64,000 nt of DNA, from NCBI GenBank assembly GCA_903970615.1, contig CAJCJH010000060.1, positions 1-64,000 on the forward strand, in the 5' to 3' direction. The translations under genes and the position numbers were made by a program. Position 1 is the first letter of the stretch. Each line of letters opens with the position of its first letter. Positions 1-64,000 of the stretch are shown here, one piece after another. The notes beneath the pieces were generated by a model. It was not told where the DNA came from and searched no databases. It worked only from the letters and a program-made list of their open reading frames with translations. The stretch comes from Rhodospirillales bacterium (GTDB lineage Bacteria; Pseudomonadota; Gammaproteobacteria; Nevskiales; Nevskiaceae).

Positions 1-47
1 AGCCGCAGCGCGTCGCGCCGATCAAGGGTGTTGCGGAATCGCGCTGA
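1..47 (+). CDS. possible 3' end of an upstream gene (partial)
   Basis: One forward frame (starting at base 3) is open from the window edge to a TGA at 45-47 and reads PQRVAPIKGVAESR before the stop. It lies ahead of an efflux adaptor, so an outer-membrane efflux protein or a regulator would fit. Fourteen residues are too few to identify a family, and an open frame this short can occur by chance. Confidence 0.25.
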   Translation, partial: PQRVAPIKGVAESR

Positions 48-317
48 GGGCGCCGCTCGAAGCAGGGGACAAGCAGTTTCGGTAAGGGAACGGCAGGCTT
101 CATGGCGAGCGAGGGATAACCGCCCGCGATTTGCCTCGCTATGCCGCCCGATGCCAGGGCGAGCGGCAAAACAGCTGTGACCCACCGCTCGTCTGGCTGG
201 CGCGGGCCGGTTCCAAACCTTGCATGGCGCTGCGACATCAAACACGCAAAGCCGGCTTGCATCCAGAACAAGCGCTGCCGGCATCCAATCAGTGTCATGA
301 AAAATACCGGAGAATTG

Positions 318-348
318 TTCGATGGCGTGCTGAGCCTGTGCCATCGAA
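318..348. repeat. 9-bp inverted repeat upstream of the efflux adaptor
   Basis: TTCGATGGC at 318-326 is repeated as its exact reverse complement GCCATCGAA at 340-348, with a 13-base loop. It ends ten bases before the chosen adaptor start at 359. It could be an operator for a local efflux regulator or an mRNA hairpin over the start region. The rest of 48-358 shows no gene I can support and no clear promoter. Confidence 0.4.
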
Positions 349-358
349 ATCCAATCGC

Positions 359-1588
359 ATGAATTCAAATCATCCCGAACCCGTGGCCGTGCGCCGCTGG
401 CGTTTCACCCGGCCTGCGATCGCGGTGGTCGCATTCACGCTGATCGCCAGCGTGGTGTTGTTGTCGCGGCATGACAAGACGCCGGCCGCGCCGAAATCCG
501 ATATCGTGGCCCCGGTGGAATTGGCGGCAGCCGATGTGGCGATGGTGCAGCTGAAAGCGCTGAATCGGGAACTGCCGGTGTCGGGTTCCTTGTCGCCGCT
601 GTGGCAGACCACGCTGAAATCGAAAGTGGCGGGTGAGGTGCTGGACATGAGCGTGCGCGAAGGCCAAGCGGTGCATCGCGGCGATGTGCTGGCGCATATC
701 GATGTTCGCAATGCCACCGCGCAACGCGACGCGCAGCAGGCGATGCTGGAAAAGGCGCGTGCGGACTTGGCGCTCGCCAAGTTGAATCGGGATAACAGCA
801 AGGCGCTGCTGGCCGAACAGTTCATCTCGCAGAATGCTTATGACTCCGCCAACAGCACTTATGAAGCCAATGCGGCCAACGAGAAACTGGCGGCGGCGAA
901 TCTGCGTTTGTCGCAGATCGCGCTGGAAGACGCGGTGGTGCGCGCGCCGTTCGATGGCGTGATCGCGCAACGTCTGGCGCAGCCCGGCGAAAAGGTTTCG
1001 CAGGATTCATCGATATTGAGCCTGGTCGATCTCACCCGAATGGAGTTGCAGGCTTCGGCGCCGGCCTCCGAAGTGCCGAGCATCAAGGTGGGGCAAACCG
1101 CGCGCTTTCACGTGGATGGATTCAACGACCGCATGTTCGAGGGCAAGGTCGAGCGGATCAATCCGATCACCGACGCCGGCTCGCGCTCGATCACGGTCTA
1201 CCTCGCGGTGGAAAACGCCGACAGCGCACTCAAGGGCGGCATGTTCGCGCAAGGCAATCTGATTCTCGATCACGGCGACGCGCTGCCCTCCGTGCCGACG
1301 TCCGCACTCCGCAGCGAAGCCGGTTTGCCCTATGTTTTCGTGCTCGATAAAGGGCTCGTCGAGAAGCGCAGCGTCACGCCGGGCCTGGGTTCGACCAGCG
1401 AGGGCTGGACCGAAATCCGCGATGGCGTGGCGGTGGGCGAGCAGGTGATCACCGCACGCATGGATGGCTTAAAGGCGGGCGATAGCATCGTGCTGAAAGA
1501 CCAGTCACCGAACACTGGAGCGAATGGCGCAGCCGATCGCGCGGCGAGTCTCGGCACCACCACCGGCGCGGTCAGCGCGGCCCACTAA
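359..1588 (+). CDS. RND efflux periplasmic adaptor subunit (HlyD/MFP family)
   Basis: Membrane-fusion protein of a tripartite efflux pump, linking an inner-membrane RND transporter to an outer-membrane channel. The 409-residue product has one N-terminal membrane anchor (about residues 15-35). Next come the first half of a lipoyl-like domain (around VAGEVLDMSVREGQAV), an alanine-rich coiled-coil hairpin (about 120-190) and the second lipoyl half (VRAPFDGVIAQR). Beta-barrel and membrane-proximal domains follow. The frame is open further upstream to 131, but that extension resembles nothing and would precede the anchor, so ATG 359 is preferred. No strong Shine-Dalgarno sequence is visible. The pump gene follows after 31 bases, so the two are surely co-transcribed. 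The substrate cannot be told from sequence. Confidence 0.9.
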   Translation: MNSNHPEPVAVRRWRFTRPAIAVVAFTLIASVVLLSRHDKTPAAPKSDIVAPVELAAADVAMVQLKALNRELPVSGSLSPLWQTTLKSKVAGEVLDMSVREGQAVHRGDVLAHIDVRNATAQRDAQQAMLEKARADLALAKLNRDNSKALLAEQFISQNAYDSANSTYEANAANEKLAAANLRLSQIALEDAVVRAPFDGVIAQRLAQPGEKVSQDSSILSLVDLTRMELQASAPASEVPSIKVGQTARFHVDGFNDRMFEGKVERINPITDAGSRSITVYLAVENADSALKGGMFAQGNLILDHGDALPSVPTSALRSEAGLPYVFVLDKGLVEKRSVTPGLGSTSEGWTEIRDGVAVGEQVITARMDGLKAGDSIVLKDQSPNTGANGAADRAASLGTTTGAVSAAH

Positions 1589-1619
1589 ACGCCAGCATCA
1601 ACGCGACGAGCCTCCCGCC

Positions 1620-4600
1620 ATGTGGATCACCAAAACCAGTATCAATCAGCCGGTATTCGCCACGATGGTGATGCTCGCACTGGTCGTGCTCGGCATCTTT
1701 TCGTATCAGCGCCTGCCGGTGGAGCAGATGCCGGATGTGGCGAATCCACAGTTGTCGGTGTCGATCGACTATCCGGGCGCGTCGCCGGAGGCGATCGAGA
1801 ACGATGTGGTCAAGCCGATGGAAAACGTCATCAATACCGTCGATGGCGTCAAGCGCATTTACTCGACCATGCGCGAAGGCACCGGCTTCATCAACATCGA
1901 ATTCCGGCTCGATGTAGATGTTGCCGTGGCCGCGCAGGAAGTGCGCGACAAGCTTGCGGTGATCCGGCCGACGTTCCCGCGCGAGATGAAAGACCCGCAG
2001 GTGAGCCGCGCAAACAACGATCCGAACCAGCAGCCGGTGGTCAGCCTGTCGGTGTATTCGACCACGCGCTCCTTGCGTGAAGTTTCCAATCTGGTCGATC
2101 AGGTTATCGTCAAGCGGCTGCAGAATGCGCCTGGCATCGGCAACATCGAAACCAAGGGCGGCGTGGTGCGGCAGGTGCAGGTTTATCTGAAGCCCGCGCA
2201 GATGCAGAACTACGGCATCGGCGTCGATCAGGTGGTCGCTGCGATCCAGGATGCAAATCAGGATTTGCCCGCCGGCAGCATTGTCGCCGGCAGTCAGGAA
2301 CAACTGGTGCGTGTGGAAGGCCGCATCAAGAATCCACAAGCCTTTGGCCGTATCATCGTCGCCACGCGCGGTGGGCCGATCTATCTGCAGCAGGGCGGCG
2401 TGCCGATCTATCTCGATCAGCTGGCCGATGTGGTGGATGGCGAAGCCGAGCCGACTTCGCTGGCACGCACCGATGGCATTCCGGCGGTTTCGCTGACGCT
2501 GTTCAAAGTGCAGAACGCAAATATTGTGACCACCGGTGAAGGTGTCGCAGCGGCGATCGACGAGCTGGGCAAACGCTTGCCGGCAGATGTGAAGATCAAG
2601 ACCATCAACAACAATGCCGAAGGCGTGAAGGAGTCGTTGTCGCGCGTCAAGCAGACCATTCTGGAAGGCGCGCTGTTGACGGTGCTGATCGTGTTTCTGT
2701 TCCTGCATTCCTGGCGCTCGACCATCATCACCGGCCTCACCTTGCCGATTTCGGTGATCGCCACGTTTATCGCGTTGCATGTGTTCGGCTTCACCATCAA
2801 CTTCATTTCGCTGATGGCGCTGAGCCTGTGCATCGGCTTGTTGATCGACGACGCGATCGTGGTGCGCGAGAACATCGTGCGGCATCTGCATCTGGGCAAG
2901 ACGCACCGGCAGGCAGCCGAAGACGGCACCAACGAAATCGGCTTGGCAGTAATGGCAACGACGTTCGCCATTCTCGCGGTATTCGTGCCGGTGGCGTTCA
3001 TGAACGGCATCATCGGCCGCTATTTTTTCCAGTTCGGAATTACCGTGGCGGTCGCAGTACTGGTGTCGCTGTTCGTCAGTTTCACGCTCGACCCCATGCT
3101 GTCGTCGGTGTGGCGCGATCCGGTCGAAGGCCGCTTCAAATATCTGCCCTGGCTCGGCCGTTTTCTCGAACGGTTCGAGCGCGCGGTAGAAGCTGCGCAT
3201 CGCGCCTATGGCCGTCTGCTGAGCTGGGCGCTGTCGCCCACGCGGCATCGAATTTATATTCCCGTGTTCAGCCCGATCCGCGCATTTCTGCGCAACGATG
3301 CGAGTCTGCTGAAGCCGCGCTGGGCAACACTCGGCAATCGCGGCATCGTGCTCTGGCTTGCTGCATTCGTGTTCTTCGGCAGCTTCTTTTTATTGCCGAT
3401 GATCGGCACTGAATTCATTCCGGCCAACGACGAAGGCTTCATCTCCTTGCGACTGAATACGCAGATCGGTTCCAGCCTGAGCTACACCGATGCGAAGACC
3501 CGGCAGGTCGAGGACGCACTGAAAAGTTTTCCGGAAATCGAGACGATCAACACCGTGGTCGGCTCCGACGAAGGCAAGAATTATTCGCGCGTCGATCTGC
3601 TGCTGAGCGATGCCGACGTGACCCATCGGCGCTCGCAAAAAGTGATCGAAGGCGCTATTCGCGAGCGGCTCAAATCGATTGGCGGCATTGCCTTGTCGAT
3701 CGGCTATGACAAGGCGGTTTTCATCTCCATTCTCGGGCCGGATGCCGACAAGCTGACGCAGATTTCGCAGGAGCTGATGGCGAAAATCGCCAAGGTGCCG
3801 GGCATCGCCGATCTTGAAAGCAGCGAGACCGGCGCCAATCCCACGGTCGCGGTGCGCATCAACAACGATCTCGCTGCGGACCTCGGTTTGAGCAATGCGC
3901 GCATCGGCAATGCCTTGCGGCCGCTGGTGGCGGGCGACACGATCAGTCACTGGCTCGGGCCCGATGGCCAGGATTACGATGTGATCGTGCAGTTGCCAAA
4001 AACCGATCGGCGTATCGCGGCTGATCTCGGCGATCTCTACATCTCCAGCAACACGCGCCTTGATGCCAACGGCCAGCCGCTGCTGGTCGCCTTGCGGCAG
4101 GTCGCGCAGTTCGTCGAAACCGCCAGCCCGCAGCAATTGAAGCGGCTCAATCAGCAGCGTCGCGTGTCGATTTATGCCAACGCCGATGGCCGGCCAGGCG
4201 GCGATGTCGGCAACGATGTGCAGAAGATCATGGACTCGACAAAATTGCCGCCCGGCTTCCGTTTTGATGTTGGCGGACAGCAGCAGGAAATGAACGATGC
4301 CTTCCTGTCGGCGATGGCCGCGCTCGGGCTGGCGGTGCTGTTCATCTACTTCATTCTGGCCTCGCAGTTCGGCAGCTTCCTGCAACCGCTGGCGATCATG
4401 ATGTCGCTGCCGCTATCACTCTCCGGCGTGTTTATCGCGCTGTTGATTACGCACACCACGCTCAATCTGTTCTCGATCATCGGCTTCATCATGCTGATGG
4501 GCCTTGTCACCAAGAATGCGATTCTGCTGGTGGATTTCACCAATCAGGGACTGCGCGAAGGCAAGACGCTGAATCAGGCGATCTTCGATGCCGGCCAGGT

Positions 4601-4886
4601 GCGTCTGCGGCCGATCCTGATGACCACGCTGGCGATGATTTTCGGCATGCTGCCGATGGCGCTCGGCATCGGCAAAGGCGGCGAAACACAGTCGCCGATG
4701 GGACGCGCCGTGATCGGCGGCATCATCACCTCGACCTTGCTGACGCTGGTGGTTGTGCCAGTGAGCTACACGTTCCTGCATGCTTGGGGCAAAACGGTGG
4801 CGCGGTGGTTTACCGTTGCAAGCGAATCGGGCCGCGGCGAGCACACCGCGCCGGGTGAGGGTGCTGATCCGCTGCCGCAAAAATGA
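1620..4886 (+). CDS. RND efflux pump inner-membrane transporter (HAE1-like)
   Basis: Proton-driven multidrug-type RND permease of 1088 residues, close to the roughly 1040 usual for AcrB/MexF-type pumps. It starts MWITKTSINQPVFATMVM, the typical first helix, and repeats the two-fold plan of large periplasmic loops after TM1 and TM7. The proton-relay pair in TM4 is visible as LLIDDAIVV (Asp410-Asp411). The TM4-TM6 block continues as FMNGIIGRYFFQFG and the C-terminal half contains GLVTKNAILLVDF. An insertion of roughly 80 residues before TM7, containing FKYLPWLGRFLERFERAV, is typical of a subgroup. The frame is open 32 codons upstream, inside the adaptor gene, but ATG 1620 matches the family start. 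No outer-membrane channel gene follows, so a housekeeping TolC-like protein probably serves. Confidence 0.95.
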   Translation: MWITKTSINQPVFATMVMLALVVLGIFSYQRLPVEQMPDVANPQLSVSIDYPGASPEAIENDVVKPMENVINTVDGVKRIYSTMREGTGFINIEFRLDVDVAVAAQEVRDKLAVIRPTFPREMKDPQVSRANNDPNQQPVVSLSVYSTTRSLREVSNLVDQVIVKRLQNAPGIGNIETKGGVVRQVQVYLKPAQMQNYGIGVDQVVAAIQDANQDLPAGSIVAGSQEQLVRVEGRIKNPQAFGRIIVATRGGPIYLQQGGVPIYLDQLADVVDGEAEPTSLARTDGIPAVSLTLFKVQNANIVTTGEGVAAAIDELGKRLPADVKIKTINNNAEGVKESLSRVKQTILEGALLTVLIVFLFLHSWRSTIITGLTLPISVIATFIALHVFGFTINFISLMALSLCIGLLIDDAIVVRENIVRHLHLGKTHRQAAEDGTNEIGLAVMATTFAILAVFVPVAFMNGIIGRYFFQFGITVAVAVLVSLFVSFTLDPMLSSVWRDPVEGRFKYLPWLGRFLERFERAVEAAHRAYGRLLSWALSPTRHRIYIPVFSPIRAFLRNDASLLKPRWATLGNRGIVLWLAAFVFFGSFFLLPMIGTEFIPANDEGFISLRLNTQIGSSLSYTDAKTRQVEDALKSFPEIETINTVVGSDEGKNYSRVDLLLSDADVTHRRSQKVIEGAIRERLKSIGGIALSIGYDKAVFISILGPDADKLTQISQELMAKIAKVPGIADLESSETGANPTVAVRINNDLAADLGLSNARIGNALRPLVAGDTISHWLGPDGQDYDVIVQLPKTDRRIAADLGDLYISSNTRLDANGQPLLVALRQVAQFVETASPQQLKRLNQQRRVSIYANADGRPGGDVGNDVQKIMDSTKLPPGFRFDVGGQQQEMNDAFLSAMAALGLAVLFIYFILASQFGSFLQPLAIMMSLPLSLSGVFIALLITHTTLNLFSIIGFIMLMGLVTKNAILLVDFTNQGLREGKTLNQAIFDAGQVRLRPILMTTLAMIFGMLPMALGIGKGGETQSPMGRAVIGGIITSTLLTLVVVPVSYTFLHAWGKTVARWFTVASESGRGEHTAPGEGADPLPQK

Positions 4887-4950
4887 TCGGAAAGGGTCAG
4901 CAGATGTTCTGCCGGGTCACGCAATAGCGAACGCGTAGTCCTCAGCGAAG

Positions 4951-4985
4951 CGCAATAAAAAAGCGGCCTGCAGGCCGCTTTTCTT
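4951..4985. terminator. bidirectional rho-independent terminator (RND pump / rpsT)
   Basis: A perfect 20-base palindrome at 4961-4980 (AAGCGGCCTG and its complement) is flanked by an A-rich run on the left and T's on the right. It can therefore stop transcription from both converging genes, the pump on plus and rpsT on minus. Confidence 0.85.
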
Positions 4986-5005
4986 GTGACCGCAGGCAGC
5001 GCTGC

Positions 5006-5281
5006 TTAAGCGCTGGCAGCAGCGAGAGTCTTGATGTGCCCGGCAAGGCGGCTCTTGTGGCGAGCGGCCTTGTTCTTGTGGATCAGGCCACGCGCGGCGT
5101 AGCGATCCAGCACCGGCACCATTTCGTTGTAGGCGGTTTCGGCGGCGGCTTTGTCTTTGCTCTCTACGGCCTTCACCACTTTCTTGACAGTGGTGCGCAG
5201 CATCGTGCGCTGGGCATTATTGTGCTCGCGGTGCTTTTCGGATTGACGCGCGCGTTTGCGAGCTTGAATGGTGTTTGCCAA
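5006..5281 (-). CDS. rpsT: 30S ribosomal protein S20
   Basis: Small primary 16S rRNA-binding protein of the 30S subunit, 91 residues. It starts [18 protein letters not shown], the conserved S20 N-terminus, and is rich in Lys/Arg and Ala throughout. The start codon is TTG at 5281-5279. Escherichia coli rpsT also uses UUG, where it is linked to autoregulation, so the unusual start is likely real. It is transcribed alone, diverging from murJ, and ends at the shared terminator with the RND pump. A good sigma-70 promoter lies 39 bases upstream. Confidence 0.97.
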
Positions 5282-5319
5282 GGACGACTCCAGATCAACA
5301 GGGCTTGAGAAAGTCGCGT

Positions 5320-5348
5320 AGTATCTGCGCCGCCGCCAATCCTGTCAA
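5320..5348 (-). promoter_or_regulatory. sigma-70 promoter of rpsT
   Basis: On the minus strand TTGACA (5348-5343) is followed by a 17-base spacer and GATACT (5325-5320). The -35 box is a perfect match and the -10 box matches four of six. The spacing and distance to the rpsT start are right. Confidence 0.7.
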
Positions 5349-5435
5349 CGAAAAAATGTGCCGCGGCGTCAACAGGATCGGGCTTGCGGATCGCGCTTTT
5401 CGGGCGGCGCAAGGCTCGTAAAATCAACATCGCTC

Positions 5436-6995
5436 ATGTCCAGAAGTCTACTCAAATCCAGCGGCATCGTCGGCGGCTTCACCTTGCTGTCGCGTCTGCT
5501 CGGGTTTGTCCGCGAAATTTTATTGGCATCGACCTTCGGCGCTGGCGGCGGTGCGGACGCATTCTTCGTCGCGCTGCAGATTCCGAATTTCGGCCGCCGC
5601 ATGTTCGCCGAAGGTGCTTTTTCGCAAGCCTTCGTACCGGTCTTCACGCAGACCAAAACCACGCAGACGCACGCGCAGGCGCGCGACATGGTCGCGGTAG
5701 TGATGGGCACGCTCGGCGGCATTCTGGGTCTGCTCACGCTCGTCGGCTGCTTCGCGTCGCCGCTGCTGGTGTGGCTGTTCGCGTCCGGTTTCAGTGCCGA
5801 TCCCGCAAAACAGGCGCTGGCCGGCGGCCTGTTGCGCTGGACTTTTCCGTACCTGATGTTCATCTCGCTGACTTCGCTGGCCGGCGGCGTACTCAACACT
5901 TACGGCCGCTTCGCTGTGCCCGCGATCACGCCGGTGATCTTGAACCTGTGCCTGATCGCGTCGATGTTCATCGACAAGAATTCGGTTTACGTGCTGGCTT
6001 ACGCCGTTTTCGCCGCGGGCGTTTTGCAATTCGCATTCCAGCTGCCGTCGTTGCTGCGCCTCAATCTTTTACCGTTGCCGCGCTGGGGCTGGCGCGATCA
6101 ACGTGTGCAACGCATTCTCAAATTGATGGGGCCAGTGCTGGTGGGTTCGTCGGTGGCGCAGGTCAGCCTGCTGCTGAATTCAAACCTGTCGACATTCATC
6201 GGCGACGGCGCCGTCAGCTGGCTCTATTACGCCAGCCGTCTGATGGAATTTCCGGTCGGCATTTTCAGCATCGCAGTGGGGACTGCGATCCTGCCCGCGC
6301 TGTCGCGCCAGCACACGTTGAAATCGCCGGAGCAATTTTCGATCACGCTCGACTGGGGTTTGCGCACCATGCTGCTGATCGGAATTCCCGCCGCCGTCGG
6401 CATGATTCTGCTGGCCGGGCCGCTGGTGGCGACGATGTTCGCACGCGGAAAATTCGGCGCCGAAGACGTTGCGATGACCACTTATGCACTGTGCGCTTAC
6501 GGTTTCGGATTCATGGGTTTTTCGCTGGTGAAAGTGCTGGTGCCGGGTTTTTACGCGCGTCAGGAAACGCAGGCGCCGATGCGTTACGCGGTGATCGCGC
6601 TGGTCGTCGGCATGAGCGCCAGCGTGCTGCTGTTCGCGGGCTCGCGGCTGTTTGAAATTCGCGCGGCGCATGTCGGCCTTGCAGCTTCCACTTCGCTCAC
6701 GGCCTGGGTGAATTCGCTGCTGCTGCTGCGACGTCTGCGGCGCGATCGCATTTATCTTCCCGGCGCCGGCTGGGGTGTTTTCGGCTGGCGACTGCTCGCT
6801 GCGAATCTGGCGATGGGTGCGCTATTGGTCATATTCAGCGGCGATTTATCGAGCTGGCTTCTGCTCGGCAGCTGGCAACGCGCATTTCGTCTGAGCGAAC
6901 TCATCGTGGCGGCGATCGCGGTTTATTTTGGCGCGCTGCTGTTGCTGGGCGTTCGTGCGCGCGACCTGCGGCCGCAGCGCAGCGACGCCGTATAA
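5436..6995 (+). CDS. murJ: lipid II flippase MurJ
   Basis: Inner-membrane MOP-superfamily transporter that flips the peptidoglycan precursor lipid II to the periplasmic face. The product is 519 residues with about 14 hydrophobic segments. The N-terminus MSRSLLKSSGIVGGFTLLSR and the following RLLGFVREILLASTFGAG, ADAFFVALQIPN and FAEGAFSQAFVP are diagnostic MurJ motifs. The frame is open to 5358, but ATG 5436 gives the conserved N-terminus. It begins the ribF-ileS-lspA block, an order common in Gammaproteobacteria next to rpsT. The gap to ribF is 42 bases. Confidence 0.97.
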   Translation: MSRSLLKSSGIVGGFTLLSRLLGFVREILLASTFGAGGGADAFFVALQIPNFGRRMFAEGAFSQAFVPVFTQTKTTQTHAQARDMVAVVMGTLGGILGLLTLVGCFASPLLVWLFASGFSADPAKQALAGGLLRWTFPYLMFISLTSLAGGVLNTYGRFAVPAITPVILNLCLIASMFIDKNSVYVLAYAVFAAGVLQFAFQLPSLLRLNLLPLPRWGWRDQRVQRILKLMGPVLVGSSVAQVSLLLNSNLSTFIGDGAVSWLYYASRLMEFPVGIFSIAVGTAILPALSRQHTLKSPEQFSITLDWGLRTMLLIGIPAAVGMILLAGPLVATMFARGKFGAEDVAMTTYALCAYGFGFMGFSLVKVLVPGFYARQETQAPMRYAVIALVVGMSASVLLFAGSRLFEIRAAHVGLAASTSLTAWVNSLLLLRRLRRDRIYLPGAGWGVFGWRLLAANLAMGALLVIFSGDLSSWLLLGSWQRAFRLSELIVAAIAVYFGALLLLGVRARDLRPQRSDAV

Positions 6996-7037
6996 TTCCG
7001 CTTTTGATTCGCTGAAAGTTCTGGTCCGGCCCTGCTC

Positions 7038-8003
7038 ATGGAGTTGATTCGCGGTCTGCACAATCTGGTACCGCGCCATCGCGGCTGCGTGGTTTCGATC
7101 GGCAATTTCGACGGCATGCATCGCGGACATCAAGCGCTGTTGCGGCGGCTTCAACAGTTGTCGCAGGATTATGGCCTGCCGTCCACCGCGATCATTTTTG
7201 AACCGACGCCGCGCGAATTTTTTGCGCTGGCTGCGGATACGGCGCCGCCGCCGCGCATCGCCGGCTTCCGCGGCAAAGTGCGCGCCTTGCAACGGGCCGG
7301 AATCGATCGGCTGCTGTGCCTGCGTTTCGATCGCGCGCTGGCATCGCTCAGCGGCGAAGCGTTCATTCGCCAGATTCTGGTGGAAGGTCTCGGCGCACGC
7401 GCGATCGTGGTCGGCGATGACTTCCGTTTTGGTCAGCGTCGTGGCGGTGATCTCGCTTTGCTGCAGCAGCAGGGTGCTTTGCTCGGCTTCGCCGCAGAGG
7501 GCTTGGGCGGAGTGCAAATCGAAGGCGAACGCTGTAGTTCCACCGCGCTGCGGCAAGCCTTGGCGATTCCCGATCTTGAGCAGGTTGCGCGCATGCTCGA
7601 TCGAAAATTCCGCGTGCTTGGACGCGTTCGCGGCGGTTTGCGACTCGGCCGCAAGCTCGGCATGCCGACGGCGAACCTGGCGATCCGTCATCGGCACGCG
7701 CTCGCGCACGGCGTTTACGCGGTGCGCGCGTATTGGCGCGAGCAGCCGCAAGGCATGCCCGGCGTCGCCAGTCTCGGCGTACGGCCGACCTTGAACCTGA
7801 CCGCGCCCGTGCTGGAAACTCACCTGTTCGATTTCAGCGGCAACTTGTATGGTGTCGAAATGGAAATCGAGTTCTGCAAATTCCTGCGACCGCAGCTGAA
7901 GTTTGAATCGATGGACGAACTCGCGGCGCAGATGCAGGCCGATGGCGACAACGCGCGGGAATACTTCAAACCGTTGCAAAACCACAGCCGAATGACGACG
8001 TGA
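7038..8003 (+). CDS. ribF: bifunctional riboflavin kinase / FAD synthetase
   Basis: Phosphorylates riboflavin to FMN and adenylylates FMN to FAD. The 321-residue product has the N-terminal nucleotidyltransferase domain with SIGNFDGMHRGHQALL (from about residue 20) and VVGDDFRFGQRRGGD. The C-terminal flavokinase domain shows GRKLGMPTANL, GVYAVRA, SLGVRPTLN and LETHLFDF. Its TGA overlaps the GTG start of ileS (GTGA at 8000-8003), so translation of the two is probably coupled. Confidence 0.97.
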   Translation: MELIRGLHNLVPRHRGCVVSIGNFDGMHRGHQALLRRLQQLSQDYGLPSTAIIFEPTPREFFALAADTAPPPRIAGFRGKVRALQRAGIDRLLCLRFDRALASLSGEAFIRQILVEGLGARAIVVGDDFRFGQRRGGDLALLQQQGALLGFAAEGLGGVQIEGERCSSTALRQALAIPDLEQVARMLDRKFRVLGRVRGGLRLGRKLGMPTANLAIRHRHALAHGVYAVRAYWREQPQGMPGVASLGVRPTLNLTAPVLETHLFDFSGNLYGVEMEIEFCKFLRPQLKFESMDELAAQMQADGDNAREYFKPLQNHSRMTT

Positions 8004-10957
8004 ACGAAACCGCCGCTCCCGCAATCAGCCCCGAGATCAGCGACTACAAAAAAACGCTGAATCTGCCGCAGACGGATTTTCCGATGCAGGCGAATCTGTC
8101 GCAACGCGAGCCACAGATGCTCGCGCGCTGGGAATCCGAGAAGCTTTATGCGCAGGTGCAAAAAGCCACGGCTGGACGCAAGCCGTATTGGTTCGTCGAT
8201 GGTCCGCCGTATGCCAACGGTGATATTCACATCGGTCATGCGGTGAATAAAGTCCTCAAGGACATGGTGGTAAAGGCCGCGCGCCTCAACGGCTGCGACG
8301 CACCCTTCGTTCCCGGTTGGGATTGCCACGGTCTGCCGATCGAACTACAGGTCGAAAAGAAATTCGGCAAGGTCGGCGAGAAGTTGTCCGCCGCCGAATT
8401 CCGTGCGAAATGCCGCGAATATGCCAATGAACAGATCGAACGCCAGCGCGCGGATTTCAAACGTCTTGGCGTGCTCGCGGATTGGGAAAAACCGTATCTA
8501 ACGATGCAGCCCGCGTTTGAAGCCGAGCAATTACGGGTATTGGCGCGGATCGTCGAAAACGGCCATGTCGTGCGCGGCTTCAAGCCGGTGCATTGGTGTG
8601 CGGACTGCGGCTCGTCTCTGGCGGAGGCCGAAGTCGAATATCAGGACAAGCAATCGACCGCGATTTACGTGGCGTTTGCAGCGGCTGATCCGAAAGTGGT
8701 CGCGCGGCAATTCGGCATCGACGAGAACGCGCCGGACAAGATCAGCTTCGTCATCTGGACCACCACGCCGTGGTCGCTGCCGGGCAATCAGGCGATCGCG
8801 ATGAATCCGGAAATCGATTACGCGCTGGTCGATTTCGGTCGTCATGGACATTTTGTGATTGCCGAAGCTTTGATCGATGCACTGGCCGCGCGGCTCGATG
8901 TCGAAGCGCATCGGCTTGGCCGCGCCGCGGCGGGTACGTCGTTCGAGAACCTGTTGGCGATTCATCCGTTCGCGCCGGATCGTCATCCGCCGATCGTGCT
9001 CGGTTCGCACGTCACGCTCGAAGCCGGCACCGGCCTCGTGCATACCGCGCCTGCGCATGGTGTCGACGATTTTCTGGTGTGCCGCGAATACGGCATCGAA
9101 GTCAACAATCCGATCGGCATGGATAGCCGGTTCAAGGACGGCACGCCGGTAGTGGCGGGAATGCATCTGAAGAAAGCCGAGGCGCCGATTCTCGATGCGC
9201 TGCGTGCGAATGGTTCGCTCGTATTTGCGCAGAACATCACGCACAGCTATCCGCATTGCTGGCGCCACAAGACGCCGCTGTACACGCTGGCCACGGCGCA
9301 GTGGTTTATTGCGATGGATGAAATGCCGAATGCCGCCGTCGATAACGCACCGGAATCCGGTGAACTGAAATCGGTTCGAAGCCGCGCGCTGGCGGCCATC
9401 GACAACGACGTGCGCTTCATTCCCGACTGGGGCCAAGCGCGCATGCGCGGCATGGTCGAAGGCCGGCCCGACTGGTGCATTTCGCGTCAGCGTTTCTGGG
9501 GCGTACCGCTGGCTCTGTTCATTCACAAGCAGACGCAGACCGCGCATCCGCAGAGTGCTGCGCTGCTGCATCGCGTGGCGGACAAAGTGGCGGCGCAAGG
9601 TCTCGAAGCCTGGTTCGGTTCGAGTGCCGCAGACTGGCTCGGCGATGAAGCTGCCGACTACGACAAATGCACCGACACGCTCGATGTCTGGTTCGATTCC
9701 GGCTCCGCGCATCAGGGCATGTTCGTTTCAACTCAGCCACAAGCGCTCGATGCGCAAGGTCTTGCGCCGCTGGCGGACATTTATCTCGAAGGTTCGGATC
9801 AGCATCGCGGCTGGTTCCAGTCTTCCTTGTTGACCAGTGTCGCCATGCGCGGCCGTGCGCCGTACAAATCCGTGCTGACGCATGGTTTCACGGTGGACGA
9901 GCAGGGCCGCAAGATGTCGAAGTCGCTCGGCAATGTGGTCGCGCCGCAGACGGTGACTAAAACGCTCGGCGCCGACGTGCTGCGCTTGTGGGTCGCCGCC
10001 AGCGATTATTCCGGCGAGATTGCGATCTCGGACAACCTGCTGAAACGTATCGCCGATGCCTACCGCCGCATCCGCAACACCGCGCGCTATCTGCTGAGCA
10101 ACCTGCACGATTTCGAGCCGTCGCGCGATGCCGTCGCGCTGCAGGAACTGCTGGAAATCGATCGCTGGGCGATCGCGCAGGCCGCGCGATTACAGCAGCG
10201 TATCCAGCAGTTTTATGCCGATGCCGAATTCCATCTGGTGTATCAGGAACTGCACAACTTCTGTGTCGTCGATCTTGGCGGCTTGTATCTCGACATCCTC
10301 AAGGATCGTCTTTATACCTTACCGGCAAAGAGCGTCGCGCGCCGCTCCGCGCAGACCGCGCTGCTGCAAATCGCCGAAGCGCTGGTGCGCTGGATCGCGC
10401 CGATGCTGTCCTTCACTGCCGATGAAATCTGGCGCCTGTTGCCGGGCGATCGTAGCGCGAGCCTCTTCGTGCAAACCTGGCATGCGTTCGATCAACACTT
10501 GGCGATCGAAAAATCCGGCGGAGATTCCGGCCCGTGGACGCGGATGACAGCCGTGCGCGACGCGGTGAAAAAAGTACTGGAAGACCTGCGTGCGCGCGAA
10601 CAGATCGGCTCCGGACTGGAAGCGGTAGTGACGATTTATGCCGATGGCGAAACCTATCAAGCGCTGGCGCATACCGGCGCGGAATTGCGTTTCTGGTTCA
10701 TCACCAGCGAGGCCATCGTGTTGCCGTTGGTGCAACGGATGATCGATCGTGATCCAGCGACCATCGAGGCCGATGTGGAAGCGAAGCTTGAAGATGGCGC
10801 CATCATCTGGATCGCAGCACACGCCAGCACTGCGCCAAAATGCGCACGCTGCTGGCATCGCCGCGAAGATGTCGGTGCGGATGCGGCGCATCCGCTGATC
10901 TGCGCGCGTTGTGCCAGCAATGTCGCTGGCGCGGGCGAGCGGCGCTTATTTGTTTAG
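8000..10957 (+). CDS. ileS: isoleucyl-tRNA synthetase
   Basis: Class I aminoacyl-tRNA synthetase charging tRNA-Ile, 985 residues. It shows the HIGH signature in DGPPYANGDIHIGH (residues 77-80) and the KMSKS loop at 638-642. The editing domain contains VIWTTTPWSLPGNQA and GTGLVHTAPAHG. A C-terminal zinc-binding domain has cysteines at about 948, 951, 968 and 971 (CARCWHRR then CARC). The GTG start overlaps the ribF stop. Homology to other IleS proteins begins near residue 15 (DYKKTLNLPQT), so the first 14 residues are a small extension with no better internal start. Confidence 0.97.
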   Translation: MNETAAPAISPEISDYKKTLNLPQTDFPMQANLSQREPQMLARWESEKLYAQVQKATAGRKPYWFVDGPPYANGDIHIGHAVNKVLKDMVVKAARLNGCDAPFVPGWDCHGLPIELQVEKKFGKVGEKLSAAEFRAKCREYANEQIERQRADFKRLGVLADWEKPYLTMQPAFEAEQLRVLARIVENGHVVRGFKPVHWCADCGSSLAEAEVEYQDKQSTAIYVAFAAADPKVVARQFGIDENAPDKISFVIWTTTPWSLPGNQAIAMNPEIDYALVDFGRHGHFVIAEALIDALAARLDVEAHRLGRAAAGTSFENLLAIHPFAPDRHPPIVLGSHVTLEAGTGLVHTAPAHGVDDFLVCREYGIEVNNPIGMDSRFKDGTPVVAGMHLKKAEAPILDALRANGSLVFAQNITHSYPHCWRHKTPLYTLATAQWFIAMDEMPNAAVDNAPESGELKSVRSRALAAIDNDVRFIPDWGQARMRGMVEGRPDWCISRQRFWGVPLALFIHKQTQTAHPQSAALLHRVADKVAAQGLEAWFGSSAADWLGDEAADYDKCTDTLDVWFDSGSAHQGMFVSTQPQALDAQGLAPLADIYLEGSDQHRGWFQSSLLTSVAMRGRAPYKSVLTHGFTVDEQGRKMSKSLGNVVAPQTVTKTLGADVLRLWVAASDYSGEIAISDNLLKRIADAYRRIRNTARYLLSNLHDFEPSRDAVALQELLEIDRWAIAQAARLQQRIQQFYADAEFHLVYQELHNFCVVDLGGLYLDILKDRLYTLPAKSVARRSAQTALLQIAEALVRWIAPMLSFTADEIWRLLPGDRSASLFVQTWHAFDQHLAIEKSGGDSGPWTRMTAVRDAVKKVLEDLRAREQIGSGLEAVVTIYADGETYQALAHTGAELRFWFITSEAIVLPLVQRMIDRDPATIEADVEAKLEDGAIIWIAAHASTAPKCARCWHRREDVGADAAHPLICARCASNVAGAGERRLFV

Positions 10958-10999
10958 TGCTGTAATGCGCTCATCGAATTCAGCCAGAGGTCGCAAGCC

Positions 11000-11596
11000 T
11001 TGCAATCGCGCGTAAAAAATATTCAGTGGCTGTGGCTTTCGCTATTCGTGATCGTGTTCGATCATGCCAGCAAATATCTGGTGGAGCGCCATATCCAGCG
11101 TTTCGATTCGGTGCCGCTGATGCCGCATCTGAATCTTTCCAACATGCACAATACCGGCGCTGCGTTTTCGATGTTCAACAGCGCACCGGCGCTGGTGTTC
11201 ATCGTGCTCAGCGCGTCGGTCAGTGTGTGGATTCTGTGGTGGCTGCGGCGGCATCCTTACGATCATCGTCTCGAAGCCAGCGCATTCGCGCTGATCCTCG
11301 GCGGTGCGCTTGGTAATGCGATCGATCGGGCGCTACGCGGCTTCGTCGTCGACTTCGTTGATTTCTATATCGGCAGCTGGCACTTCGCGGCTTTCAATCT
11401 GGCGGACAGCGCGATCAGCATCGGCGCCGCGCTGCTGGTGCTGGACATGCTGATCGCCTCACGCCACGCGCAAAAACAGGCAGCGGCTCAGAATGCTGCG
11501 AACGCGCCGAACTCGCCGCCAGCGTCCCCCGAAATCGCGGAAAAAGGCACGACAACTCAGCCTCAAGCGGAAGCTGTCAGCGAACCGAAATCCTGA
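11000..11596 (+). CDS. lspA: lipoprotein signal peptidase (signal peptidase II)
   Basis: Inner-membrane aspartyl protease that removes the signal peptide from diacylated prolipoproteins. The 198-residue product has four hydrophobic segments and the conserved blocks NTGAAFSMF, GNAIDRALRGFVVDFVDF and FNLADSAI. The catalytic aspartates are probably Asp118 and Asp136. The start is TTG with an AGAGG ribosome-binding site about ten bases upstream. A hydrophilic Ala/Gln/Pro-rich tail of some 35 residues extends past the usual end. The fkpB and ispH genes that often follow lspA are absent, and the pilin cluster converges on it instead. Confidence 0.95.
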   Translation: MQSRVKNIQWLWLSLFVIVFDHASKYLVERHIQRFDSVPLMPHLNLSNMHNTGAAFSMFNSAPALVFIVLSASVSVWILWWLRRHPYDHRLEASAFALILGGALGNAIDRALRGFVVDFVDFYIGSWHFAAFNLADSAISIGAALLVLDMLIASRHAQKQAAAQNAANAPNSPPASPEIAEKGTTTQPQAEAVSEPKS

Positions 11597-11670
11597 GTTT
11601 GCGAATTCTAAGGTCACCATTCTCATGCCATCGATGCATCGCCTGATGAATCGAGGCTTTGCTTGAGCGG

Positions 11671-12189
11671 CTATTTCTGCCAGCAGCTCTGCGGTCCGTC
11701 GGTGCCGGTTGCGCCCTTGTCGCCGGTCGAGGCGAGGCACAATGTCATGCAGCGCGAGTCGCCATTCTGCGCGTTCATCGGCGTGGCGATCAGCAGGTAA
11801 TCGAAGCTCGGCGTGCCGACGCCGGAGCAGGCGTTGCCGACCGATCCGCCTGTCAATGGCACGGCGCTGACGCGGTAAATCGAACTCGCGCTGGCGCTGG
11901 CGGAGAGCGTGCCGTTGCTGGTGAGATAGCCGAAATTTCCGGGCAGGTTGGTGATCAGCGCAATGCTTGCGTATTTCTTGCGATCGGAAAAATAGGATTC
12001 CTGCTGTTGCGCAAGCGCCAGTAGTTCGCTCTTGCCGGCGACGCGGTTGGCGCGATAAACGAACAGCGTGTAATTCGGCAAGGCGATTACCGCGAGGATC
12101 GCCACGATGACGACCACGATCATCAACTCGATCAGCGTGAATCCGCGCTGACGTGTTCGAGATTTTTTGCTGCGGATTTTCCCGATCAT
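11671..12189 (-). CDS. pilE: type IV pilin-like minor pilin (PilE type)
   Basis: Prepilin of 172 residues with a short basic leader and the prepilin peptidase site RGFTLIELMIVVVIVAILA. Cleavage should be after the Gly, with Glu5 of the mature protein present. The C-terminal half carries four cysteines, two of them close to the end (MTLCLAS, QSCWQK), suggesting a D-region disulfide. Its ATG overlaps the PilY1 stop by four bases (12186-12189), so it closes the second minor-pilin cluster. By analogy with PilE of Pseudomonas it is expected in the minor-pilin complex at the pilus tip. Confidence 0.88.
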   Translation of the reverse strand: MIGKIRSKKSRTRQRGFTLIELMIVVVIVAILAVIALPNYTLFVYRANRVAGKSELLALAQQQESYFSDRKKYASIALITNLPGNFGYLTSNGTLSASASASSIYRVSAVPLTGGSVGNACSGVGTPSFDYLLIATPMNAQNGDSRCMTLCLASTGDKGATGTDGPQSCWQK

Positions 12190-15100
12190 TGCGGCACTTG
12201 CTGCACTGGCTTTTCTTCGTCACCCCTGCGCTCGCGCCAGTATACGCGGTAGAACGGCACTACCTGAATCGTCAGCGTCTGCGCATTGACATTGAGCGTG
12301 TTGGTGGTCACCGCATTGAGTTCGCCAGGCATGCCGGGCGCAGTGGTGGAAATCGTACGCGCGTCGCCGTCGCTATCGTTGGCGAATGCGGCGATGGTTG
12401 GATGGCCATCGTCGAGACTCAGAGCGTAAAGCTTGCCGCCGCCTTCGCTCGGTGTGCAGGAGTTGCCGCTGCTGGGCGGAACAAAGCTGGCGAGCGTCAC
12501 CGTGCCGGCGACGGTGACCGGCGGCGACGTGGCTTTTTCGCCGCTGCTGTTGAGCGTCAGCATCCAGCCGTTGGTGATGCCGGAAACCGCGCAACTGGTG
12601 GTGCCGCTGCAGCTCGCCGGTAGCGCAGTCAGGCCATTGGCGGCCACGGTGGACGCAATCAGCAGACGGCTGTCGCTTTCGCTGGTGATGACGCCGTTGA
12701 TCGCATTGGTGCTTGCCGGCGTCAGCGTTTTATCGCTCGCGGTATCGTAGTCGCGCAGCGCGAACAGATCGTTGACGGTGACGGTGTTGAACGGATCTTC
12801 ACGATCGCCGGACGCGATGACCACCGCGTCGTAACTCGATTTGCTGGTCGGGTCCGACGCCGGCACATAATCCGGCGCCTGCAGGAAGCGCCGATCATTC
12901 GCCAGCGTGTTGTTGGTCGATGAGGGATTCGCATGACGACCCAGACTGGCGAGCAGGCTCAAGGTCCATTTGCTGCGATCGGCGCCGGTTGCGGTCATCG
13001 CCATATCGCCGCGCCAGACATGCCCGCCGGTATCGCCGATATAAAAGCGATCGGTATAGCCATCGCCGTCGGTATCCAGCGCGGTGATGTCGGAGGCTAT
13101 GCCGTCCTGCATCAGCGGATGCGAGAAGGTCAGCGTGCCGCTGTTGTAGGACGCACCGCTGCCGGCCGCTTGCGTGGCTTTCCACAGCAGTTGGCCGGTC
13201 ATCGCGTCGACCACATAAATGGCGTTGCCGATGCTGTCGTTCTGGCCGATCTGCGCAGCGGCGCTGGCGTTGCGGCTGTTGTTCAAATCCTTGCCGATCC
13301 TGGTGCCATTGACGCTGCCGTTGTAGCCGCCGCCGAAAATCAGCACCGAGCGCGCGGTCGTTTCGCCCTGCAGCAAGACCTTGCCGATCGCTGGCGAGGA
13401 GAAAGTTTCGGCCAGTTCGGGAAATTGCGAAGTGCCGCCGATCAAGCCCGGCGAAGTAGCGTTGGCGCTGTAGACCCCAGCTTTACTTAAGGTCCACATC
13501 AGTTTCGGTGAATCGGGATTGCTCAGGTCGAGCGCGTAGTAAGCGCTGTAAGCACCGGGCAGGCTGGACGAATTCGCGCCCGCGCCGCGGCGTAAGCCGA
13601 AGAACGCATAGACGTTGCCCGGCACGCCGGTAGTGCTGTTGAGGTTCTGGATCAGCACCTGCGGCGCGCCATCCACGCCATACGGAAAGCCGAGATTGTT
13701 CGGTGAACTGTAGGCATCGTCGCGCAGGGTTTTCAGATTGCCCATCACCGCACGCGGCATGAACGCCCAGACTTCCTGACCGAGCGGACTCGCCGCCGGC
13801 CCGTTCTTGACCATGTGCAGAAAGCCGTCGGCCGAACCGAACAGCACGCGGATATCGGGATCGGTTTTGCTGTAGCCCGAACGCGCGCCGTAGTTGATCG
13901 CCACCGGCCGCGCATGCAACACCGCGCCGAGCATCCAGCTGCGGCTGGTCACATTATTCAGATTGCTGACTGGCGCGGTGCTGGTGCCGACATTGAAGCC
14001 GCGCGCATGCAGCAGCAAGGCTTGACACGTCGTGTCGTTCGCGGTGACCGGGCAGTTCAAATATTGATACAGCTCGTTGCGCTCGGCACTGGTTGCCGTG
14101 TTGAAAGTGCCAGTGGCGTTATCCGCGTCGAGCGCGGCCAGCACCGGCACAGTACTGCCCGCAGGCAGGCTGTCGTAATAAAGCTGGCGCACGCCATCCG
14201 CATTTTTACGGCCGGGATTACCGCCGCCGCCGTAAACATAGCCCGGAATATTTTCGCCAGCGCCGCCGAGTGTGGCTTCGCGGCCATCGACCGAGTTGGC
14301 TCCGAGCTGCGCGCTGTTGGTCCAGTAGGTTTTTGCAGTGGTCGAGATGCGCCCATCGCTGGCGATAGCCGATGCGCAACTGCCGGCCGCGGCGCTGGAG
14401 TCGCTGCAATTGGCATCGGTATAAATGTAAGTGCCGATCGCGGAACTGCTGGCATTGGTCACTTGATCCAGATCAAGCCGCTTCAAATTGCCGAACCAGC
14501 CAGGTTTGGAGGTGCCGGCCGTTTGCGAAGTGCTGGCATTCGCGTCCGGCTTGAAGATCGAGAAAAACGCTGGCGTCAGCAAACCGCTGGTGGTCGCACC
14601 CGCGCTCGCCGTGGTACTGGCGCTGACCAGCGAGGCGTTGACGATCAGCGAAGGCTGCATCAGCTGCGCGATCGATTGGCCTAGACCGAGCAGGCCGAGC
14701 GAATCGGCGTAGGTCAGCACCGTGGCGCCGGTGTTGGCGAGCGTGGCGGTGCTGGTCAATAGATTCTGGATCAGGAAATACGATTGCAGACTGATGGTGT
14801 TGCCGGCGTTATCAATAAAACCTGGGGTCTGCGCTTGTTGCACCACATTGCCCAGCGTGATGCTGCCACTCGGCAGCGCCGGAAAATAGGCGCGCAAAGT
14901 GCCGTCGGATTCGCCATCGCGCAGGTTGTTGGTCAACATCACGTTGAGCACGTTGGCGCTGCGGCAGGACAGCGGCGGCTTGGCGTAATTGCCATTCGCC
15001 AGTTCGATCGAAGTGTCGCGCGTCAGCACGCCGGTGAGTCCATCCCAGCGGGCCAGCGGTGCGTTGTAGATGTTGTTGCCGGCCAGATAATGCGTGATCT

Positions 15101-16232
15101 CGGCGTAGGCTTCCTTGGCCTGATAGGGCGGCAGCAGTTGCGTCGGCGTGGTCAGCGTGGTGCTCAGCAGCGCGGTAGTGGAATTCAGCAGATTGGTCGG
15201 CGATAAAGCATTGGTCAGCAATGTGCTGACTTTGGTCAACACCGTGTTGATGGTGGTCTGATTCGCCAGCGTGGTGAAACCCAGCAGCATGTAAGCGCCG
15301 TTGCTGCAACCGACGGTGCTGCTGCGCGCGCCGGGAATGCTGGCGGTATCGGCAAAACTGCACGTGCTGGCCGGCGAGCCGGTGGCGTTGCTGCGATCGG
15401 CATGCGACACCAGGATCGCCACATTGGTGTTGATCAAACTATTGAGCATTGCGCCCAGCAGCGACATCAGGCTGATCTGGCCCTGCGCGAAAACCGCGCT
15501 GATCGTCGGCTGCAAAAGCGCGACGATGGCCGATGGCAATTGGCCGAACAAGGTCGACAGCAAGGGATTGACCAAGCCGGTGACCAGCTGGCCGACGAAG
15601 CTGCTCATCACACCATTCAGCAGCGTGCCGACCGCCGGAATGCCCAGCAAGGCGTTCAGCGTGCCGCAGCTGAGCGTGGTGACGCCGCCGAGCAAAGGCG
15701 CCAACAAGGGCGTGATGCCGGGAATCGAAACGCTCGCGCTGGGCGTGGCGCCGATCAGTCCATAAAGATTGCACAGCGCCGCCGCATTACTGTTACAGGC
15801 GGTGCTTGATGTGCTTCCGGTGCAGGCGTAAGCGCCGGTCAGCAGGCTGGTGAGATACGCCGCTGGATTGCTGGTTACGCCGGTCAGCAGATCGCTCAGT
15901 ACGATGGTGTTGGTGATGTTGAGGCACAGTTGCGGCGCGCTGGCATTGTTCGGATTGCTGGTCTGCGTCACCACGCTGTTGCAGATGCCGAGCAGGTTCA
16001 AATCGAGCACGATGATGGTGTACGGCGGTTGCAGCGAGTTCGCCGAAGGATTGTTGTAGATATCGATATCGTCGGCGAGCGCGGGCATCGCAAACATCAG
16101 GCAGAGCAGAAGCCAGGCGCGGCGCCGCAGCCAATGAGTGCTTGAAGCGCGCTGGCTCGATGAGTGTTCGATCGAGGATTGCTCGATCAATAATTGATTC
16201 ACGTTCGACGTGTTGATTGACCCGATCTTCAT
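12186..16232 (-). CDS. pilY1: PilY1-type pilus tip protein, short form
   Basis: Secreted PilY1-family protein of 1348 residues, lying between PilX and PilE genes. A hydrophobic segment ending MFAMPALADD (about residues 38-54) looks like a signal peptide behind an unusually long polar N-terminus. The C-terminal half is the PilY1 beta-propeller with RPVAINYGARSGY, VLFGSADGFLHMV, EVWAFMPRAVM and VDAMTGQLLW. A DTDGDGYTD loop near residue 1053 fits the calcium-binding pattern D-x-D-x-D-x3-D. The N-terminal half should be a von Willebrand A domain, but where a MIDAS DxSxS is expected it reads IIVLDLNLLG. A long hydrophobic, Leu/Thr/Ser-rich stretch follows. Its ends overlap both neighbours by four bases. 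Confidence 0.88.
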   Translation of the reverse strand: MKIGSINTSNVNQLLIEQSSIEHSSSQRASSTHWLRRRAWLLLCLMFAMPALADDIDIYNNPSANSLQPPYTIIVLDLNLLGICNSVVTQTSNPNNASAPQLCLNITNTIVLSDLLTGVTSNPAAYLTSLLTGAYACTGSTSSTACNSNAAALCNLYGLIGATPSASVSIPGITPLLAPLLGGVTTLSCGTLNALLGIPAVGTLLNGVMSSFVGQLVTGLVNPLLSTLFGQLPSAIVALLQPTISAVFAQGQISLMSLLGAMLNSLINTNVAILVSHADRSNATGSPASTCSFADTASIPGARSSTVGCSNGAYMLLGFTTLANQTTINTVLTKVSTLLTNALSPTNLLNSTTALLSTTLTTPTQLLPPYQAKEAYAEITHYLAGNNIYNAPLARWDGLTGVLTRDTSIELANGNYAKPPLSCRSANVLNVMLTNNLRDGESDGTLRAYFPALPSGSITLGNVVQQAQTPGFIDNAGNTISLQSYFLIQNLLTSTATLANTGATVLTYADSLGLLGLGQSIAQLMQPSLIVNASLVSASTTASAGATTSGLLTPAFFSIFKPDANASTSQTAGTSKPGWFGNLKRLDLDQVTNASSSAIGTYIYTDANCSDSSAAAGSCASAIASDGRISTTAKTYWTNSAQLGANSVDGREATLGGAGENIPGYVYGGGGNPGRKNADGVRQLYYDSLPAGSTVPVLAALDADNATGTFNTATSAERNELYQYLNCPVTANDTTCQALLLHARGFNVGTSTAPVSNLNNVTSRSWMLGAVLHARPVAINYGARSGYSKTDPDIRVLFGSADGFLHMVKNGPAASPLGQEVWAFMPRAVMGNLKTLRDDAYSSPNNLGFPYGVDGAPQVLIQNLNSTTGVPGNVYAFFGLRRGAGANSSSLPGAYSAYYALDLSNPDSPKLMWTLSKAGVYSANATSPGLIGGTSQFPELAETFSSPAIGKVLLQGETTARSVLIFGGGYNGSVNGTRIGKDLNNSRNASAAAQIGQNDSIGNAIYVVDAMTGQLLWKATQAAGSGASYNSGTLTFSHPLMQDGIASDITALDTDGDGYTDRFYIGDTGGHVWRGDMAMTATGADRSKWTLSLLASLGRHANPSSTNNTLANDRRFLQAPDYVPASDPTSKSSYDAVVIASGDREDPFNTVTVNDLFALRDYDTASDKTLTPASTNAINGVITSESDSRLLIASTVAANGLTALPASCSGTTSCAVSGITNGWMLTLNSSGEKATSPPVTVAGTVTLASFVPPSSGNSCTPSEGGGKLYALSLDDGHPTIAAFANDSDGDARTISTTAPGMPGELNAVTTNTLNVNAQTLTIQVVPFYRVYWRERRGDEEKPVQQVPQ

Positions 16233-16894
16233 TGATAGGTCACTCCGGTAGGCTTGCTCTGCCGCACATACAAACCTTCGTCGACTTCGCTGACGCCGGC
16301 TGCCGGCTGGCTCGCCGAAGCGACGTTGCCGCTGCCATCCTGCGGAATCGAATTGTCGTAGCCGGCCATTACCGAGAAGCTGGCAAAATCGTAGCTGCGG
16401 CCGCTGGTTTCTTCAGGGCGCACCGCGGTTGATGGAACGAATTCCGGATCGTTGCGCAGCACTTGCGCATAGGTGTTGCGCGGCAGCGGATTGACCACGC
16501 CACTCATCGTGCCGAAGCCGGCCGCCGACGGCAGGCTGATGGTGCCGAGCGCGGAATAACTGTTGCTGCCGACGGTGTAATTGGCGCAGCCGCCGGACGA
16601 TGAAAACGGCGGCGACGGCGGATTCGAGGGCGCATACGGTGCCGGCGAACTGAAGCAGAAGAAGTAATGCGTGCCGGGCTGGATCGCAATATTCGCCGGA
16701 TTGGAAACCACCGTATCCGCGAGCGATTGCGCCTGTTCCAGCGCGCTCAGGCGGCTCTGCGAATTGTTCGACATGCGCAGTTCGAGCCGGCTCGCGCGGA
16801 TTGCGGCAATACCGAGCAGCGTCAGGATAATCAGCACGATCATCGCCATCACCAGCGCAATGCCGGCTTCGCGCGGGCGGCTCAATGCGTGCAT
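16229..16894 (-). CDS. pilX: minor pilin PilX
   Basis: Type IV pilus minor pilin of 221 residues. The N-terminus has the PilX form in which the prepilin motif is degenerate: REAGIALVMAMIVLIILTLLG followed by RASRLELRMSNN. The family signature of a second conserved patch, ALEQAQSLADT, is also present. The frame extends upstream to 17347, but that part is a shadow of pilW. ATG 16894 lies 13 bases inside the pilW 3' end and gives the right N-terminus. The stop overlaps the pilY1 start (ATGA at 16229-16232). Confidence 0.9.
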   Translation of the reverse strand: MHALSRPREAGIALVMAMIVLIILTLLGIAAIRASRLELRMSNNSQSRLSALEQAQSLADTVVSNPANIAIQPGTHYFFCFSSPAPYAPSNPPSPPFSSSGGCANYTVGSNSYSALGTISLPSAAGFGTMSGVVNPLPRNTYAQVLRNDPEFVPSTAVRPEETSGRSYDFASFSVMAGYDNSIPQDGSGNVASASQPAAGVSEVDEGLYVRQSKPTGVTYQ

Positions 16895-18105
16895 AGGCCG
16901 CTGTCTCCGTTCGGATTGCGCATTTGCACCGTGGTGGAATAGATGCGGCGGTGATAATGCGCGGCATTCGCCTGCTGGATCATCGCCTGCGTCATCGTGT
17001 AGTCGGCGAGCGTATAGGTTTTGTTGTCGGTGTAAGTGCCGTCGAGTTGCGTCGAGCGCACCAGCACCGAAATGCGCGCGGTGAGGCCGAGATCCGACAC
17101 CTGCCACGCCGTCGGCCGGCCGGTGATGGCAGGCTGCGCGTAAGGCTGGCTGGTGTAGGTGTCGACGATGCAATCCGGCGCGGGCGTGGTTAAATCCAGA
17201 CCCCATTCGATCTGCAGGGATTCCACGCCTTCGGCCACACACTGCGCGTAATAGCCGGCCGCACTGGCGAGGCCATCGCCGCAGGTCGCCGTGTCGATGG
17301 AGCCGCCGTGACTGTTCCATCCGCTCGGGCAAATCTCCGCGCGGCACAGGCTTGGAATGTTGTCCGGCACGCCATTGGAATTGGTGTGATCGAAAGTGCG
17401 CACGTAATAAACTCGCGCCACATATTTGTAGAACGAGGAATTCGCCAGTAGCGGCGGGTTGCCAGCGCCCGGATAAACGCCGCTTGCAGGCGCGCGGATG
17501 ATCGAGCCGCTGGTGCCATTGCTCATCAGATAAAAGTTGTACGGCGTCAACGTCACCGACGACGCACCGGATGCGAGGTCCACCGCGGATTGTCCTGCCG
17601 CGCGGCGGATCGCCACCACGTCCGAACCGGGTTGCAGATTGGCCAAAGTGAGGCCGGGGAATTTCGAGGCGATGGATAAACTGTTGGCGCTGTTCACATC
17701 CAGCTGATCGGCGAACTCGATGCGGTTGGTCAGTTGCAGGGCCCAGTCGATACCGCTGATGTCATTGCCCGCAGGTTGCGGCTGCTGAATCACACCGACC
17801 ACCGGCACACTGGTAGTGGTGCCCACACTGCAAGCGGTGCCAAGATCGCAAGGCGTAATGCTGTGCGTGCCGAACATGCCGCCCCAATAGCCGGCCATGC
17901 TGATATCGCGGCCGAGTATGTCGAGCGCGGAACGGCCGTTGTCCTGCAACTGAGCGGTGGCTTCGGTCTGGTTCGCGCTCTGGTTGTTGGCCAGAAAAAC
18001 TGCGAGCAAGGCGCCGATGATGATAAGCCCCAGCGTCAGCGCGATCATCAGCTCGATCAGCGTCAGGCCCTGCTGATGCTGGCATCTGCGCGGGATCGTT
18101 CTCAT
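16882..18105 (-). CDS. pilW: minor pilin PilW
   Basis: Type IV pilus assembly minor pilin of 407 residues with the prepilin site QGLTLIELMIALTLGLIIIG and the downstream PilW block LQDNGRSALDILGRDISMAGYWG. The frame is open upstream to 18354 inside pilV. Two in-frame ATGs at 18111 and 18105 fit the leader. 18105 forms a TGATG junction with the pilV stop and is preferred. It belongs with pilV, pilX and pilY1 to the tip complex that primes pilus assembly. Confidence 0.9.
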   Translation of the reverse strand: MRTIPRRCQHQQGLTLIELMIALTLGLIIIGALLAVFLANNQSANQTEATAQLQDNGRSALDILGRDISMAGYWGGMFGTHSITPCDLGTACSVGTTTSVPVVGVIQQPQPAGNDISGIDWALQLTNRIEFADQLDVNSANSLSIASKFPGLTLANLQPGSDVVAIRRAAGQSAVDLASGASSVTLTPYNFYLMSNGTSGSIIRAPASGVYPGAGNPPLLANSSFYKYVARVYYVRTFDHTNSNGVPDNIPSLCRAEICPSGWNSHGGSIDTATCGDGLASAAGYYAQCVAEGVESLQIEWGLDLTTPAPDCIVDTYTSQPYAQPAITGRPTAWQVSDLGLTARISVLVRSTQLDGTYTDNKTYTLADYTMTQAMIQQANAAHYHRRIYSTTVQMRNPNGDSGLCTH

Positions 18106-18800
18106 CAGCATGACGGCACCGTGCCCACGCTGGGGTCGAGAATCGCCGCCTGAAACACCAGCACGCGGCGCATCGTCATCGAGCTGTAGCCGGTCGGCGG
18201 CTGATAAAACTGGTTCTGCAAGGCATCGTTGCCACAGCTGTTGCTGCTCGGATCGGTCAGGTCGCTGCCGGGGGGCGCTACTGGCGAAAGCCCGCGCCAG
18301 ACAATCGCCACGGTATAAATTTTCAGCGCGCCGCAGGCGTTCACCGAGATGCAACCGGCCGCGTGCTGCAGGCCGCCGAGATTGGTATCGGCCGGCGTTG
18401 CGCCGCTGGCGATCACCTGCTCGGCCGCACCCAGCAGTTCCTGCGACCAGGCATAAAGATTCGCCTGGGCCACCTGCGCCGGCGTGCAGAACGCCGCGGC
18501 CGGCGAGGGCAGTTGCGCATTCGGTGCGGGGTTACAGACCGTCGGCGAGACGGGATAGAGTTCGCTGATTTCGCTGCCGTATTGGGCGTAAGCAGTGCCT
18601 TGCGTCGGGTTCGCGCGGATGCGCTCGATGATGCCCTGGCCCAGCGCGGCCGCGGCAGTGCGCTGCAAGGCATCGTAATTCGCCTTCTTCGCAATTGCCT
18701 GCAAACCTGCCACTGCCAGCAGTCCGATCGATACCACCGCAACGGTGATAAGCACTTCGATCAAGGTGAAGCCGGCGAGTTGGCGGCGGCGCGGGTTCAT
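18105..18800 (-). CDS. pilV: minor pilin PilV
   Basis: Prepilin of 231 residues with the site AGFTLIEVLITVAVVSIGLL and the PilV-type continuation VAGLQAIAKKANYDALQRTAA. Start and stop overlap the neighbouring fimT and pilW by a few bases, so the order fimT-pilV-pilW-pilX-pilY1-pilE is a single transcription unit. Confidence 0.9.
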   Translation of the reverse strand: MNPRRRQLAGFTLIEVLITVAVVSIGLLAVAGLQAIAKKANYDALQRTAAAALGQGIIERIRANPTQGTAYAQYGSEISELYPVSPTVCNPAPNAQLPSPAAAFCTPAQVAQANLYAWSQELLGAAEQVIASGATPADTNLGGLQHAAGCISVNACGALKIYTVAIVWRGLSPVAPPGSDLTDPSSNSCGNDALQNQFYQPPTGYSSMTMRRVLVFQAAILDPSVGTVPSC

Positions 18801-19342
18801 GAGCAGGTGTAAGCCGCGAGCGAAATGTGGCCGCTGAGATCAACATAAATGATGCGACCCTGAAACGTGGTATCGCCGGTTTTGCATAGAGTGAATGTGG
18901 TGGCCGTGCTGGGCCGGCCGGTCGACTGGAAATTGATGTAGCTCGGCGTTGCCGGCAACGGTGAAATGGTGAAGGCGTTATCGGTAGCGTCACCGGCTGC
19001 GATCACATCGGTAGCCGCCGGCTCGCCGGAATCGAGCACGCCATTATTGTTGGCATCGCGCAACAGCACCCAGCCGCGCGTCCAGTCGCTGCCGTTGACC
19101 TGACATTTCGGCGAGGTATTGGTCGGGGTCGGATCGCGTGCGCACAGCAAGATCGACCAGTTGCGTGCGATCGCCTCGGACCGCGCTTCGACCAGGCAGC
19201 CATAAAGCGAGGTCGAAGCTTCGCTACGTTCGCTGGCCAGCAAAAAGCTGCGCATGCCGGGAACCGCAATCGTCATCAGCACGGCGGCGATGGCAATCAC
19301 GATAATCAACTCCAGCAATGTGAAACCCCGCTGCGCACCCAT
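18797..19342 (-). CDS. fimT: GspH/FimT family minor pilin
   Basis: Pseudopilin-like minor pilin of 181 residues with the prepilin site QRGFTLLELIIVIAIAAVLM and the GspH/FimT C-terminal domain (EARSEAIARN, GWVLLRDANNNGVLDSGE, INFQSTGRP). The start is ATG 19342, because AGAGGAG lies eight bases upstream (complement at 19352-19358). An in-frame TTG at 19363 is unlikely. It opens the second minor-pilin cluster, 132 bases after the last gene of the first. In that gap a weak hairpin AAACCG/CGGTTT (19396-19412) has no T-run. Confidence 0.88.
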   Translation of the reverse strand: MGAQRGFTLLELIIVIAIAAVLMTIAVPGMRSFLLASERSEASTSLYGCLVEARSEAIARNWSILLCARDPTPTNTSPKCQVNGSDWTRGWVLLRDANNNGVLDSGEPAATDVIAAGDATDNAFTISPLPATPSYINFQSTGRPSTATTFTLCKTGDTTFQGRIIYVDLSGHISLAAYTCS

Positions 19343-19474
19343 GGCAAGACTCTCCTCTGGCAAAGTGTGCGTTAGCAGACCGAGTGCCAGCGGGAAAACC
19401 GATGGACGGTTTAGGCCGGCTGAATGCCGGGAAGCGAGGTCAATCGAGGCTTGCCGCGGAATGGCGGCGCAGGT

Positions 19475-19942
19475 TTACTTTGACCAGCAGAGCGTCGGGC
19501 TTGAACCCGTTGCGGTGCGCAAGCCGGTACTGGCGAGTATCAGCGAAGTGCATTGCGTATCTTTCGCCTGCGGGCTGCCGGTGACGGGTGTTGCGGTCAA
19601 GGTGAAGGCGGTGCTGGTCGCAGGATTCAGGCTGATCTGATAGATGCTGTCCGGCATTTGTGTCGCTTCGACCAGGCTGCTGCGATTGATGTAGTAGCTG
19701 GTACCGCTGACCCCGGCAAGATAAGTGAAGTCGGTCGAATAAACCGTGTTCTGCAACTTCAGCACTTCCTGCTTCGCCGCGAGATCCACCAGCACGCCGC
19801 GTGCGACCGAACGATTGCTACGGATAACGTAGCTGGTGTAGTTGGGAAACGCGATCGCCGCGAGGATCGCAATGATCGAAATGGTGATGATCAACTCGAT
19901 CAAGGTGAAGCCAGCGCCGGAAGACTTCATGGGCAATTTCAT
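19475..19942 (-). CDS. pilE: type IV pilin-like minor pilin (PilE type)
   Basis: Prepilin of 155 residues with the site GAGFTLIELIITISIIAILA and the pilin sequence AFPNYTSYVIRSNRSVARG. Two cysteines near the C-terminus (DTQC, TLCWSK) could close a D-loop. AAGGA sits eight bases before the ATG. It follows another PilE-like gene by 12 bases and ends the first cluster. Two PilE-type genes in a row suggest each fills a different position in the tip complex. Confidence 0.87.
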   Translation of the reverse strand: MKLPMKSSGAGFTLIELIITISIIAILAAIAFPNYTSYVIRSNRSVARGVLVDLAAKQEVLKLQNTVYSTDFTYLAGVSGTSYYINRSSLVEATQMPDSIYQISLNPATSTAFTLTATPVTGSPQAKDTQCTSLILASTGLRTATGSSPTLCWSK

Positions 19943-19954
19943 CGAGTGTTTCCT

Positions 19955-20482
19955 TCAGCTGCCCGGCTGGAAATCCCACGAGGCCACCCAGGTCGATGCG
20001 CCCGGCGGCAGATGGTCTTTCACATAATAAAGATTCGAGCCGGCGCTGTTGCTGGTGGTGGCGTTGTTCAGATATTGACTGGTATTCACCGTCAGCCGCA
20101 GGTTGCCATCCTTGACCTGGCGACCTTGTGCCTGGGCAATCAATTGCACGCAGCCTGCGGTGTTGGAACAGCTCGCGCTGCTCGGCTGCAGCGAAACCAC
20201 GTACAACGCCGAGTCCCCGCAAGTCACCGTTGCCGTGCTGTAGCCCGCGCCGATGAGATTGGTCGGGTAACTATTCGTATGCTGATACGCCGTTTCGAGC
20301 CGGCGCTGGGCTTCGACCAGACAACCTTCGCCGGCCTCTCGATTTGTCTTCAGCTGATATCGCTGATAACTCGGCACCGCGATCGCTGCAAGGATCGCAA
20401 CGATTGCAGCAGCGATCATCACCTCGATCAGCGTGAATCCGCGTTGCACCCAGTGCCTACTTCGCTCATGTCGCATGTTCAT
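19955..20482 (-). CDS. pilE: type IV pilin-like minor pilin (PilE type)
   Basis: Prepilin of 175 residues with the site QRGFTLIEVMIAAAIVAILA followed by AVPSYQRYQLKTNREAGEG. Cysteines occur in the middle (VTCGD, SASCSNTAGC). It starts 34 bases after the long PilY1 gene. An alternative ATG two codons in (20476) is possible, since no clear ribosome-binding site separates them. Confidence 0.86.
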   Translation of the reverse strand: MNMRHERSRHWVQRGFTLIEVMIAAAIVAILAAIAVPSYQRYQLKTNREAGEGCLVEAQRRLETAYQHTNSYPTNLIGAGYSTATVTCGDSALYVVSLQPSSASCSNTAGCVQLIAQAQGRQVKDGNLRLTVNTSQYLNNATTSNSAGSNLYYVKDHLPPGASTWVASWDFQPGS

Positions 20483-20516
20483 ATCAGGATCGGTATCGAG
20501 ATCAATAGCCCAAAAA

Positions 20517-23500
20517 TCAGTTCGAGTTCGGCAGCGTTTCGCGCCAGTCGACTTCGCCGTTCTTTTCCGTCGGCGCCACGGTTGCCTGAGTCGTCACGAT
20601 CGCGCCTGTCGAGGTTTGCGTGACAATACTCAATTGTCCGTTGGTCCCGGTTGTGGCCGTTGGATCGAGGCTGGGTGCGGCAGCCAAACCGGAGCCGAGC
20701 GATATGCTGCTCGGGAAGGTGATGGTGCCACCCGATACCGTGCTGCCCAAAGTCGGTACAGCTGAATTGGCGACGCCGGTGATGAAGTTCACACCGAACA
20801 GACGACTGCTGCCCAATCCGGTACATAAACTGGTATCCGGCGTGAATGCGGTTGCGAATAGGGCGCCGCCGGAAATCGCAGTAGAGCTGAGAACACGTTC
20901 CGCTGACGTAGTAGTTGTTGCTGGCAGGTTCAACTTGATCTTCCAGCCATAATCGGCTTGCACGCCGGCTTCCAGCGTTGCTTCGTTGGTCACAGGTTGC
21001 GGTGTGCCGGTGACGCCGGCGATCACCACTGCCGAACTTGAGGAAGCCTGCGTCACTGTCGCTGCGCTGACATCGGCAAGGTTGGCATAAGTGCGGCACG
21101 GCGTTGCCGTTGTGCAACTCGTACTCGCCACCGTAGTGTTTTCGATCACACCGAACAGACTCTGCCGAGTCACGTTGTTGGCCTTGTCACCGGCAACGAA
21201 AAGGCGGCCAGTGCCCGCATACACCCAATGCTGGCCTCGGCTATCGATCGTCACCGAAGGTGCTGCAAGAATCGGCTCGGCCGGATTCGCCAACGTCGTT
21301 ACCGTCCAACTGCTTGGACTGCTCGCGGCACTGGAAGCACTGGTATCGATTTTCACCAATTGGCCGGTCGGTGCTGCGGGTGAACCACCAGCGGTGCCGA
21401 CGAATATGGCATCGGCCAGAAAATCGAGATTCCAGTCCACCGAAACCGGATCGCCTGTGAATCCGGTGAATCCGCTCAAGTCGCTGCCCGGCAACGTCAA
21501 CGTCGCCGCTGGCGTATTGGTCGTGGTGCCGCTGGCGAGTTTGTAAATGTATAGGGAAGGCGTCGCTGAGCTCACCGCAGTAGCGAGGTCGGGGATAGGC
21601 CCGCTCTTGGGCCCGTTGCCGAAGGTCAGGTACCAATAGTCGCTGGTAGAGCCTCCGCGCGCACTGAACGGAACCACCGCCGGGAACGAAGTGGTGAAGC
21701 CGAATACGTTCTGCAGCGTCATCGAATCTGCCGTGCCCGCAATCTCGGCCATCAAACGCGGCGGCGCTTCCGGATTGGTAATGTCCATCACCACATAAGC
21801 CGAATGGGTGTAGATGTCCTTCGTCGGTATCTTCACAGTGCCGCAGCTTTGGGTGGTTGTGCTGAATCCGCTGAACGCGGCTGAATACAGGCAATTGCTC
21901 GCCGGAAGATCGATGTCGCCACCGCCGAAGCGGAAGCCGACAATCAGCACTGTCCCCCAGCCGCCGGGATGATCGCCGTCGGCTGTGAACACGCGCGCAT
22001 CGACGATTTTCGGCGAGCCATCCACATAGTAAACGTGGTTGTAGTTGCTGCTGGTCAGCCAGATCAGATGCGGCAGCAGATTGAACGGTACGTAAGCCCA
22101 CAACTCGCTGCCGAGCGGATGCGCAACTGGTGTGGTTGCGAAAGTGCCGCTGACTGGCGCAACGCCGAAAGCGGTGCAAGTGCTGCCGGTGCTGCTACTG
22201 GGGCATGTCGCATTAGGGTTGTAAAAGCCAGCGTTGAAGGCATGCAGCATGCCGTCGTTGCCGCCGGCATAAACCACATTGCGGCGGAACTGGTATTGCG
22301 CGCGGAATGTGGCAAAGGTCGAATCGTTATAAAGCAGGTCGTAGGCTTCTTCCGGTGTGCCGACCACAGCCGGAGTGGAATCGACGATATCGCCCAGCGG
22401 GTATGTCTGCGCGGTCGTGCTGGTGCTGTTACTGTAATTGATCGTGCGATTGCGAAGGCCTGTGTAATCCTGCCCACGAATGTAGTTGATGAGCTCCTGT
22501 GCGGAGGTAGGATCTCCTACATTGAGCAGGCCGTAAGTGTTGTTGCTGCCGCTGCTGCTGTAAAATGACGAGAGCGCAAATGGCACTACTTCCGAAGAGG
22601 TTGCTGCAGGCGCTCCCGCAACCTGGCCATCCAGGTTCTTGTCGATGAACGTAAAGATATAGCGGCCTTTGTCGGCGGTATCCGTATACGCGCGATTGGG
22701 AGCGCTGGCACCTGTCGTCACCGATGCAGGCGTCGCCGCCAGTTTGTCGCGCGCGTTCCAGATCGGATTCAGCTGACTCAACGGCAGATACTGGCCGGTG
22801 GGCGCGCAAGGTGAAGTGGGTGAGGTATTTTGCGCCGGGCTGCAATTGGCGTAGCGGTTGAATACGGTCTGGCCGTAGGTCGCATCCGTGCTCACGTTGT
22901 CGTAAAAAATACTCACGGCCGGATTCGCCGAAAAACTCGTTTCATTGAGAATTCCGCTATGCGACGAAGTATCTTCGCGCAGATTGCCTTGCTGGTCCGT
23001 AAAGAGGGACTGCAGTGAACCGAGCCAGGTTGCGGTGCTACCGTTGGAATCGGTCAGGGTCGGCACGTAATAAGCCTGATAGGTTGCACCATCGCCGCCG
23101 CGTTGATTGGAGACCACCGCTGCTGCCGTGCCGGAACCGGTGCCGCCGAGAATATTGGCAAACACCACCGCGAGCTGCGCCTTGAGCTGCGTCGGGTTTC
23201 GTACCGGGAAGTAATTGTCCGGCAAACAATCGCCCGGCGCGCAGGGATATTTGGTATTCGGAGTCAAAACGGGCTGATGGGTCACGCTATCGACGATTCC
23301 AGCCCCGGTGCTGTTATCGAATTGATCCCATTGCGGCTGCGTTGAAGGCGTCAACGAAGGCGCACCGTTGGCTGACTGCACGAAGCCGCCGTACTTGGCC
23401 GCATAAAACAGCGGATTTTGCAGGGTATTACTCGATGACGAAGACGCCGTGAACTCGACGACGACGGGTGCGGTACCCAGACCCAACTGGTTGCTCGGCG

Positions 23501-26198
23501 TCATCGGCACGCCTTGCCCGGTCAATACGCTCGAAGTATCAGAGTTACTGCCCGGGTGATTGGCGGTTGCATAGGGGCCATCCGCCATCGTGCCATTGAT
23601 ATTGAAACCGGCCACCAAGCCGTTGCCGCTGGATGCCGAAATCATTTCGGTACGAACCAGAATCTGGCTGGTGCCGACACCGCTGCCGTCGCTGCCGACG
23701 CCGGAAAGGCCCGAGCAGGCATTGCGTGGCGTGCCGCCGCTGGTGATGAGCGTAGTGCCCGCCTGGTTACTGAAGACCTTGTCCTGGCAGATGCCGCTAT
23801 TCTTGCAAGCCGCGCCGCTGCAATACGTGATCATTTCGATGATGTCGCGATCATGATCGTGTCCCCAGGGGCTGTCGTCGTAAACCAGCAGCAAGCTGCC
23901 GGTTGATGAGCCATCGGCATTAGTGACAGTCGGTAGTCCGAAGGTGACGGGGGCGAGAGGGAATGGCGCCGTCGATGCGGTCGTTTGCTGGAGCGTCAAT
24001 GCATCGTCGATTGTGCAAGTACTGATGCCATTAAGACTATTGTTGGGCGTTCTCTGGGTGGTATCAGGCAAAGGGGCATTACCGGCACCTTTAGTGGTGG
24101 TGGTAGCTTGATAGCCGTAGTTCTCGCAGAGCGGCGAGATCACGATATTGCCGCTGCCCACCGGGACGTTCAGTGTCGGCAGGGTTTCCGCAAGCGAGAC
24201 GGCAAACGTCTTGACATGCCGGGTGCCGGGATAGAGTGTGAGGTCCGGCCGCAGGTCATGCGTCCAGGCATCGAATGCCAGGCCGGCGAGGTAATAACTT
24301 CCCTCAAAATTGGGCTGCTGGGGACACACGCCGCGCACCAGCGAAAAATCCATGACGCTTTTGGCGGAGCAGGTCGATGTACCCGCAGTCAGGCCAGTGG
24401 CGCTGTTGTAGGTGACGTCGCTACTTCCGGTCTGCGTAGGCGTCAGGCCGTAATAGCCAATGATGTCGCTCCCGAGAACCTTGCCGCCCAGCCCGTTTTC
24501 GATCCCGCCGAGTCGCGTCGTTGCGGCGGCAACGCTCTCGCCGAGGTTGGGAATGGTTCCGCTATTGGGGATTTCATCCGAATCGAATGAACCGAACCCG
24601 GTGGATAGGACAACAATGCTGCAACTCGCGCAGTAGTTGGCGGAACTGTAGGGATCGGTCCAGGTTACTGATGTCGGCAAGCCCAGCGCATAGTCATTGC
24701 CGTTCGCGGCGGGCGCAAAGCCGGCAGTCGCCTGATTACTGCCACCCTCGATATAGCGAAGCGCTTCTGCGAACATCTCGGCGAGCGGATTATGCCAATC
24801 TGAACACGCCGTGTAGCTCAAGGTGCTGTCGGTGCTCGGGCTGCCCATAAGGCCTACGCCCACGCCGGAGGTGCGATTGGTAATAGGGCCCGTGGGGTTG
24901 TTGCAATCGGTGTAAGAGGTTCCTGCAGTAGAGTTGCTGGGCGCGTCCGGCCACTGCGAGACTTGCAGCCGATCGATCGAGTTGATGATGCCTTGCGCAT
25001 TCGCGACCTGATTACAGAATTGTCCGGTTTGGAGATTGATTTCATCACCAGTTGCGCATCCGGAGGTGCCGTTGCCGGCGATAAGGCCGATATTCCTGCG
25101 GACAGCGCCGCCGGTACGCGGGTGATCGTAGGTGCCGGTAATCAAACCGAAGCGAAGCTGGCCCGACTCGCCATATTGCTGCAGCAGGCCGGCGGGTTTG
25201 TAGGTCACTGTGGTTCCGCTGGTATACGCGCGGCAGAAGGATTCGCGATAGCTCGGGTTGTCGCAGACGTCGACCAAGACCTGCAACTGGGCGGAACCGG
25301 AAGAACCCAACAGCGGCTGATCGGAGTTTTGTGTGCCGGAATCTGCGTAAGACTGGGAAGTAAGGACACTATCCCCCCAGTCGCACTGCCGCTCTTCCGT
25401 CGACGCCCATTCCGGAAATGAACCTTTGGCGACCCGCAGTAAGGGCTGGTAACCGACTGTGTAGGCTGTCTTGCTATTGACGTTGGAGGTATTGCAGAAA
25501 GACCAGCCGGGATTGGTGGTGCTCGTGTTGGCTGCATAGGGTGTATATAGATTGATGTCGCTTCCGGCATACACTTTCTGGAACGAATGCACGTCATCCG
25601 GAAGAAAGGCCCGCTGCAAGACGGTCTGGCTCGTTGTATCGACCGCTCGATTGCCACCAAACAAGGTGTACCGGACGATGTCCATGCGGGTCATCGTCAG
25701 CCAATTCAGGAAATTTCCGGCCCAGGCTGAGCCGTTGCATTGATGATAGGGCACGCCATTCGTGTAGCTGCCGCCGGTAATGCCACCCGAAGCCGCGAAC
25801 AGATTGGTGAGAGTGCTATAGCTGTAGCAAAGCGTGCTGTCGAAATAGCCACCGTAGGCGAAATTGTCCTTGTAGGTGGTATCTATCGTGCCATCGCCAT
25901 CCAGATCGGTGTAATCGGTGTAGGCCTTGATTGAAAGCTGTTCGTCGCGCGAAAGTAATAACATCACCAAGGGCGGCGCGCCGTTGCCCTGGTTGATCGG
26001 TGTGGACTGGAAAGTCGCCGCGTTGCTGGCAATCGGGGTTAATGCGGCGACCAATGGCGCTATCGGTGCGGCAAAGGTCAGGTGAACGGCGGCGACAGCC
26101 ACCAGCCCGCCGACGAATGCCAAGCCCAGCGTGTTCCGGAATGGATTCGACGCAAACCAGTTGAGCGAGTTTCTGCTGCGTTGGAGAAGAGCGTTCAC
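20517..26198 (-). CDS. pilY1: PilY1-type pilus tip adhesin, long form
   Basis: Very large secreted PilY1-family protein of 1893 residues. After an N-terminal hydrophobic segment (FVGGLVAVAAVHLTFAAP), it has the long-form PilY1 block: PPLVMLLLSRDEQLSIKAY, TDLDGDGTIDTTY and GGYFDSTLCYSY. A von Willebrand A-like central part and the C-terminal beta-propeller follow, with PAVVGTPEEAY, YAGGNDGMLHAFNAG, ELWAYVPFNLLPHL and YVVMDITNPEAPP. A DWNLDFLAD loop near residue 1589 fits the PilY1 calcium site D-x-N-x-D-x3-D. GTG 26198 is preferred because AGGA lies seven bases upstream. A TTG at 26204 would sit almost on that ribosome-binding site. It is expected at the pilus tip, acting in extension, adhesion or surface sensing. 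Confidence 0.92.
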   Translation of the reverse strand: MNALLQRSRNSLNWFASNPFRNTLGLAFVGGLVAVAAVHLTFAAPIAPLVAALTPIASNAATFQSTPINQGNGAPPLVMLLLSRDEQLSIKAYTDYTDLDGDGTIDTTYKDNFAYGGYFDSTLCYSYSTLTNLFAASGGITGGSYTNGVPYHQCNGSAWAGNFLNWLTMTRMDIVRYTLFGGNRAVDTTSQTVLQRAFLPDDVHSFQKVYAGSDINLYTPYAANTSTTNPGWSFCNTSNVNSKTAYTVGYQPLLRVAKGSFPEWASTEERQCDWGDSVLTSQSYADSGTQNSDQPLLGSSGSAQLQVLVDVCDNPSYRESFCRAYTSGTTVTYKPAGLLQQYGESGQLRFGLITGTYDHPRTGGAVRRNIGLIAGNGTSGCATGDEINLQTGQFCNQVANAQGIINSIDRLQVSQWPDAPSNSTAGTSYTDCNNPTGPITNRTSGVGVGLMGSPSTDSTLSYTACSDWHNPLAEMFAEALRYIEGGSNQATAGFAPAANGNDYALGLPTSVTWTDPYSSANYCASCSIVVLSTGFGSFDSDEIPNSGTIPNLGESVAAATTRLGGIENGLGGKVLGSDIIGYYGLTPTQTGSSDVTYNSATGLTAGTSTCSAKSVMDFSLVRGVCPQQPNFEGSYYLAGLAFDAWTHDLRPDLTLYPGTRHVKTFAVSLAETLPTLNVPVGSGNIVISPLCENYGYQATTTTKGAGNAPLPDTTQRTPNNSLNGISTCTIDDALTLQQTTASTAPFPLAPVTFGLPTVTNADGSSTGSLLLVYDDSPWGHDHDRDIIEMITYCSGAACKNSGICQDKVFSNQAGTTLITSGGTPRNACSGLSGVGSDGSGVGTSQILVRTEMISASSGNGLVAGFNINGTMADGPYATANHPGSNSDTSSVLTGQGVPMTPSNQLGLGTAPVVVEFTASSSSSNTLQNPLFYAAKYGGFVQSANGAPSLTPSTQPQWDQFDNSTGAGIVDSVTHQPVLTPNTKYPCAPGDCLPDNYFPVRNPTQLKAQLAVVFANILGGTGSGTAAAVVSNQRGGDGATYQAYYVPTLTDSNGSTATWLGSLQSLFTDQQGNLREDTSSHSGILNETSFSANPAVSIFYDNVSTDATYGQTVFNRYANCSPAQNTSPTSPCAPTGQYLPLSQLNPIWNARDKLAATPASVTTGASAPNRAYTDTADKGRYIFTFIDKNLDGQVAGAPAATSSEVVPFALSSFYSSSGSNNTYGLLNVGDPTSAQELINYIRGQDYTGLRNRTINYSNSTSTTAQTYPLGDIVDSTPAVVGTPEEAYDLLYNDSTFATFRAQYQFRRNVVYAGGNDGMLHAFNAGFYNPNATCPSSSTGSTCTAFGVAPVSGTFATTPVAHPLGSELWAYVPFNLLPHLIWLTSSNYNHVYYVDGSPKIVDARVFTADGDHPGGWGTVLIVGFRFGGGDIDLPASNCLYSAAFSGFSTTTQSCGTVKIPTKDIYTHSAYVVMDITNPEAPPRLMAEIAGTADSMTLQNVFGFTTSFPAVVPFSARGGSTSDYWYLTFGNGPKSGPIPDLATAVSSATPSLYIYKLASGTTTNTPAATLTLPGSDLSGFTGFTGDPVSVDWNLDFLADAIFVGTAGGSPAAPTGQLVKIDTSASSAASSPSSWTVTTLANPAEPILAAPSVTIDSRGQHWVYAGTGRLFVAGDKANNVTRQSLFGVIENTTVASTSCTTATPCRTYANLADVSAATVTQASSSSAVVIAGVTGTPQPVTNEATLEAGVQADYGWKIKLNLPATTTTSAERVLSSTAISGGALFATAFTPDTSLCTGLGSSRLFGVNFITGVANSAVPTLGSTVSGGTITFPSSISLGSGLAAAPSLDPTATTGTNGQLSIVTQTSTGAIVTTQATVAPTEKNGEVDWRETLPNSN

Positions 26199-26200
26199 AT

Positions 26201-26896
26201 TCAATTCCTGATGACTTCCCGATAGACCGAAGCGGTCTGTGCGGTCGCGTCTTTGGTCGCGGATTCATGGCCGCTGCTGGAGACATAATAAAAAACACTA
26301 CCACCGCCACCAGCCGCGCCGTGGCCGAAACCCTGGTAGCCGGAAGCCATCACCAAACCCGCGCCGCTGGCGTACGAAACCACCAGCTTGTAAACGCTCA
26401 GTTCCGCGGTGATGACCACCGGTGTTGAATTGCCGCTGGTGGTGATGGTCTTGGTGAAAGAGGCATCCTGATCCAGCCCGGTGGGTTTGAACACCGCGCA
26501 GGTTGTCGTCGTCGGACATTCACTGTTGACGCTGTACCAGTTGCCTGTAGTTTGCGGCGGTTGAGTGAGGCTGAAGCCGTTGCTGCTGCTGAACAGTGCA
26601 GTCGTGGTGGCATCGTAGCCGGCAGTCGGCACCGAACCGCCGATCGAAGCCGGCCAGCCGCGGTAGTAGGTATTCGCATCGACCAGATTGTCCGCCAGCG
26701 TGCGTGCGAGTTCTGCGGACTCGAAAGCCTGTGTGCGCTCGGTGCTGTTGCTACTCATCTTGGCTTCGAGGCCGGAGCCGCGGATTGCGGCCAGCGCAAC
26801 CAGAGTGAGCAGCACCAGAAAGATCAGCGCGGTGACCAGCGCATAGCCGCGCGAAGCGCGTTTTGCGGATCTGCGAATCATGGAATCGAGGTTCAT
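26201..26896 (-). CDS. pilX: minor pilin PilX
   Basis: Minor pilin of 231 residues with the degenerate PilX N-terminus SRGYALVTALIFLVLLTLVA, then RGSGLEAKMSSNSTERTQAFESAELAR, which is the PilX N-terminal signature (no Glu5-type prepilin motif). It overlaps the pilW stop by four bases (26893-26896). A Gly-rich segment HGAAGGGGS precedes the C-terminus. Confidence 0.9.
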   Translation of the reverse strand: MNLDSMIRRSAKRASRGYALVTALIFLVLLTLVALAAIRGSGLEAKMSSNSTERTQAFESAELARTLADNLVDANTYYRGWPASIGGSVPTAGYDATTTALFSSSNGFSLTQPPQTTGNWYSVNSECPTTTTCAVFKPTGLDQDASFTKTITTSGNSTPVVITAELSVYKLVVSYASGAGLVMASGYQGFGHGAAGGGGSVFYYVSSSGHESATKDATAQTASVYREVIRN

Positions 26897-27936
26897 TGCC
26901 GCACCCGGTTGCGAAGCTGGATTTCGCGCACGATCAAACGGCGCTGATATTTCTGTACGGACGCGGCTGGCGTGTAAACGTAGCCCGCGCCCGTCATCGT
27001 GTAGCTTTGGGTATCGGTGTAATTGTCGAGCGCGTCGCCGCGCGCGATGAAACTGACGCGAACACTGATTACCTGCGACCAGTTGGTCACGCTTGCGGCA
27101 GTGGCGTATTGATCCACCTGCTGATCGCCATTGGTATCGATGCCGTATTCGAACTTCATCATTTCGATGCCATCGACCAGCGGCTGCGCAGTGAGGCCGG
27201 CGCTGGTTAAGGTGAGGATGTAGAGCGTCGGCGTAGAGCCTTGGCCGTTGTCCGCGTTCAGCAGATAAAACACGACATTCTGGAACTGATAATTGAGTAC
27301 GCCACCCTGGTTGGTTCCACTGGGAATGGCATCGCCCGGAATATCGGAAACGGCGTTGGCTGCGTTTGCTATGTCGAACAAATCTGCCCTGCTGCCGACC
27401 AGTGTACGCAGATAGAAATTGCCATTGGCGGTGACGTTCGCAGGCGCGGGGGACGTCGTCAGGGTTGCTGTATTAATGTAGGTATTCGGATCGATGTAGC
27501 GGATCGCCAACACGTCGCTATTCGGAATGTAACTCGGAGTGGCAGTTCCGGCCGAGGGGAAGCAGCCAGCCGGAAATGGTGAGAGCGGATAGCTCGATGA
27601 ACCGCTGTAGCCGACGATTCCGCTGGTGGGATCGACGCTCCAGGCGGCATTGCATCCGCCAGTAGTCGGTGACTGAAAGCTCGGCGTACCTTGAATAGTG
27701 ATTTTGGCTGGCTTCACGCCGCTCCACAGATCGGCCATGCGAATGTACTGGCTCAGGTATCCGCTGGCATAGCGTGCATTTTCCTGCAGCCGCCCGACGC
27801 TTTCCTGAACCCGATAGCCTTGCTTGCTGTTGACGAACACCTGCGCCACACCCGCCAGCAGCACCAAGCCAAGTGTGAGCGCCACCATCAGTTCGATCAG
27901 CGAAAAACCGCGATTGCGCCAGATTCTAGGGTTCAT
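26893..27936 (-). CDS. pilW: minor pilin PilW
   Basis: Minor pilin of 347 residues with NRGFSLIELMVALTLGLVLL and the PilW block VGRLQENARYASGYLSQYIRMADLW. The start ATG 27936 overlaps the pilV stop (ATGA). An open extension to 28083 is a shadow of pilV. The C-terminal part carries the PilW-type DGIEMMKFEYGID segment. Confidence 0.9.
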   Translation of the reverse strand: MNPRIWRNRGFSLIELMVALTLGLVLLAGVAQVFVNSKQGYRVQESVGRLQENARYASGYLSQYIRMADLWSGVKPAKITIQGTPSFQSPTTGGCNAAWSVDPTSGIVGYSGSSSYPLSPFPAGCFPSAGTATPSYIPNSDVLAIRYIDPNTYINTATLTTSPAPANVTANGNFYLRTLVGSRADLFDIANAANAVSDIPGDAIPSGTNQGGVLNYQFQNVVFYLLNADNGQGSTPTLYILTLTSAGLTAQPLVDGIEMMKFEYGIDTNGDQQVDQYATAASVTNWSQVISVRVSFIARGDALDNYTDTQSYTMTGAGYVYTPAASVQKYQRRLIVREIQLRNRVRQ

Positions 27937-28529
27937 GGCGTAAAGCCGAGTTGGAAGCAGCGCAGATCGGAAGTCACGGATGGGTTGCAGGTGTAAGTGG
28001 GCGAACTTCCGGCGGTACGGTTTGGGTCCCAATACACCGCGATGGTACAGAACTGTTTGCTGGTCGCCGCATCCGTCGAGCAAGCGATCGAAGTGGCGCT
28101 GTTCGGCAGGGTGCTGGTTGCCGTGGTAGTCGTCCCGCTATTCGTGGGATCCAGCTGCGGTGCGTTGCTGACGCTGCCGCCGGTCACTTCGTTGTACCAC
28201 ACCGCCATATCCCACTTGGCCTGATCGCTCGGATTGGTGCAGCCGCCGTTGGAACAATTAACCGAGGGCGCAGGCGCGCTGCCGGCGCTCAAGGCGTAGT
28301 ACGAAGTGCCCGCGCTGCCGATCACGCCAAGACGATTCGCCCGCATGCGCTCAACCATGCTCTGTGTCAGGATCGCGGCCTGCGTGTATTGATACGAGAC
28401 AAAATTGTTGGTGAGCGCAGAAGTTTGCAAACCCGCGATGCCGAGCAAGCCGATCGCCAGCACCAGCACGGCGATCAACACTTCAAGCAGGGTGATGCCG
28501 GATTGCCGCTGGCTCAAATTCGGTTTCAA
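27933..28529 (-). CDS. pilV: minor pilin PilV
   Basis: Prepilin of 198 residues with QSGITLLEVLIAVLVLAIGLL and the PilV continuation GIAGLQTSALTNNFVSYQYTQA. The start is TTG 28529, overlapping the preceding stop as TTGA. No ATG or GTG upstream of the prepilin site fits. Cysteine pairs in VNCSNGGC and TYTC near the end may form disulfides. Confidence 0.88.
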   Translation of the reverse strand: MKPNLSQRQSGITLLEVLIAVLVLAIGLLGIAGLQTSALTNNFVSYQYTQAAILTQSMVERMRANRLGVIGSAGTSYYALSAGSAPAPSVNCSNGGCTNPSDQAKWDMAVWYNEVTGGSVSNAPQLDPTNSGTTTTATSTLPNSATSIACSTDAATSKQFCTIAVYWDPNRTAGSSPTYTCNPSVTSDLRCFQLGFTP

Positions 28530-29071
28530 GAGCAGGCCACTCCCGCAGGAATACTTTTAGCGATATAGAGCCGGCCAGTGCGGTAGGCGATGACGTAGCG
28601 GGTGGGGCTGGGCGTTACGGTCGTTGCGTTATTGGGCACTATCGTGAAGCAGCCGCTGACTGAACCGGTGGCGACCGAGGCATTGCCGAGACCATTGAAA
28701 CTAATAAAACTTGTGAACGAACTGCTGGCTGTGATGGTGCTGCCTTTACTTAGCGGCACTTCCGTTTTCAAAGTGGTCGCGGTGCCGCCTGTCGGCACGT
28801 AGGACATCCAATAACCTTCCGCCCAAGGCGCGCCCGGCGCGTCGCAAGACGTGCCATTTTGCGATGGGCATACCGTTACCGTTTGGTTGTGCTTGATCGC
28901 TTCGCTGCGCGCGACATCGAGCATGGTCAGCACGATGTTGGCGTCGGTGACGCCCTGGTTTTGCGTGAGGCTGGTCTTGAACGAAGGAATCGCCACGGTC
29001 AATAGAATCGCGGCGACGGCGACAGTCACTACCAGTTCGAGCAAGGTAAAGCCCAAGTTTCGTTTCAGCAC
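28526..29071 (-). CDS. fimT: GspH/FimT family minor pilin
   Basis: Pseudopilin of 181 residues with LGFTLLELVVTVAVAAILL and the GspH/FimT pattern MLDVARSEAIKHNQTVTVCPS, ending IPAGVACS. The start is GTG 29071 with AGGGA about eight bases upstream. It is the second FimT-type gene in a row. FimU and FimT of Pseudomonas are a comparable pair, so one of the two may be the FimU equivalent. Confidence 0.87.
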   Translation of the reverse strand: MLKRNLGFTLLELVVTVAVAAILLTVAIPSFKTSLTQNQGVTDANIVLTMLDVARSEAIKHNQTVTVCPSQNGTSCDAPGAPWAEGYWMSYVPTGGTATTLKTEVPLSKGSTITASSSFTSFISFNGLGNASVATGSVSGCFTIVPNNATTVTPSPTRYVIAYRTGRLYIAKSIPAGVACS

Positions 29072-29237
29072 ATGCGTTCCCTGATCAACAACAGCTTGTT
29101 TGGTCTGCTAACGAACCCTATAACGCCGCGCGTCGGCTGGCGAAACGGCCCGACCAAGCGGCTCAAGCCATCCGACGAACGGGGCAAGCCCGGCGACGAA
29201 CGCGAAGTTTCGGATGGCCGCGCTCGGGAAAATCTGA
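29072..29237. other. 166-bp gap inside the pilin cluster with short repeats
   Basis: This is the only sizeable non-coding gap within the first pilin cluster. It holds an inverted repeat GCCATCCG (29167-29174) / CGGATGGC (29211-29218), and between and beside these arms the nonamer CGACGAACG occurs twice (from 29173 and from 29194). A TATAGG-like box with a weak -35 faces the downstream fimT gene. It might be an internal promoter or an mRNA processing region. Confidence 0.3.
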
Positions 29238-29771
29238 TCAGGACGGCGCAGGACAACTCTTGTCGGTTTGATGGCTGCAAACGCGAACCCGGCCTCGGAA
29301 AACGGCAACTGTGCGATTGACGTCGGACGCGGAATTGGCCGTCACGAAAAAACTGCCATTGCTGTTGACGATGCCTTCGCTGTTGAAGTGAATGTAGTCG
29401 GAATATTTATTGGCGGAAATCGCGCAGCAGGCGTTCGGCGTAGATTCGGCGACGATGATTTTTTCGCCGGCATCGAGCGCGCCATTATTGTTGTCGTCCT
29501 CGAACATGATGAAGCCCTGGCTCCAGTCGACCGGCCCGCCGCGGACGCAGGTAGCGCCGTCATTCGATTTGCACATTGAAACCGATTGACTGCGTTTGAT
29601 CGCTTCACTGCGCGCCAGCGTCAGCTTGGTCAGCAAGCTGTTGGCGCCGGTCACCGCGCAATTCGTGCGTAGCGTGGAGTTGAACGATGGCACGGCGACC
29701 AGCATCAGAATCGAGGACACCGCAATCGTGGTGATCAATTCAAGCAGCGTAAATCCCCCGTTAAGTCTCAT
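29238..29771 (-). CDS. fimT: GspH/FimT family minor pilin, first gene of the cluster
   Basis: Pseudopilin of 177 residues with NGGFTLLELITTIAVSSILM, LARSEAIKRSQSVSMCKSN and the acidic loop FEDDNNNGALDAGEK typical of GspH/FimT proteins. The start is ATG 29771, with GAGGGGG six bases upstream. An open extension to 29831 lies in the leader. As first gene of the cluster it is preceded by a 5' hairpin and a CRP/Vfr-type palindrome. FimU and FimT are equally possible names. Confidence 0.87.
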   Translation of the reverse strand: MRLNGGFTLLELITTIAVSSILMLVAVPSFNSTLRTNCAVTGANSLLTKLTLARSEAIKRSQSVSMCKSNDGATCVRGGPVDWSQGFIMFEDDNNNGALDAGEKIIVAESTPNACCAISANKYSDYIHFNSEGIVNSNGSFFVTANSASDVNRTVAVFRGRVRVCSHQTDKSCPAPS

Positions 29772-29789
29772 GACTACCCCCTCAGCTCT

Positions 29790-29811
29790 GGACTTCTTAT
29801 CATTGAAGTCC
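29790..29811 (-). promoter_or_regulatory. hairpin in the pilin-cluster leader
   Basis: Inverted repeat of seven bases, GGACTTC and GAAGTCC, with an 8-base loop, about 20 bases before the fimT start. No T-run follows, so it is not a terminator. It may influence translation or mRNA stability of the cluster. Confidence 0.4.
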
Positions 29812-29863
29812 AAGCCTGTCATGGTTTGCATCGCCGCGGTGGACGTTGGGGCAAAATTATGTG

Positions 29864-29891
29864 GCGATTTGTGATCTAGGTCACAAATCGC
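29864..29891. promoter_or_regulatory. CRP/Vfr/Clp-type binding site
   Basis: A perfect inverted repeat with 11-base arms, GCGATTTGTGA and TCACAAATCGC, separated by six bases. Its core TGTGA-N6-TCACA is the exact consensus of the CRP family (CRP, Vfr, Clp). It lies 93 bases before the pilin-cluster start on one side and 156 bases before the outer-membrane protein gene on the other. A CATAAT box directly beside it faces the pilin cluster. Confidence 0.75.
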
Positions 29892-30046
29892 ATGCGTTTT
29901 TTCGAAATATCGCCTTTTTCGGGCCGATGACGGGCTTGGCGATGCGCGTCATTGGAGCGGGCTGTCGCAACCGCGATACTGCAATCCGGCTGAGCTATTA
30001 AACTCGCGCGATGAAAAATCTTCGGCGTACGTCTGGCGGATTCCAA

Positions 30047-30664
30047 ATGAAAAAAGCATTTATTGCTGCCGCGTTGTTAATGCAGATTTTCGCTGTCGGC
30101 GCATCCGACTACATTCCGGATGCGCGCTTGTCGGTGGGCACGCAAGGTGTCGGGCTGGAAATCGCACAGCCGCTGATTCCGCGCTATCTAACGCTCTCGG
30201 CGCAAGGTAACTATTTCTCCTACACCGATAACTTCAACGAAGACGGCACCGAATACGATGGCCGCGCTCGTCTGCTGACGATAGGTGTGTTGTTGAACCT
30301 ACATCCCTTCGCAAACGGTTTCCGGTTCACTGGCGGTGTTTACGACAACCAGAATTATCTGCATGCGAACAATACGCAGCCGGTCAAGCAGGATGGAATC
30401 ACCGTTGCCTCGAACATCGACGTCGATGCGACGTTCAAACACTTCGCGCCTTACACCGGCGTGGGCTGGGTATGGGGACATCGAATTACCGCGTCGCTCG
30501 ATGCCGGTGTGATGTTTCAAGGCAAGGCGAAGACCAGCTTCATGGTCGACTGCACCGCACAGGCCTTATGCCAGCCGACGGTGAATCAGGAAGAACAGGA
30601 TGTTCAGCGCGAAGCCGATAAATACCGCTTTTACCCAGTGGTGAGATTTGCCGTGGGCTTTTGA
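30047..30664 (+). CDS. putative outer-membrane beta-barrel protein
   Basis: Secreted protein of 205 residues with a clear signal peptide (MKKAFIAAALLMQIFAVGAS). Alternating aromatic/hydrophobic strands follow, and the C-terminus YPVVRFAVGF ends in Phe, the hallmark of outer-membrane barrels. Two cysteines lie in VDCTAQALCQP near the C-terminus and could form a disulfide. ATG 30011 upstream in the same frame adds 12 residues before the signal peptide and is less likely, because a TATTAA box at 29996-30001 would make it nearly leaderless. I do not recognise a specific family. Divergent orientation from the pilin cluster puts it under possible control of the same CRP-type site. Confidence 0.7.
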   Translation: MKKAFIAAALLMQIFAVGASDYIPDARLSVGTQGVGLEIAQPLIPRYLTLSAQGNYFSYTDNFNEDGTEYDGRARLLTIGVLLNLHPFANGFRFTGGVYDNQNYLHANNTQPVKQDGITVASNIDVDATFKHFAPYTGVGWVWGHRITASLDAGVMFQGKAKTSFMVDCTAQALCQPTVNQEEQDVQREADKYRFYPVVRFAVGF

Positions 30665-30810
30665 GCGCAGGCCTGAATCCCTGCGTCCGAAATGCGGAAT
30701 CCAGGATAGCCTCACAACTTGCCAGGTGCCATTTACCGCAGCGTCGGCTTTCGCAGCCGGCCTCGTGCTCTACAATAAGGATGTCGCCAAATGCTCGCTG
30801 CGATGCCGCT

Positions 30811-30838
30811 CTTGAAACCTGCGTCAGCGTGCGTATGT
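30811..30838 (+). promoter_or_regulatory. possible heat-shock (sigma-32) promoter of lon
   Basis: CTTGAAA at 30811-30817, a perfect sigma-32 -35 element, is followed by 13 bases and GCGTATGT at 30831-30838. The latter agrees with CCCCATNT at the C, A, T and final T positions. A housekeeping-like TACAAT box is also present at 30771-30776. lon is a heat-shock gene in Escherichia coli, which supports the reading. Confidence 0.45.
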
Positions 30839-30905
30839 TCTGCCTTGCAGCATTGCGCAGTCGCTGCCTGGCAGAGCCGGCTTACTTTTTCCGTTGAGGT
30901 TAATC

Positions 30906-33299
30906 GTGTCCACAAGCAACGACCGTATCGCACCCGTCCTGCCGCTGCGCGATGTAGTGGTTTATCCGCACATGGCGATCCCCTTGTTCGTCGGCCGGGA
31001 AAAGTCGGTGCGTGCGCTCACCGCTGCGATGCAGGATGGCAAGCGCATTCTGTTGATCGCGCAGAAGCATGCGGACACCGACGAGCCGGGCATCGAAGAT
31101 CTTTACGATACCGGCACGCTCGCCAGCATTCTGCAATTGCTGAAGCTGCCCGATGGCACCGTCAAAGTGCTGGTGGAAGGAGCCCAGCGCGCGAGGGTGA
31201 CACAACTGATCGACACCGAGCCGTATCTGGTTTCCGAGTTCGAGCCCTTGCCGGCGGATGACGCGCAAACCGGCAACGAAGCCGATGCCGTGATGCGCGC
31301 TGCGGTTTCCACTTTTGAGCAATACGTCAAGCTCAACAAGAAAGTGCCGGCGGAGTTGCTGCCCTCGTTATCCAGCATGGATGCACCTGGCCGGCTCGCA
31401 GACGCGATCGCCGCGCATCTGAATCTGAAGCTCGAAGACAAGCAGAAAGTGCTGGAATTGGCTGAGCCGAAAGCGCGACTGGAATATGTGCTGGGCCAGC
31501 TTGAAGGCGAGATCGATGTGCTGCAGATCGAGAAAAAGATTCGTGGCCGCGTGAAGTCGCAGATGGAAAAAAATCAGCGCGAGTATTACCTCAACGAGCA
31601 GATGAAGGCGATCCAGAAAGAACTGGGCGAGCTTGAGGATGCGCCGAATGAACAGGAAGAACTGGCGCGCAAGATCGAAAAATCCGGCATGCCGAAAGCC
31701 GCGAAAGCCAAGGCCAATGCCGAACTCAACAAGCTGAAGATGATGCCGGCGATGTCGGCCGAAGCCACCGTCGTGCGCAATTATCTGGACTGGCTGACGC
31801 AGGTGCCGTGGAAAAAGACCACCAAGGCAACGATCGATCTGCCGAAGGCAGAAAAGCAGCTCGATACCGATCACTATGGTCTCGACAAGGTGAAGGAACG
31901 CATCCTCGAATATCTCGCTGTGCAGAGCCGTGTGAAAAAATTGAAGGGGCCGATTCTGTGCCTGGTCGGTCCGCCCGGCGTGGGCAAAACCTCGCTCGGC
32001 CGATCGATTGCGGAAGCCACCAATCGCAAGTTCACGCGCATGAGCTTGGGCGGCGTGCGTGACGAAGCCGAAATTCGCGGCCATCGCCGGACTTACATCG
32101 GTTCGATGCCGGGCAAGATCGTACAGAGCATGGCCAAGGTGGGTGTAAAGAATCCGCTGTTCCTGCTCGACGAGATCGACAAGATGAGTATGGATTTTCG
32201 CGGTGATCCTTCGTCCGCCTTGCTCGAAGTGCTGGACCCGGAGCAGAACAACACCTTCGCCGATCACTATCTGGAAGTCGATTACGATCTTTCCGATGTG
32301 ATGTTCATCGCTACCAGCAACACGCTGAATATTCCCGGCCCGCTGCTCGATCGCATGGAAGTGATCCGCATTCCCGGCTATACCGAAGACGAAAAACTCA
32401 ATATCGCCAAACGTTATCTGGTGCCGAAGCAGATCAAGGCGAATGGTCTGAAAGACAGCGAACTGGAAATCAGCGACGGCGCCATCCGCGACATCGTGCG
32501 GCTGTATACGCGCGAAGCCGGCGTGCGCAATCTCGAACGGGATATCAGCAAGATCGCCCGCAAAGTGGTCAAGCAGATTCTGCTGAAGCCATCCGAAAAG
32601 AAGGTCAAGGTCACCGAGAAAAATCTCGGCAAGTATCTCGGTGTTCAACGCTTCCGTTATGGACGCGCCGAGGAGAAAAACCAGATCGGCCAGGTGACCG
32701 GCCTGGCGTGGACCGAGGTCGGCGGCGAGTTGCTGACGATCGAGGCGGCGCTGTCGCCCGGCAAGGGCAAGCTGACGCAGACCGGTTCACTCGGCAATGT
32801 GATGCAGGAGTCGATTCAGGCGGCGTTGACGGTGGTTCGTTCGCGCGCGAAAGCGCTCGGCATCGATCAGGATTTCTATCAGAAGACTGATCTGCATGTG
32901 CATGTGCCGGAGGGTGCGACGCCGAAAGATGGCCCGAGCGCAGGCATCGCCATGTGTACTGCGATCGTCTCCGCCTTGACTGAAATTCCGGTGCGCGCCG
33001 ATGTGGCGATGACCGGCGAAATCACCTTGCGCGGCGAAGTACTGCCGATCGGCGGACTCAAGGAAAAGCTGCTGGCCGCACAGCGCGGTGGCATTCGCAC
33101 GGTGATCATCTCGCAGGAAAACCTGAAGGATCTCGCCGAGATTCCGGACACCATCAAGGGCAAGATCAATATCGAGCCGGTGCGCTGGGTCGAAGACGTG
33201 CTGCGGCTGGCACTCGAACGAGTGCCTGAGCCGAAGCCGGCAAGCGAAGCGGCAGCAGAACCGCCGAAGTCGCCCTCGGAAGCTTTGCGACCGCATTAG
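30906..33299 (+). CDS. lon: ATP-dependent protease Lon
   Basis: Cytoplasmic AAA+ serine protease that degrades misfolded and short-lived regulatory proteins, 797 residues. The N-terminal substrate-binding domain starts [20 protein letters not shown]. The ATPase domain has Walker A GPPGVGKT (355-362) and [10 protein letters not shown]. The protease domain has the catalytic serine in [11 protein letters not shown] (Ser678) and the lysine in GLKEK near 720. The start is GTG 30906 with GAGG six bases upstream. An in-frame TTG four codons earlier overlaps that ribosome-binding site. The Lon-HU-PpiD order is common in Gammaproteobacteria. Confidence 0.97.
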
Positions 33300-33322
33300 C
33301 TGCGTCGAAAAGTATGCAATTT

Positions 33323-33349
33323 CCCGGCAGAAATGCCGGGCGGTTGTTC
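33323..33349 (+). terminator. probable lon terminator
   Basis: Stem CCCGGCA / TGCCGGG closed by a GAAA tetraloop (33323-33340), followed by a T-containing but imperfect tail. It begins 24 bases after the lon stop. The tail is weak, so it may be only partly effective or act as a 3' stabiliser. The remainder of 33350-33487 shows no gene. Confidence 0.55.
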
Positions 33350-33487
33350 ACGGCGAGATTCTGGCGAGCTGCAAAAAAATCGGCGCGATGACGGGCGCGA
33401 TCGTGCTGATTAGCGCGCGTTCATCGTCAGATGAACAAAAATGAATTGGAAATTGTGACCTAGTTCTCATTTCGGGCCAAAGTTGCG

Positions 33488-33517
33488 TTGACGCTCGCGC
33501 CAAGCGCTTGGTATAAA
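33488..33517 (+). promoter_or_regulatory. hupB promoter with a palindromic spacer
   Basis: TTGACG (33488-33493), an 18-base spacer and TATAAA (33512-33517) make a strong sigma-70 promoter. The spacer contains the perfect 12-base palindrome CCAAGCGCTTGG (33500-33511) directly against the -10 box, where a bound repressor would block polymerase. A leader of about 130 bases precedes hupB. Confidence 0.65.
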
Positions 33518-33651
33518 AGTCGCATTGTCCTCCCCTTCGTTATCCGTCGTTGTGAACTTCGTTCGCATCGCCATCGATGCGAAGAGGAATCTTTTTTCAA
33601 ACCCATTTCGTCGGGCATTGAATCGAATGCCAGTTCAAGGGAATACTCAAA

Positions 33652-33924
33652 ATGAATAAAGCTGATCTGATCACCGCGATTGCCGATAAAGCCGATCTGA
33701 GCAAAGCGGACGCAGGCAAGGCTGTCGAGGCCTTTTTTGCTGTGGTTGCAAAAGCGCTGAAGAAGAACGACAAGGTTTCGCTGGTCGGCTTCGGCACCTT
33801 CGCCGTGCGTAAACGCGCGGCTCGCACCGGTCGTAATCCCAAGACTGGCGCGCCGCTGAAAATCTCCGCCAGTAAAAATCCTTCGTTCAAGGCTGGTAAG
33901 GCGTTCAAAGACGCCGTAAAATGA
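33652..33924 (+). CDS. hupB: DNA-binding protein HU
   Basis: Histone-like nucleoid protein of 90 residues that bends and compacts DNA as a dimer. It starts [21 protein letters not shown] and contains the HU signature [22 protein letters not shown] with the beta-arm proline, ending [19 protein letters not shown] lies about ten bases before the ATG. It sits between lon and ppiD with two tRNA genes following. Confidence 0.97.
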
Positions 33925-33930
33925 TCGACC

Positions 33931-33966
33931 TTCGCAGCTCATTGCAGATGACACAGGAGCTGCGAA
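33931..33966 (+). other. hairpin between hupB and tRNA-Val
   Basis: A 10-bp perfect stem, TTCGCAGCTC (33931-33940) and GAGCTGCGAA (33957-33966), with a 16-base loop. It starts seven bases after the hupB stop and ends six bases before tRNA-Val. No T-run follows, so it may be an RNase processing site or transcript stabiliser separating hupB mRNA from the tRNAs. Confidence 0.45.
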
Positions 33967-33972
33967 CAGGTG

Positions 33973-34048
33973 GGGTGCTTAGCTCAGTCGGTAGAGCATC
34001 GCCTTTACACGGCGGGGGTCGGCGGTTCAAGCCCGTCAGCACCCACCA
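33973..34048 (+). tRNA. tRNA-Val (anticodon TAC)
   Basis: A complete 76-base cloverleaf. Acceptor arms GGGTGCT and AGCACCC pair, followed by A and an encoded CCA. The anticodon stem is TCGCC/GGCGG with loop TTTACAC, giving anticodon TAC. The T-loop is TTCAAGC. Confidence 0.97.
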
Positions 34049-34100
34049 AAGTTTTAGATCAATTCGGTAGATCAGTTTGTAGAGCAAGCAAGTCCAGCGC

Positions 34101-34177
34101 GGAGCGGTAGCTCAGTCGGTTAGAGTATCGGCCTGTCACGCCGAGGGTCGCGGGTTCGAGTCCCGTCCGCTCCGCCA
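34101..34177 (+). tRNA. tRNA-Asp (anticodon GTC)
   Basis: A complete 77-base cloverleaf. Acceptor arms GGAGCGG and CCGCTCC pair, with discriminator G and an encoded CCA. The anticodon stem is TCGGC/GCCGA with loop CTGTCAC, giving anticodon GTC. The T-loop is TTCGAGT. It is 52 bases after tRNA-Val and probably shares its transcript. Confidence 0.97.
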
Positions 34178-34183
34178 TATATC

Positions 34184-34208
34184 AAAAGCGCTTTCGAGCG
34201 CTTTTTTT
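34184..34208 (+). terminator. rho-independent terminator of the tRNA transcript
   Basis: Nine-base stem AAAAGCGCT / AGCGCTTTT with a TTCG loop, running into further T's. It starts seven bases after tRNA-Asp. Confidence 0.9.
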
Positions 34209-34289
34209 GTATGCGAGGTTAATATTTTTTCTGCATAAGACCGTGCCATTGGTGGCGTCGGTCTGATTACTTATTTCGGATAACGATCC

Positions 34290-36251
34290 ATGCTTCAAAC
34301 CATCCGCGACCGCCTGACCGGCCCCATCGTCTGGGTCATCATCGCCCTGATTTCCGTGCCTTTCGCAATCTGGGGCATCCAGTCGTTCCAGACCGGCGAT
34401 AACGATCCTGTCGTCGCCACGGTTGGCAGCACCTCGGTGCTGGGCCTGCACTTTGGCGGCGTCGATATCACGCAGGGCCAGTTTCGCAACGAGTACGAAC
34501 AATATTATCGGCGCCTGCAAACCCTGCAGGGCGAAAACTTTCGCGCTGATTCGATCGATCCGGTGGCCACACGCGATCTCGTACTGAAGGAGATGATCGC
34601 GCGCATCGTGCTCGATCAATACACCCGCAAGGCGGGTTATCGTTTAGACGATGCCGCGCTACGGGAATTTCTGGAAACGATTCCGCAGTTTCAGGATAAA
34701 GGCCGATTCTCCGCGCAGCGTTACCGCGAAATGCTGACGCAGAATGCGATGACGCCGGAAAGCTTTGAAGCCATGCAGCGCGATCGCCTGCCGAAAGAGC
34801 AGCTGCGCGAAGTGGTGCTCGATAGCGCTTTTGTCTCGGCGCAGGAATCGCGTCAAGCCTGGCAACTTGCACATCAGCAGCGCAGCTACAGCTACGTGGC
34901 TCTGCCGTCGGCCAAATATGTCGGCGCAGTTAATGTCAGCGACGCGCAGATCAAGCAGGAATACGAACAGAATCAATCGAGCTATCAGGCGCCCGAGCGG
35001 ATCAAGCTGGCTTATCTCGAACTCGATCTTTCCGAGTTTGCGCCAGCGGCAGCACCTTCGGCCGAGATTCTCAAGGCGATTTATGAAGCACAGAAAGGCA
35101 GTGCGTTTTCGACGCCTGAAGAACGCCGCGCCAGTCATATTCTGATCAGCTTTGGCGCGGATAAATCCGCTTCAAAAGCGAAGGCGCAGGCGCTCTACGA
35201 CAAGCTTCAGCAGGGCGCGGATTTCGCGGAAACGGCCAGGCAGAATTCGGATGATCCCGGCTCGAAAAGCAAGGGCGGCGATCTGGGCTGGATCAAGCGC
35301 GGCACGCTGACGCCGAAGTTCGAAGCCGCGCTTTTCGACCTCAAGCCAGGCCAGATCAGCGAGCCGGTGGAGACGGAATTCGGCTGGCATCTGATTAAGC
35401 TGACGGAATTCAAGCCTGCCAAAACGGCTGCATTTGAAGACGCGGACGTGCAGAAGCAATTGCTCGAAATCTATCGTCAGAAAGATGCCGCACAGCGATT
35501 CACGGACGAGTCGCAGCAGCTCGAACAACTGAGTTTTGAGAATCCAAATTCACTCGATGCGGCGGCCAAGGCGCTCAACCTCACGCCGAAAACCACCGAC
35601 TGGTTTACGCGCAGCGGCGGCGGCGGAATCACCGCCAACCCGGCCGTGATCACCGCTGCGTTTTCGCGCGAAATTACGCAGGATGACGAAAACAGCAAGC
35701 CGATTCCGATCGACCCCACGCATCTGGTCGTCGTCCGCAAAGCCGAATATGAGGCACCGCACACGCTTGCCTTGGCGGAAGTCAGCGACAAGATCCGCGA
35801 TGAACTGAAGCTTCAAGCGGCGAAAGCGAAGGCCGCAGCCGATGCGGATGCGCTTGTTGCTGCGGTGGCTGGTGGTCAGTCGCTCGAAGCGGCAGCCAAG
35901 GCGCAGAATCTTGCGGTGGTCACGCCCACGCCCGCCAAGCGTGACAACAAGGATGGCGATAAGGTGCTGCTCGATGCGCTGTTCAAGATGCCGCATCCGG
36001 CCAACGACAAACCCAGCGTCGGCAAAGTAGTTTTAAGCACAGGCGATATCGCCGTGCTCGCGCTGCAATCGGTATCGGATGACGGCGCGGCACCCGCACC
36101 CGGCACGCCGGATTTCAAGCGGGATAGCACACAGCTGCGCGATGCCCAGGCCGGCGCGGAATTGCAGGCTTTCGTCACCGCGATGGAAAAGGAAATCAGC
36201 GTGAAACGGAAAGCCGAGCCAATTGCGGATAAGGCTGAGTCGACGCCTTGA
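34290..36251 (+). CDS. ppiD: periplasmic folding chaperone PpiD (SurA N-terminal and parvulin domains)
   Basis: Inner-membrane-anchored, periplasm-facing chaperone of 653 residues that helps newly secreted outer-membrane proteins fold. It has one N-terminal membrane segment (GPIVWVIIALISVPFAIWGI) and then a SurA_N/PpiD-type helical domain. A parvulin domain spans about residues 270-372 (RRASHILISF, GGDLGWIKRGTLTPKFEAALF, GWHLIKLTEF), followed by an Ala-rich helical C-terminal region. PpiD parvulin domains are often catalytically weak, so isomerase activity is uncertain. No strong promoter is seen between the tRNA terminator and the start. Confidence 0.93.
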   Translation: MLQTIRDRLTGPIVWVIIALISVPFAIWGIQSFQTGDNDPVVATVGSTSVLGLHFGGVDITQGQFRNEYEQYYRRLQTLQGENFRADSIDPVATRDLVLKEMIARIVLDQYTRKAGYRLDDAALREFLETIPQFQDKGRFSAQRYREMLTQNAMTPESFEAMQRDRLPKEQLREVVLDSAFVSAQESRQAWQLAHQQRSYSYVALPSAKYVGAVNVSDAQIKQEYEQNQSSYQAPERIKLAYLELDLSEFAPAAAPSAEILKAIYEAQKGSAFSTPEERRASHILISFGADKSASKAKAQALYDKLQQGADFAETARQNSDDPGSKSKGGDLGWIKRGTLTPKFEAALFDLKPGQISEPVETEFGWHLIKLTEFKPAKTAAFEDADVQKQLLEIYRQKDAAQRFTDESQQLEQLSFENPNSLDAAAKALNLTPKTTDWFTRSGGGGITANPAVITAAFSREITQDDENSKPIPIDPTHLVVVRKAEYEAPHTLALAEVSDKIRDELKLQAAKAKAAADADALVAAVAGGQSLEAAAKAQNLAVVTPTPAKRDNKDGDKVLLDALFKMPHPANDKPSVGKVVLSTGDIAVLALQSVSDDGAAPAPGTPDFKRDSTQLRDAQAGAELQAFVTAMEKEISVKRKAEPIADKAESTP

Positions 36252-36329
36252 TCGGCCGGCTTCAGTTCAGCTTCTGAATATTTTCCGGCTTTACAAAACG
36301 ACGATCCGCGAAACAAAGGCGAAATTACT

Positions 36330-37127
36330 TTACTCGCCGCCCTCGGAAACGTAAGGCAGACCGACATTGCGATAGCCGGCATCGACGTAAATGATTTCGC
36401 CGGTGATGGCCGAGGCAAGATCGGAAACCAGGAAGGCTGCGGCGTTGCCGACTTCGTCGATCGTCACATTGCGGCGCAACGGCGATACTTTCTCCGCGAC
36501 ATTCAGCATGCCGCGGAAACCCTTGATTCCGGCCGCGGCCAGCGTCTTGATCGGACCGGCCGAAATTCCGTTAACGCGAATATTTTCCGGACCCAGTTCC
36601 GCGGCCATATAGCGCACGTTGGCTTCGAGGCTGGCTTTTGCCGGACCCATCACGTTGTATTGAGGCACGGCGCGATCAGCACCCAAATAGGTGAGGGTCA
36701 GCAACGCAGCTGCACGGCCTTGCATCAGCGGGCGTGCGGCTTTCCCCAGTGCGGCAAAACTGTACGCGGAGATGTCGTGCGCCATCGCATAGCCTTCGCG
36801 CGTTACGGTTTCAAGGTAGCCGCCCGCCAGCAGTTCGCGCGGTGCGAAACCAATCGAGTGGATGACGATATCGATACCGCCCCAGGCATCGGCGATCGTC
36901 TTGAACGTCGCCGCGATATCCGTATCGCTGGTGACATCGAGCGGCATCACCAGCGCTGAATTTGTCGAATGCGCCTGCTCCTCGACGCGGGATTTCAGCT
37001 TCTCGCCTTGATAGCTGTAGGCAAGTTCCGCGCCTTCACGATGCATCGCATCAGCGATACCGCTGGCGATCGACCGCGTGCTGGCGATGCCGGTAATCAA
37101 GGCTTTTTTGCCGCTGAGAAATCCCAT
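36330..37127 (-). CDS. fabI: enoyl-ACP reductase (NADH)
   Basis: Reduces the double bond of enoyl-ACP in the last step of each fatty-acid elongation cycle. It is a short-chain dehydrogenase-type protein of 265 residues with the FabI cofactor motif [15 protein letters not shown]. The catalytic triad is Tyr147, Tyr157 and Lys164 in [35 protein letters not shown] follows. The frame is open 14 codons upstream, but ATG 37127 gives the standard [13 protein letters not shown] start. It is the last gene of the minus-strand envelope operon, 38 bases after the TonB-like gene. This may be only a position effect. Confidence 0.95.
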
Positions 37128-37165
37128 CGCTTTTAGTTTTAGTGCTTCACTCGTGGATTGACCGA

Positions 37166-38143
37166 TCAACCCGAAATGTAATTCAAGGGATAGTTCGGGT
37201 CGGTGAATGGCGGCACATTCTTGGCGCCGAAATTCATCAACTTGACGCGCTCCATGATTTGTCGCTCCAGTTCCGGATCGTGGAATGAGCTGGACACGAT
37301 CGTGCAGGACGTCACTGAACCATTTGGTGCGATCGTCAGGCTGAACGTGATTTTGCCACTGGTTGCCATATCCGGATTGGCACGCTGCGCGCGCGTGAAA
37401 ATCGCCGAGATCGCACCCTTGTTGCGGTCGAAAACTTCCTGGATTTCCGCGCGGCTGCGCCCAGCGGTGCCGGTTCCACCCGGACCATTTGCACCGGTGC
37501 CGAAGCCCAGCGGACTGGAAACCGCACCGGTGCGGCGATTGCCGACGCCGGCTCCGCCTTGGGTGCCGACCACGCCTTGGGTGCTGCCGTTGATGCCGCC
37601 GCTGGCGGAGCGCGCAGACGCGGCGATTGCGTCCGGATTGCCAGCGGCACCTCCGCCGTTGGTCGTCAACGCGCCGGTAATCAGCGGCTGATTATTGACC
37701 GTCGGCAAGGCCGAATCGCGCAGGCCGGCAAGCTGATCCTTCAAGGCCAGAATGCCGGATTTCTCCGCGGCCTTGCGCGCTTCGGCGACCTTGTCGACTG
37801 CAGGCTTGGGCTCTTCCTGCTTGGCGATTTTCGGCTCCGGCTTGGCCTGTTCTTTCGGCGCGGGCTTGGTCGGCTCTTTCGGTGGTTCCGGCGGCGGTGG
37901 CGGCTTGTCCGGCACCTTCGGCTTGAGCAATTCTGCGTAGTGCTTGGTGATGATTTCTTCCGGCGGCGGCTTCGGCTTTTCTTCGAGCTTGAACAGCGAA
38001 AAAATAAATAACAGCGCGATGGCGCTGATGCCAACGATCGCAACGATACGCCGGTAACGGCGATCCGCTTCCTCGGTGAGAGCCCAGCTATCCCAACGGA
38101 TCGGGCGGCGGATAAACCCACTCCCCATGATCTGCGCGCTCAT
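37166..38143 (-). CDS. TonB-like energy transducer with AgmX/PglI-type C-terminal domain
   Basis: Inner-membrane protein of 325 residues. It has a cytoplasmic N-terminus, one membrane helix (about 33-51, [21 protein letters not shown]) and a Pro/Lys-rich periplasm-spanning stretch (about 55-115). A Gly/Ala/Ser-rich linker leads to a C-terminal domain. That domain ([52 protein letters not shown]) has the pattern of the AgmX/PglI family, a relative of the TonB fold found in myxobacterial gliding proteins such as GltG and GltJ. Its ATG overlaps the preceding ExbD stop (38140-38143). It should couple the proton motive force harvested by the TolQ/TolR-like neighbours to an outer-membrane partner. 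Confidence 0.85.
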
Positions 38144-38670
38144 GGCGAACCCGAACCCAGGACGCCTGCGCGATGATCCACCGACAGCGAAATCTGCGCG
38201 AAGCGGGCATCCCCAGCGGTGGCCATCAATTTCTTGACCAGCGAGTAGGGCAATTCCTTGTCTGCCATGATGTTCAACTCGCCGCGCGTATCTCCTTTCA
38301 CTTCGGTGCCCTCGGCGGGCGCCAGCGGCACGGCTTCAAGCTGCGTTTTGAGCGGGGCAAGAATATTACCCTGTGTTTTTTCCGCGTCGGCGACGGTCAT
38401 CACCGGCGCGCCCTGAAGTTCGATATCGGTTTCGGTGATGGTCAGAACCGGCACGTCATGCGGCGGCTCATGCGTCAAGGATTGCGGCAGCTGCAATGAA
38501 TGCGGTGTTCGCACGGTGGCGGCGTTGGTCGAAGTCAGCAGCAGGAAAAATACGAGTGTCGTGAAGACGTCGATCATCGACACCAGATTCAAAGGCACGG
38601 ACTCACGTTTGGCCGCTCGCCGCATCAAGCGGTTGCGCTTGTAACCGGAGCGGATAGTCTGCTTGCTCAT
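38140..38670 (-). CDS. ExbD/TolR family protein (second copy)
   Basis: Biopolymer transport protein of 176 residues. A basic N-terminus precedes one membrane helix with the proton-pathway aspartate in LNLVSMIDVFTTLVFFLLL, and a periplasmic domain follows. The motif NLVSMIDV is the family signature. Together with the other ExbD gene it gives two non-identical TolR subunits, as in the AglQ/AglS pair of myxobacteria. The C-terminal overlap with the TonB-like gene implies coupled translation. Confidence 0.9.
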   Translation of the reverse strand: MSKQTIRSGYKRNRLMRRAAKRESVPLNLVSMIDVFTTLVFFLLLTSTNAATVRTPHSLQLPQSLTHEPPHDVPVLTITETDIELQGAPVMTVADAEKTQGNILAPLKTQLEAVPLAPAEGTEVKGDTRGELNIMADKELPYSLVKKLMATAGDARFAQISLSVDHRAGVLGSGSP

Positions 38671-38715
38671 GGAGTGCGATTAAGGGAGAGGCTCACGGAT
38701 GGCTTGTGGGGCAGC

Positions 38716-39225
38716 TTAGGGTGACTTCGCGGCGTTGGGCGCATCGCCGAGCGAAATAGCAGGGAACAGGTCCAGATCCTGGCGACCGTCGGGGCTGGGC
38801 GCGGTGCGCACGGCGTCCATCACCTGGATCAGCGCGTCATAAGGGGTATCCGGTTCCAACAGCAAGGTAATTTTGTCGTCGTCCGGTGCGCGTTGTTTGA
38901 CCTGCTGTAAAAGCTGGTTGAGCGCGACCACATCGTAGCCGCTGGCGATGTTCGGAAAGACCTTGATGGTGCCGCCACGATCGCCGAGCACCAAAGTTTT
39001 CTGGCGAATCACGACACTCAGCGCACGCGGCGGATCCTTCTGCGGAACCGAGGTATTGGACGGCAGGTTGACGCCCAGGATCGATACGCCGATGGTGTTC
39101 ACCAACAGGAAGAAAATCAGCACCGTGAGGATATCAATCATCGACACGATATTGAGTTCGCCCGCGCGCTTGCGACGCATGCGCTTGAGCGAGCGACGGG
39201 TGTCGCGCGAAAGACCGTGCATCAT
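38716..39225 (-). CDS. ExbD/TolR family protein (first copy)
   Basis: Membrane protein of 169 residues with the family signature LNIVSMIDILTVLIFFLLV, including the conserved Asp, and a periplasmic domain rich in beta structure. A second Met directly follows the first, so the start may be 39222. It lies 55 bases after the ExbB-like gene and 45 before the second ExbD-like gene. It differs clearly from its neighbour in sequence, so the pair is old rather than a recent duplication. Confidence 0.9.
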   Translation of the reverse strand: MMHGLSRDTRRSLKRMRRKRAGELNIVSMIDILTVLIFFLLVNTIGVSILGVNLPSNTSVPQKDPPRALSVVIRQKTLVLGDRGGTIKVFPNIASGYDVVALNQLLQQVKQRAPDDDKITLLLEPDTPYDALIQVMDAVRTAPSPDGRQDLDLFPAISLGDAPNAAKSP

Positions 39226-39280
39226 GGCTGGAGTGCCTTTGACTCGTAACGGCGATCGGTAAGGTGCGGCGCAAGCGGCA

Positions 39281-39913
39281 TCAGTGCTTCAGGCCCAGGC
39301 TGTTGAGGAACTTGACCGAAGCCATCTCCAAACTATCGACCAGTTCATCAGTTTTCGACTGCAGCCAGGAGTGCAGCAGCATGAACGGGATCGCGGTGCA
39401 GAGGCCGAACGCGGTGCAGTTCATCGCCACCGACACCGAAGCAGCAAGCTGATCCTGCTTCTGGCTCGGATTGATGTCGCCGACCGCGGCGAAGCCGTGA
39501 ATCAGGCCGACGATGGTGCCGAGCAGGCCGAGCAAGGTGGCGACGTTGGCGAAGGTAGCGAGCCAGTGCGTACGCCGCTCCAATTGCGGCGTGACTTCCA
39601 TCAGGCTTTCTTCCATCGCGGTTTCGACTTCTTCACGATTGGAGGCGCCGCGCGAACGCGAGATGCCGTAGCCGAGTACGCGACCTATCGCCGTTTGCGA
39701 ACCGGCGGCGAGCTTTTCGGCTTCCTCGAAGCGGCCACTATTCACCAGCGGCAGCAGCTTCGACCAGATCGTGCGGTTTTCGCTCGCGGCCTTTTGCAGG
39801 TAGATGAAACGCTCGATGACGATGGCCAGACCGAACACCGCAACCACGGCGATTGGGTACATAAATGTGCCACCAGCCTGGAAAAATTGACTGATCGTGA
39901 CGAAAAAATCCAT
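39281..39913 (-). CDS. MotA/TolQ/ExbB family proton channel protein
   Basis: Inner-membrane protein of 210 residues with three hydrophobic segments: one near the N-terminus (GGTFMYPIAVVAVFGLAIVI) and two in the C-terminal half. The family core reads FANVATLLGLLGTIVGLIHGF and SVAMNCTAFGLCTAIP, with the Thr/Ser pattern that lines the proton path. AAGGGGA lies nine bases before the ATG. With the two ExbD-type proteins it should form the proton-driven motor of this operon. Confidence 0.92.
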   Translation of the reverse strand: MDFFVTISQFFQAGGTFMYPIAVVAVFGLAIVIERFIYLQKAASENRTIWSKLLPLVNSGRFEEAEKLAAGSQTAIGRVLGYGISRSRGASNREEVETAMEESLMEVTPQLERRTHWLATFANVATLLGLLGTIVGLIHGFAAVGDINPSQKQDQLAASVSVAMNCTAFGLCTAIPFMLLHSWLQSKTDELVDSLEMASVKFLNSLGLKH

Positions 39914-39977
39914 GAAAAGAATCCCCTTGGGTGTTCGGATTGAGACGGGTTGAGCGGACTTGGGCTAAACGGCCAGC

Positions 39978-40481
39978 TTATTTGCCACTGGCGAGGTGAG
40001 CTTGACGGTAATCAGTAATGACATTGTAGTAGTTGACGCGGCGCTGAAAAGTATCCGGATCGATCGGCGAGGTATCCACATCGACAAAGCGGGCAGGGCG
40101 ATCGAGTCCATTTTCAGCATAACCATCTTTCCAAGGCGTGATGAACAGGCCGATCGGCGCTTCCTTGTCGCCGACGACGACGGTGCCATCATCGCCGGTG
40201 TTGGTCTGCTTCGGCGTCAGCGGCGTGGTCGGAACCTGCATCGTTTCCGGCGGCGCCACTGAAATCGGGCCGCGTTCACCGCCGCTGACCGACGACTGCG
40301 GTGAACGCGAGGGCGGTGTGGTCTGCACCGTGCTGGGCTGGAAATCGACATCGGACGGCTGACCGCTTTTGCCAATCGTTACCGCGGGCGCATTTTGCTG
40401 GGCGAATGCCGGCAGTATCATCAGGCTTGAGAGGCTTGCCGATATGCTGGTCCGCAGGATGAAGCTGGCGACGGTTTTCAT
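39978..40481 (-). CDS. small secreted protein of the TonB/TPR operon
   Basis: Protein of 167 residues with a signal peptide (about 1-27, ending LPAFAQQ). A low-complexity Pro/Ser/Thr region follows, then a short C-terminal part (IGLFITPWKDGYAENGLDRPARFVDVDTSPIDPDTFQRRVNYYNV, quoted only in part: IGLFITPWKDGY, RPARFVDVD, FQRRVNYYNV). I do not recognise a family. Its position between the TPR lipoprotein genes and the motor genes suggests a periplasmic partner or linker. Confidence 0.75.
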   Translation of the reverse strand: MKTVASFILRTSISASLSSLMILPAFAQQNAPAVTIGKSGQPSDVDFQPSTVQTTPPSRSPQSSVSGGERGPISVAPPETMQVPTTPLTPKQTNTGDDGTVVVGDKEAPIGLFITPWKDGYAENGLDRPARFVDVDTSPIDPDTFQRRVNYYNVITDYRQAHLASGK

Positions 40482-40492
40482 GGTGCGAATTC

Positions 40493-41194
40493 CTACTTGC
40501 TGGGCGCGGCTGGAGCTGCGGGTGGCTGCAATTCGTCGATCCAGGCGGTCACGACCGGTTTCGAGCCTCCAGACAGGCGCTGATATTCACGATACTGCGT
40601 CACCGCATCCTGCGGCCTTCTCAGATAAGTGTCGTACAGGATGGCGAGGTTCAAGTGTGCGTTCGGATAGTCCGGCTGTACTGCGACGGCTCTCAAATAC
40701 GACTGCTCGGCATGCGCATAGTCGCCGCTTTCACGATAGATGATGCCTTCCCAATCGTAAGCGGTTGCGTTCTTCGGATTGGCGGCGATCGCACGATTGA
40801 AACTGTCGAAGGCTTTATCACGTTGCTTGGAACGAGCATAGAGAATGCCAAGATTGGTCGGCGGCCCCGACAAGTTCGGAAACTCCTTGGCCAGCGCTTC
40901 GAGCGCGCTCTGGGCTTCGTCGGTTTTGTGATCGCGCATCAAGGCCAGCGCCTGCTGATAACGACCGCTCGCCGGACCTTGCGTCGCGGCCGGTGGCGGC
41001 GCGGCGCCAGCGGTGCTTGCCGCTTTATCAGACGATGACGGCGGGGTTTTCGACGGCGAACCGCCACCACCGCGTCCGGCACAGCCAACCAGCCCGGTGG
41101 CCAAGCCTGCCACCAGCGCAATCAATACGATGATCGATTGCGGCTTTTTTTGCGGCCCGCAAGGCATGGCAGCGCTCTCAAGGAAGGGCTTCAT
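40493..41194 (-). CDS. TPR-repeat lipoprotein
   Basis: Lipoprotein of 233 residues with a lipobox LVGC after the hydrophobic stretch SIIVLIALVAGLATG. A Gly/Ser/Pro-rich linker and about four tetratricopeptide repeats follow (RYQQALALMRDHKTDEAQSA, NLGILYARSKQRDKAFDSF, DWEGIIYRESGDYAHAEQSY, HLNLAILYDTYLRRPQDAV). ATG 41194 is chosen because AGGAG precedes it by four to five bases. It overlaps the upstream TPR gene by 17 bases. An ATG at 41167 just past that stop is the alternative. It was probably sorted by LspA/Lol to a membrane leaflet facing the periplasm. Confidence 0.83.
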   Translation of the reverse strand: MKPFLESAAMPCGPQKKPQSIIVLIALVAGLATGLVGCAGRGGGGSPSKTPPSSSDKAASTAGAAPPPAATQGPASGRYQQALALMRDHKTDEAQSALEALAKEFPNLSGPPTNLGILYARSKQRDKAFDSFNRAIAANPKNATAYDWEGIIYRESGDYAHAEQSYLRAVAVQPDYPNAHLNLAILYDTYLRRPQDAVTQYREYQRLSGGSKPVVTAWIDELQPPAAPAAPSK

Positions 41195-43997
41195 AAATCT
41201 CCTGACGCTGTTCGCGCTTGGCATATTTTGCCGGTGCCAGCACTGCCAGCGCGTCGACGCTCTTGCGAATCCAATCGTTCCAGAGCCCTTGATTGATGCG
41301 TTCGAGATTGCCTTCATGCGCGCGAATGGCTTGATCGTCGAATGGCGCCGCCTGTTCTTCCAGCAGCAGATCGTATTGCTCGCGTTCCTCCGCGCCCAGA
41401 TTGTGCGGGCGTTCCGAATCGCGCAGCGCCTTGCCGAAATCCTGATAGACCGTTCCGAGCTCATAATTGGCAGCAGTCGTGGTTTCGATGAAACCATAAC
41501 TAGCTGCGCGAGTGAGTAACTGCACGGCGTTTTCAGTGGCTTTCTTGCGCGCCGGTAGGCTATTGCTGATCGGCGTGGTCAACTGGAGTTTGCGGGCATC
41601 AGCGGCGGCGGTCCGGCCCAGGTCGAGCACGGCTTGCGCGGCTTGCAGACGATATGGCGAGTCGGCCGCATTGCCGTTATCCGCGCCAAGAATCGCATTC
41701 AGCCAGAACGCATGGCGGGTTTGATCGTTGATCGAAAGCGTGTAGTCGGCCAGATACTGACGTGCCGCCATCGCCCGATCCACCGGTTGCGGGTAGGCGT
41801 TCACATAGGCTTCGTAGGCGGTTGCCGCCTGCGCCGATTGGTGTGCGCTGTCGTAGAGCTTGGCCGCCAGCCACATCGCTTCGCGGCGGGTATCCGGCGA
41901 TTCGCTGGGTCGCGCGGCGATTCGCTGATAAACCACGGCGGCCTGCGCCGGTTTGTTGTCTTTCTGATACGCCGCGGCCAGTTGCTTGTCCGCATCCGCG
42001 CTCAGCGGATTGGTGGGATAGCGCGAGCGATAGGCTTCGAGCGCCTGCTCTGCCGCCGGCCAATCCTGCAAGCCGACCAAGGCGGTGGCGCCATCGTAAT
42101 CGGCATTCGGGCGGATGCTCGCGTCCGGCACGATCGTGCCGATACGCAGGAAATTGCTTGCGGCCGTGCGCAGATCGCCGGCCTTGCGCGCCGCTTCGCC
42201 TTCCTTGTAAATCGCGGCGGCCAGTTGTTCGACCACAGCCTTGTGCTGCACGCTGCCGGGCGCGGTTTGCGGCAGCAGGCTGGTGTAAGCGGTTTCGGCC
42301 TCGGCGTAATTGCCTTGCGCAAACCGTGCGTCGGCGGCGACACCGAGCGCTTGCGAACGCTGCTCCGAAGTAGCCGGCGGATTCAGCTGTAATACGCGCC
42401 GGGCAACAGTGACTGCGTTGTCGTAATCCTTGATCTCGATCAAATCCTGCGCGGCGCGCGTCAGCGCCGAAGCCACTTGCGGATTGGTCGGGAAGGTATC
42501 GGCGAACTTGGTGGTTGCCGCTACCGACTCGCGCAATACGCCCGGACGATCGGCCGGCTGCGATTCGGAGGCGAGGCGCTGGTAAGCCTGCACGGCCGCG
42601 TATCCCGCTTCCGGTGCTTTCGGATGATTGCCGCGCTCGTACGCGGTCTTCATGTACTGCTGCGCGGCATCGCGCGTGCGGCCGCCGTCGTACAGCGAGT
42701 CGGCCATCAGCAGGTTCACTTCCGGCAGTTTCGGATCATTCGGATAAAGCTCGATGATCTTGCTGTACCAGCCTGCGGCGGCGATGAAATGAGTACGCGC
42801 TGCGGCGGGATCTTTCTGCGCTTGCGCCTGCGCAGCGGCTTGATAGTGACGGCCGAGGTCTTCGAGATCCTGCCGCACCGCGGCTACCGCTTCCGGCGTC
42901 GGCGGGCGACCTGCCCAATAGGGCGCAGTCGGCGCGTAGGCATTGACGTAGCGCTCTTTCTCGATCACCACCTGATCGCTGAACCCGCCATCCTGATATG
43001 CGCTGATGACGCGCGACTGGAACGCCGGCGCGAGCGGGCTGGACGCATGCGCCTGCACGAAAGCGGCGTATGCGTTGGCCGCATCGGTATAGCGTTTCTT
43101 TTCCAGGAACAGCTCGCCGAGCGCGTTGTAGACCAGCGGGTAATACACTGGCTCACCGCCGTGCCGCGCAAAATATTCGCGCGCGCCCTTGCCGCCGCCG
43201 AGTTCGGCCAGCGACAGGCTGACGACACGCAGGGAGTCCGTCGCCATCTCGGCTTTGCCGGGCGCGACCTGCGCCAGGCTGGTCTTGGTGTTCTCCAGTT
43301 CGCCCGGCGGCAGCAGGCGCGACAGGATATCGAAGTAAATCGCGATGTCTTCGGCGTAGCGGCCTTGTTTATAAAGGCTCCAGCCCAGTTTGTATTCGCT
43401 CGGTTCATAGAATGGCGAGCCGTTGCCGAACACCATGCCGGCGCGATATTCCTTTTCTGATTCCGTGAAGCGGCCCAATTGATACAGCATTTCGCCGCTG
43501 CGGAAATGCGCATCTGCGATCACGGTGGAATTCGGATACTGCTGTTCCAGACGCTGCAAGGTCTGCAATGCACGATCGACATCACCGATATTTTGATAAG
43601 CCCGCGCCATCTGGTAAAGCACGCGATCGTTTTCAGGATCGGTAGGTTCTTCCTGCAGCAATTTCTGGTAGATGCCGATCGAGCGCTGAATTGCGATCGA
43701 ATCCGGATTGCCGGCGGAATCCTGCATCTGAATGCCGAGATCGGCGATGCGCCGCAGAGCTTCGCGCCGTGTTGCCTGATCCGGGTGCAGCGCCAGCAAT
43801 TTCTGATAATTTTCGACTGCTTTCTGGGGGTCCGCCGCGACCTGCTGCGACTGCACCACCGGCAACTGGTCTTCCGCTGGCGCTTGGCGGGTCAGTGTCT
43901 TGATCGAAGGTGCGGGCGCTCTTTGCTGAGGCGCGCTGCCGCAGGCAACAAGTGCTACCGCCAGAACCGGAGTTGCCACGGCATAGCGGGTCTTCAA
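41178..43997 (-). CDS. large TPR-repeat lipoprotein
   Basis: Lipoprotein of 939 residues with the signal MKTRYAVATPVLAVALVAC (lipobox LVAC) and a solenoid of many tetratricopeptide repeats over most of its length. Examples are KAVENYQKLLALHPDQ, VLYQMARAYQNIGDVDRAL, EMLYQLGRFTESEKEY and LGELFLEKKRYTDAANAY. Large periplasmic TPR proteins of this kind occur beside TolQ/TolR genes in Agl-Glt-like clusters (GltD/GltE-type). Its start overlaps the preceding stop by four bases. No enzymatic motif is seen, and it is likely a scaffold between motor and outer membrane. Confidence 0.85.
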   Translation of the reverse strand: MKTRYAVATPVLAVALVACGSAPQQRAPAPSIKTLTRQAPAEDQLPVVQSQQVAADPQKAVENYQKLLALHPDQATRREALRRIADLGIQMQDSAGNPDSIAIQRSIGIYQKLLQEEPTDPENDRVLYQMARAYQNIGDVDRALQTLQRLEQQYPNSTVIADAHFRSGEMLYQLGRFTESEKEYRAGMVFGNGSPFYEPSEYKLGWSLYKQGRYAEDIAIYFDILSRLLPPGELENTKTSLAQVAPGKAEMATDSLRVVSLSLAELGGGKGAREYFARHGGEPVYYPLVYNALGELFLEKKRYTDAANAYAAFVQAHASSPLAPAFQSRVISAYQDGGFSDQVVIEKERYVNAYAPTAPYWAGRPPTPEAVAAVRQDLEDLGRHYQAAAQAQAQKDPAAARTHFIAAAGWYSKIIELYPNDPKLPEVNLLMADSLYDGGRTRDAAQQYMKTAYERGNHPKAPEAGYAAVQAYQRLASESQPADRPGVLRESVAATTKFADTFPTNPQVASALTRAAQDLIEIKDYDNAVTVARRVLQLNPPATSEQRSQALGVAADARFAQGNYAEAETAYTSLLPQTAPGSVQHKAVVEQLAAAIYKEGEAARKAGDLRTAASNFLRIGTIVPDASIRPNADYDGATALVGLQDWPAAEQALEAYRSRYPTNPLSADADKQLAAAYQKDNKPAQAAVVYQRIAARPSESPDTRREAMWLAAKLYDSAHQSAQAATAYEAYVNAYPQPVDRAMAARQYLADYTLSINDQTRHAFWLNAILGADNGNAADSPYRLQAAQAVLDLGRTAAADARKLQLTTPISNSLPARKKATENAVQLLTRAASYGFIETTTAANYELGTVYQDFGKALRDSERPHNLGAEEREQYDLLLEEQAAPFDDQAIRAHEGNLERINQGLWNDWIRKSVDALAVLAPAKYAKREQRQEIYEALP

Positions 43998-45814
43998 GGC
44001 GCGACTCCATGCGATGCGCGATCGTAAATCCGGGCGATCGCAAAGCGCGCTTCCACCAGATATTTTTCGTTGAGCTTGCGCTGCGCATCGAGATCATTCA
44101 GCGCGATCTTTTGCAGCGTCTTGGCACCCGCATCTTCCGCCACTTTGAGTTTCGGACTGAGCGCATCCAGACGGATTTTCAGCGCATTGAGTTGCTCGTA
44201 AGGACCATCGAATTTGCTCGGCGCATTGCTCGGCAGCTGCAGCTTGATCGGCGGCGCAGGCGCTTCGGCGGCCTCCTTCGCCTTGTCTTCATAAGGCGCG
44301 GCCACCAGCATTTGCGCCATTTGCAACTGCGGCTTGATATCCGGCTGATAACCGAGATTGGCATCGCTGCTGAGCGTGCCGATGCGCTGCTGGAGTTCTT
44401 TCTGCGAAACCGGCTGTTTGGTACGCACGTCGTAGGCGGCTTGCAGATCGAGAATGCGCTGGCGCTCGGCGTCGGTGTCACGGATCAGCAGCCGGATATC
44501 GCGGAACGACTTGAGCGCTTCCTGAAACGGATGATCGGCGATCAGCGTTTGCAGATAAAAAGTCTCCGGCGCGTCCGGCAAATCCTTCAGCTTCCAGGTC
44601 CAGCCGCTATCGGCATCGCCATTGCGGCTGATGATGGTATCCACCATGCGGCCGTAGCGAATACTCAAAATGGCCTGATCGAGATTGACGCGCGTCTGTT
44701 CCAGAGCAGTGATGGCTTTCTCGTAATACTGCTGTGCTTCGACATGCGCACCGAGCTTATCTAGCACGTAAGGAATGGCGAGCAGACCTTCCTGCACGGC
44801 CGGATCGATCGGATCGCGGCCGACCAGTTCCACCCACGGCACTAGAGCTTTTTTCAGCGCAGCTTCCTGGGTGGGATCACTGCTGGCAAGCTGGAATGGT
44901 TTCAGGCCAGCGCGCTTGTAGATGTCTGAATCCAGAAATCCCGGCCGCAGCAGGGCGCCGATGGACGAGAACTGGCCGGAAGCCGGGCCGGACGTATCGT
45001 CCGCTACCTGGCTGCGCTTCTGCTTGTCGCCTTGCACCGAGAGATAGGCCCATCCGAGACCGAGCAGCGCACGGTTGGAAAACGGCCCGGTTTGACGGAT
45101 GCGATCCAGAATCGGAATCGCCGAGCCGCCTTGCTGGCGCTTCAGCCAGTAGTAGCCGAGCACCAGATTGGCCTTGTCTTTCAGCGCCAGCCCTTCGGAA
45201 TCGGTGGGTTTGCGCGTGCCGACGCGATCCAGCACGTTGATTCCCTCATCGACATGATCGGACTTGAGCAACGCGATGCCTAGGTTGTAACGCATGTAGC
45301 CCGGCTGATCGCTGGCGGTATCCGGCTTGGTTAGCACCTGCACCGCATCGGCGTAACGATCCTGCGCCATCAACACGCGCGACATCTGATCCTGCCAGTT
45401 CACCATCAACTGCGCCGGGATTTGCGAACGCAGCGCGGTGAGTTCCGCCGTCGCTTCCGGCAGGAAATTGCGCTCGTATAGAAATTCGGCGCGGCGCAGT
45501 CTGGCGCGTCCGAGCACCAGCGGATCCTTTCCGTTCGCGGCTTCTTCGCGGTAGATCATTTCGGCGCGTTTCTGCATACCGAAGTTGAGCGTATCGTCCG
45601 CCAGCCGTTGATAATATTCAGTTGGCAAAGTGCTTTGCGGCGATTCTTTTTGAATTTGAATCAGCGCCGTGGAGGCTGCCAGAAAGCGGCGGTTTTCCGC
45701 CATGTAGTCGGTCGCGCGCACGCGCGGATCGAGGTCGCTGCCAATGGTGTAGCTGTCGGCCGCACTGGCCGCGCCGCAAACGCATCCGAGAATCAAGAGA
45801 GCGAGCTGTTTCAT
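43994..45814 (-). CDS. secreted TPR-like protein
   Basis: Exported protein of 606 residues with the signal MKQLALLILGCVCGAASAADS. Helical repeats resembling tetratricopeptides occupy the first two thirds (AEMIYREEAANGKDPLVLGR, RVLMAQDRYADAVQVL, NLGIALLKSDHVDEGI, LLGLGWAYLSVQGDKQKR). A more helical, possibly coiled-coil C-terminal part follows. ATG 45814 overlaps the previous stop (ATGA at 45811-45814). An ATG five codons upstream is less likely. I cannot assign a named family. Confidence 0.82.
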   Translation of the reverse strand: MKQLALLILGCVCGAASAADSYTIGSDLDPRVRATDYMAENRRFLAASTALIQIQKESPQSTLPTEYYQRLADDTLNFGMQKRAEMIYREEAANGKDPLVLGRARLRRAEFLYERNFLPEATAELTALRSQIPAQLMVNWQDQMSRVLMAQDRYADAVQVLTKPDTASDQPGYMRYNLGIALLKSDHVDEGINVLDRVGTRKPTDSEGLALKDKANLVLGYYWLKRQQGGSAIPILDRIRQTGPFSNRALLGLGWAYLSVQGDKQKRSQVADDTSGPASGQFSSIGALLRPGFLDSDIYKRAGLKPFQLASSDPTQEAALKKALVPWVELVGRDPIDPAVQEGLLAIPYVLDKLGAHVEAQQYYEKAITALEQTRVNLDQAILSIRYGRMVDTIISRNGDADSGWTWKLKDLPDAPETFYLQTLIADHPFQEALKSFRDIRLLIRDTDAERQRILDLQAAYDVRTKQPVSQKELQQRIGTLSSDANLGYQPDIKPQLQMAQMLVAAPYEDKAKEAAEAPAPPIKLQLPSNAPSKFDGPYEQLNALKIRLDALSPKLKVAEDAGAKTLQKIALNDLDAQRKLNEKYLVEARFAIARIYDRASHGVAP

Positions 45815-46386
45815 TTGCTGGCGACCCACTCATGCAATTCCAAGGCCGGACGTGCGACTACCGAACGGCGCGACAGACTCAATTCCACGTTGGCCGGTTC
45901 GCGCGCCTTGGTGAAGCTGGCTTCGAGGTGATCCGTCAACGGCGGCGCGCCGGCTTGCGCGTCGGCGAATTGCGCGACCACATCCGCGCGAATCTGATGC
46001 TTGCCGGGGCCGGCGTTGAGCTTAACCAAAGGCTGAATGCCGCGCCGCTGCAGCGCGATGGATTCGGCGTTGATGTACTTGTACTCGAACGGCTTGCCGC
46101 CATCCACCGATACCGTGATGCTCTGCACCAGCAGCCCCGAAACCGGCACGCCGAAATAAATGATAACGCGCGTCAGGTCTGGATACAGCAGCGTCTGCTC
46201 GGTGGTTTGCAGTTCCGCCTTGATATTGATCGCCTCTTCCTTGAGGTTCTGCAGATTCTGATCCAGCTGCTGTGCCGGATCGACCGTAGGAATGGGAATC
46301 GACTGTGGCGCGGCGTGCGCAGCACTCGCTGCGAGCAGCATCGTCAGCAGGACGCGACGTACCGGATTTGGATTAGGTAGGTTCAT
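45811..46386 (-). CDS. secreted protein, first gene of the TonB/TPR operon
   Basis: Exported protein of 191 residues with a signal peptide ending ASAAHAAP. A helical region (PAQQLDQNLQNLKEEAINIKAEL, in part LDQNLQNLKEEAINIK) is followed by a probable beta domain (TRVIIYFGVPVSGLLVQSI, KHQIRADVVAQF). No recognised family. It stands 147 bases from the gloB stop, and a TAGACT -10-like box with a weak -35 in that gap may be the operon promoter. It is coupled by ATGA to the next gene. Confidence 0.78.
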   Translation of the reverse strand: MNLPNPNPVRRVLLTMLLAASAAHAAPQSIPIPTVDPAQQLDQNLQNLKEEAINIKAELQTTEQTLLYPDLTRVIIYFGVPVSGLLVQSITVSVDGGKPFEYKYINAESIALQRRGIQPLVKLNAGPGKHQIRADVVAQFADAQAGAPPLTDHLEASFTKAREPANVELSLSRRSVVARPALELHEWVASK

Positions 46387-46533
46387 TAACTGCTTTGATT
46401 TTGACCGCTGGAACCGATGGGTCGGGCGAGTCTAGCAAATGGTTTGCGGCATAGGAAAGATCGCCCGCAAGCAGCGGTCGAACGGTCGGTCGGCGGGTGC
46501 AAGCGGATGACGGACAAGCTTGTGCTGCCGTGC

Positions 46534-47439
46534 TCAGCTTGCGCGAAAATCATCTTTCCAACTCCGCAACTCCGCGAACACCGCAATGGGATCGCGCAGG
46601 TCTTTCCGCGCATGTTCGCCCGCAGCTTTAGCAATTTCGACTTCACCACATCGCAGAAAGGGATTCAGTGAACGCTCGCGCGCGATCGTGCTCGGCACAC
46701 TCGGCTGCAGTTGCGCGCGCAGGCTTTTGACGCGCTCGAGTTCAGCCGCAATCGCCGCATTGCCAGGTTCTACCGCGCGTGCAAACGCGAGATTCGACAG
46801 CGTGTATTCATGCGCACAGAAAACGCCGGTCTGCGGCGGCAGTTGCGCCAGCTTCTGCAGCGAGACCTGCATCTGTGCCGGCGTGCCTTCAAACAAACGG
46901 CCGCAGCCCGATGCGAACAAGGTATCGCCGCAGAACAGCCAGCCTTGTCGCGCGGCGTAATACGCGATGTGGCCCAGCGTATGACCGGGCACGGCCAGCA
47001 CATCGAACTGCAAATCCAAGGCCTCGATCGAAACACAGTCGGCATCCTCCAGCAGATGAGTAAGCCCTTCGATTTTTGCGGCTTCCGCGCGCGGACCATA
47101 AACCGGAATGTCGAATTGCGACTTCAATACCATCACGCCGCCAATGTGATCGGGATGATGATGCGTTACCAGAATCGCGGCCAGCTTCAAATTCCGCGCT
47201 GCCAATGCGCGCTCCACCACCACTGCGTCGCCGGGGTCGACGATCAGCGACTCACGGCCGTTGTGAATCAGCCATAAATAATTGTCGTTGAACGCGGCGA
47301 GCGGCAGTACTTCGAGCGCCGACGCTTTTTCAATTTCGTTAGTCGCAAAACCTGAATGTGTGTCATCTGCCGAGGTGCCAGCCGCAAACTTTTCGTCGCG
47401 CGCCGGTCTGCTGTCTGAATTGCCTGCTCGGTTTATCAT
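46534..47439 (-). CDS. gloB: hydroxyacylglutathione hydrolase (glyoxalase II)
   Basis: Metallo-beta-lactamase-fold enzyme that hydrolyses S-lactoylglutathione to lactate and glutathione, finishing methylglyoxal detoxification. It is 301 residues, longer than the usual 250-260. The metal motif THHHPDHIGG gives His93, His95, Asp97 and His98. Further ligands are in VPGHTLGHIAYY, FCGDTLFASGCGRLFEG and CAHEYTLSN. Family homology begins at LEVLPLAAFNDNYLWLI (about residue 42), leaving an extra 40 or so polar residues. No ATG, GTG or TTG exists in frame between ATG 47439 and that point. Confidence 0.92.
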   Translation of the reverse strand: MINRAGNSDSRPARDEKFAAGTSADDTHSGFATNEIEKASALEVLPLAAFNDNYLWLIHNGRESLIVDPGDAVVVERALAARNLKLAAILVTHHHPDHIGGVMVLKSQFDIPVYGPRAEAAKIEGLTHLLEDADCVSIEALDLQFDVLAVPGHTLGHIAYYAARQGWLFCGDTLFASGCGRLFEGTPAQMQVSLQKLAQLPPQTGVFCAHEYTLSNLAFARAVEPGNAAIAAELERVKSLRAQLQPSVPSTIARERSLNPFLRCGEVEIAKAAGEHARKDLRDPIAVFAELRSWKDDFRAS

Positions 47440-47474
47440 GGCCGCATCGTCGCAATGCAATGAAGGAGCGTCAA

Positions 47475-48257
47475 ATGCCGAACTCACTTGCGATCCGCGG
47501 CGGCCGGCCGTTTTCGCGCTCGGCCCTGACTCGGTGGCTGCGCAGCCAGCGCGGTCAGCGTCTGCTCGGCGCCGAGCAAACCGAACTGGCGCACGTGCTG
47601 CCAGAGCTGTTCGGCCGCCATATTTTGCAGATCGGCAATTGGGGCAATGGCCTCGACCTGCTGAAATCCGCCGATATGCCGCATCGCGCGGTGCTCGGCA
47701 CGCTCGGCGAATTCGATTCGCAATCACTCGTGCAGCCCGAACAGTTGCCGATCCAGAGTAAAAGTGTGGACGCGATTGTGCTGCCGCACACGCTCGAATT
47801 TTCGAGCCAGCCGCATCATGTTTTACGTGAAGTGAATCGCGCGCTCACCGATCGTGGCCGCCTGCTGATTCTCGGGTTCAACCCGCACAGCTTGTGGGGT
47901 TGGCGCGAACGCCTTGGCCCGCGTTATTCCGCGTTTCCGGCCGGTGCGCGATTTTTTGGTGTCGGCCGGCTCGGCGACTGGCTCGAACTGCTCGATTTTG
48001 AAGTCGAACAAGTGCGCCGTTTCGGCATCGGTTTTCCGTGGGCCGCGCCGCGCAGCGCTGGCGAGCCGTTCAGCCTGCGCAATTTGATCAATCCGTTCAT
48101 GGAAAGTTATCTGATCGTCGCCAAGAAGCGCGTGCTGCCGATGTCGCTGATCGCGCGCCTGCCGCGTGCGCAGGTGCGGCAACTGGTGCCGGTGTTGGGA
48201 GCGGCGGTGCCGAGCGGATCGTCCGTGGTGCCGGAATCCAGCCCGCGCGACGAATGA
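47475..48257 (+). CDS. yafS: class I SAM-dependent methyltransferase, YafS-like
   Basis: Predicted methyltransferase of 260 residues with a Rossmann-type core ([54 protein letters not shown]). The first SAM motif is degenerate, as is common in this family. In Escherichia coli yafS lies between gloB and rnhA, exactly as here. ATG 47475 follows AAGGAG by seven to eight bases and is preferred over an ATG 15 bases earlier. The stop overlaps rnhA (ATGA). The substrate is unknown. Confidence 0.85.
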
Positions 48258-48757
48258 AGCAAATCATCGCGTATACCGACGGCGCTTGCCGCGGCAATCC
48301 CGGACCGGGCGGCTGGGGCGCGTGGCTGCGCTGGAATGGCCACGAAAAACGCCTCAGCGGCGGCGAGTTGCAAACTACCAACAACCGCATGGAATTGATG
48401 GGCGCGATCAGCGCGCTGGAATCCCTGCGCGAACCTTGCGCGGTTAATCTGCATACCGATTCTAGTTATGTGATGCGCGGCCTCACCGAATGGCTGCCGG
48501 GCTGGAAAGCCAAAGGCTGGCGCACGGCCGATAAAAAGCCGGTGAAGAATCAGGATTTATGGATGCGGCTGGATGCCGCGGCGGCGCGCCATCAGGTCGA
48601 TTGGAAGTGGGTGAAAGGGCACAGCGGCGATGTCGGTAATGAGTTGGCGGATGAGTTGGCGAATCTCGGGCTGGACCAGACTTTGCTCAACCGTTCCGCA
48701 TCCATCGCAAGTAAAAATAGCCAGCAAAATAATCATGAGCGCCTGATCGAACCATGA
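48254..48757 (+). CDS. rnhA: ribonuclease HI
   Basis: Degrades the RNA strand of RNA-DNA hybrids. The 167-residue product has the catalytic residues in [17 protein letters not shown] (Asp9), [14 protein letters not shown] (Glu47), HTDSSYV (Asp69) and [15 protein letters not shown] (His and Asp). ATG 48254 overlaps the yafS stop, and its own TGA overlaps the dnaQ start, so three genes are translated as a chain. A short tail of about 20 residues extends beyond the usual C-terminus. Confidence 0.96.
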
Positions 48758-49512
48758 CCCGCCAGATCGTCCTCGACACTGAAACCACTGGCCTCGAAAC
48801 CAGCCTCGGCAATCGCATCATCGAAATCGGCTGTGTCGAGTTGCGTAGTCGTCGCGTCGTCAGCGAGCAGCGCTGGTATCTCAATCCGGATCGAGACAGT
48901 GAGCCGGGGGCATTCGATAAGCACGGCATCAAACGCGAATTCCTGGCGGATAAGCAGCGGTTTCCGCAGATCGCCGATGAACTGCTGAAACTGCTGAACG
49001 GCGCCGAGTTGATCATCCATAACGCCGCGTTCGATATCGGCTTCCTCGATTACGAACTCGAACGCGCTGGACGTGCCGAACGCATCGCTGGGCTATGCAG
49101 TGTGATCGATACGGTATCGATGGCGCGACGCCTGCATCCGGGCCAAAAAGCGACTCTCGACGCGCTCTGCAAACGCTACGGCGTCGACAATACGCAACGT
49201 ACCTTGCATGGCGCCTTGCTCGACGCGCGGCTACTGGCGGAAGTGTATCTGGCGATGACCGGCGGGCAGTCCGCACTCGGTCTGGAAAGTGCGGCCGGCA
49301 GCGTCGGCACGACTACAGCCGAAGCCGCGCTTGCCGAATTGTTCGGCGGCCCATTGCAGCCCTTGAGCGTGATTCGCGCAAGCGATAGCGAACTGGCGAT
49401 ACATCGTGAGCGGCTCGCCGCCATCGAGAAAAAATCCGGCGCCATTCTGTGGCAGGACGCAGTAATTGCTGATGTCCAGATCAATTCTCCGGCCGCAGTG
49501 CCAGGGCCGTAA
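48754..49512 (+). CDS. dnaQ: DNA polymerase III epsilon subunit (3'-5' proofreading exonuclease)
   Basis: Proofreading exonuclease of the replicative polymerase, 252 residues. DEDDh motifs are complete: [10 protein letters not shown] (Asp8, Glu10), [16 protein letters not shown], and [15 protein letters not shown] with the catalytic His and last Asp. The C-terminal tail that binds the alpha subunit is present. In Escherichia coli rnhA and dnaQ diverge. Here they run in the same direction with a 4-base overlap. Its last 32 bases overlap the 3' end of the convergent regulator gene. Confidence 0.96.
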
Positions 49513-50416
49513 CCACTTCAAAATAGGGCGGCCGCGGGTCGCGCGAAGTGATCTCGCAAAACTCCACGGTCAGCCCCGCTTGTTCCAGACCCTTGCGCAA
49601 ATGGGCCGCGCTCATGCCGAGGTTGACGTGATCAAAGGCATCGCGCGCCACTTCGTGCCGATGTGCGTTCAGGCTCGCCAACACCAGCCGGCCTTTGGGC
49701 CGCAGCATTTTTGCCGCCGCCGTCATCACTGCCGTGGGTTGTTGCGCATAACTCAAGGCGTGCATCAGGAACACGTGATCGAACTGCATATCGGCGAACG
49801 GCAGCGACGACATATCGGCGCGGCAAAAGCTCACATTCGCCTGCGCGCGCAGGCGTTTGCGGCCGGCCGCCAAAACTTTTGCGCTGATATCGACGCAGGT
49901 CACGCTACGCGCATGGCCGGCCAGCAACTCCGCCAGCACGCCATCGCCGGAGGCGAGATCGAGCACATCGCCGAGATTCAGCAGGCCGATCAGTGCGCGC
50001 GCAGTGGCTTCCCAGGTGCGGCCGGGCGAGTAATGCAATTCCATCCGGCCGGCGACGGATTCGGCCCAGGTCTGGCCGCTTTTACGGCTCAGCACCACTT
50101 CCTCGGCGCGCTCCCGATCGAGCCGCGCCTGCGGATCATCGAGACGTTCGCGCAAGGTGCGCCAGAGTTCCGCGGCCTCGCCGCCGTCATCGTTCAGCGC
50201 ATAAAGTGCGGCGCCGCCGGTGCGTTGATCCTGCACCAGACCGGCCCGCTTCAGGCGCGATAAATGGGTAGACACTCGGCTTTGCGCCAAGCCGGTGATC
50301 TCAGTCAGTTCGGCGATCGAGAGCGCATGGATTTCGAGCAGCAGCAACAGCCGCAGACGGCTCGGGTCCGCCAGCAGGCGCGACAGTTCGGAGCTTTGTT
50401 CGATGCTGAGTTTCAT
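49481..50416 (-). CDS. ArsR-family regulator fused to a SAM-dependent methyltransferase
   Basis: Protein of 311 residues. Residues 1-90 form a winged-helix ArsR-type DNA-binding domain (LLADPSRLRLLLLLE, SIAELTEITGLAQSRVSTHL, RLKRAGLVQDQRTGG). A methyltransferase domain begins near 110 with the SAM motif VLDLASGDGVLAELL, then VTCVDISAKVLAAG and MLRPKGRLVLASLN. This architecture is known in Proteobacteria, often near methionine or SAM-cycle genes. No such genes are adjacent here. It probably senses a small molecule through the methyltransferase fold. It faces dnaQ tail to tail with a 32-base coding overlap. Confidence 0.88.
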   Translation of the reverse strand: MKLSIEQSSELSRLLADPSRLRLLLLLEIHALSIAELTEITGLAQSRVSTHLSRLKRAGLVQDQRTGGAALYALNDDGGEAAELWRTLRERLDDPQARLDRERAEEVVLSRKSGQTWAESVAGRMELHYSPGRTWEATARALIGLLNLGDVLDLASGDGVLAELLAGHARSVTCVDISAKVLAAGRKRLRAQANVSFCRADMSSLPFADMQFDHVFLMHALSYAQQPTAVMTAAAKMLRPKGRLVLASLNAHRHEVARDAFDHVNLGMSAAHLRKGLEQAGLTVEFCEITSRDPRPPYFEVVTALALRPEN

Positions 50417-50470
50417 GCGGCTTCAAGGCATGAATACGGCACGGTACGCCCCTTGGTTGCCCCGATCATG

Positions 50471-50501
50471 ACCGGCTCCGCAAAGCATGCGCGGAGCCGG
50501 T
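50471..50501. other. strong GC-rich hairpin between phasin and ArsR genes
   Basis: Perfect 11-bp stem ACCGGCTCCGC / GCGGAGCCGGT with a 9-base loop, lying 94 bases past the phasin stop on the minus strand. No T-run follows on either side. It may stabilise the phasin mRNA end or attenuate read-through into the regulator. Nothing else is seen in 50417-50594. Confidence 0.45.
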
Positions 50502-50594
50502 CGGATTCAGCGGATTCCAGACGCGGCGCATCGATCAATGCATCGATCCACCGGGCCGCAATTGCAAGATCAACTCGGCGATCGGCTACCGCGA

Positions 50595-51350
50595 TCAACC
50601 CTGGGATTTGATCGCATCCGTAACCGCGCTGACGGCGCTGGAAACCGCCGATGAAACATTCTGCGAAATAGTGGACGCGGCCTGACTGACGCTCTCCACC
50701 GCAGAACTCGCCGCTTCTTTCGCCTTGCTGGTGGCACGGCCTGCGCGCGAAGTCGGCGGCGCCACACGCGCAACAGCGAGATTCAGGCTGGCGGCGGCGC
50801 TCTTGGCGCTGGCCTGCACATTCTTCACGACTTTCTTTGCAGTTTTAACCGCGGCCTTTTCCTGCTGCACGACTTTCTTTTCAACGCTGGCGACGGTTTT
50901 CTTGATGTCTTTCTTCGCCTGCTTGCCGGCTTTTTCGGCCGATTTGCCAATGTTCTTTACCGCTTTTTTCGCTGGCGCCACGGCCTTCTTCAGCTGCGCT
51001 TCGCTGACCTTCACGCCACTCGTACCTTTCTGCACCAGCTTGGCCAGTTCGCTACGCGCTTCGGCCACCACGTTCAAGGATTCGCGGGCGTGCGCGATCA
51101 CCGTATTCACGGTTTCCTGCAGCAGATCGATCTGCTCTTTCGCCACACCTTTGATATCCGATTTATCGGCTTTCCTGATCGTCGCAATGGCGGTCTTGTA
51201 ATAGTCGTTGAGCGCCTTCAACTCTTTGTCTGCGAGCTTTTGCACGCCCTTGTAGAGAATCTTGTTGGCGGTCGCCACCAGATCGAGCGAGTCCTTGCGA
51301 AGTTTTTCAACCTGGCGCTTCAATTGATCAAAACGAACATTTGCAGCCAT
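50595..51350 (-). CDS. phasin family protein with a Lys/Ala-rich histone-like tail (PhaF-like)
   Basis: Protein of 251 residues. The N-terminal part (about 1-110, starting MAANVRFDQLKRQVEKLRKD) is amphipathic helix as in phasins, which coat polyhydroxyalkanoate granules. The middle (about 115-190) is a run of Lys/Ala/Val helices such as KKAVAPAKKAVKNIGKSAEK, recalling the histone H1-like domain of PhaF that tethers granules to DNA. The C-terminus is Ala/Ser/Val-rich. AAGGAG precedes the ATG and a good promoter is present. No PHA synthase or depolymerase gene is in the window. Confidence 0.75.
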   Translation of the reverse strand: MAANVRFDQLKRQVEKLRKDSLDLVATANKILYKGVQKLADKELKALNDYYKTAIATIRKADKSDIKGVAKEQIDLLQETVNTVIAHARESLNVVAEARSELAKLVQKGTSGVKVSEAQLKKAVAPAKKAVKNIGKSAEKAGKQAKKDIKKTVASVEKKVVQQEKAAVKTAKKVVKNVQASAKSAAASLNLAVARVAPPTSRAGRATSKAKEAASSAVESVSQAASTISQNVSSAVSSAVSAVTDAIKSQG

Positions 51351-51384
51351 CGTCCAACTCCTTTAGGCGAGGAAAACTCACGGG

Positions 51385-51414
51385 ACTATAGGTGTTCGGG
51401 TTTGTGCGCGTCAA
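51385..51414 (-). promoter_or_regulatory. sigma-70 promoter of the phasin gene
   Basis: On the minus strand TTGACG (51414-51409), 18 bases, then TATAGT (51390-51385), about 35 bases upstream of the phasin start. Confidence 0.65.
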
Positions 51415-51448
51415 AGTGGCTTGCGGCCGGCACAAAGGCGCTTCCGCG

Positions 51449-51478
51449 TTGTCGCTGAATGCTGCCAGCGGCTATCAT
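51449..51478 (+). promoter_or_regulatory. sigma-70 promoter of fadBA
   Basis: TTGTCG (51449-51454), 18 bases, TATCAT (51473-51478), some 75 bases before the fadB start. It diverges from the phasin promoter only 35 bases away, so one regulator could act on both. I see no clear FadR-type operator. Confidence 0.55.
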
Positions 51479-51552
51479 CCGGCTCCCTTTCGGCGCCCCG
51501 GGCCGGTTTTCGCGGGCAACTAAAAACATCTAACTTGAAGGAGCAGCAGAAA

Positions 51553-53703
51553 ATGTATCAAGGTCAATCGATCCGGGTCGCCAAGCTGGAAGGCGACATC
51601 GCAGAGCTGTGTTTCGACCGCAAGGACGAATCCATCAACAAGTTCGATGCGCGCACCGTGCAGGAACTGGGCGAAGCCGTGGCCGCGATCAAGGCCGATG
51701 GCAGCATCAAGGGCCTGCTCGTCAGCAGCGCGAAAGATGCGTTCATCGTCGGCGCGGACATCACCGAATTCGGCAAGAGTTTCCAGCAGCCGGAAGCCGA
51801 GATCGTGCAATGGGCGACGGCAGCCAATAAGGTCTTTTCCTCGCTCGAAGATCTGCCGTTCCCGAGCGTCACCGCCATCAATGGCCTGGCACTCGGCGGC
51901 GGCTTTGAAATGGCCTTGTCGACCGACTATCGCGTGATCTCGGCCAAGGCGCAGGTCGGCTTTCCCGAAGTGAAGCTTGGCATTTTCCCCGGCTTTGGTG
52001 GCACCGTGCGTTTTCCGCGCCTGGTGGGTGCCGATAACGCAATCGAATGGATTGCCGGCGGTACGCAGAACAAGGCCGATGCCGCGCTGAAAATTCATGC
52101 TGTCGATGCGGTCGTTGCACCGGAAAAACTGAAAGAGGCCGCGCTGAAACTCATCGCGCTCGCCAACGCAGGTGCCTACGACTGGAAGAAGCGCCGCGCG
52201 CAGAAAACCGGCAAGCTGCAACTGCCGCAGATCGAATCGATGATGGTGTTTGAAACCGCCAAAGGCTTCATCGCCGGCAAGGCCGGGCGCCACATGCCGG
52301 CACCGCTGGCTTCGGTGAATGTGATTCAGAAAGGCGCCGGCAAAACCCGCGACGACGCGCTGCTGATCGAATCGCAGGGCTTCGCCAAGGTCGCCAAAAC
52401 GCAGGCTGCGGATTCGCTGATCGGCCTGTTCCTGAATGATCAGCTGCTGAAGAAAAAAGGCAAGCAGTACGCCAAGATCGCACGTCCGGTAAAGCAGGCC
52501 GCGGTGCTTGGCGCCGGCATCATGGGCGGCGGCATTGCCTATCAATCGGCCTCGAAAGGCACGCCGATCATCATGAAGGACATCGCCGACAAGGCGCTCG
52601 ATCTCGGCCTTTCCGAAGCCAATAAATTGCTCAGCACGCAGGTCAAGCGCGGCAAGATGACGGCGGAGAAAATGGGCAAGGTGCTTGGCGAAATCCGTCC
52701 GACGCTGAATTACGGCGATTTCGGCCATGTCGATGTCATCGTCGAAGCGGTGGTCGAAAATCCGAAAGTGAAAAAAGCGGTGCTGGCGGAAGTGGAAGGT
52801 GTGGCACGTCCCGATGCGGTGCTGACCTCGAATACTTCGTCGATCTCGATCGACGAACTCGCCAGCGCACTCAAGCGGCCGGAAAACTTTCTCGGCATGC
52901 ACTTCTTCAATCCGGTACACAAGATGCCGCTGGTGGAAGTGATCCGCGGCGCTAAAACCAGCAACGAAGCCGTGGCAACCGTGGTCGGCTACGCCACCGC
53001 GATGGGCAAGACGCCGATCGTGGTCAACAACTGCCCCGGCTTTCTGGTGAATCGCATCCTGTTCCCGTACTTCGGCGGCTGGTCTGCGTTGCTGCGTGAC
53101 GGCGCGGATTATTTGAAGATGGACAAACTGGCGGAAAGTTTTGGCTGGCCGATGGGTCCGGCTTACTTGCAGGATGTGGTTGGCATCGATACCTCGCATC
53201 ATGTCGGCGACGTGCTGGCCGAAGGTTATCCCGATCGCATGAGCCGCGAGTTCAGAACTGCGCTCGATGTGATGTACGAAGCCAAGCGTTACGGCCAGAA
53301 AAACGGCATCGGTTTTTACAAATACGAAACCGATCCGAAGGGCAAGCCGAAAAAGACGCCGGCGCCGGATACTTACGAGCTGATCAAATCCGTGCAGCCG
53401 AATGGCACGCACGATTTTAGCGACGAGGAAATCATCGATCGCCTGATGATTCCGATGATTATCGAAACCGCGCGTTGTGTCGAAGAAAAGATCGTCGACA
53501 CGCCGAACGAGGCCGATATGGGCCTGATTCTAGGCATCGGTTTCCCTCCGCATCTCGGCGGCGCGCTGAAGTACGCGGACATCATCGGTCTGACGAATCT
53601 GGTCGAGAAGTGTGCCAAATACGCCAGCCTCGGCAAGCTCTACGAACCGACCCCACGCATGAAGGAAATGGCCGCCAACGGCGAAACCTATTACGCCAAG
53701 TAA
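51553..53703 (+). CDS. fadB: fatty acid oxidation complex subunit alpha
   Basis: Multifunctional enoyl-CoA hydratase / 3-hydroxyacyl-CoA dehydrogenase of beta-oxidation, 716 residues as usual. The hydratase domain has Glu119 and Glu139 in [19 protein letters not shown] and [17 protein letters not shown]. The dehydrogenase has the NAD motif [20 protein letters not shown] and the catalytic His in [14 protein letters not shown], with [11 protein letters not shown] further on. ATG 51553 has AAGGAG upstream. An open extension to 51421 has no homology. fadA follows 42 bases later. Confidence 0.96.
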
Positions 53704-54906
<1,203 letters not shown>

Positions 54907-54937
54907 TCGCGTAGCCTTCATCAAAAAAACTCGGCAA

Positions 54938-54966
54938 AAAGCCGGCATTCTTGCCGGCTTTCTACT
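54938..54966 (+). terminator. rho-independent terminator of fadBA
   Basis: Ten-base stem AAAGCCGGCA / TGCCGGCTTT (54938-54947, 54952-54961) with a TTCT loop, then a pyrimidine-rich tail. It ends only about 20 bases before the next gene. Confidence 0.8.
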
Positions 54967-54984
54967 CTTTGGCATTATGATCTT

Positions 54985-55794
54985 ATGCCCCACCCACTCG
55001 ATAGCTGCCGAGCCAAGCTAAATCGCGCAGAAGAGACGATCCATAGTCTTGCCGCCGAACTTGACGCGTTCCTTAAGCTCGGCATCCCCAAGCTTCAGGT
55101 AGTTGGCAAATTCAAAGATAACGGACTCGAATATGCGCTCGTGGCATTCGGTGATCCCGAGCTCCCGCTTCGCTTTGCGGTTCTCGCCGGAGAGATCGTT
55201 CATCACATGCGTTCCAGCCTGGATCACGTTATCCAAGCATTGATCGTTCACAATGCTCAAACCCCGTCTCGAAATAACCAGTTCCCGATCTGTGCCACGG
55301 CCGATGAGTTTAAGCACGCTTGTTCTAGGGGCCGCATAAGTGGAGTGAGCGCATCAGCCTCCAAGCTCATCGAAACAGTACAACCGTTTACAAGCCCGAC
55401 TCCCGACGACACAGTTCTCAGCGTCGTCAATCAATACGATATCCTCGACAAGCACAAACTACTTGTTGTTGTAACAACCGCAGTTGCCGTCGGGAATACC
55501 GTGACCATTGGCGTTCATCCTGATATTGCTTTATCCCGGACAAGGCAAGGAAAGACGCCCAGCATGGTTGGCTTCGGAGACCCATCGCCAAGGAAACTGA
55601 GTTTGCAAGGTGTTGAAGTCTTAACCATTCGCCTTTCGGAACCAGCGCCAGAGCTCGTTGCAAACGCCAACATCGTCCCGCAAATCGCATTCGAAGAGTG
55701 CGGTCGAGTGAAACTGGCTCCCGTGATCGAAAACCTCACGGGGTTGCTTACTGGTACACGGCACACGGTAGAGTCCTTCAGCGTCGAGTTCTGA
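54985..55794 (+). CDS. conserved hypothetical protein with an H-x2-R-S-x-L-D-H motif
   Basis: Protein of 269 residues whose function I do not know. The pattern fits a widespread uncharacterised family that I recall from many bacterial genomes. It has an N-terminal helix (KLNRAEETIHSLAAELDAFL), then GEIVHHMRSSLDHVIQALI with a conserved His-Arg-Ser-Leu-Asp-His core, NNQFPIC, and a DKHKLLVVV segment. No signal peptide or membrane helix is present. Base composition is visibly more AT-rich than the neighbours and codon choice differs (TTGTTGTAACAACC-type runs), suggesting acquisition by transfer. A TATGAT box ends a few bases before the ATG, so the mRNA may be nearly leaderless. Confidence 0.75.
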   Translation: MPHPLDSCRAKLNRAEETIHSLAAELDAFLKLGIPKLQVVGKFKDNGLEYALVAFGDPELPLRFAVLAGEIVHHMRSSLDHVIQALIVHNAQTPSRNNQFPICATADEFKHACSRGRISGVSASASKLIETVQPFTSPTPDDTVLSVVNQYDILDKHKLLVVVTTAVAVGNTVTIGVHPDIALSRTRQGKTPSMVGFGDPSPRKLSLQGVEVLTIRLSEPAPELVANANIVPQIAFEECGRVKLAPVIENLTGLLTGTRHTVESFSVEF

Positions 55795-55960
55795 GCGATG
55801 TGGCCGAATGTTTTCTGACTCTTCCTTCAAGCAGCAAGGGTGGGCAAAGCGTAGGTAGCGTCCCGCATGGGCTGCCTGGTTTGAGTGGGCAGATAAAGCC
55901 TGCCCAGCCCCTCGTATCTACCACTGCACCAGGGATGTATTATCGCCAGTGAGGGCAGTT

Positions 55961-55982
55961 GATCTCCGGGCAGATCATTTTT
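55961..55982 (+). terminator. weak terminator after the hypothetical gene
   Basis: GATCT / AGATC hairpin with a 6-base loop followed by A and five T's. The stem is only five base pairs. Upstream at 55886-55906 another hairpin, TGGGCAG / CTGCCCA, lies in a sequence with GGTGGGCAAAG-like words. I see no gene in 55795-56020. Confidence 0.35.
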
Positions 55983-56020
55983 CTTGAGTTGTGCTGAAGA
56001 AACTCAGGGAATCCCGACGC

Positions 56021-57865
56021 TCAGAACATCTCTGTCTTCACCACTTCCGGCGACACTTCCTTGACTTCCTCGCGTGCCGGAATCCAGTCGCCGGTAATCA
56101 TCTCGGCGTAACTGCGGCCGGGGCCGACCATCGGGTAGACGCCGGCATCCACATCGATCAGCACTTCGAGAAATGCCGGGCCTTCGAAGGCGATGAAATC
56201 GGCGATCACGCGCGGCAGGTCTTGGTTGCGATCGAGCCGCTGTGCCCACTCGAAGCCATCCGCCTGCGCGGCTTTGACGAAATCCTTCTTGTGCAGACTT
56301 TTGTCGCTGGCGGAAAAGCGGCCCTTGTGAAACAGCTTCTGCCATTGCCGCACCATGCCGTCGCCGAAGTTGTTCAGAACCACCACCTTGATCGGCAGGT
56401 TGTAGGTAGTGATGGTCTCCATTTCGCCGATATTCATGCGCACGCTGGCGTCGCCATCGATGTCGATGACGATCTTGCCCGGCTGCGCGAACTGCGCGCC
56501 GATGGCGGCAGGCAGGCCGAAGCCCATCGTGCCCATCGAACCGGAGGTAAGCCACAGCCGCGGTTGTTTGAAATCGAAATACTGCGCCGCCCACATCTGG
56601 TGCTGGCCCACACCGGTGGCGATGATGGCTTCGCCTTGGGTGATCTTGTTGATTTCTTCGATCACGGCATAGGGCTGGATCGCCTGTGCCTTGCGATCGA
56701 AATTCATCGCGTAGGTTTTTTTCAGTTCGGCGATGTGCCGGTGCCAGGTGCTGTAATCCGGCGCGAATTGGTGCGCTTCGGCGTAACCGCGCAATTGATC
56801 GAGCGCCCGGCGCATGTCGCCCACATGATGCCAATGCACGCGCTTGACCTTGTTGATTTCGGCGAGATCGACATCCAGATGCGCGATGTATTTGGCGCGG
56901 CGCGCGAACTTCCCTGGCACACCGGCCACTCGATCGTCGAAACGGCTGCCGACGGCGATCAGGAAATCGCAATCGTCGACCGCGTAATTCGCAAACGCGG
57001 TGCCGTGCATGCCGAGCATGTGCAGCGAGTGCGGCTGGGTAGTGTCGTAAGCGCCGAGGCCCATCAAGGTCATCGCCACCGGAATGCCGAGCGCATCGGC
57101 AAACGCGCGCAGGCTTTCGGAAGCGCCCGCTGAGATCACGCCGCCACCGGCATAGATCAAAGGGCGTTCGGCATGGCGCAGCAGTTCAAAGAAGCGTTGC
57201 TGCGAAGCCTTGTCGATATTGGCACTTTCGACCTTGTGCAGCCGCGCGCGATAGCCGGGAATCGGCAGCAGACCTTGTCCGGCGAAAGTCAGGCTGGCGT
57301 TCTGCACATCCTTCGGAATATCCACCACCACCGGCCCCGGCCGCCCGGTGCGTGCGATCTCGAACGCGGTACGCAGCGTCGCTTCCAGCTTGCTCGCGTC
57401 GGTGACCAGAAACACATGCTTGCAGCAGGCTGCCATGATGTTGCTGATCGGCGCTTCCTGGAACGCATCGGTGCCGATCGCTGCGGTTGGCACCTGGCCA
57501 CACAGCACCACGATCGGCACGGAATCCGCCATCGAATCGCGCACCGGCGTCACCGTATTGGTCGCACCCGGGCCGGAGGTGACGAGTGCCACACCGACCT
57601 TGCCGCTGGCGCGCGCATAGCCAGCGGCCATGAAGCCCGCGCCCTGCTCGTTGGCGGGCACGATCAGCGGTATCCTGTCGCCGCCTGCCGCTTCGCGGTG
57701 CTCGGAATTGAAGCGGAAAATCGCGTCGTAAGTCGGCAGGATCGCGCCGCCGGAATAGCCGAAAACGACATCGACACCCTCATCGGCCAACACCTGGACG
57801 ATGATATCGGCGCCCGTGAGAGTGGTGCCGGCGAGAGGGTGGGAAGGCGCTTCGAGTTTGGCGTT
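56021..57865 (-). CDS. ilvB: acetolactate synthase, large (catalytic) subunit
   Basis: Thiamine-diphosphate enzyme joining two pyruvates (or pyruvate and 2-oxobutanoate), the first common step to valine, leucine and isoleucine. The 614-residue product has VFGYSGGAILPTYDA, the TPP-activating Glu in VPANEQGAGFMAAGYARASG, and the TPP motif IDGDASVRMNIGEMETI ending VVVLNN. GTG 57865 is chosen over TTG 57898 because a TATAAA box at 57915-57910 would leave almost no leader for the latter. No ilvN or ilvM small-subunit gene, nor ilvC or leuA, is next to it. Confidence 0.9.
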   Translation of the reverse strand, partial: NAKLEAPSHPLAGTTLTGADIIVQVLADEGVDVVFGYSGGAILPTYDAIFRFNSEHREAAGGDRIPLIVPANEQGAGFMAAGYARASGKVGVALVTSGPGATNTVTPVRDSMADSVPIVVLCGQVPTAAIGTDAFQEAPISNIMAACCKHVFLVTDASKLEATLRTAFEIARTGRPGPVVVDIPKDVQNASLTFAGQGLLPIPGYRARLHKVESANIDKASQQRFFELLRHAERPLIYAGGGVISAGASESLRAFADALGIPVAMTLMGLGAYDTTQPHSLHMLGMHGTAFANYAVDDCDFLIAVGSRFDDRVAGVPGKFARRAKYIAHLDVDLAEINKVKRVHWHHVGDMRRALDQLRGYAEAHQFAPDYSTWHRHIAELKKTYAMNFDRKAQAIQPYAVIEEINKITQGEAIIATGVGQHQMWAAQYFDFKQPRLWLTSGSMGTMGFGLPAAIGAQFAQPGKIVIDIDGDASVRMNIGEMETITTYNLPIKVVVLNNFGDGMVRQWQKLFHKGRFSASDKSLHKKDFVKAAQADGFEWAQRLDRNQDLPRVIADFIAFEGPAFLEVLIDVDAGVYPMVGPGRSYAEMITGDWIPAREEVKEVSPEVVKTEMF

Positions 57866-57909
57866 CACGACGATTTGAGACCCGGATGAATCCAGCAAAA
57901 AGGGGCGCT

Positions 57910-57915
57910 TTTATA
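57910..57915 (-). promoter_or_regulatory. -10 box of the ilvB promoter
   Basis: TATAAA on the minus strand, 45 bases before the GTG start. No good -35 at the usual distance is seen (GACTTG at 16 bases is poor). A GGCGCGCC palindrome fills the spacer. An activator-dependent promoter is possible. Confidence 0.4.
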
Positions 57916-58084
57916 GCACGGCGCGCCGGTTCAAGTCCCGATTCGGCTGGATAAAAGCTGACTGATCGCGGCGATCGGCGAGTGCTCGCCAGTAATTCCG
58001 CGGCCGGGCGATGGCGTCCAGCTTCACCTCAATTAGCGCCGCCTTTTACCGACGTTTTGCCGCACAATGCGGCATCAAAACCAA

Positions 58085-58402
58085 ATGGCATCGGCCGAAA
58101 GCGAGAGGTTGACAATTTTCAGCTTCTCGCATCGCTTCGATCCCGCGATCGAAGCGATGCAAACCGCTGAGCAGAGTGCCCTGAAAGCGAAGAACGACCT
58201 GGAGCGGGTCACGGTCGAAGCACAGCAGAGAATCGCGCTGGCCGATGCCGCAGCGGAAACCATCAATATTCAGGCGCAGGCGATCAAGGAGCAGGGCGGT
58301 GCGGCTTATGTGCAGCTCAAGGCGATCGAAAAATGGAACAGACAATTGCCGCAGGTCAGCAGCTCGGCAACGCCGTTCATCAATCTGACGCCGGCCCAGT
58401 GA
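58085..58402 (+). pseudogene. C-terminal remnant of an SPFH/prohibitin-family protein
   Basis: The open frame gives about 105 residues. From LTIFSFSHRFDPAIEAMQTAEQ on, it matches the C-terminal part of prohibitin/HflC-like membrane proteins. A coiled-coil follows (AEQSALKAKNDLERVTVEAQQR, in part KAKNDLERVTVEAQQR), then ETINIQAQAIKEQGGAAYVQ and the family ending LKAIEKWNRQLPQ with TPFINL. The N-terminal membrane helix and the whole SPFH domain are missing. A stop lies in the same frame at 58034, so this is a decayed fragment. Homology is recognised by eye only. Confidence 0.65.
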
Positions 58403-58615
58403 AACTCTTGCGCTTATGCTGCGGTGTTTTTCAACGGTGTGGGCGGCGCGATCGGTGCGGTGTTTGAATCGGGAAAAAAGCGGCGTGCGCCTCGAACGCT
58501 CATCGCCAAAATTTTCCTCGGATATAACGCCAAATTTGCACTATTTCGCCGCGCGATCCGTTACCTTACGCCCGCGGAAGTTATCCGCAACATTTATTAA
58601 CCCCTGGGGAAGTTC

Positions 58616-58804
58616 ATGAACAAGATTATCGCTGCCGTTGTCGTCGCCTCGCTTGCGAGCCTGAGTTTTAGCGCGGTTGCCGCTCCGGCCCACAATCACC
58701 GCTCGAAAGCGCATCACACGCATCATCACGCACACAAGGCGCACGCCAGGCACACCGCGCACAAAACGCACAAAACCCACGCAAAGCACAAGAAGGCTGC
58801 TTAA
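58616..58804 (+). CDS. small secreted histidine-rich protein
   Basis: Protein of 62 residues with a classic signal peptide (MNKIIAAVVVASLASLSFSA, cleavage near AVAA). The mature peptide of about 39 residues contains 14 histidines and many Lys/Ala/Thr (for example HHTHHHAHKAHARH). GGGGAAG stands eight bases before the ATG and a terminator follows. It resembles acid-shock (Asr-like) peptides in size and basic Ala-rich character, but the His content suggests periplasmic metal binding or buffering. No regulator gene is adjacent. Confidence 0.8.
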   Translation: MNKIIAAVVVASLASLSFSAVAAPAHNHRSKAHHTHHHAHKAHARHTAHKTHKTHAKHKKAA

Positions 58805-58857
58805 AGTCTTTGCCGGGCGTCCCGCGACCCGGTGCGGCATTATGGTTGCTGTTCCCA

Positions 58858-58888
58858 CCGCAGGTTTTGCTGAGCCTGCGGTTTTTTT
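58858..58888 (+). terminator. rho-independent terminator of the histidine-rich protein gene
   Basis: Stem CCGCAGG / CCTGCGG (58858-58864, 58875-58881) followed by seven T's. It begins 53 bases after the stop codon. Nothing convincing is coded between here and 59073. Confidence 0.9.
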
Positions 58889-59073
58889 GACTCTGGATTC
58901 CAACGCGCCAGACTCGATCAGGGCTGTGAACGGCTACGAACTGCTGAAAGTCTCCGGCAAGGACCAAGGGCTGGATGCGCTGCGGCAGGAGATTTCTGCC
59001 CGCTTTTCGCGCGCGTCGAGAGCGGCGGTGCCTACGGTTGCTGAGGGCAAGTCTTCCTGAGCGGGCGTGGCTT

Positions 59074-60300
59074 TTAGCGCATGACCGCAGTTTTCATCGG
59101 CACCTGCGCTGTTGTTGCTGCTGGCGAATTCTGTTTTGCGATCGGTTCCGGCAGCGTTTGCGGTTCGGTCTGTGATTGATCCTGGGATTGCGACTGCCAT
59201 TGCGGCTGTGGGCTGAGTGTGTCGTGTACGAAGCGCAATTTTTCCACGGCGGTCGCCGATAGCACGAACGGGTAGGCATCCTTCAGGCCCAGGCCGCGAT
59301 TGAGGTTGTTGAGCAGGTAGGTCAGCGGGAACCAGCGTTCGATCATCTGCTCGAATGGCTGCGCGCAGGGGTTTTCGCGCATGGGTTGGGCTTGCAGGCG
59401 GGGTTCGTCGCTGCGTTGCGGATGCAGCGATAGGCCGCAGCCATCGGCCGTTTCGAGCGTGTCGGTGATGTGCAGGTAATGCGCCCAGGTTTCGGCCCAG
59501 TCTTCCCAGGGATGCGCGCTGGCATAGGCGGTGACGAAATGCTGCTGCCAGTCGGCTGGCGCGCCTTCTGCGTAATAGGCTTTCAGCGTCTCTGCGTAGT
59601 CTTGGCGTTCGTCGCCGAACTGCGCGCGAAAGGCTTCGAGACGATCGGAATCGCGGATCAGCCGATCCCAGTAAAAATGGCCGATCTCGTGACGCAAATG
59701 ACCTAGTAGCGTGCGATACGGCTCATGCATCAGCACACGGCGACGCTCGCGTTCGGCATCGTCCGCCTCGGCGATGTTGACGACAATCTTGCCGTTGTCA
59801 TGCCCGGTAAGCACGCGATGCGTGGGGTTCCCAGCGGTGCTTTCCGGCGGATCGTCCGCCAGAAAATCGAACATCACGCCGTGCTCGGGATCTTCCACTT
59901 TGCTGCGCACCGGTAGCTGCATTTCGAGCAGGCTGAAGATCAGGCGGCGCTTGGCGGTTTCCAGCCGGAACCAGGCATCGGCGTGGCCGGGCTGGTCGAG
60001 CGCGGGAATGGTTTGCGTGAGCCGGCAGGAAATGCAGAACGGATTCGGATCGTCCGCGTCGATCGCCCAGTTGCAGATGCTTTGGTTATCGTAATTCTGG
60101 CATTTGCGATAAAGCTTCGGCGCGGTTTCCGCTGGGCTATCGTTCGGCAAGGCACGTTTCCACAAGCTTTCGCCGGCGGGCGTGAGTGCGGTAACCGACG
60201 CCAAGGCGGGGACGAACGCCAGTTCGTGACCGCAATTCGCGCACTGCAGGTTCTCGAAGAAAACCACGTTCTGGCAGCTATCGCAATGGAAGATTTTCAT
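59074..60300 (-). CDS. zinc-ribbon and putative zinc-binding metallopeptidase-like protein
   Basis: Cytoplasmic protein of 408 residues in the putative zinc-binding peptidase family. The N-terminal zinc ribbon starts MKIFHCDSCQNVVFFENLQC with Cys6, Cys9, Cys20 and Cys23. A second cysteine set follows (RKCQNY, SICNWA, FCISC). The metallopeptidase part has HEIGHFYWDRL (HExxH at 204-208) and the downstream PWEDWAETWAHYLHI. A Gln/Ser/Pro-rich tail of about 40 residues ends the protein. ATG 60300 gives the conserved start, and an open extension of 15 codons is rejected. Proteolytic activity is predicted from HExxH, and substrates are unknown. Confidence 0.85.
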   Translation of the reverse strand: MKIFHCDSCQNVVFFENLQCANCGHELAFVPALASVTALTPAGESLWKRALPNDSPAETAPKLYRKCQNYDNQSICNWAIDADDPNPFCISCRLTQTIPALDQPGHADAWFRLETAKRRLIFSLLEMQLPVRSKVEDPEHGVMFDFLADDPPESTAGNPTHRVLTGHDNGKIVVNIAEADDAERERRRVLMHEPYRTLLGHLRHEIGHFYWDRLIRDSDRLEAFRAQFGDERQDYAETLKAYYAEGAPADWQQHFVTAYASAHPWEDWAETWAHYLHITDTLETADGCGLSLHPQRSDEPRLQAQPMRENPCAQPFEQMIERWFPLTYLLNNLNRGLGLKDAYPFVLSATAVEKLRFVHDTLSPQPQWQSQSQDQSQTEPQTLPEPIAKQNSPAATTAQVPMKTAVMR

Positions 60301-60609
60301 GATTTGCCGCGGGATCGAAGTGGGAATTAACGAGTCGGACAGCACAGCATCCGGCGAGTTGCGGCAACCGGCCGCTCGGAATGACGCGCGATACTGCGGC
60401 AGTCGAATTTCGGTGGCAAGCGGCGTGAGGACCAGGCTCGGCAGCGTGCCGCAAGCGGATGCTTGCGGTTTGCAATGATCTTCATCGAGGCCGGCTCAAG
60501 CCCAGATCAAGCTCAGCTCACGACCGGCCTAAGACCAGCCCAAGACCGGCAACTCCTCAAACGGAACCTGCGTTCGCAGTTAAAATCGAAGCAGGCCACC
60601 GAGACGACG
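60301..60609. other. 309-bp divergent intergenic region
   Basis: This region separates the metallopeptidase-like gene and the hydrolase, which diverge. At about 60490-60555 there is a run of imperfect short direct repeats built on AAGACC, ACCGGC and CAAGC words. No clear -35/-10 pair, terminator or RNA gene is seen. Confidence 0.3.
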
Positions 60610-61494
60610 ATGACTTCAACAGGTTCCGCCGCAAGCTTGCAAACGCCGCGCTACATCCAGGCCAACGGGCTTGAGTTCGCTTATCTGGAAGCGGGCAGCG
60701 GGCCGCTGGTGTTCGTGCTGCATGGATTTCCGGATACTGCGTGGAGTTTTGCGCCGCTGGTGCAACGCATCGCAGACGCCGGTTTTCACGCCGTTGCGCC
60801 GTTTTTGCGCGGCTATCCGCCGAGTGGTTTTCCGGATGACCGCGATTATTCGGTGGCCGCGCTTGGCCGCGATGTGATCGCGCTCGCCGAGCATTTCGGC
60901 GAGCAGAAAGTGCAGGTGGTGGGCCACGATTGGGGTGCGGCCACGGCCTACGCCGCCGCCGCGTTGCGGCCGGATCGCATCGCCGGCATCGTCGCTGCAG
61001 GCTTGCCGCATCTGCGCCGCTTTTTGCTGCGCCCTTCGCGTGCGCAGCTGCGCGCATCGCATTACATCTTCAAATTCCAGCTGCCGGGCTGGGCCGAGCG
61101 CCGCATTCCGAAGGATGATTTCATCTGGCTGCAGGAGCTGGTGCAAAGCTGGTCGCCGGGCTGGGAAATCCAGCAGGAAGGCTACTTCAACCCAGTGAAA
61201 GCCGCGTTTGCGCAGCCTGAGCATTTGCAGGCTGCGCTGAGCTATTACCGCGCGATACCGCGAATCCTGTTTCAGCGCGAAGCCTGGCAATTTCTGCTGC
61301 AACCCCTGCAGGTGCCGGCGCGGGTGATTTTCGGCGAAGCCGATGGCTGCATCCTGCCGCAGAGTTTCAGTGGCATGGAACATCTGTTTGGCGAGGAATT
61401 CGATCTGATCGGCTTGCCGTGCGGTCACTTCCTGCATCTGGAATCAGCTGATGCGTTCGCGTCGCTGGTGATCGAATTCATCAAGCGCCAATAG
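60610..61494 (+). CDS. alpha/beta hydrolase, epoxide hydrolase-like
   Basis: Cytoplasmic alpha/beta-fold hydrolase of 294 residues. The oxyanion motif is HGFPDTAWSF (38-47). The nucleophile is Asp107 in VVGHDWGAATAY, as in epoxide hydrolases and haloalkane dehalogenases rather than Ser esterases. The catalytic His is His273 in PCGHFLHLE, and an acid lies in IFGEADGCI. The HGFPD form favours epoxide hydrolase over dehalogenase. ATG 60610 gives a normal length, and the frame is open further upstream without homology. Confidence 0.88.
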   Translation: MTSTGSAASLQTPRYIQANGLEFAYLEAGSGPLVFVLHGFPDTAWSFAPLVQRIADAGFHAVAPFLRGYPPSGFPDDRDYSVAALGRDVIALAEHFGEQKVQVVGHDWGAATAYAAAALRPDRIAGIVAAGLPHLRRFLLRPSRAQLRASHYIFKFQLPGWAERRIPKDDFIWLQELVQSWSPGWEIQQEGYFNPVKAAFAQPEHLQAALSYYRAIPRILFQREAWQFLLQPLQVPARVIFGEADGCILPQSFSGMEHLFGEEFDLIGLPCGHFLHLESADAFASLVIEFIKRQ

Positions 61495-61625
61495 CCGGTT
61501 TATTCGCCGATTGAGTAATCCGCGAAAGTAATCCGCAAAACGATTGTCCTGCGCGGAATCCGCGCCGAAGAAATCAGCAGCGGCAAGTTCAAGCGCAGCG
61601 ATTGCCGCGCGGTAATCCGCAATAA

Positions 61626-61662
61626 AAAACCCGGCTCGATTTTATACCGGCCGGGATTTTTA
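61626..61662. terminator. bidirectional terminator (hydrolase / DUF4399 lipoprotein)
   Basis: Stem CCCGGC (61630-61635) / GCCGGG (61650-61655) has an A-run on its left (T's on the minus strand) and ATTTTT on its right. It lies between the two converging genes and is stronger for the minus-strand gene. Confidence 0.7.
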
Positions 61663-61688
61663 GCCGCCAGGCGGCTGACTTCGACGGC

Positions 61689-62195
61689 TTACTTCACCGT
61701 GATCGTAATCTTGTCCGAGACCACCGGCGGATCGAACGGCACGTGGCTGGAATCGGCGAATTCCAGCTGCAAGGTGTGGATGCCTGCGGGCAGCGTCAGC
61801 TCGGTTTCGGTTTGCGCCTTGCCGAAATGCTTGACGTTGTCGTTAGCCGGCAGCGGCGCATCCTGCGGCGGCAGATCGCTGTCGATAATCAGGTGATGAT
61901 GGCCGACGCCCGCATCCGGCGTACCGGCTGGCGCGAGCTTCAGCACATCCACGCCGAAGCCGACCTTGAACGGGCTGGTCACAGTATCGCCATCCTTGAT
62001 TCCGACGAAATAAACCTTGGCACCTTCCGGTGCCTTGGTCCGCGCCGCAGCGGGAGCGGGTGCGATGGTCGAGGCAGGCGCTGGCGGCGGCGCTGCAGCC
62101 GGTGCGGTTTCGGGAGTTTTCGAGCAGGCGGCCAGCGAAATCAGCGAAGCCAGCATTACCGATGAAGCGATTGAAGCAGCGTTGAGTTTGTTCAT
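61689..62195 (-). CDS. DUF4399 domain lipoprotein
   Basis: Lipoprotein of 168 residues with the signal SSVMLASLISLAACSKT (lipobox LAAC) and a Pro/Ala-rich linker. The DUF4399 domain follows: VYFVGIKDGDTVTSPFKVGF, GHHHLIIDSDLPP, FGKAQTETELTLPAGIHTL, with a final beta strand. The His triplet and domain fold are family features without a known function. ATG 62195 has AAGGA nine bases upstream. An open extension to 62261 would put 22 residues before the signal. Confidence 0.88.
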   Translation of the reverse strand: MNKLNAASIASSVMLASLISLAACSKTPETAPAAAPPPAPASTIAPAPAAARTKAPEGAKVYFVGIKDGDTVTSPFKVGFGVDVLKLAPAGTPDAGVGHHHLIIDSDLPPQDAPLPANDNVKHFGKAQTETELTLPAGIHTLQLEFADSSHVPFDPPVVSDKITITVK

Positions 62196-62391
62196 GCAAG
62201 GTGATCCTTGGGGGTTGACTGAAAACTCAGAATAGCCTGAACACGCGGCTTGCCGCATCACTTCGACAAGATCGCGTACAATAAGTTATATGTTTGTAGC
62301 GGCGCTCCGGTTGCGCCCCTGCTGTCGATCACCATCTTCTGCAGCAAACCGGCGGTGCGATCCAGCAACGCCACTTTCGACCCATTCCTGC

Positions 62392-62420
62392 CTGAACCGG
62401 TTCAGCGCTCGCGTAGAGCG
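62392..62420 (+). promoter_or_regulatory. structured leader of rhlE
   Basis: A perfect 14-base palindrome CTGAACCGGTTCAG (62392-62405) directly abuts a hairpin CGCTC-GCGTA-GAGCG (62406-62420). They end 15 bases before the AGGAG ribosome-binding site of rhlE. Promoter-like boxes (TACAAT at 62277) imply a leader of over 150 bases, a setting where RNA structure could control a helicase gene. Confidence 0.4.
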
Positions 62421-62445
62421 TCGTGTGGCGGTTTCAGGAGCTTTT

Positions 62446-63822
62446 ATGTTTTTTGCTGAATTGGGCCTCGCGCCCGAACTGTTGCGTGCCATTGCCGACG
62501 AGGGCTACACGCAGCCCACACCTATCCAGGCGCAGGCGATTCCGCTGGTGATCGCCGGCCGTGATCTGCTCGCTGCCGCGCAAACCGGCACTGGTAAAAC
62601 CGCCGCGTTTACTCTGCCGATTCTGCAAAAGCTGAATTCGGCTGTCGCCATAAATGGCCCGCGTTTGGCGCGCGTGCTGGTGCTGGTGCCCACGCGCGAA
62701 CTCGCCGCGCAGGTTGGCGAATCGGTGCGCACTTACGGTCGTCATTTGCCGGCGATGAAAACTGCGATCATTTTCGGCGGCGTTGGCATCAATCCGCAGA
62801 TCGACCTGCTGAAGCGCGGTGTCGACATCATCGTCGCCACGCCGGGCCGTTTGCTGGATCACGTGCAGCAGCGCACGGTGAACCTTTCCGGTATCCAGAT
62901 GCTGGTGCTGGACGAAGCCGACCGCATGCTCGACATGGGCTTCATCCGCGATATTCGCCGCGTGTTGACGGTGCTGCCGAAGCAGCGCCAGAACCTGCTG
63001 TTCTCGGCCACCTTCAACGGCGAAATCCGCAGCCTCGCCGAAGGCCTGCTGCACAATCCGGCGAGTGTTGAAGTGGCGCCGCGCAATTCCGCCGTCGAGT
63101 TGATTGCGCAGCGCGTGCATCCGGTCGACAAGGCGCGCAAGACTGCGCTGATCGCGCATCTGGTGAAAGCCGGCGATTGGAAGCAGGTGCTGGTATTCAC
63201 GCGCACCAAGCATGGCGCCAATCGTCTTGCCGAACAGCTGGTGCGCGAAGGCATTCAGTCGGACGCGATTCACGGCAACAAATCGCAGAACGCACGCACC
63301 CGCGCGCTGGCCGATTTCAAGGCCGGCAAGGTGCGCGTGCTGGTGGCGACCGACATCGCCGCGCGCGGCATCGATATCGACATGCTGCCGCACGTCATCA
63401 ATCACGAATTGCCGAATGTGCCGGAAGATTATGTGCATCGCATCGGTCGCACCGGCCGCGCCGGCAGCAGCGGCGAGGCGATTTCGCTGGTCAGCAGCGA
63501 CGAGCGCCAGCAATTGAAGGATATCCAGCGGCTGCTGCGCCGCGAAATTCCGTCTTCGATCATCGAAGGTTTCGGCCCCGGTTCCGCGCCTTCGCAGGCC
63601 GAGTTGGCGGCACGCGCCGTTCCGCTGACGCCGCGGCACGAAGATCCGCGCAAGCATGCAAACAACGGGCGCCGTAACGATTCCCGTAACAATCGGCCCG
63701 CTTCTGCAGGGGCGGGTCGCCGCCCGGGCTCGCCTTCCCCGGCAAAGCCTGCGCATTCCCACGGTCATCGGCAAGGTCAGCCGCAGCGCGATGCAGGCAG
63801 TCGCGCCGGCAAACCGCGCTGA
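62446..63822 (+). CDS. rhlE: DEAD-box RNA helicase, RhlE subfamily
   Basis: ATP-dependent RNA helicase of 458 residues acting in ribosome assembly or RNA turnover. Motifs in order are the Q motif ([13 protein letters not shown]), AQTGTGKT (45-52), [67 protein letters not shown] and [11 protein letters not shown] basic, Arg/Asn/Ser-rich disordered tail (from about 385) binds RNA non-specifically. AGGAG lies five bases before ATG 62446. An RRM protein gene follows 28 bases later. Confidence 0.95.
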
Positions 63823-63850
63823 ATTTTCGATTTCAACAGGAGAAGCAAGA

Positions 63851-64000
63851 GTGAAGAGAATCTATGCCGGCAACCTGCCGACCGACACCACCGAGAAAGA
63901 GTTGACCGAACTGTTCGCCGCACACGGCCGGGTGCGTTCGATCAAACTCGCGCACGATGTTTTTTCGGGCAAATGCCGCGGTTTTGGATTCATCGAAATG
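63851..64000 (+). CDS. RRM-domain RNA-binding protein (3' end outside window)
   Basis: The window ends 50 codons into this gene. The visible part begins VKRIYAGNLPTDTTEKELTE and contains the RNP-2 motif IYAGNL and the RNP-1 motif KCRGFGFIEM of an RNA recognition motif. The start is GTG 63851 with AGGAGA seven bases upstream. Small single-RRM proteins of this type are often cold-induced, and the pairing with rhlE suggests a joint role in RNA remodelling. Confidence 0.9.
   Translation, partial: MKRIYAGNLPTDTTEKELTELFAAHGRVRSIKLAHDVFSGKCRGFGFIEM

Follow-up and report, generated by a model that had tools for sequence, protein, structure and literature searches.

A probable gammaproteobacterial Agl-Glt core complex in a Nevskia lineage, with a motor separable from its envelope arrays

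What does a motor gene set joined to TPR proteins of the cell envelope do in a gammaproteobacterium? The question is raised by nine genes on the minus strand (37166-46386) of the window, that is, the whole 64,000-nucleotide stretch of contig CAJCJH010000060.1 (C60) analysed here. Such a gene set in Gammaproteobacteria was described as a core complex whose function was unknown (Luciano 2011, PMC3169522), which bears out the statement in an earlier note on this DNA that Agl-Glt relatives of unclear function occur in this class, and it was later suggested that the core complex may be basal transport machinery (Wartel 2013, PMC3858216). Our literature search returned no later answer on the role of the core in non-gliders beyond these two papers. 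We consider it likely that the operon is the gammaproteobacterial Agl-Glt core complex, a proton-driven motor with cargo-specific arrays and an outer-membrane load.

The genes are listed in Table 1. An ORF check recovered all ORFs where the earlier note had placed them, and the ORFs and family matches agree with its description of a one-direction set comprising a secreted protein, a TPR protein, TPR lipoproteins, a channel, two ExbD proteins and a TonB-like protein. All core genes of the window lie in this single region. The ATGA overlaps reported between neighbouring genes can be read from the sequence at the gene 1/2 (45811-45814) and gene 8/9 (38140-38143) junctions, but genes 2 and 3 overlap by TTGA (43994-43997) and the 4/5, 5/6, 6/7 and 7/8 junctions have gaps of about 11 to 64 bases. 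Given its ATGA overlap with gene 1, gene 2 likelier starts at ATG 45814 than at the listed GTG. The gene 4 ORF as listed (334 aa, start 41497) is too long; the probable start of the lipoprotein is either ATG 41167, 10 bases past gene 3, or ATG 41194, which overlaps gene 3. The neighbouring fabI, which had been named as the last gene of the operon, does adjoin gene 9 here, with a TTGA overlap only if TTG is taken as its start (an ATG is available at 37127), but among the 105 stretches searched by tblastn it is adjacent in just four Nevskia-type loci, namely the window, L007, L008 and L009, and we therefore regard it as a neighbour and reject it as a part of the machine.

Table 1. Coordinates of the operon genes, of two membrane aspartate codons and of the neighbouring fabI in the window
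Feature	Positions	Strand	Basis
Gene 1: secreted protein, 191 aa	45811..46386	-	ORF
Gene 2: secreted TPR protein, 611 aa from listed GTG; GltC position	43994..45829	-	PF14559
Gene 3: TPR lipoprotein, 939 aa, TTG start; GltD position	41178..43997	-	TPR matches, VACG lipobox
Gene 4: TPR lipoprotein; GltE position	40493..41194	-	TPR matches, LVGC lipobox
Gene 5: small secreted protein, 167 aa	39978..40481	-	Profile built here, PWK motif
Gene 6: TolQ/ExbB/AglR-type channel, 210 aa	39281..39913	-	PF01618
Gene 7: ExbD/TolR-type axle subunit 1; AglQ position	38716..39225	-	PF02472
Gene 7 Asp31 codon, aligned membrane carboxylate position	39133..39135	-	Counted from translation
Gene 8: ExbD/TolR-type axle subunit 2; AglS position	38140..38670	-	PF02472
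Gene 8 membrane Asp34 codon	38569..38571	-	Counted from translation
Gene 9: TonB-like force transducer, AgmX/PglI C-terminus, 325 aa; GltG position	37166..38143	-	NF033768
fabI: enoyl-ACP reductase, neighbour outside the machine	36330..37169	-	NCBIfam

The arrangement recurs well beyond this contig. We sampled 95 clusters, with some genomes counted more than once for their several clusters, and 61 of these carry the channel together with both ExbD genes. The detected core genes keep the same order on one strand in 61/61, and the nine-gene arrangement is therefore not due to chance; all nine genes were detected in 47 of the motor-bearing clusters and gene 3 in every one. The core complex (Group B) of Luciano 2011 (PMC3169522), from Gammaproteobacteria, Geobacter and others, likewise brings together in a single region a channel, two ExbD proteins, a transducer of the AgmX/PglI type and TPR proteins; it also includes a part without a myxobacterial homologue, for which the window has candidates. 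Marinobacter and Saccharophagus degradans are among the carriers that the paper names.

The channel encoded by gene 6 matches PF01618 (99.8 bits) and aligns with 13 relatives at 48-94% identity; T133 and T167, which we take to correspond to the ion-path threonines of TolQ, are invariant in this alignment. At 365 bits, with the runner-up at 67, it is the genome's sole AglR-type channel, and its plasmid-borne relatives comprise five distant channels. Both axle genes match PF02472 (59.7 bits for gene 7 and 53.6 bits for gene 8), with TolR equivalog scores of 33.5 and 22.1 bits, under the cut-off of 127.3. Across 75 loci the membrane position of gene 7 holds Asn in 69, Asp in five and Ser in one, while gene 8 has the membrane Asp in 75/75; both ExbD proteins of the window retain Asp. 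The replacement of the membrane Asp by Asn in one ExbD looks new. Whether the two ExbD-type subunits associate with one another was called unknown in a 2022 review (PMC9389320), and the Asn/Asp axle offers a natural test of this pairing.

The tail of gene 9 scores 53.3 bits against the AgmX/PglI model NF033768, over its cut-off of 40, and stays under the cut-offs of both TonB models (26.2 bits against 27.1 for TIGR01352; 22.9 bits against 24.6 for PF03544), so that the AgmX/PglI-type C-terminus proposed by the earlier note stands and the tail is not that of a classical TonB only. NF033768, the GltG model NF033760 and TIGR01352 each match all 14 aligned gene 9 members, the window included, at E<=0.01; the NF033760 score of gene 9 itself, 17.9 bits, falls short of the equivalog cut-off of 650. 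The gene set and the AgmX/PglI tail support a trans-envelope machine, which would be powered by proton flow as had been suggested.

Genes 2 to 4 (profile searches of the 611-, 939- and 334-aa ORFs against Pfam and NCBIfam) all match TPR models, which are non-specific. Gene 2 matches PF14559 with 32.8 bits (cut-off 25), a gene 2 match occurs in 82 of the 369 genomes tallied for the class, and its predicted structure was too poor for use (pLDDT 56.6). Gene 3 scores 105.8 bits against TIGR02795 (cut-off 90.1) and 83.2 bits against TIGR03302 (cut-off 81.4), both sums over several repeats; a search for plasmid-borne relatives of gene 3 found none. The lipoboxes of genes 3 and 4 were read by eye. 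Gene 4 matches the GltE model NF033758 weakly (34.7 bits, cut-off 225) and three other models outscore it, and among Pfam and NCBIfam models none for GltC or GltD matched genes 2 and 3, which are TPR proteins in the expected places; genes 2 and 3 are putatively assigned to GltC and GltD, and genes 7 and 8 to AglQ and AglS, by gene order and the 2011 paper. GltF, GltH, GltI, GltJ and GltK were not recognised within the operon.

Neither Pfam nor NCBIfam contains a model that matches gene 1 at E<=0.1; the AlphaFold2 (AF2) model of its product, a helix at 37-67 followed by a beta-sandwich (pLDDT 80.0, pTM 0.64), has no match in the PDB at E<=0.001. Gene 1 is present in 87 of the 95 clusters and in 57 of the 61 with a motor, and may be the extra gene that lacks a myxobacterial homologue. 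Gene 5 has no Pfam match and a sole NCBIfam match of 15.0 bits against a cut-off of 190, yet the profile built here finds it in 73/95 clusters and in 60/61 motor-bearing ones, and its family has a conserved PWK motif. Genes 1 and 5 are accordingly two conserved candidates, whereas Luciano 2011 names one extra gene.

We propose that the gene 6 channel and the axle of genes 7 and 8 would form a proton-driven inner-membrane motor, that gene 9 would carry its movement through the periplasm, and that gene 2 and the lipoproteins of genes 3 and 4 may make up a cargo-specific array beneath the outer membrane, by which the motor would move or load an outer-membrane assembly; one motor could be shared between such arrays. 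What was observed, and what this proposal builds on, is gene content, conserved order, family matches, the kept Asp residues, a second array and the presence of just one AglR-type channel. In Myxococcus xanthus the gliding (Agl-Glt) and sporulation (Agl-Nfs) machines share one motor, whose arrays are interchangeable (PMC3858216, PMC4488436).

The second array of the window's genome consists of genes 2 to 5 without a motor and lies on another contig, C41, where it adjoins a gene for an OmpA-family protein. The L007 and L008 genomes also carry a second array, and each of them, like the genome of the window, has one AglR-type channel. Altogether 25 motorless clusters were found in 24 genomes, all of which have a motor elsewhere: 14 have a motor-bearing cluster within the fetched stretches and the remaining 10 have a channel and genes 7 to 9 elsewhere. 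Whether a cluster is motorless was judged within stretches no longer than 20 kb, and 9 of the 25 clusters show no third gene, so that some of them may be decayed; the window's genome is a draft of 126 contigs. Motor and array are separable, and with one AglR-type motor and two arrays in the window's genome, the motor probably serves both. The motorless arrays look like a new observation.

Several better-known machines share parts of this plan. TonB-ExbBD and Tol-Pal have, by family, a similar channel, ExbD-type axle and TonB-like transducer, but the curated cut-offs of the matched TolQ, ExbB, TolR, ExbD and TonB models are unmet here and the TPR array is additional. That the operon is a TonB-ExbB-ExbD variant energising nutrient uptake through TonB-dependent receptors would fit the TonB-like tail, with its TIGR01352 match throughout the aligned family, and the 10 receptor plug places in the genome. 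None of the 10 is on C60, however, in agreement with the earlier note, which had seen no receptor beside the operon; the TPR genes stand beside the motor in all 61 motor-bearing clusters, and further ExbB- and ExbD-type genes lie elsewhere in the genome. We consider this variant very improbable, and a role in iron or nutrient uptake was rejected on the tail scores and the absence of a linked receptor. Somewhat less improbable, though still unlikely, is envelope maintenance of the Tol-Pal kind, in which the machine would have no cargo and act instead on constriction of the cell wall or outer membrane: among NCBIfam models the channel scores best against TolQ (62.7 bits), gene 3 exceeds the YbgF and BamD TPR cut-offs, and the second array has its OmpA-family neighbour. 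Against it, the TolQ equivalog cut-off of 221 is unmet, Pfam and NCBIfam searches with the ten proteins recognised neither TolB nor Pal, and the distribution, judged by the gene 2 tally, is patchy.

The plan of motor and array would also suit a true gliding-motility machine moving the cell over surfaces, as in myxobacteria. Yet the core was described as insufficient for motility, with gliding undocumented in most carriers (Luciano 2011, PMC3169522), and a genome-wide profile search gave no match in the window's genome to TIGR04565, the GltA/GltB-like barrel family, to which we infer that GltA and GltB belong; in this the window's genome differs from the M. xanthus machine. Because this barrel is missing, a role as gliding engine in the window's organism is unlikely, and a true gliding machine has only a very slim probability. 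The Agl-Glt core complex with a different cargo remains our preferred reading.

A clue to such a cargo comes from other genomes, where the core often lies directly behind a conserved block, U1-U6. U1 is a heme lipoprotein that contains a hydrazine-synthase-alpha-like domain, U2 and U3 are a GltB/GltA-like barrel pair, the second barrel falling in TIGR04565, U4 is TlpA, U5 a CxC lipoprotein with DUF4266 and U6 a DUF3570 barrel; ApbE is sometimes present, and a lipoprotein-like protein between U1 and U2 matched no named family in the copies tried. In some other Gammaproteobacteria the order lipoprotein, U2, U3 ... gene 2 resembles the myxobacterial order lipoprotein, GltB, GltA, GltC. TIGR04565 is over its cut-off in 55 sampled genomes of the class; 53 of these have a match to core gene 2 and the remaining two carry the block together with the core, so that TIGR04565 occurs with the core in 55/55. 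DUF3570, DUF4266, a TlpA-like protein and sometimes ApbE are shared with the DUF3570-DUF4266-thioredoxin-ApbE flavinylation clusters (Meheust 2021, PMC8238504); ExbD, TPR and tetratricopeptide are absent from the main text of that paper, whereas here the block, where present, directly precedes the core. The data do not support flavinylation as a function of the block in general, the [ST]GA[ST] motif being present in 11 of 41 block DUF3570 ORFs, fragments included. Among the papers listed by literature searches on DUF3570, none joined it to the Agl/Glt core. Duplications are mentioned in the consulted text of Luciano 2011 (PMC3169522), from which motorless arrays, the axle Asn and the redox block are absent, and the link between block and core looks new.

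The block suggests that relatives of the window's machine serve a redox assembly of the outer membrane. We tentatively put forward that the core complex may be a proton-driven motor for an outer-membrane machine of redox function, and that in many carriers it would assemble, move or open U1-U6, although we hold this broader reading to be doubtful. The window has Asp in both axle genes, and the block was not found in its genome; that genome has the core without the block, and because the block is missing here the cargo cannot be read from the neighbours.

The motorless arrays suggest that several loads are driven by one engine. If the redox-machine reading is true, myxobacterial gliding would have come later, when this engine was given a new cargo, and the Nevskia lineage of the window, with its two Asp in place of the lopsided Asn and Asp axle of nearly all sampled Gammaproteobacteria, would run other cargo, including the second, motorless array. 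The link between TIGR04565 and the core turns the question of what the core does in non-gliders into a direct experiment.

The nine genes that the earlier note described are present as open reading frames in the window sequence at the coordinates listed in the table; they are transcribed from gene 1 to gene 9 and then fabI, with families assigned by Pfam/NCBIfam, overlaps between operon genes taken from the window sequence itself, and secretion and lipidation of genes 1-5 judged by eye from the N-termini. The AgmX/PglI-type C-terminus proposed for the TonB-like protein is borne out by profile search: the gene 9 tail scores 53.3 against the AgmX/PglI model (cut-off 40) and falls below both TonB cut-offs (TIGR01352, 26.2 of 27.1; PF03544, 22.9 of 24.6). 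At E<=0.01, each of the 14 aligned gene 9 sequences hits both NF033768 and NF033760 (GltG), and all 14 also match TIGR01352 (TonB). The GltE model gives 34.7 bits on the window's gene 4, with a cut-off of 225. In Gammaproteobacteria, as described in the distribution survey of Luciano 2011 (PMC3169522), a single region holds gltC, gltD, gltE, gltG, aglR, aglQ, aglS and one extra gene, function unknown; the window is like this core complex in its channel, two ExbD genes, AgmX/PglI protein, TPR proteins and their linkage. We file the operon as the Agl-Glt core complex and not as a gliding machine, because TIGR04565, the GltA/GltB-like barrel family, has no match in the window's genome.

Core genes of the window, second array, and upstream block genes (U1-U6) of other Gammaproteobacteria; U1 and U5 motifs were counted by hand
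Feature	Coordinates	Strand	Description
Gene 1	45811-46386	minus	secreted, no family
Gene 2	43994-45829	minus	secreted TPR protein
Gene 3	41178-43997	minus	TPR lipoprotein
Gene 4	40493 to 41167 or 41194	minus	TPR lipoprotein
Gene 5	39978-40481	minus	small secreted protein
Gene 6	39281-39913	minus	TolQ/ExbB-type channel
Gene 7	38716-39225	minus	ExbD/TolR-type
Gene 8	38140-38670	minus	ExbD/TolR-type
Gene 9	37166-38143	minus	TonB-like
Second array	L041 2814-10432 (G000, the window's genome, contig C41)		motorless TPR array plus OmpA-family protein
U1			~900 aa; HZS_alpha domain; two or three CxxCH motifs in 32/34 ORFs; lipobox-like start in 25/34
U2			SH3 plus barrel
U3			barrel
U4			TlpA-like
U5			DUF4266; GCGCN terminus in 35/37
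U6			DUF3570

Elsewhere in the window, a PpiD/SurA-like chaperone (34290-36251, plus strand) is convergent with fabI, an AcrB-type RND pump lies at 1524-4886 (plus), and 12186-28083 (minus) carries Type IV minor-pilin genes (PilX, GspH, PilW, Tt1218-like), a 1895-aa ORF that matches the PilY1 propeller over a short span (36.0 bits, cut-off 28.1), and an ORF of 1348 aa with no Pfam match at E<=0.01.

The host genome is a draft of 3.17 Mb in 126 contigs. A contig scan gave four relatives, metagenome-assembled genomes labelled Sinobacteraceae and Nevskia, with best-segment gene 2 identities of 80% (L007), 81% (L008), 53% (L009) and 51% (L010). Gene 2 was matched at E<=0.001 in 82 of the 369 sampled genomes of the class, a few of these matches being weak (e.g. 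1.4e-4); stretches were taken from 71 of the 82 (left out were G007, G067, G076, G154, G186, G210, G212, G242, G313, G338 and G340), and purpose-built profiles of core and block genes were mapped on 105 stretches. Wherever the channel and both ExbD genes are present (61 clusters), the detected genes run from 1 to 9 in that order without exception. The full set of nine is detected in 47 of these clusters, with genes 3 and 9 found in 61, gene 5 in 60, gene 1 in 57 and genes 2 and 4 in 56; five clusters without a separate gene 2 call (L093, L100, L105, L116, L118) have genes 2 and 3 read as a single frame of ~1415-1535 aa. Gene 9 is ~450-470 aa in L051 (614-1960) and also in L054, L058, L060 and L066; by eye, that of L051 has a charged, coiled-coil-like stretch ahead of the membrane helix.

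In a number of clusters, gene 1 is immediately preceded by a same-strand block of outer-membrane redox genes (U1-U6), sometimes accompanied by ApbE; the block's families were identified by Pfam on one or a few copies each, the remaining copies being assigned by the purpose-built profiles. U6 is adjacent in 26 of 95 clusters (12 motor-bearing, 13 motorless and 1 at the end of a contig), nearby in 4 (2, 1 and 1, respectively) and absent from the fetched stretch in 65, seven of which have other block genes; in some genomes (e.g. G043, G184, G239, G264) the block lies elsewhere on the same contig, beyond the stretch. Two further adjacent cases bring the adjacent U6 loci to 28, in 17 families by hand count of the labels. 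Still further upstream, many loci encode members of other conserved families: a 400-aa protein (21 genomes), an 830-aa LamG lipoprotein (20 genomes) and a 540-aa protein (17 genomes). Judged from the copy inspected of each, the first two contain CxxCH and the third begins with a TAT-like sequence; the 400-aa and 540-aa proteins gave no Pfam match for the copies tried. Loci with these three families include L055, L056, L057, L065 and L091.

The block and the core also co-occur across genomes. Kinship ignored, DUF3570 is found in 94 of the 369 genomes, namely 68 of 82 core genomes versus 26 of 287 others. Among the matches listed, 53 of 56 genomes with the short DUF3570 type, set by reading match ranges and scores, have the core; the three off the core list are G139 and G348, both later found with the core, and G052, which was left out. 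TIGR04565 exceeds its cut-off in 55 of 369 genomes; the gene 2 core list includes 53 of these (G067, G076, G154 and G340 resting on the gene 2 match), and sub-cut-off matches in 55 further genomes were left out of the counts. G348 and G139 each have an AglR-type channel, in a stretch of U1-U6 followed by genes 1-9 with gene 2 divergent or split; therefore the core is present in all 55 TIGR04565 genomes, as judged from either a gene 2 match or a full cluster. Of the 44 families in which gene 2 is matched, 29 are represented among the 53 genomes, kinship again ignored. TIGR04565 over cut-off is missing from 29 of the 82 gene 2 genomes, including the window's, in which a genome search for DUF3570 and DUF4266 likewise gave no match; HZS_alpha also had none there, a weak negative as no control gave signal, and one ApbE was found.

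The barrel is common to U2 and U3: in three loci U3 scores 133 to 176 bits against TIGR04565 and U2, which adds an SH3 domain, 32 to 45 (cut-off 60). In eleven genomes, ORFs of a single family sit between U1 and U2; their called lengths are 167 to 289 aa, and the copies inspected look like lipoproteins. For Myxococcus xanthus, the gene descriptions in Jakobczak 2015 (PMC4488436) give cglC (outer-membrane lipoprotein), gltB and gltA (paralogous outer-membrane barrels) and gltC (TPR), and the topology figure omits the N-terminal 80 residues of GltB and 45 residues of GltA. The block resembles this order of CglC, GltB, GltA and then GltC, and by order and family the lipoprotein-like ORF between U1 and U2, then U2, U3 and gene 2, would be their respective counterparts. 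The distribution survey of Luciano 2011 (PMC3169522) places gltA and gltB in Myxococcales and Bdellovibrionales only.

Contig C41 of the window's genome bears a second array, in which homologues of genes 2-5 are followed by an OmpA-family protein, with neither channel nor ExbD match on the contig. An ANTAR response regulator lies near it, as does a long oxidoreductase-like ORF noted by eye. This array type recurs in the genomes of L007 (74%) and L008 (79%), where the fetched stretches lack motor genes; the OmpA-family neighbour is in L182 (L007 genome) and not in L181 (L008 genome). All three genomes have one AglR-type channel each. Altogether 25 motorless clusters occur in 24 genomes, 14 of which have a motor-bearing cluster among the stretches, while in the other 10 a channel scoring 338 to 365 bits lies elsewhere, next to genes 7-9. 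The channel locus of G056 consists of motor genes only; that of G193 does likewise, but its contig ends 1.2 kb upstream. The arrangement invites comparison with M. xanthus, in which one motor serves both Glt and Nfs, as stated in Wartel 2013 (PMC3858216). Some motorless clusters may instead be remnants, since gene 3 was not detected in 9 of the 25. A locus in G128 (L171, contig C23) has genes 6-9, with array genes not found and one stop within the channel match.

Gene 8 carries Asp at the membrane carboxylate position in all 75 loci; the gene 7 residue there is Asn in 69, Ser in 1 and Asp in 5 (the window, L007, L008, L009 and L047). The first four of these form a single clade, which L047 adjoins, in a midpoint-rooted tree of genes 6-8 without support values. 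According to a 2022 review (PMC9389320), the Asp is predicted in AglQ as well as in AglS, and whether they form homo- or heterodimers is undecided. Because gene 7 has Asn in nearly all copies, the pattern favours a mixed axle that has a single proton site in nearly all loci; in the window's lineage the axle would have two. Judging from families and gene order, proton flow through gene 6 would turn or shift the gene 7 and 8 axle, gene 9 would relay the movement through the cell wall, and genes 2-4 would grip a load at the outer membrane; in block-bearing genomes, the barrels and lipoproteins of the block are the probable load. The window operon is a real and apparently intact member of a complex that has been published but not explained; what is new and testable is the association with the redox block, the proposed sharing of one motor and the Asn/Asp axle.
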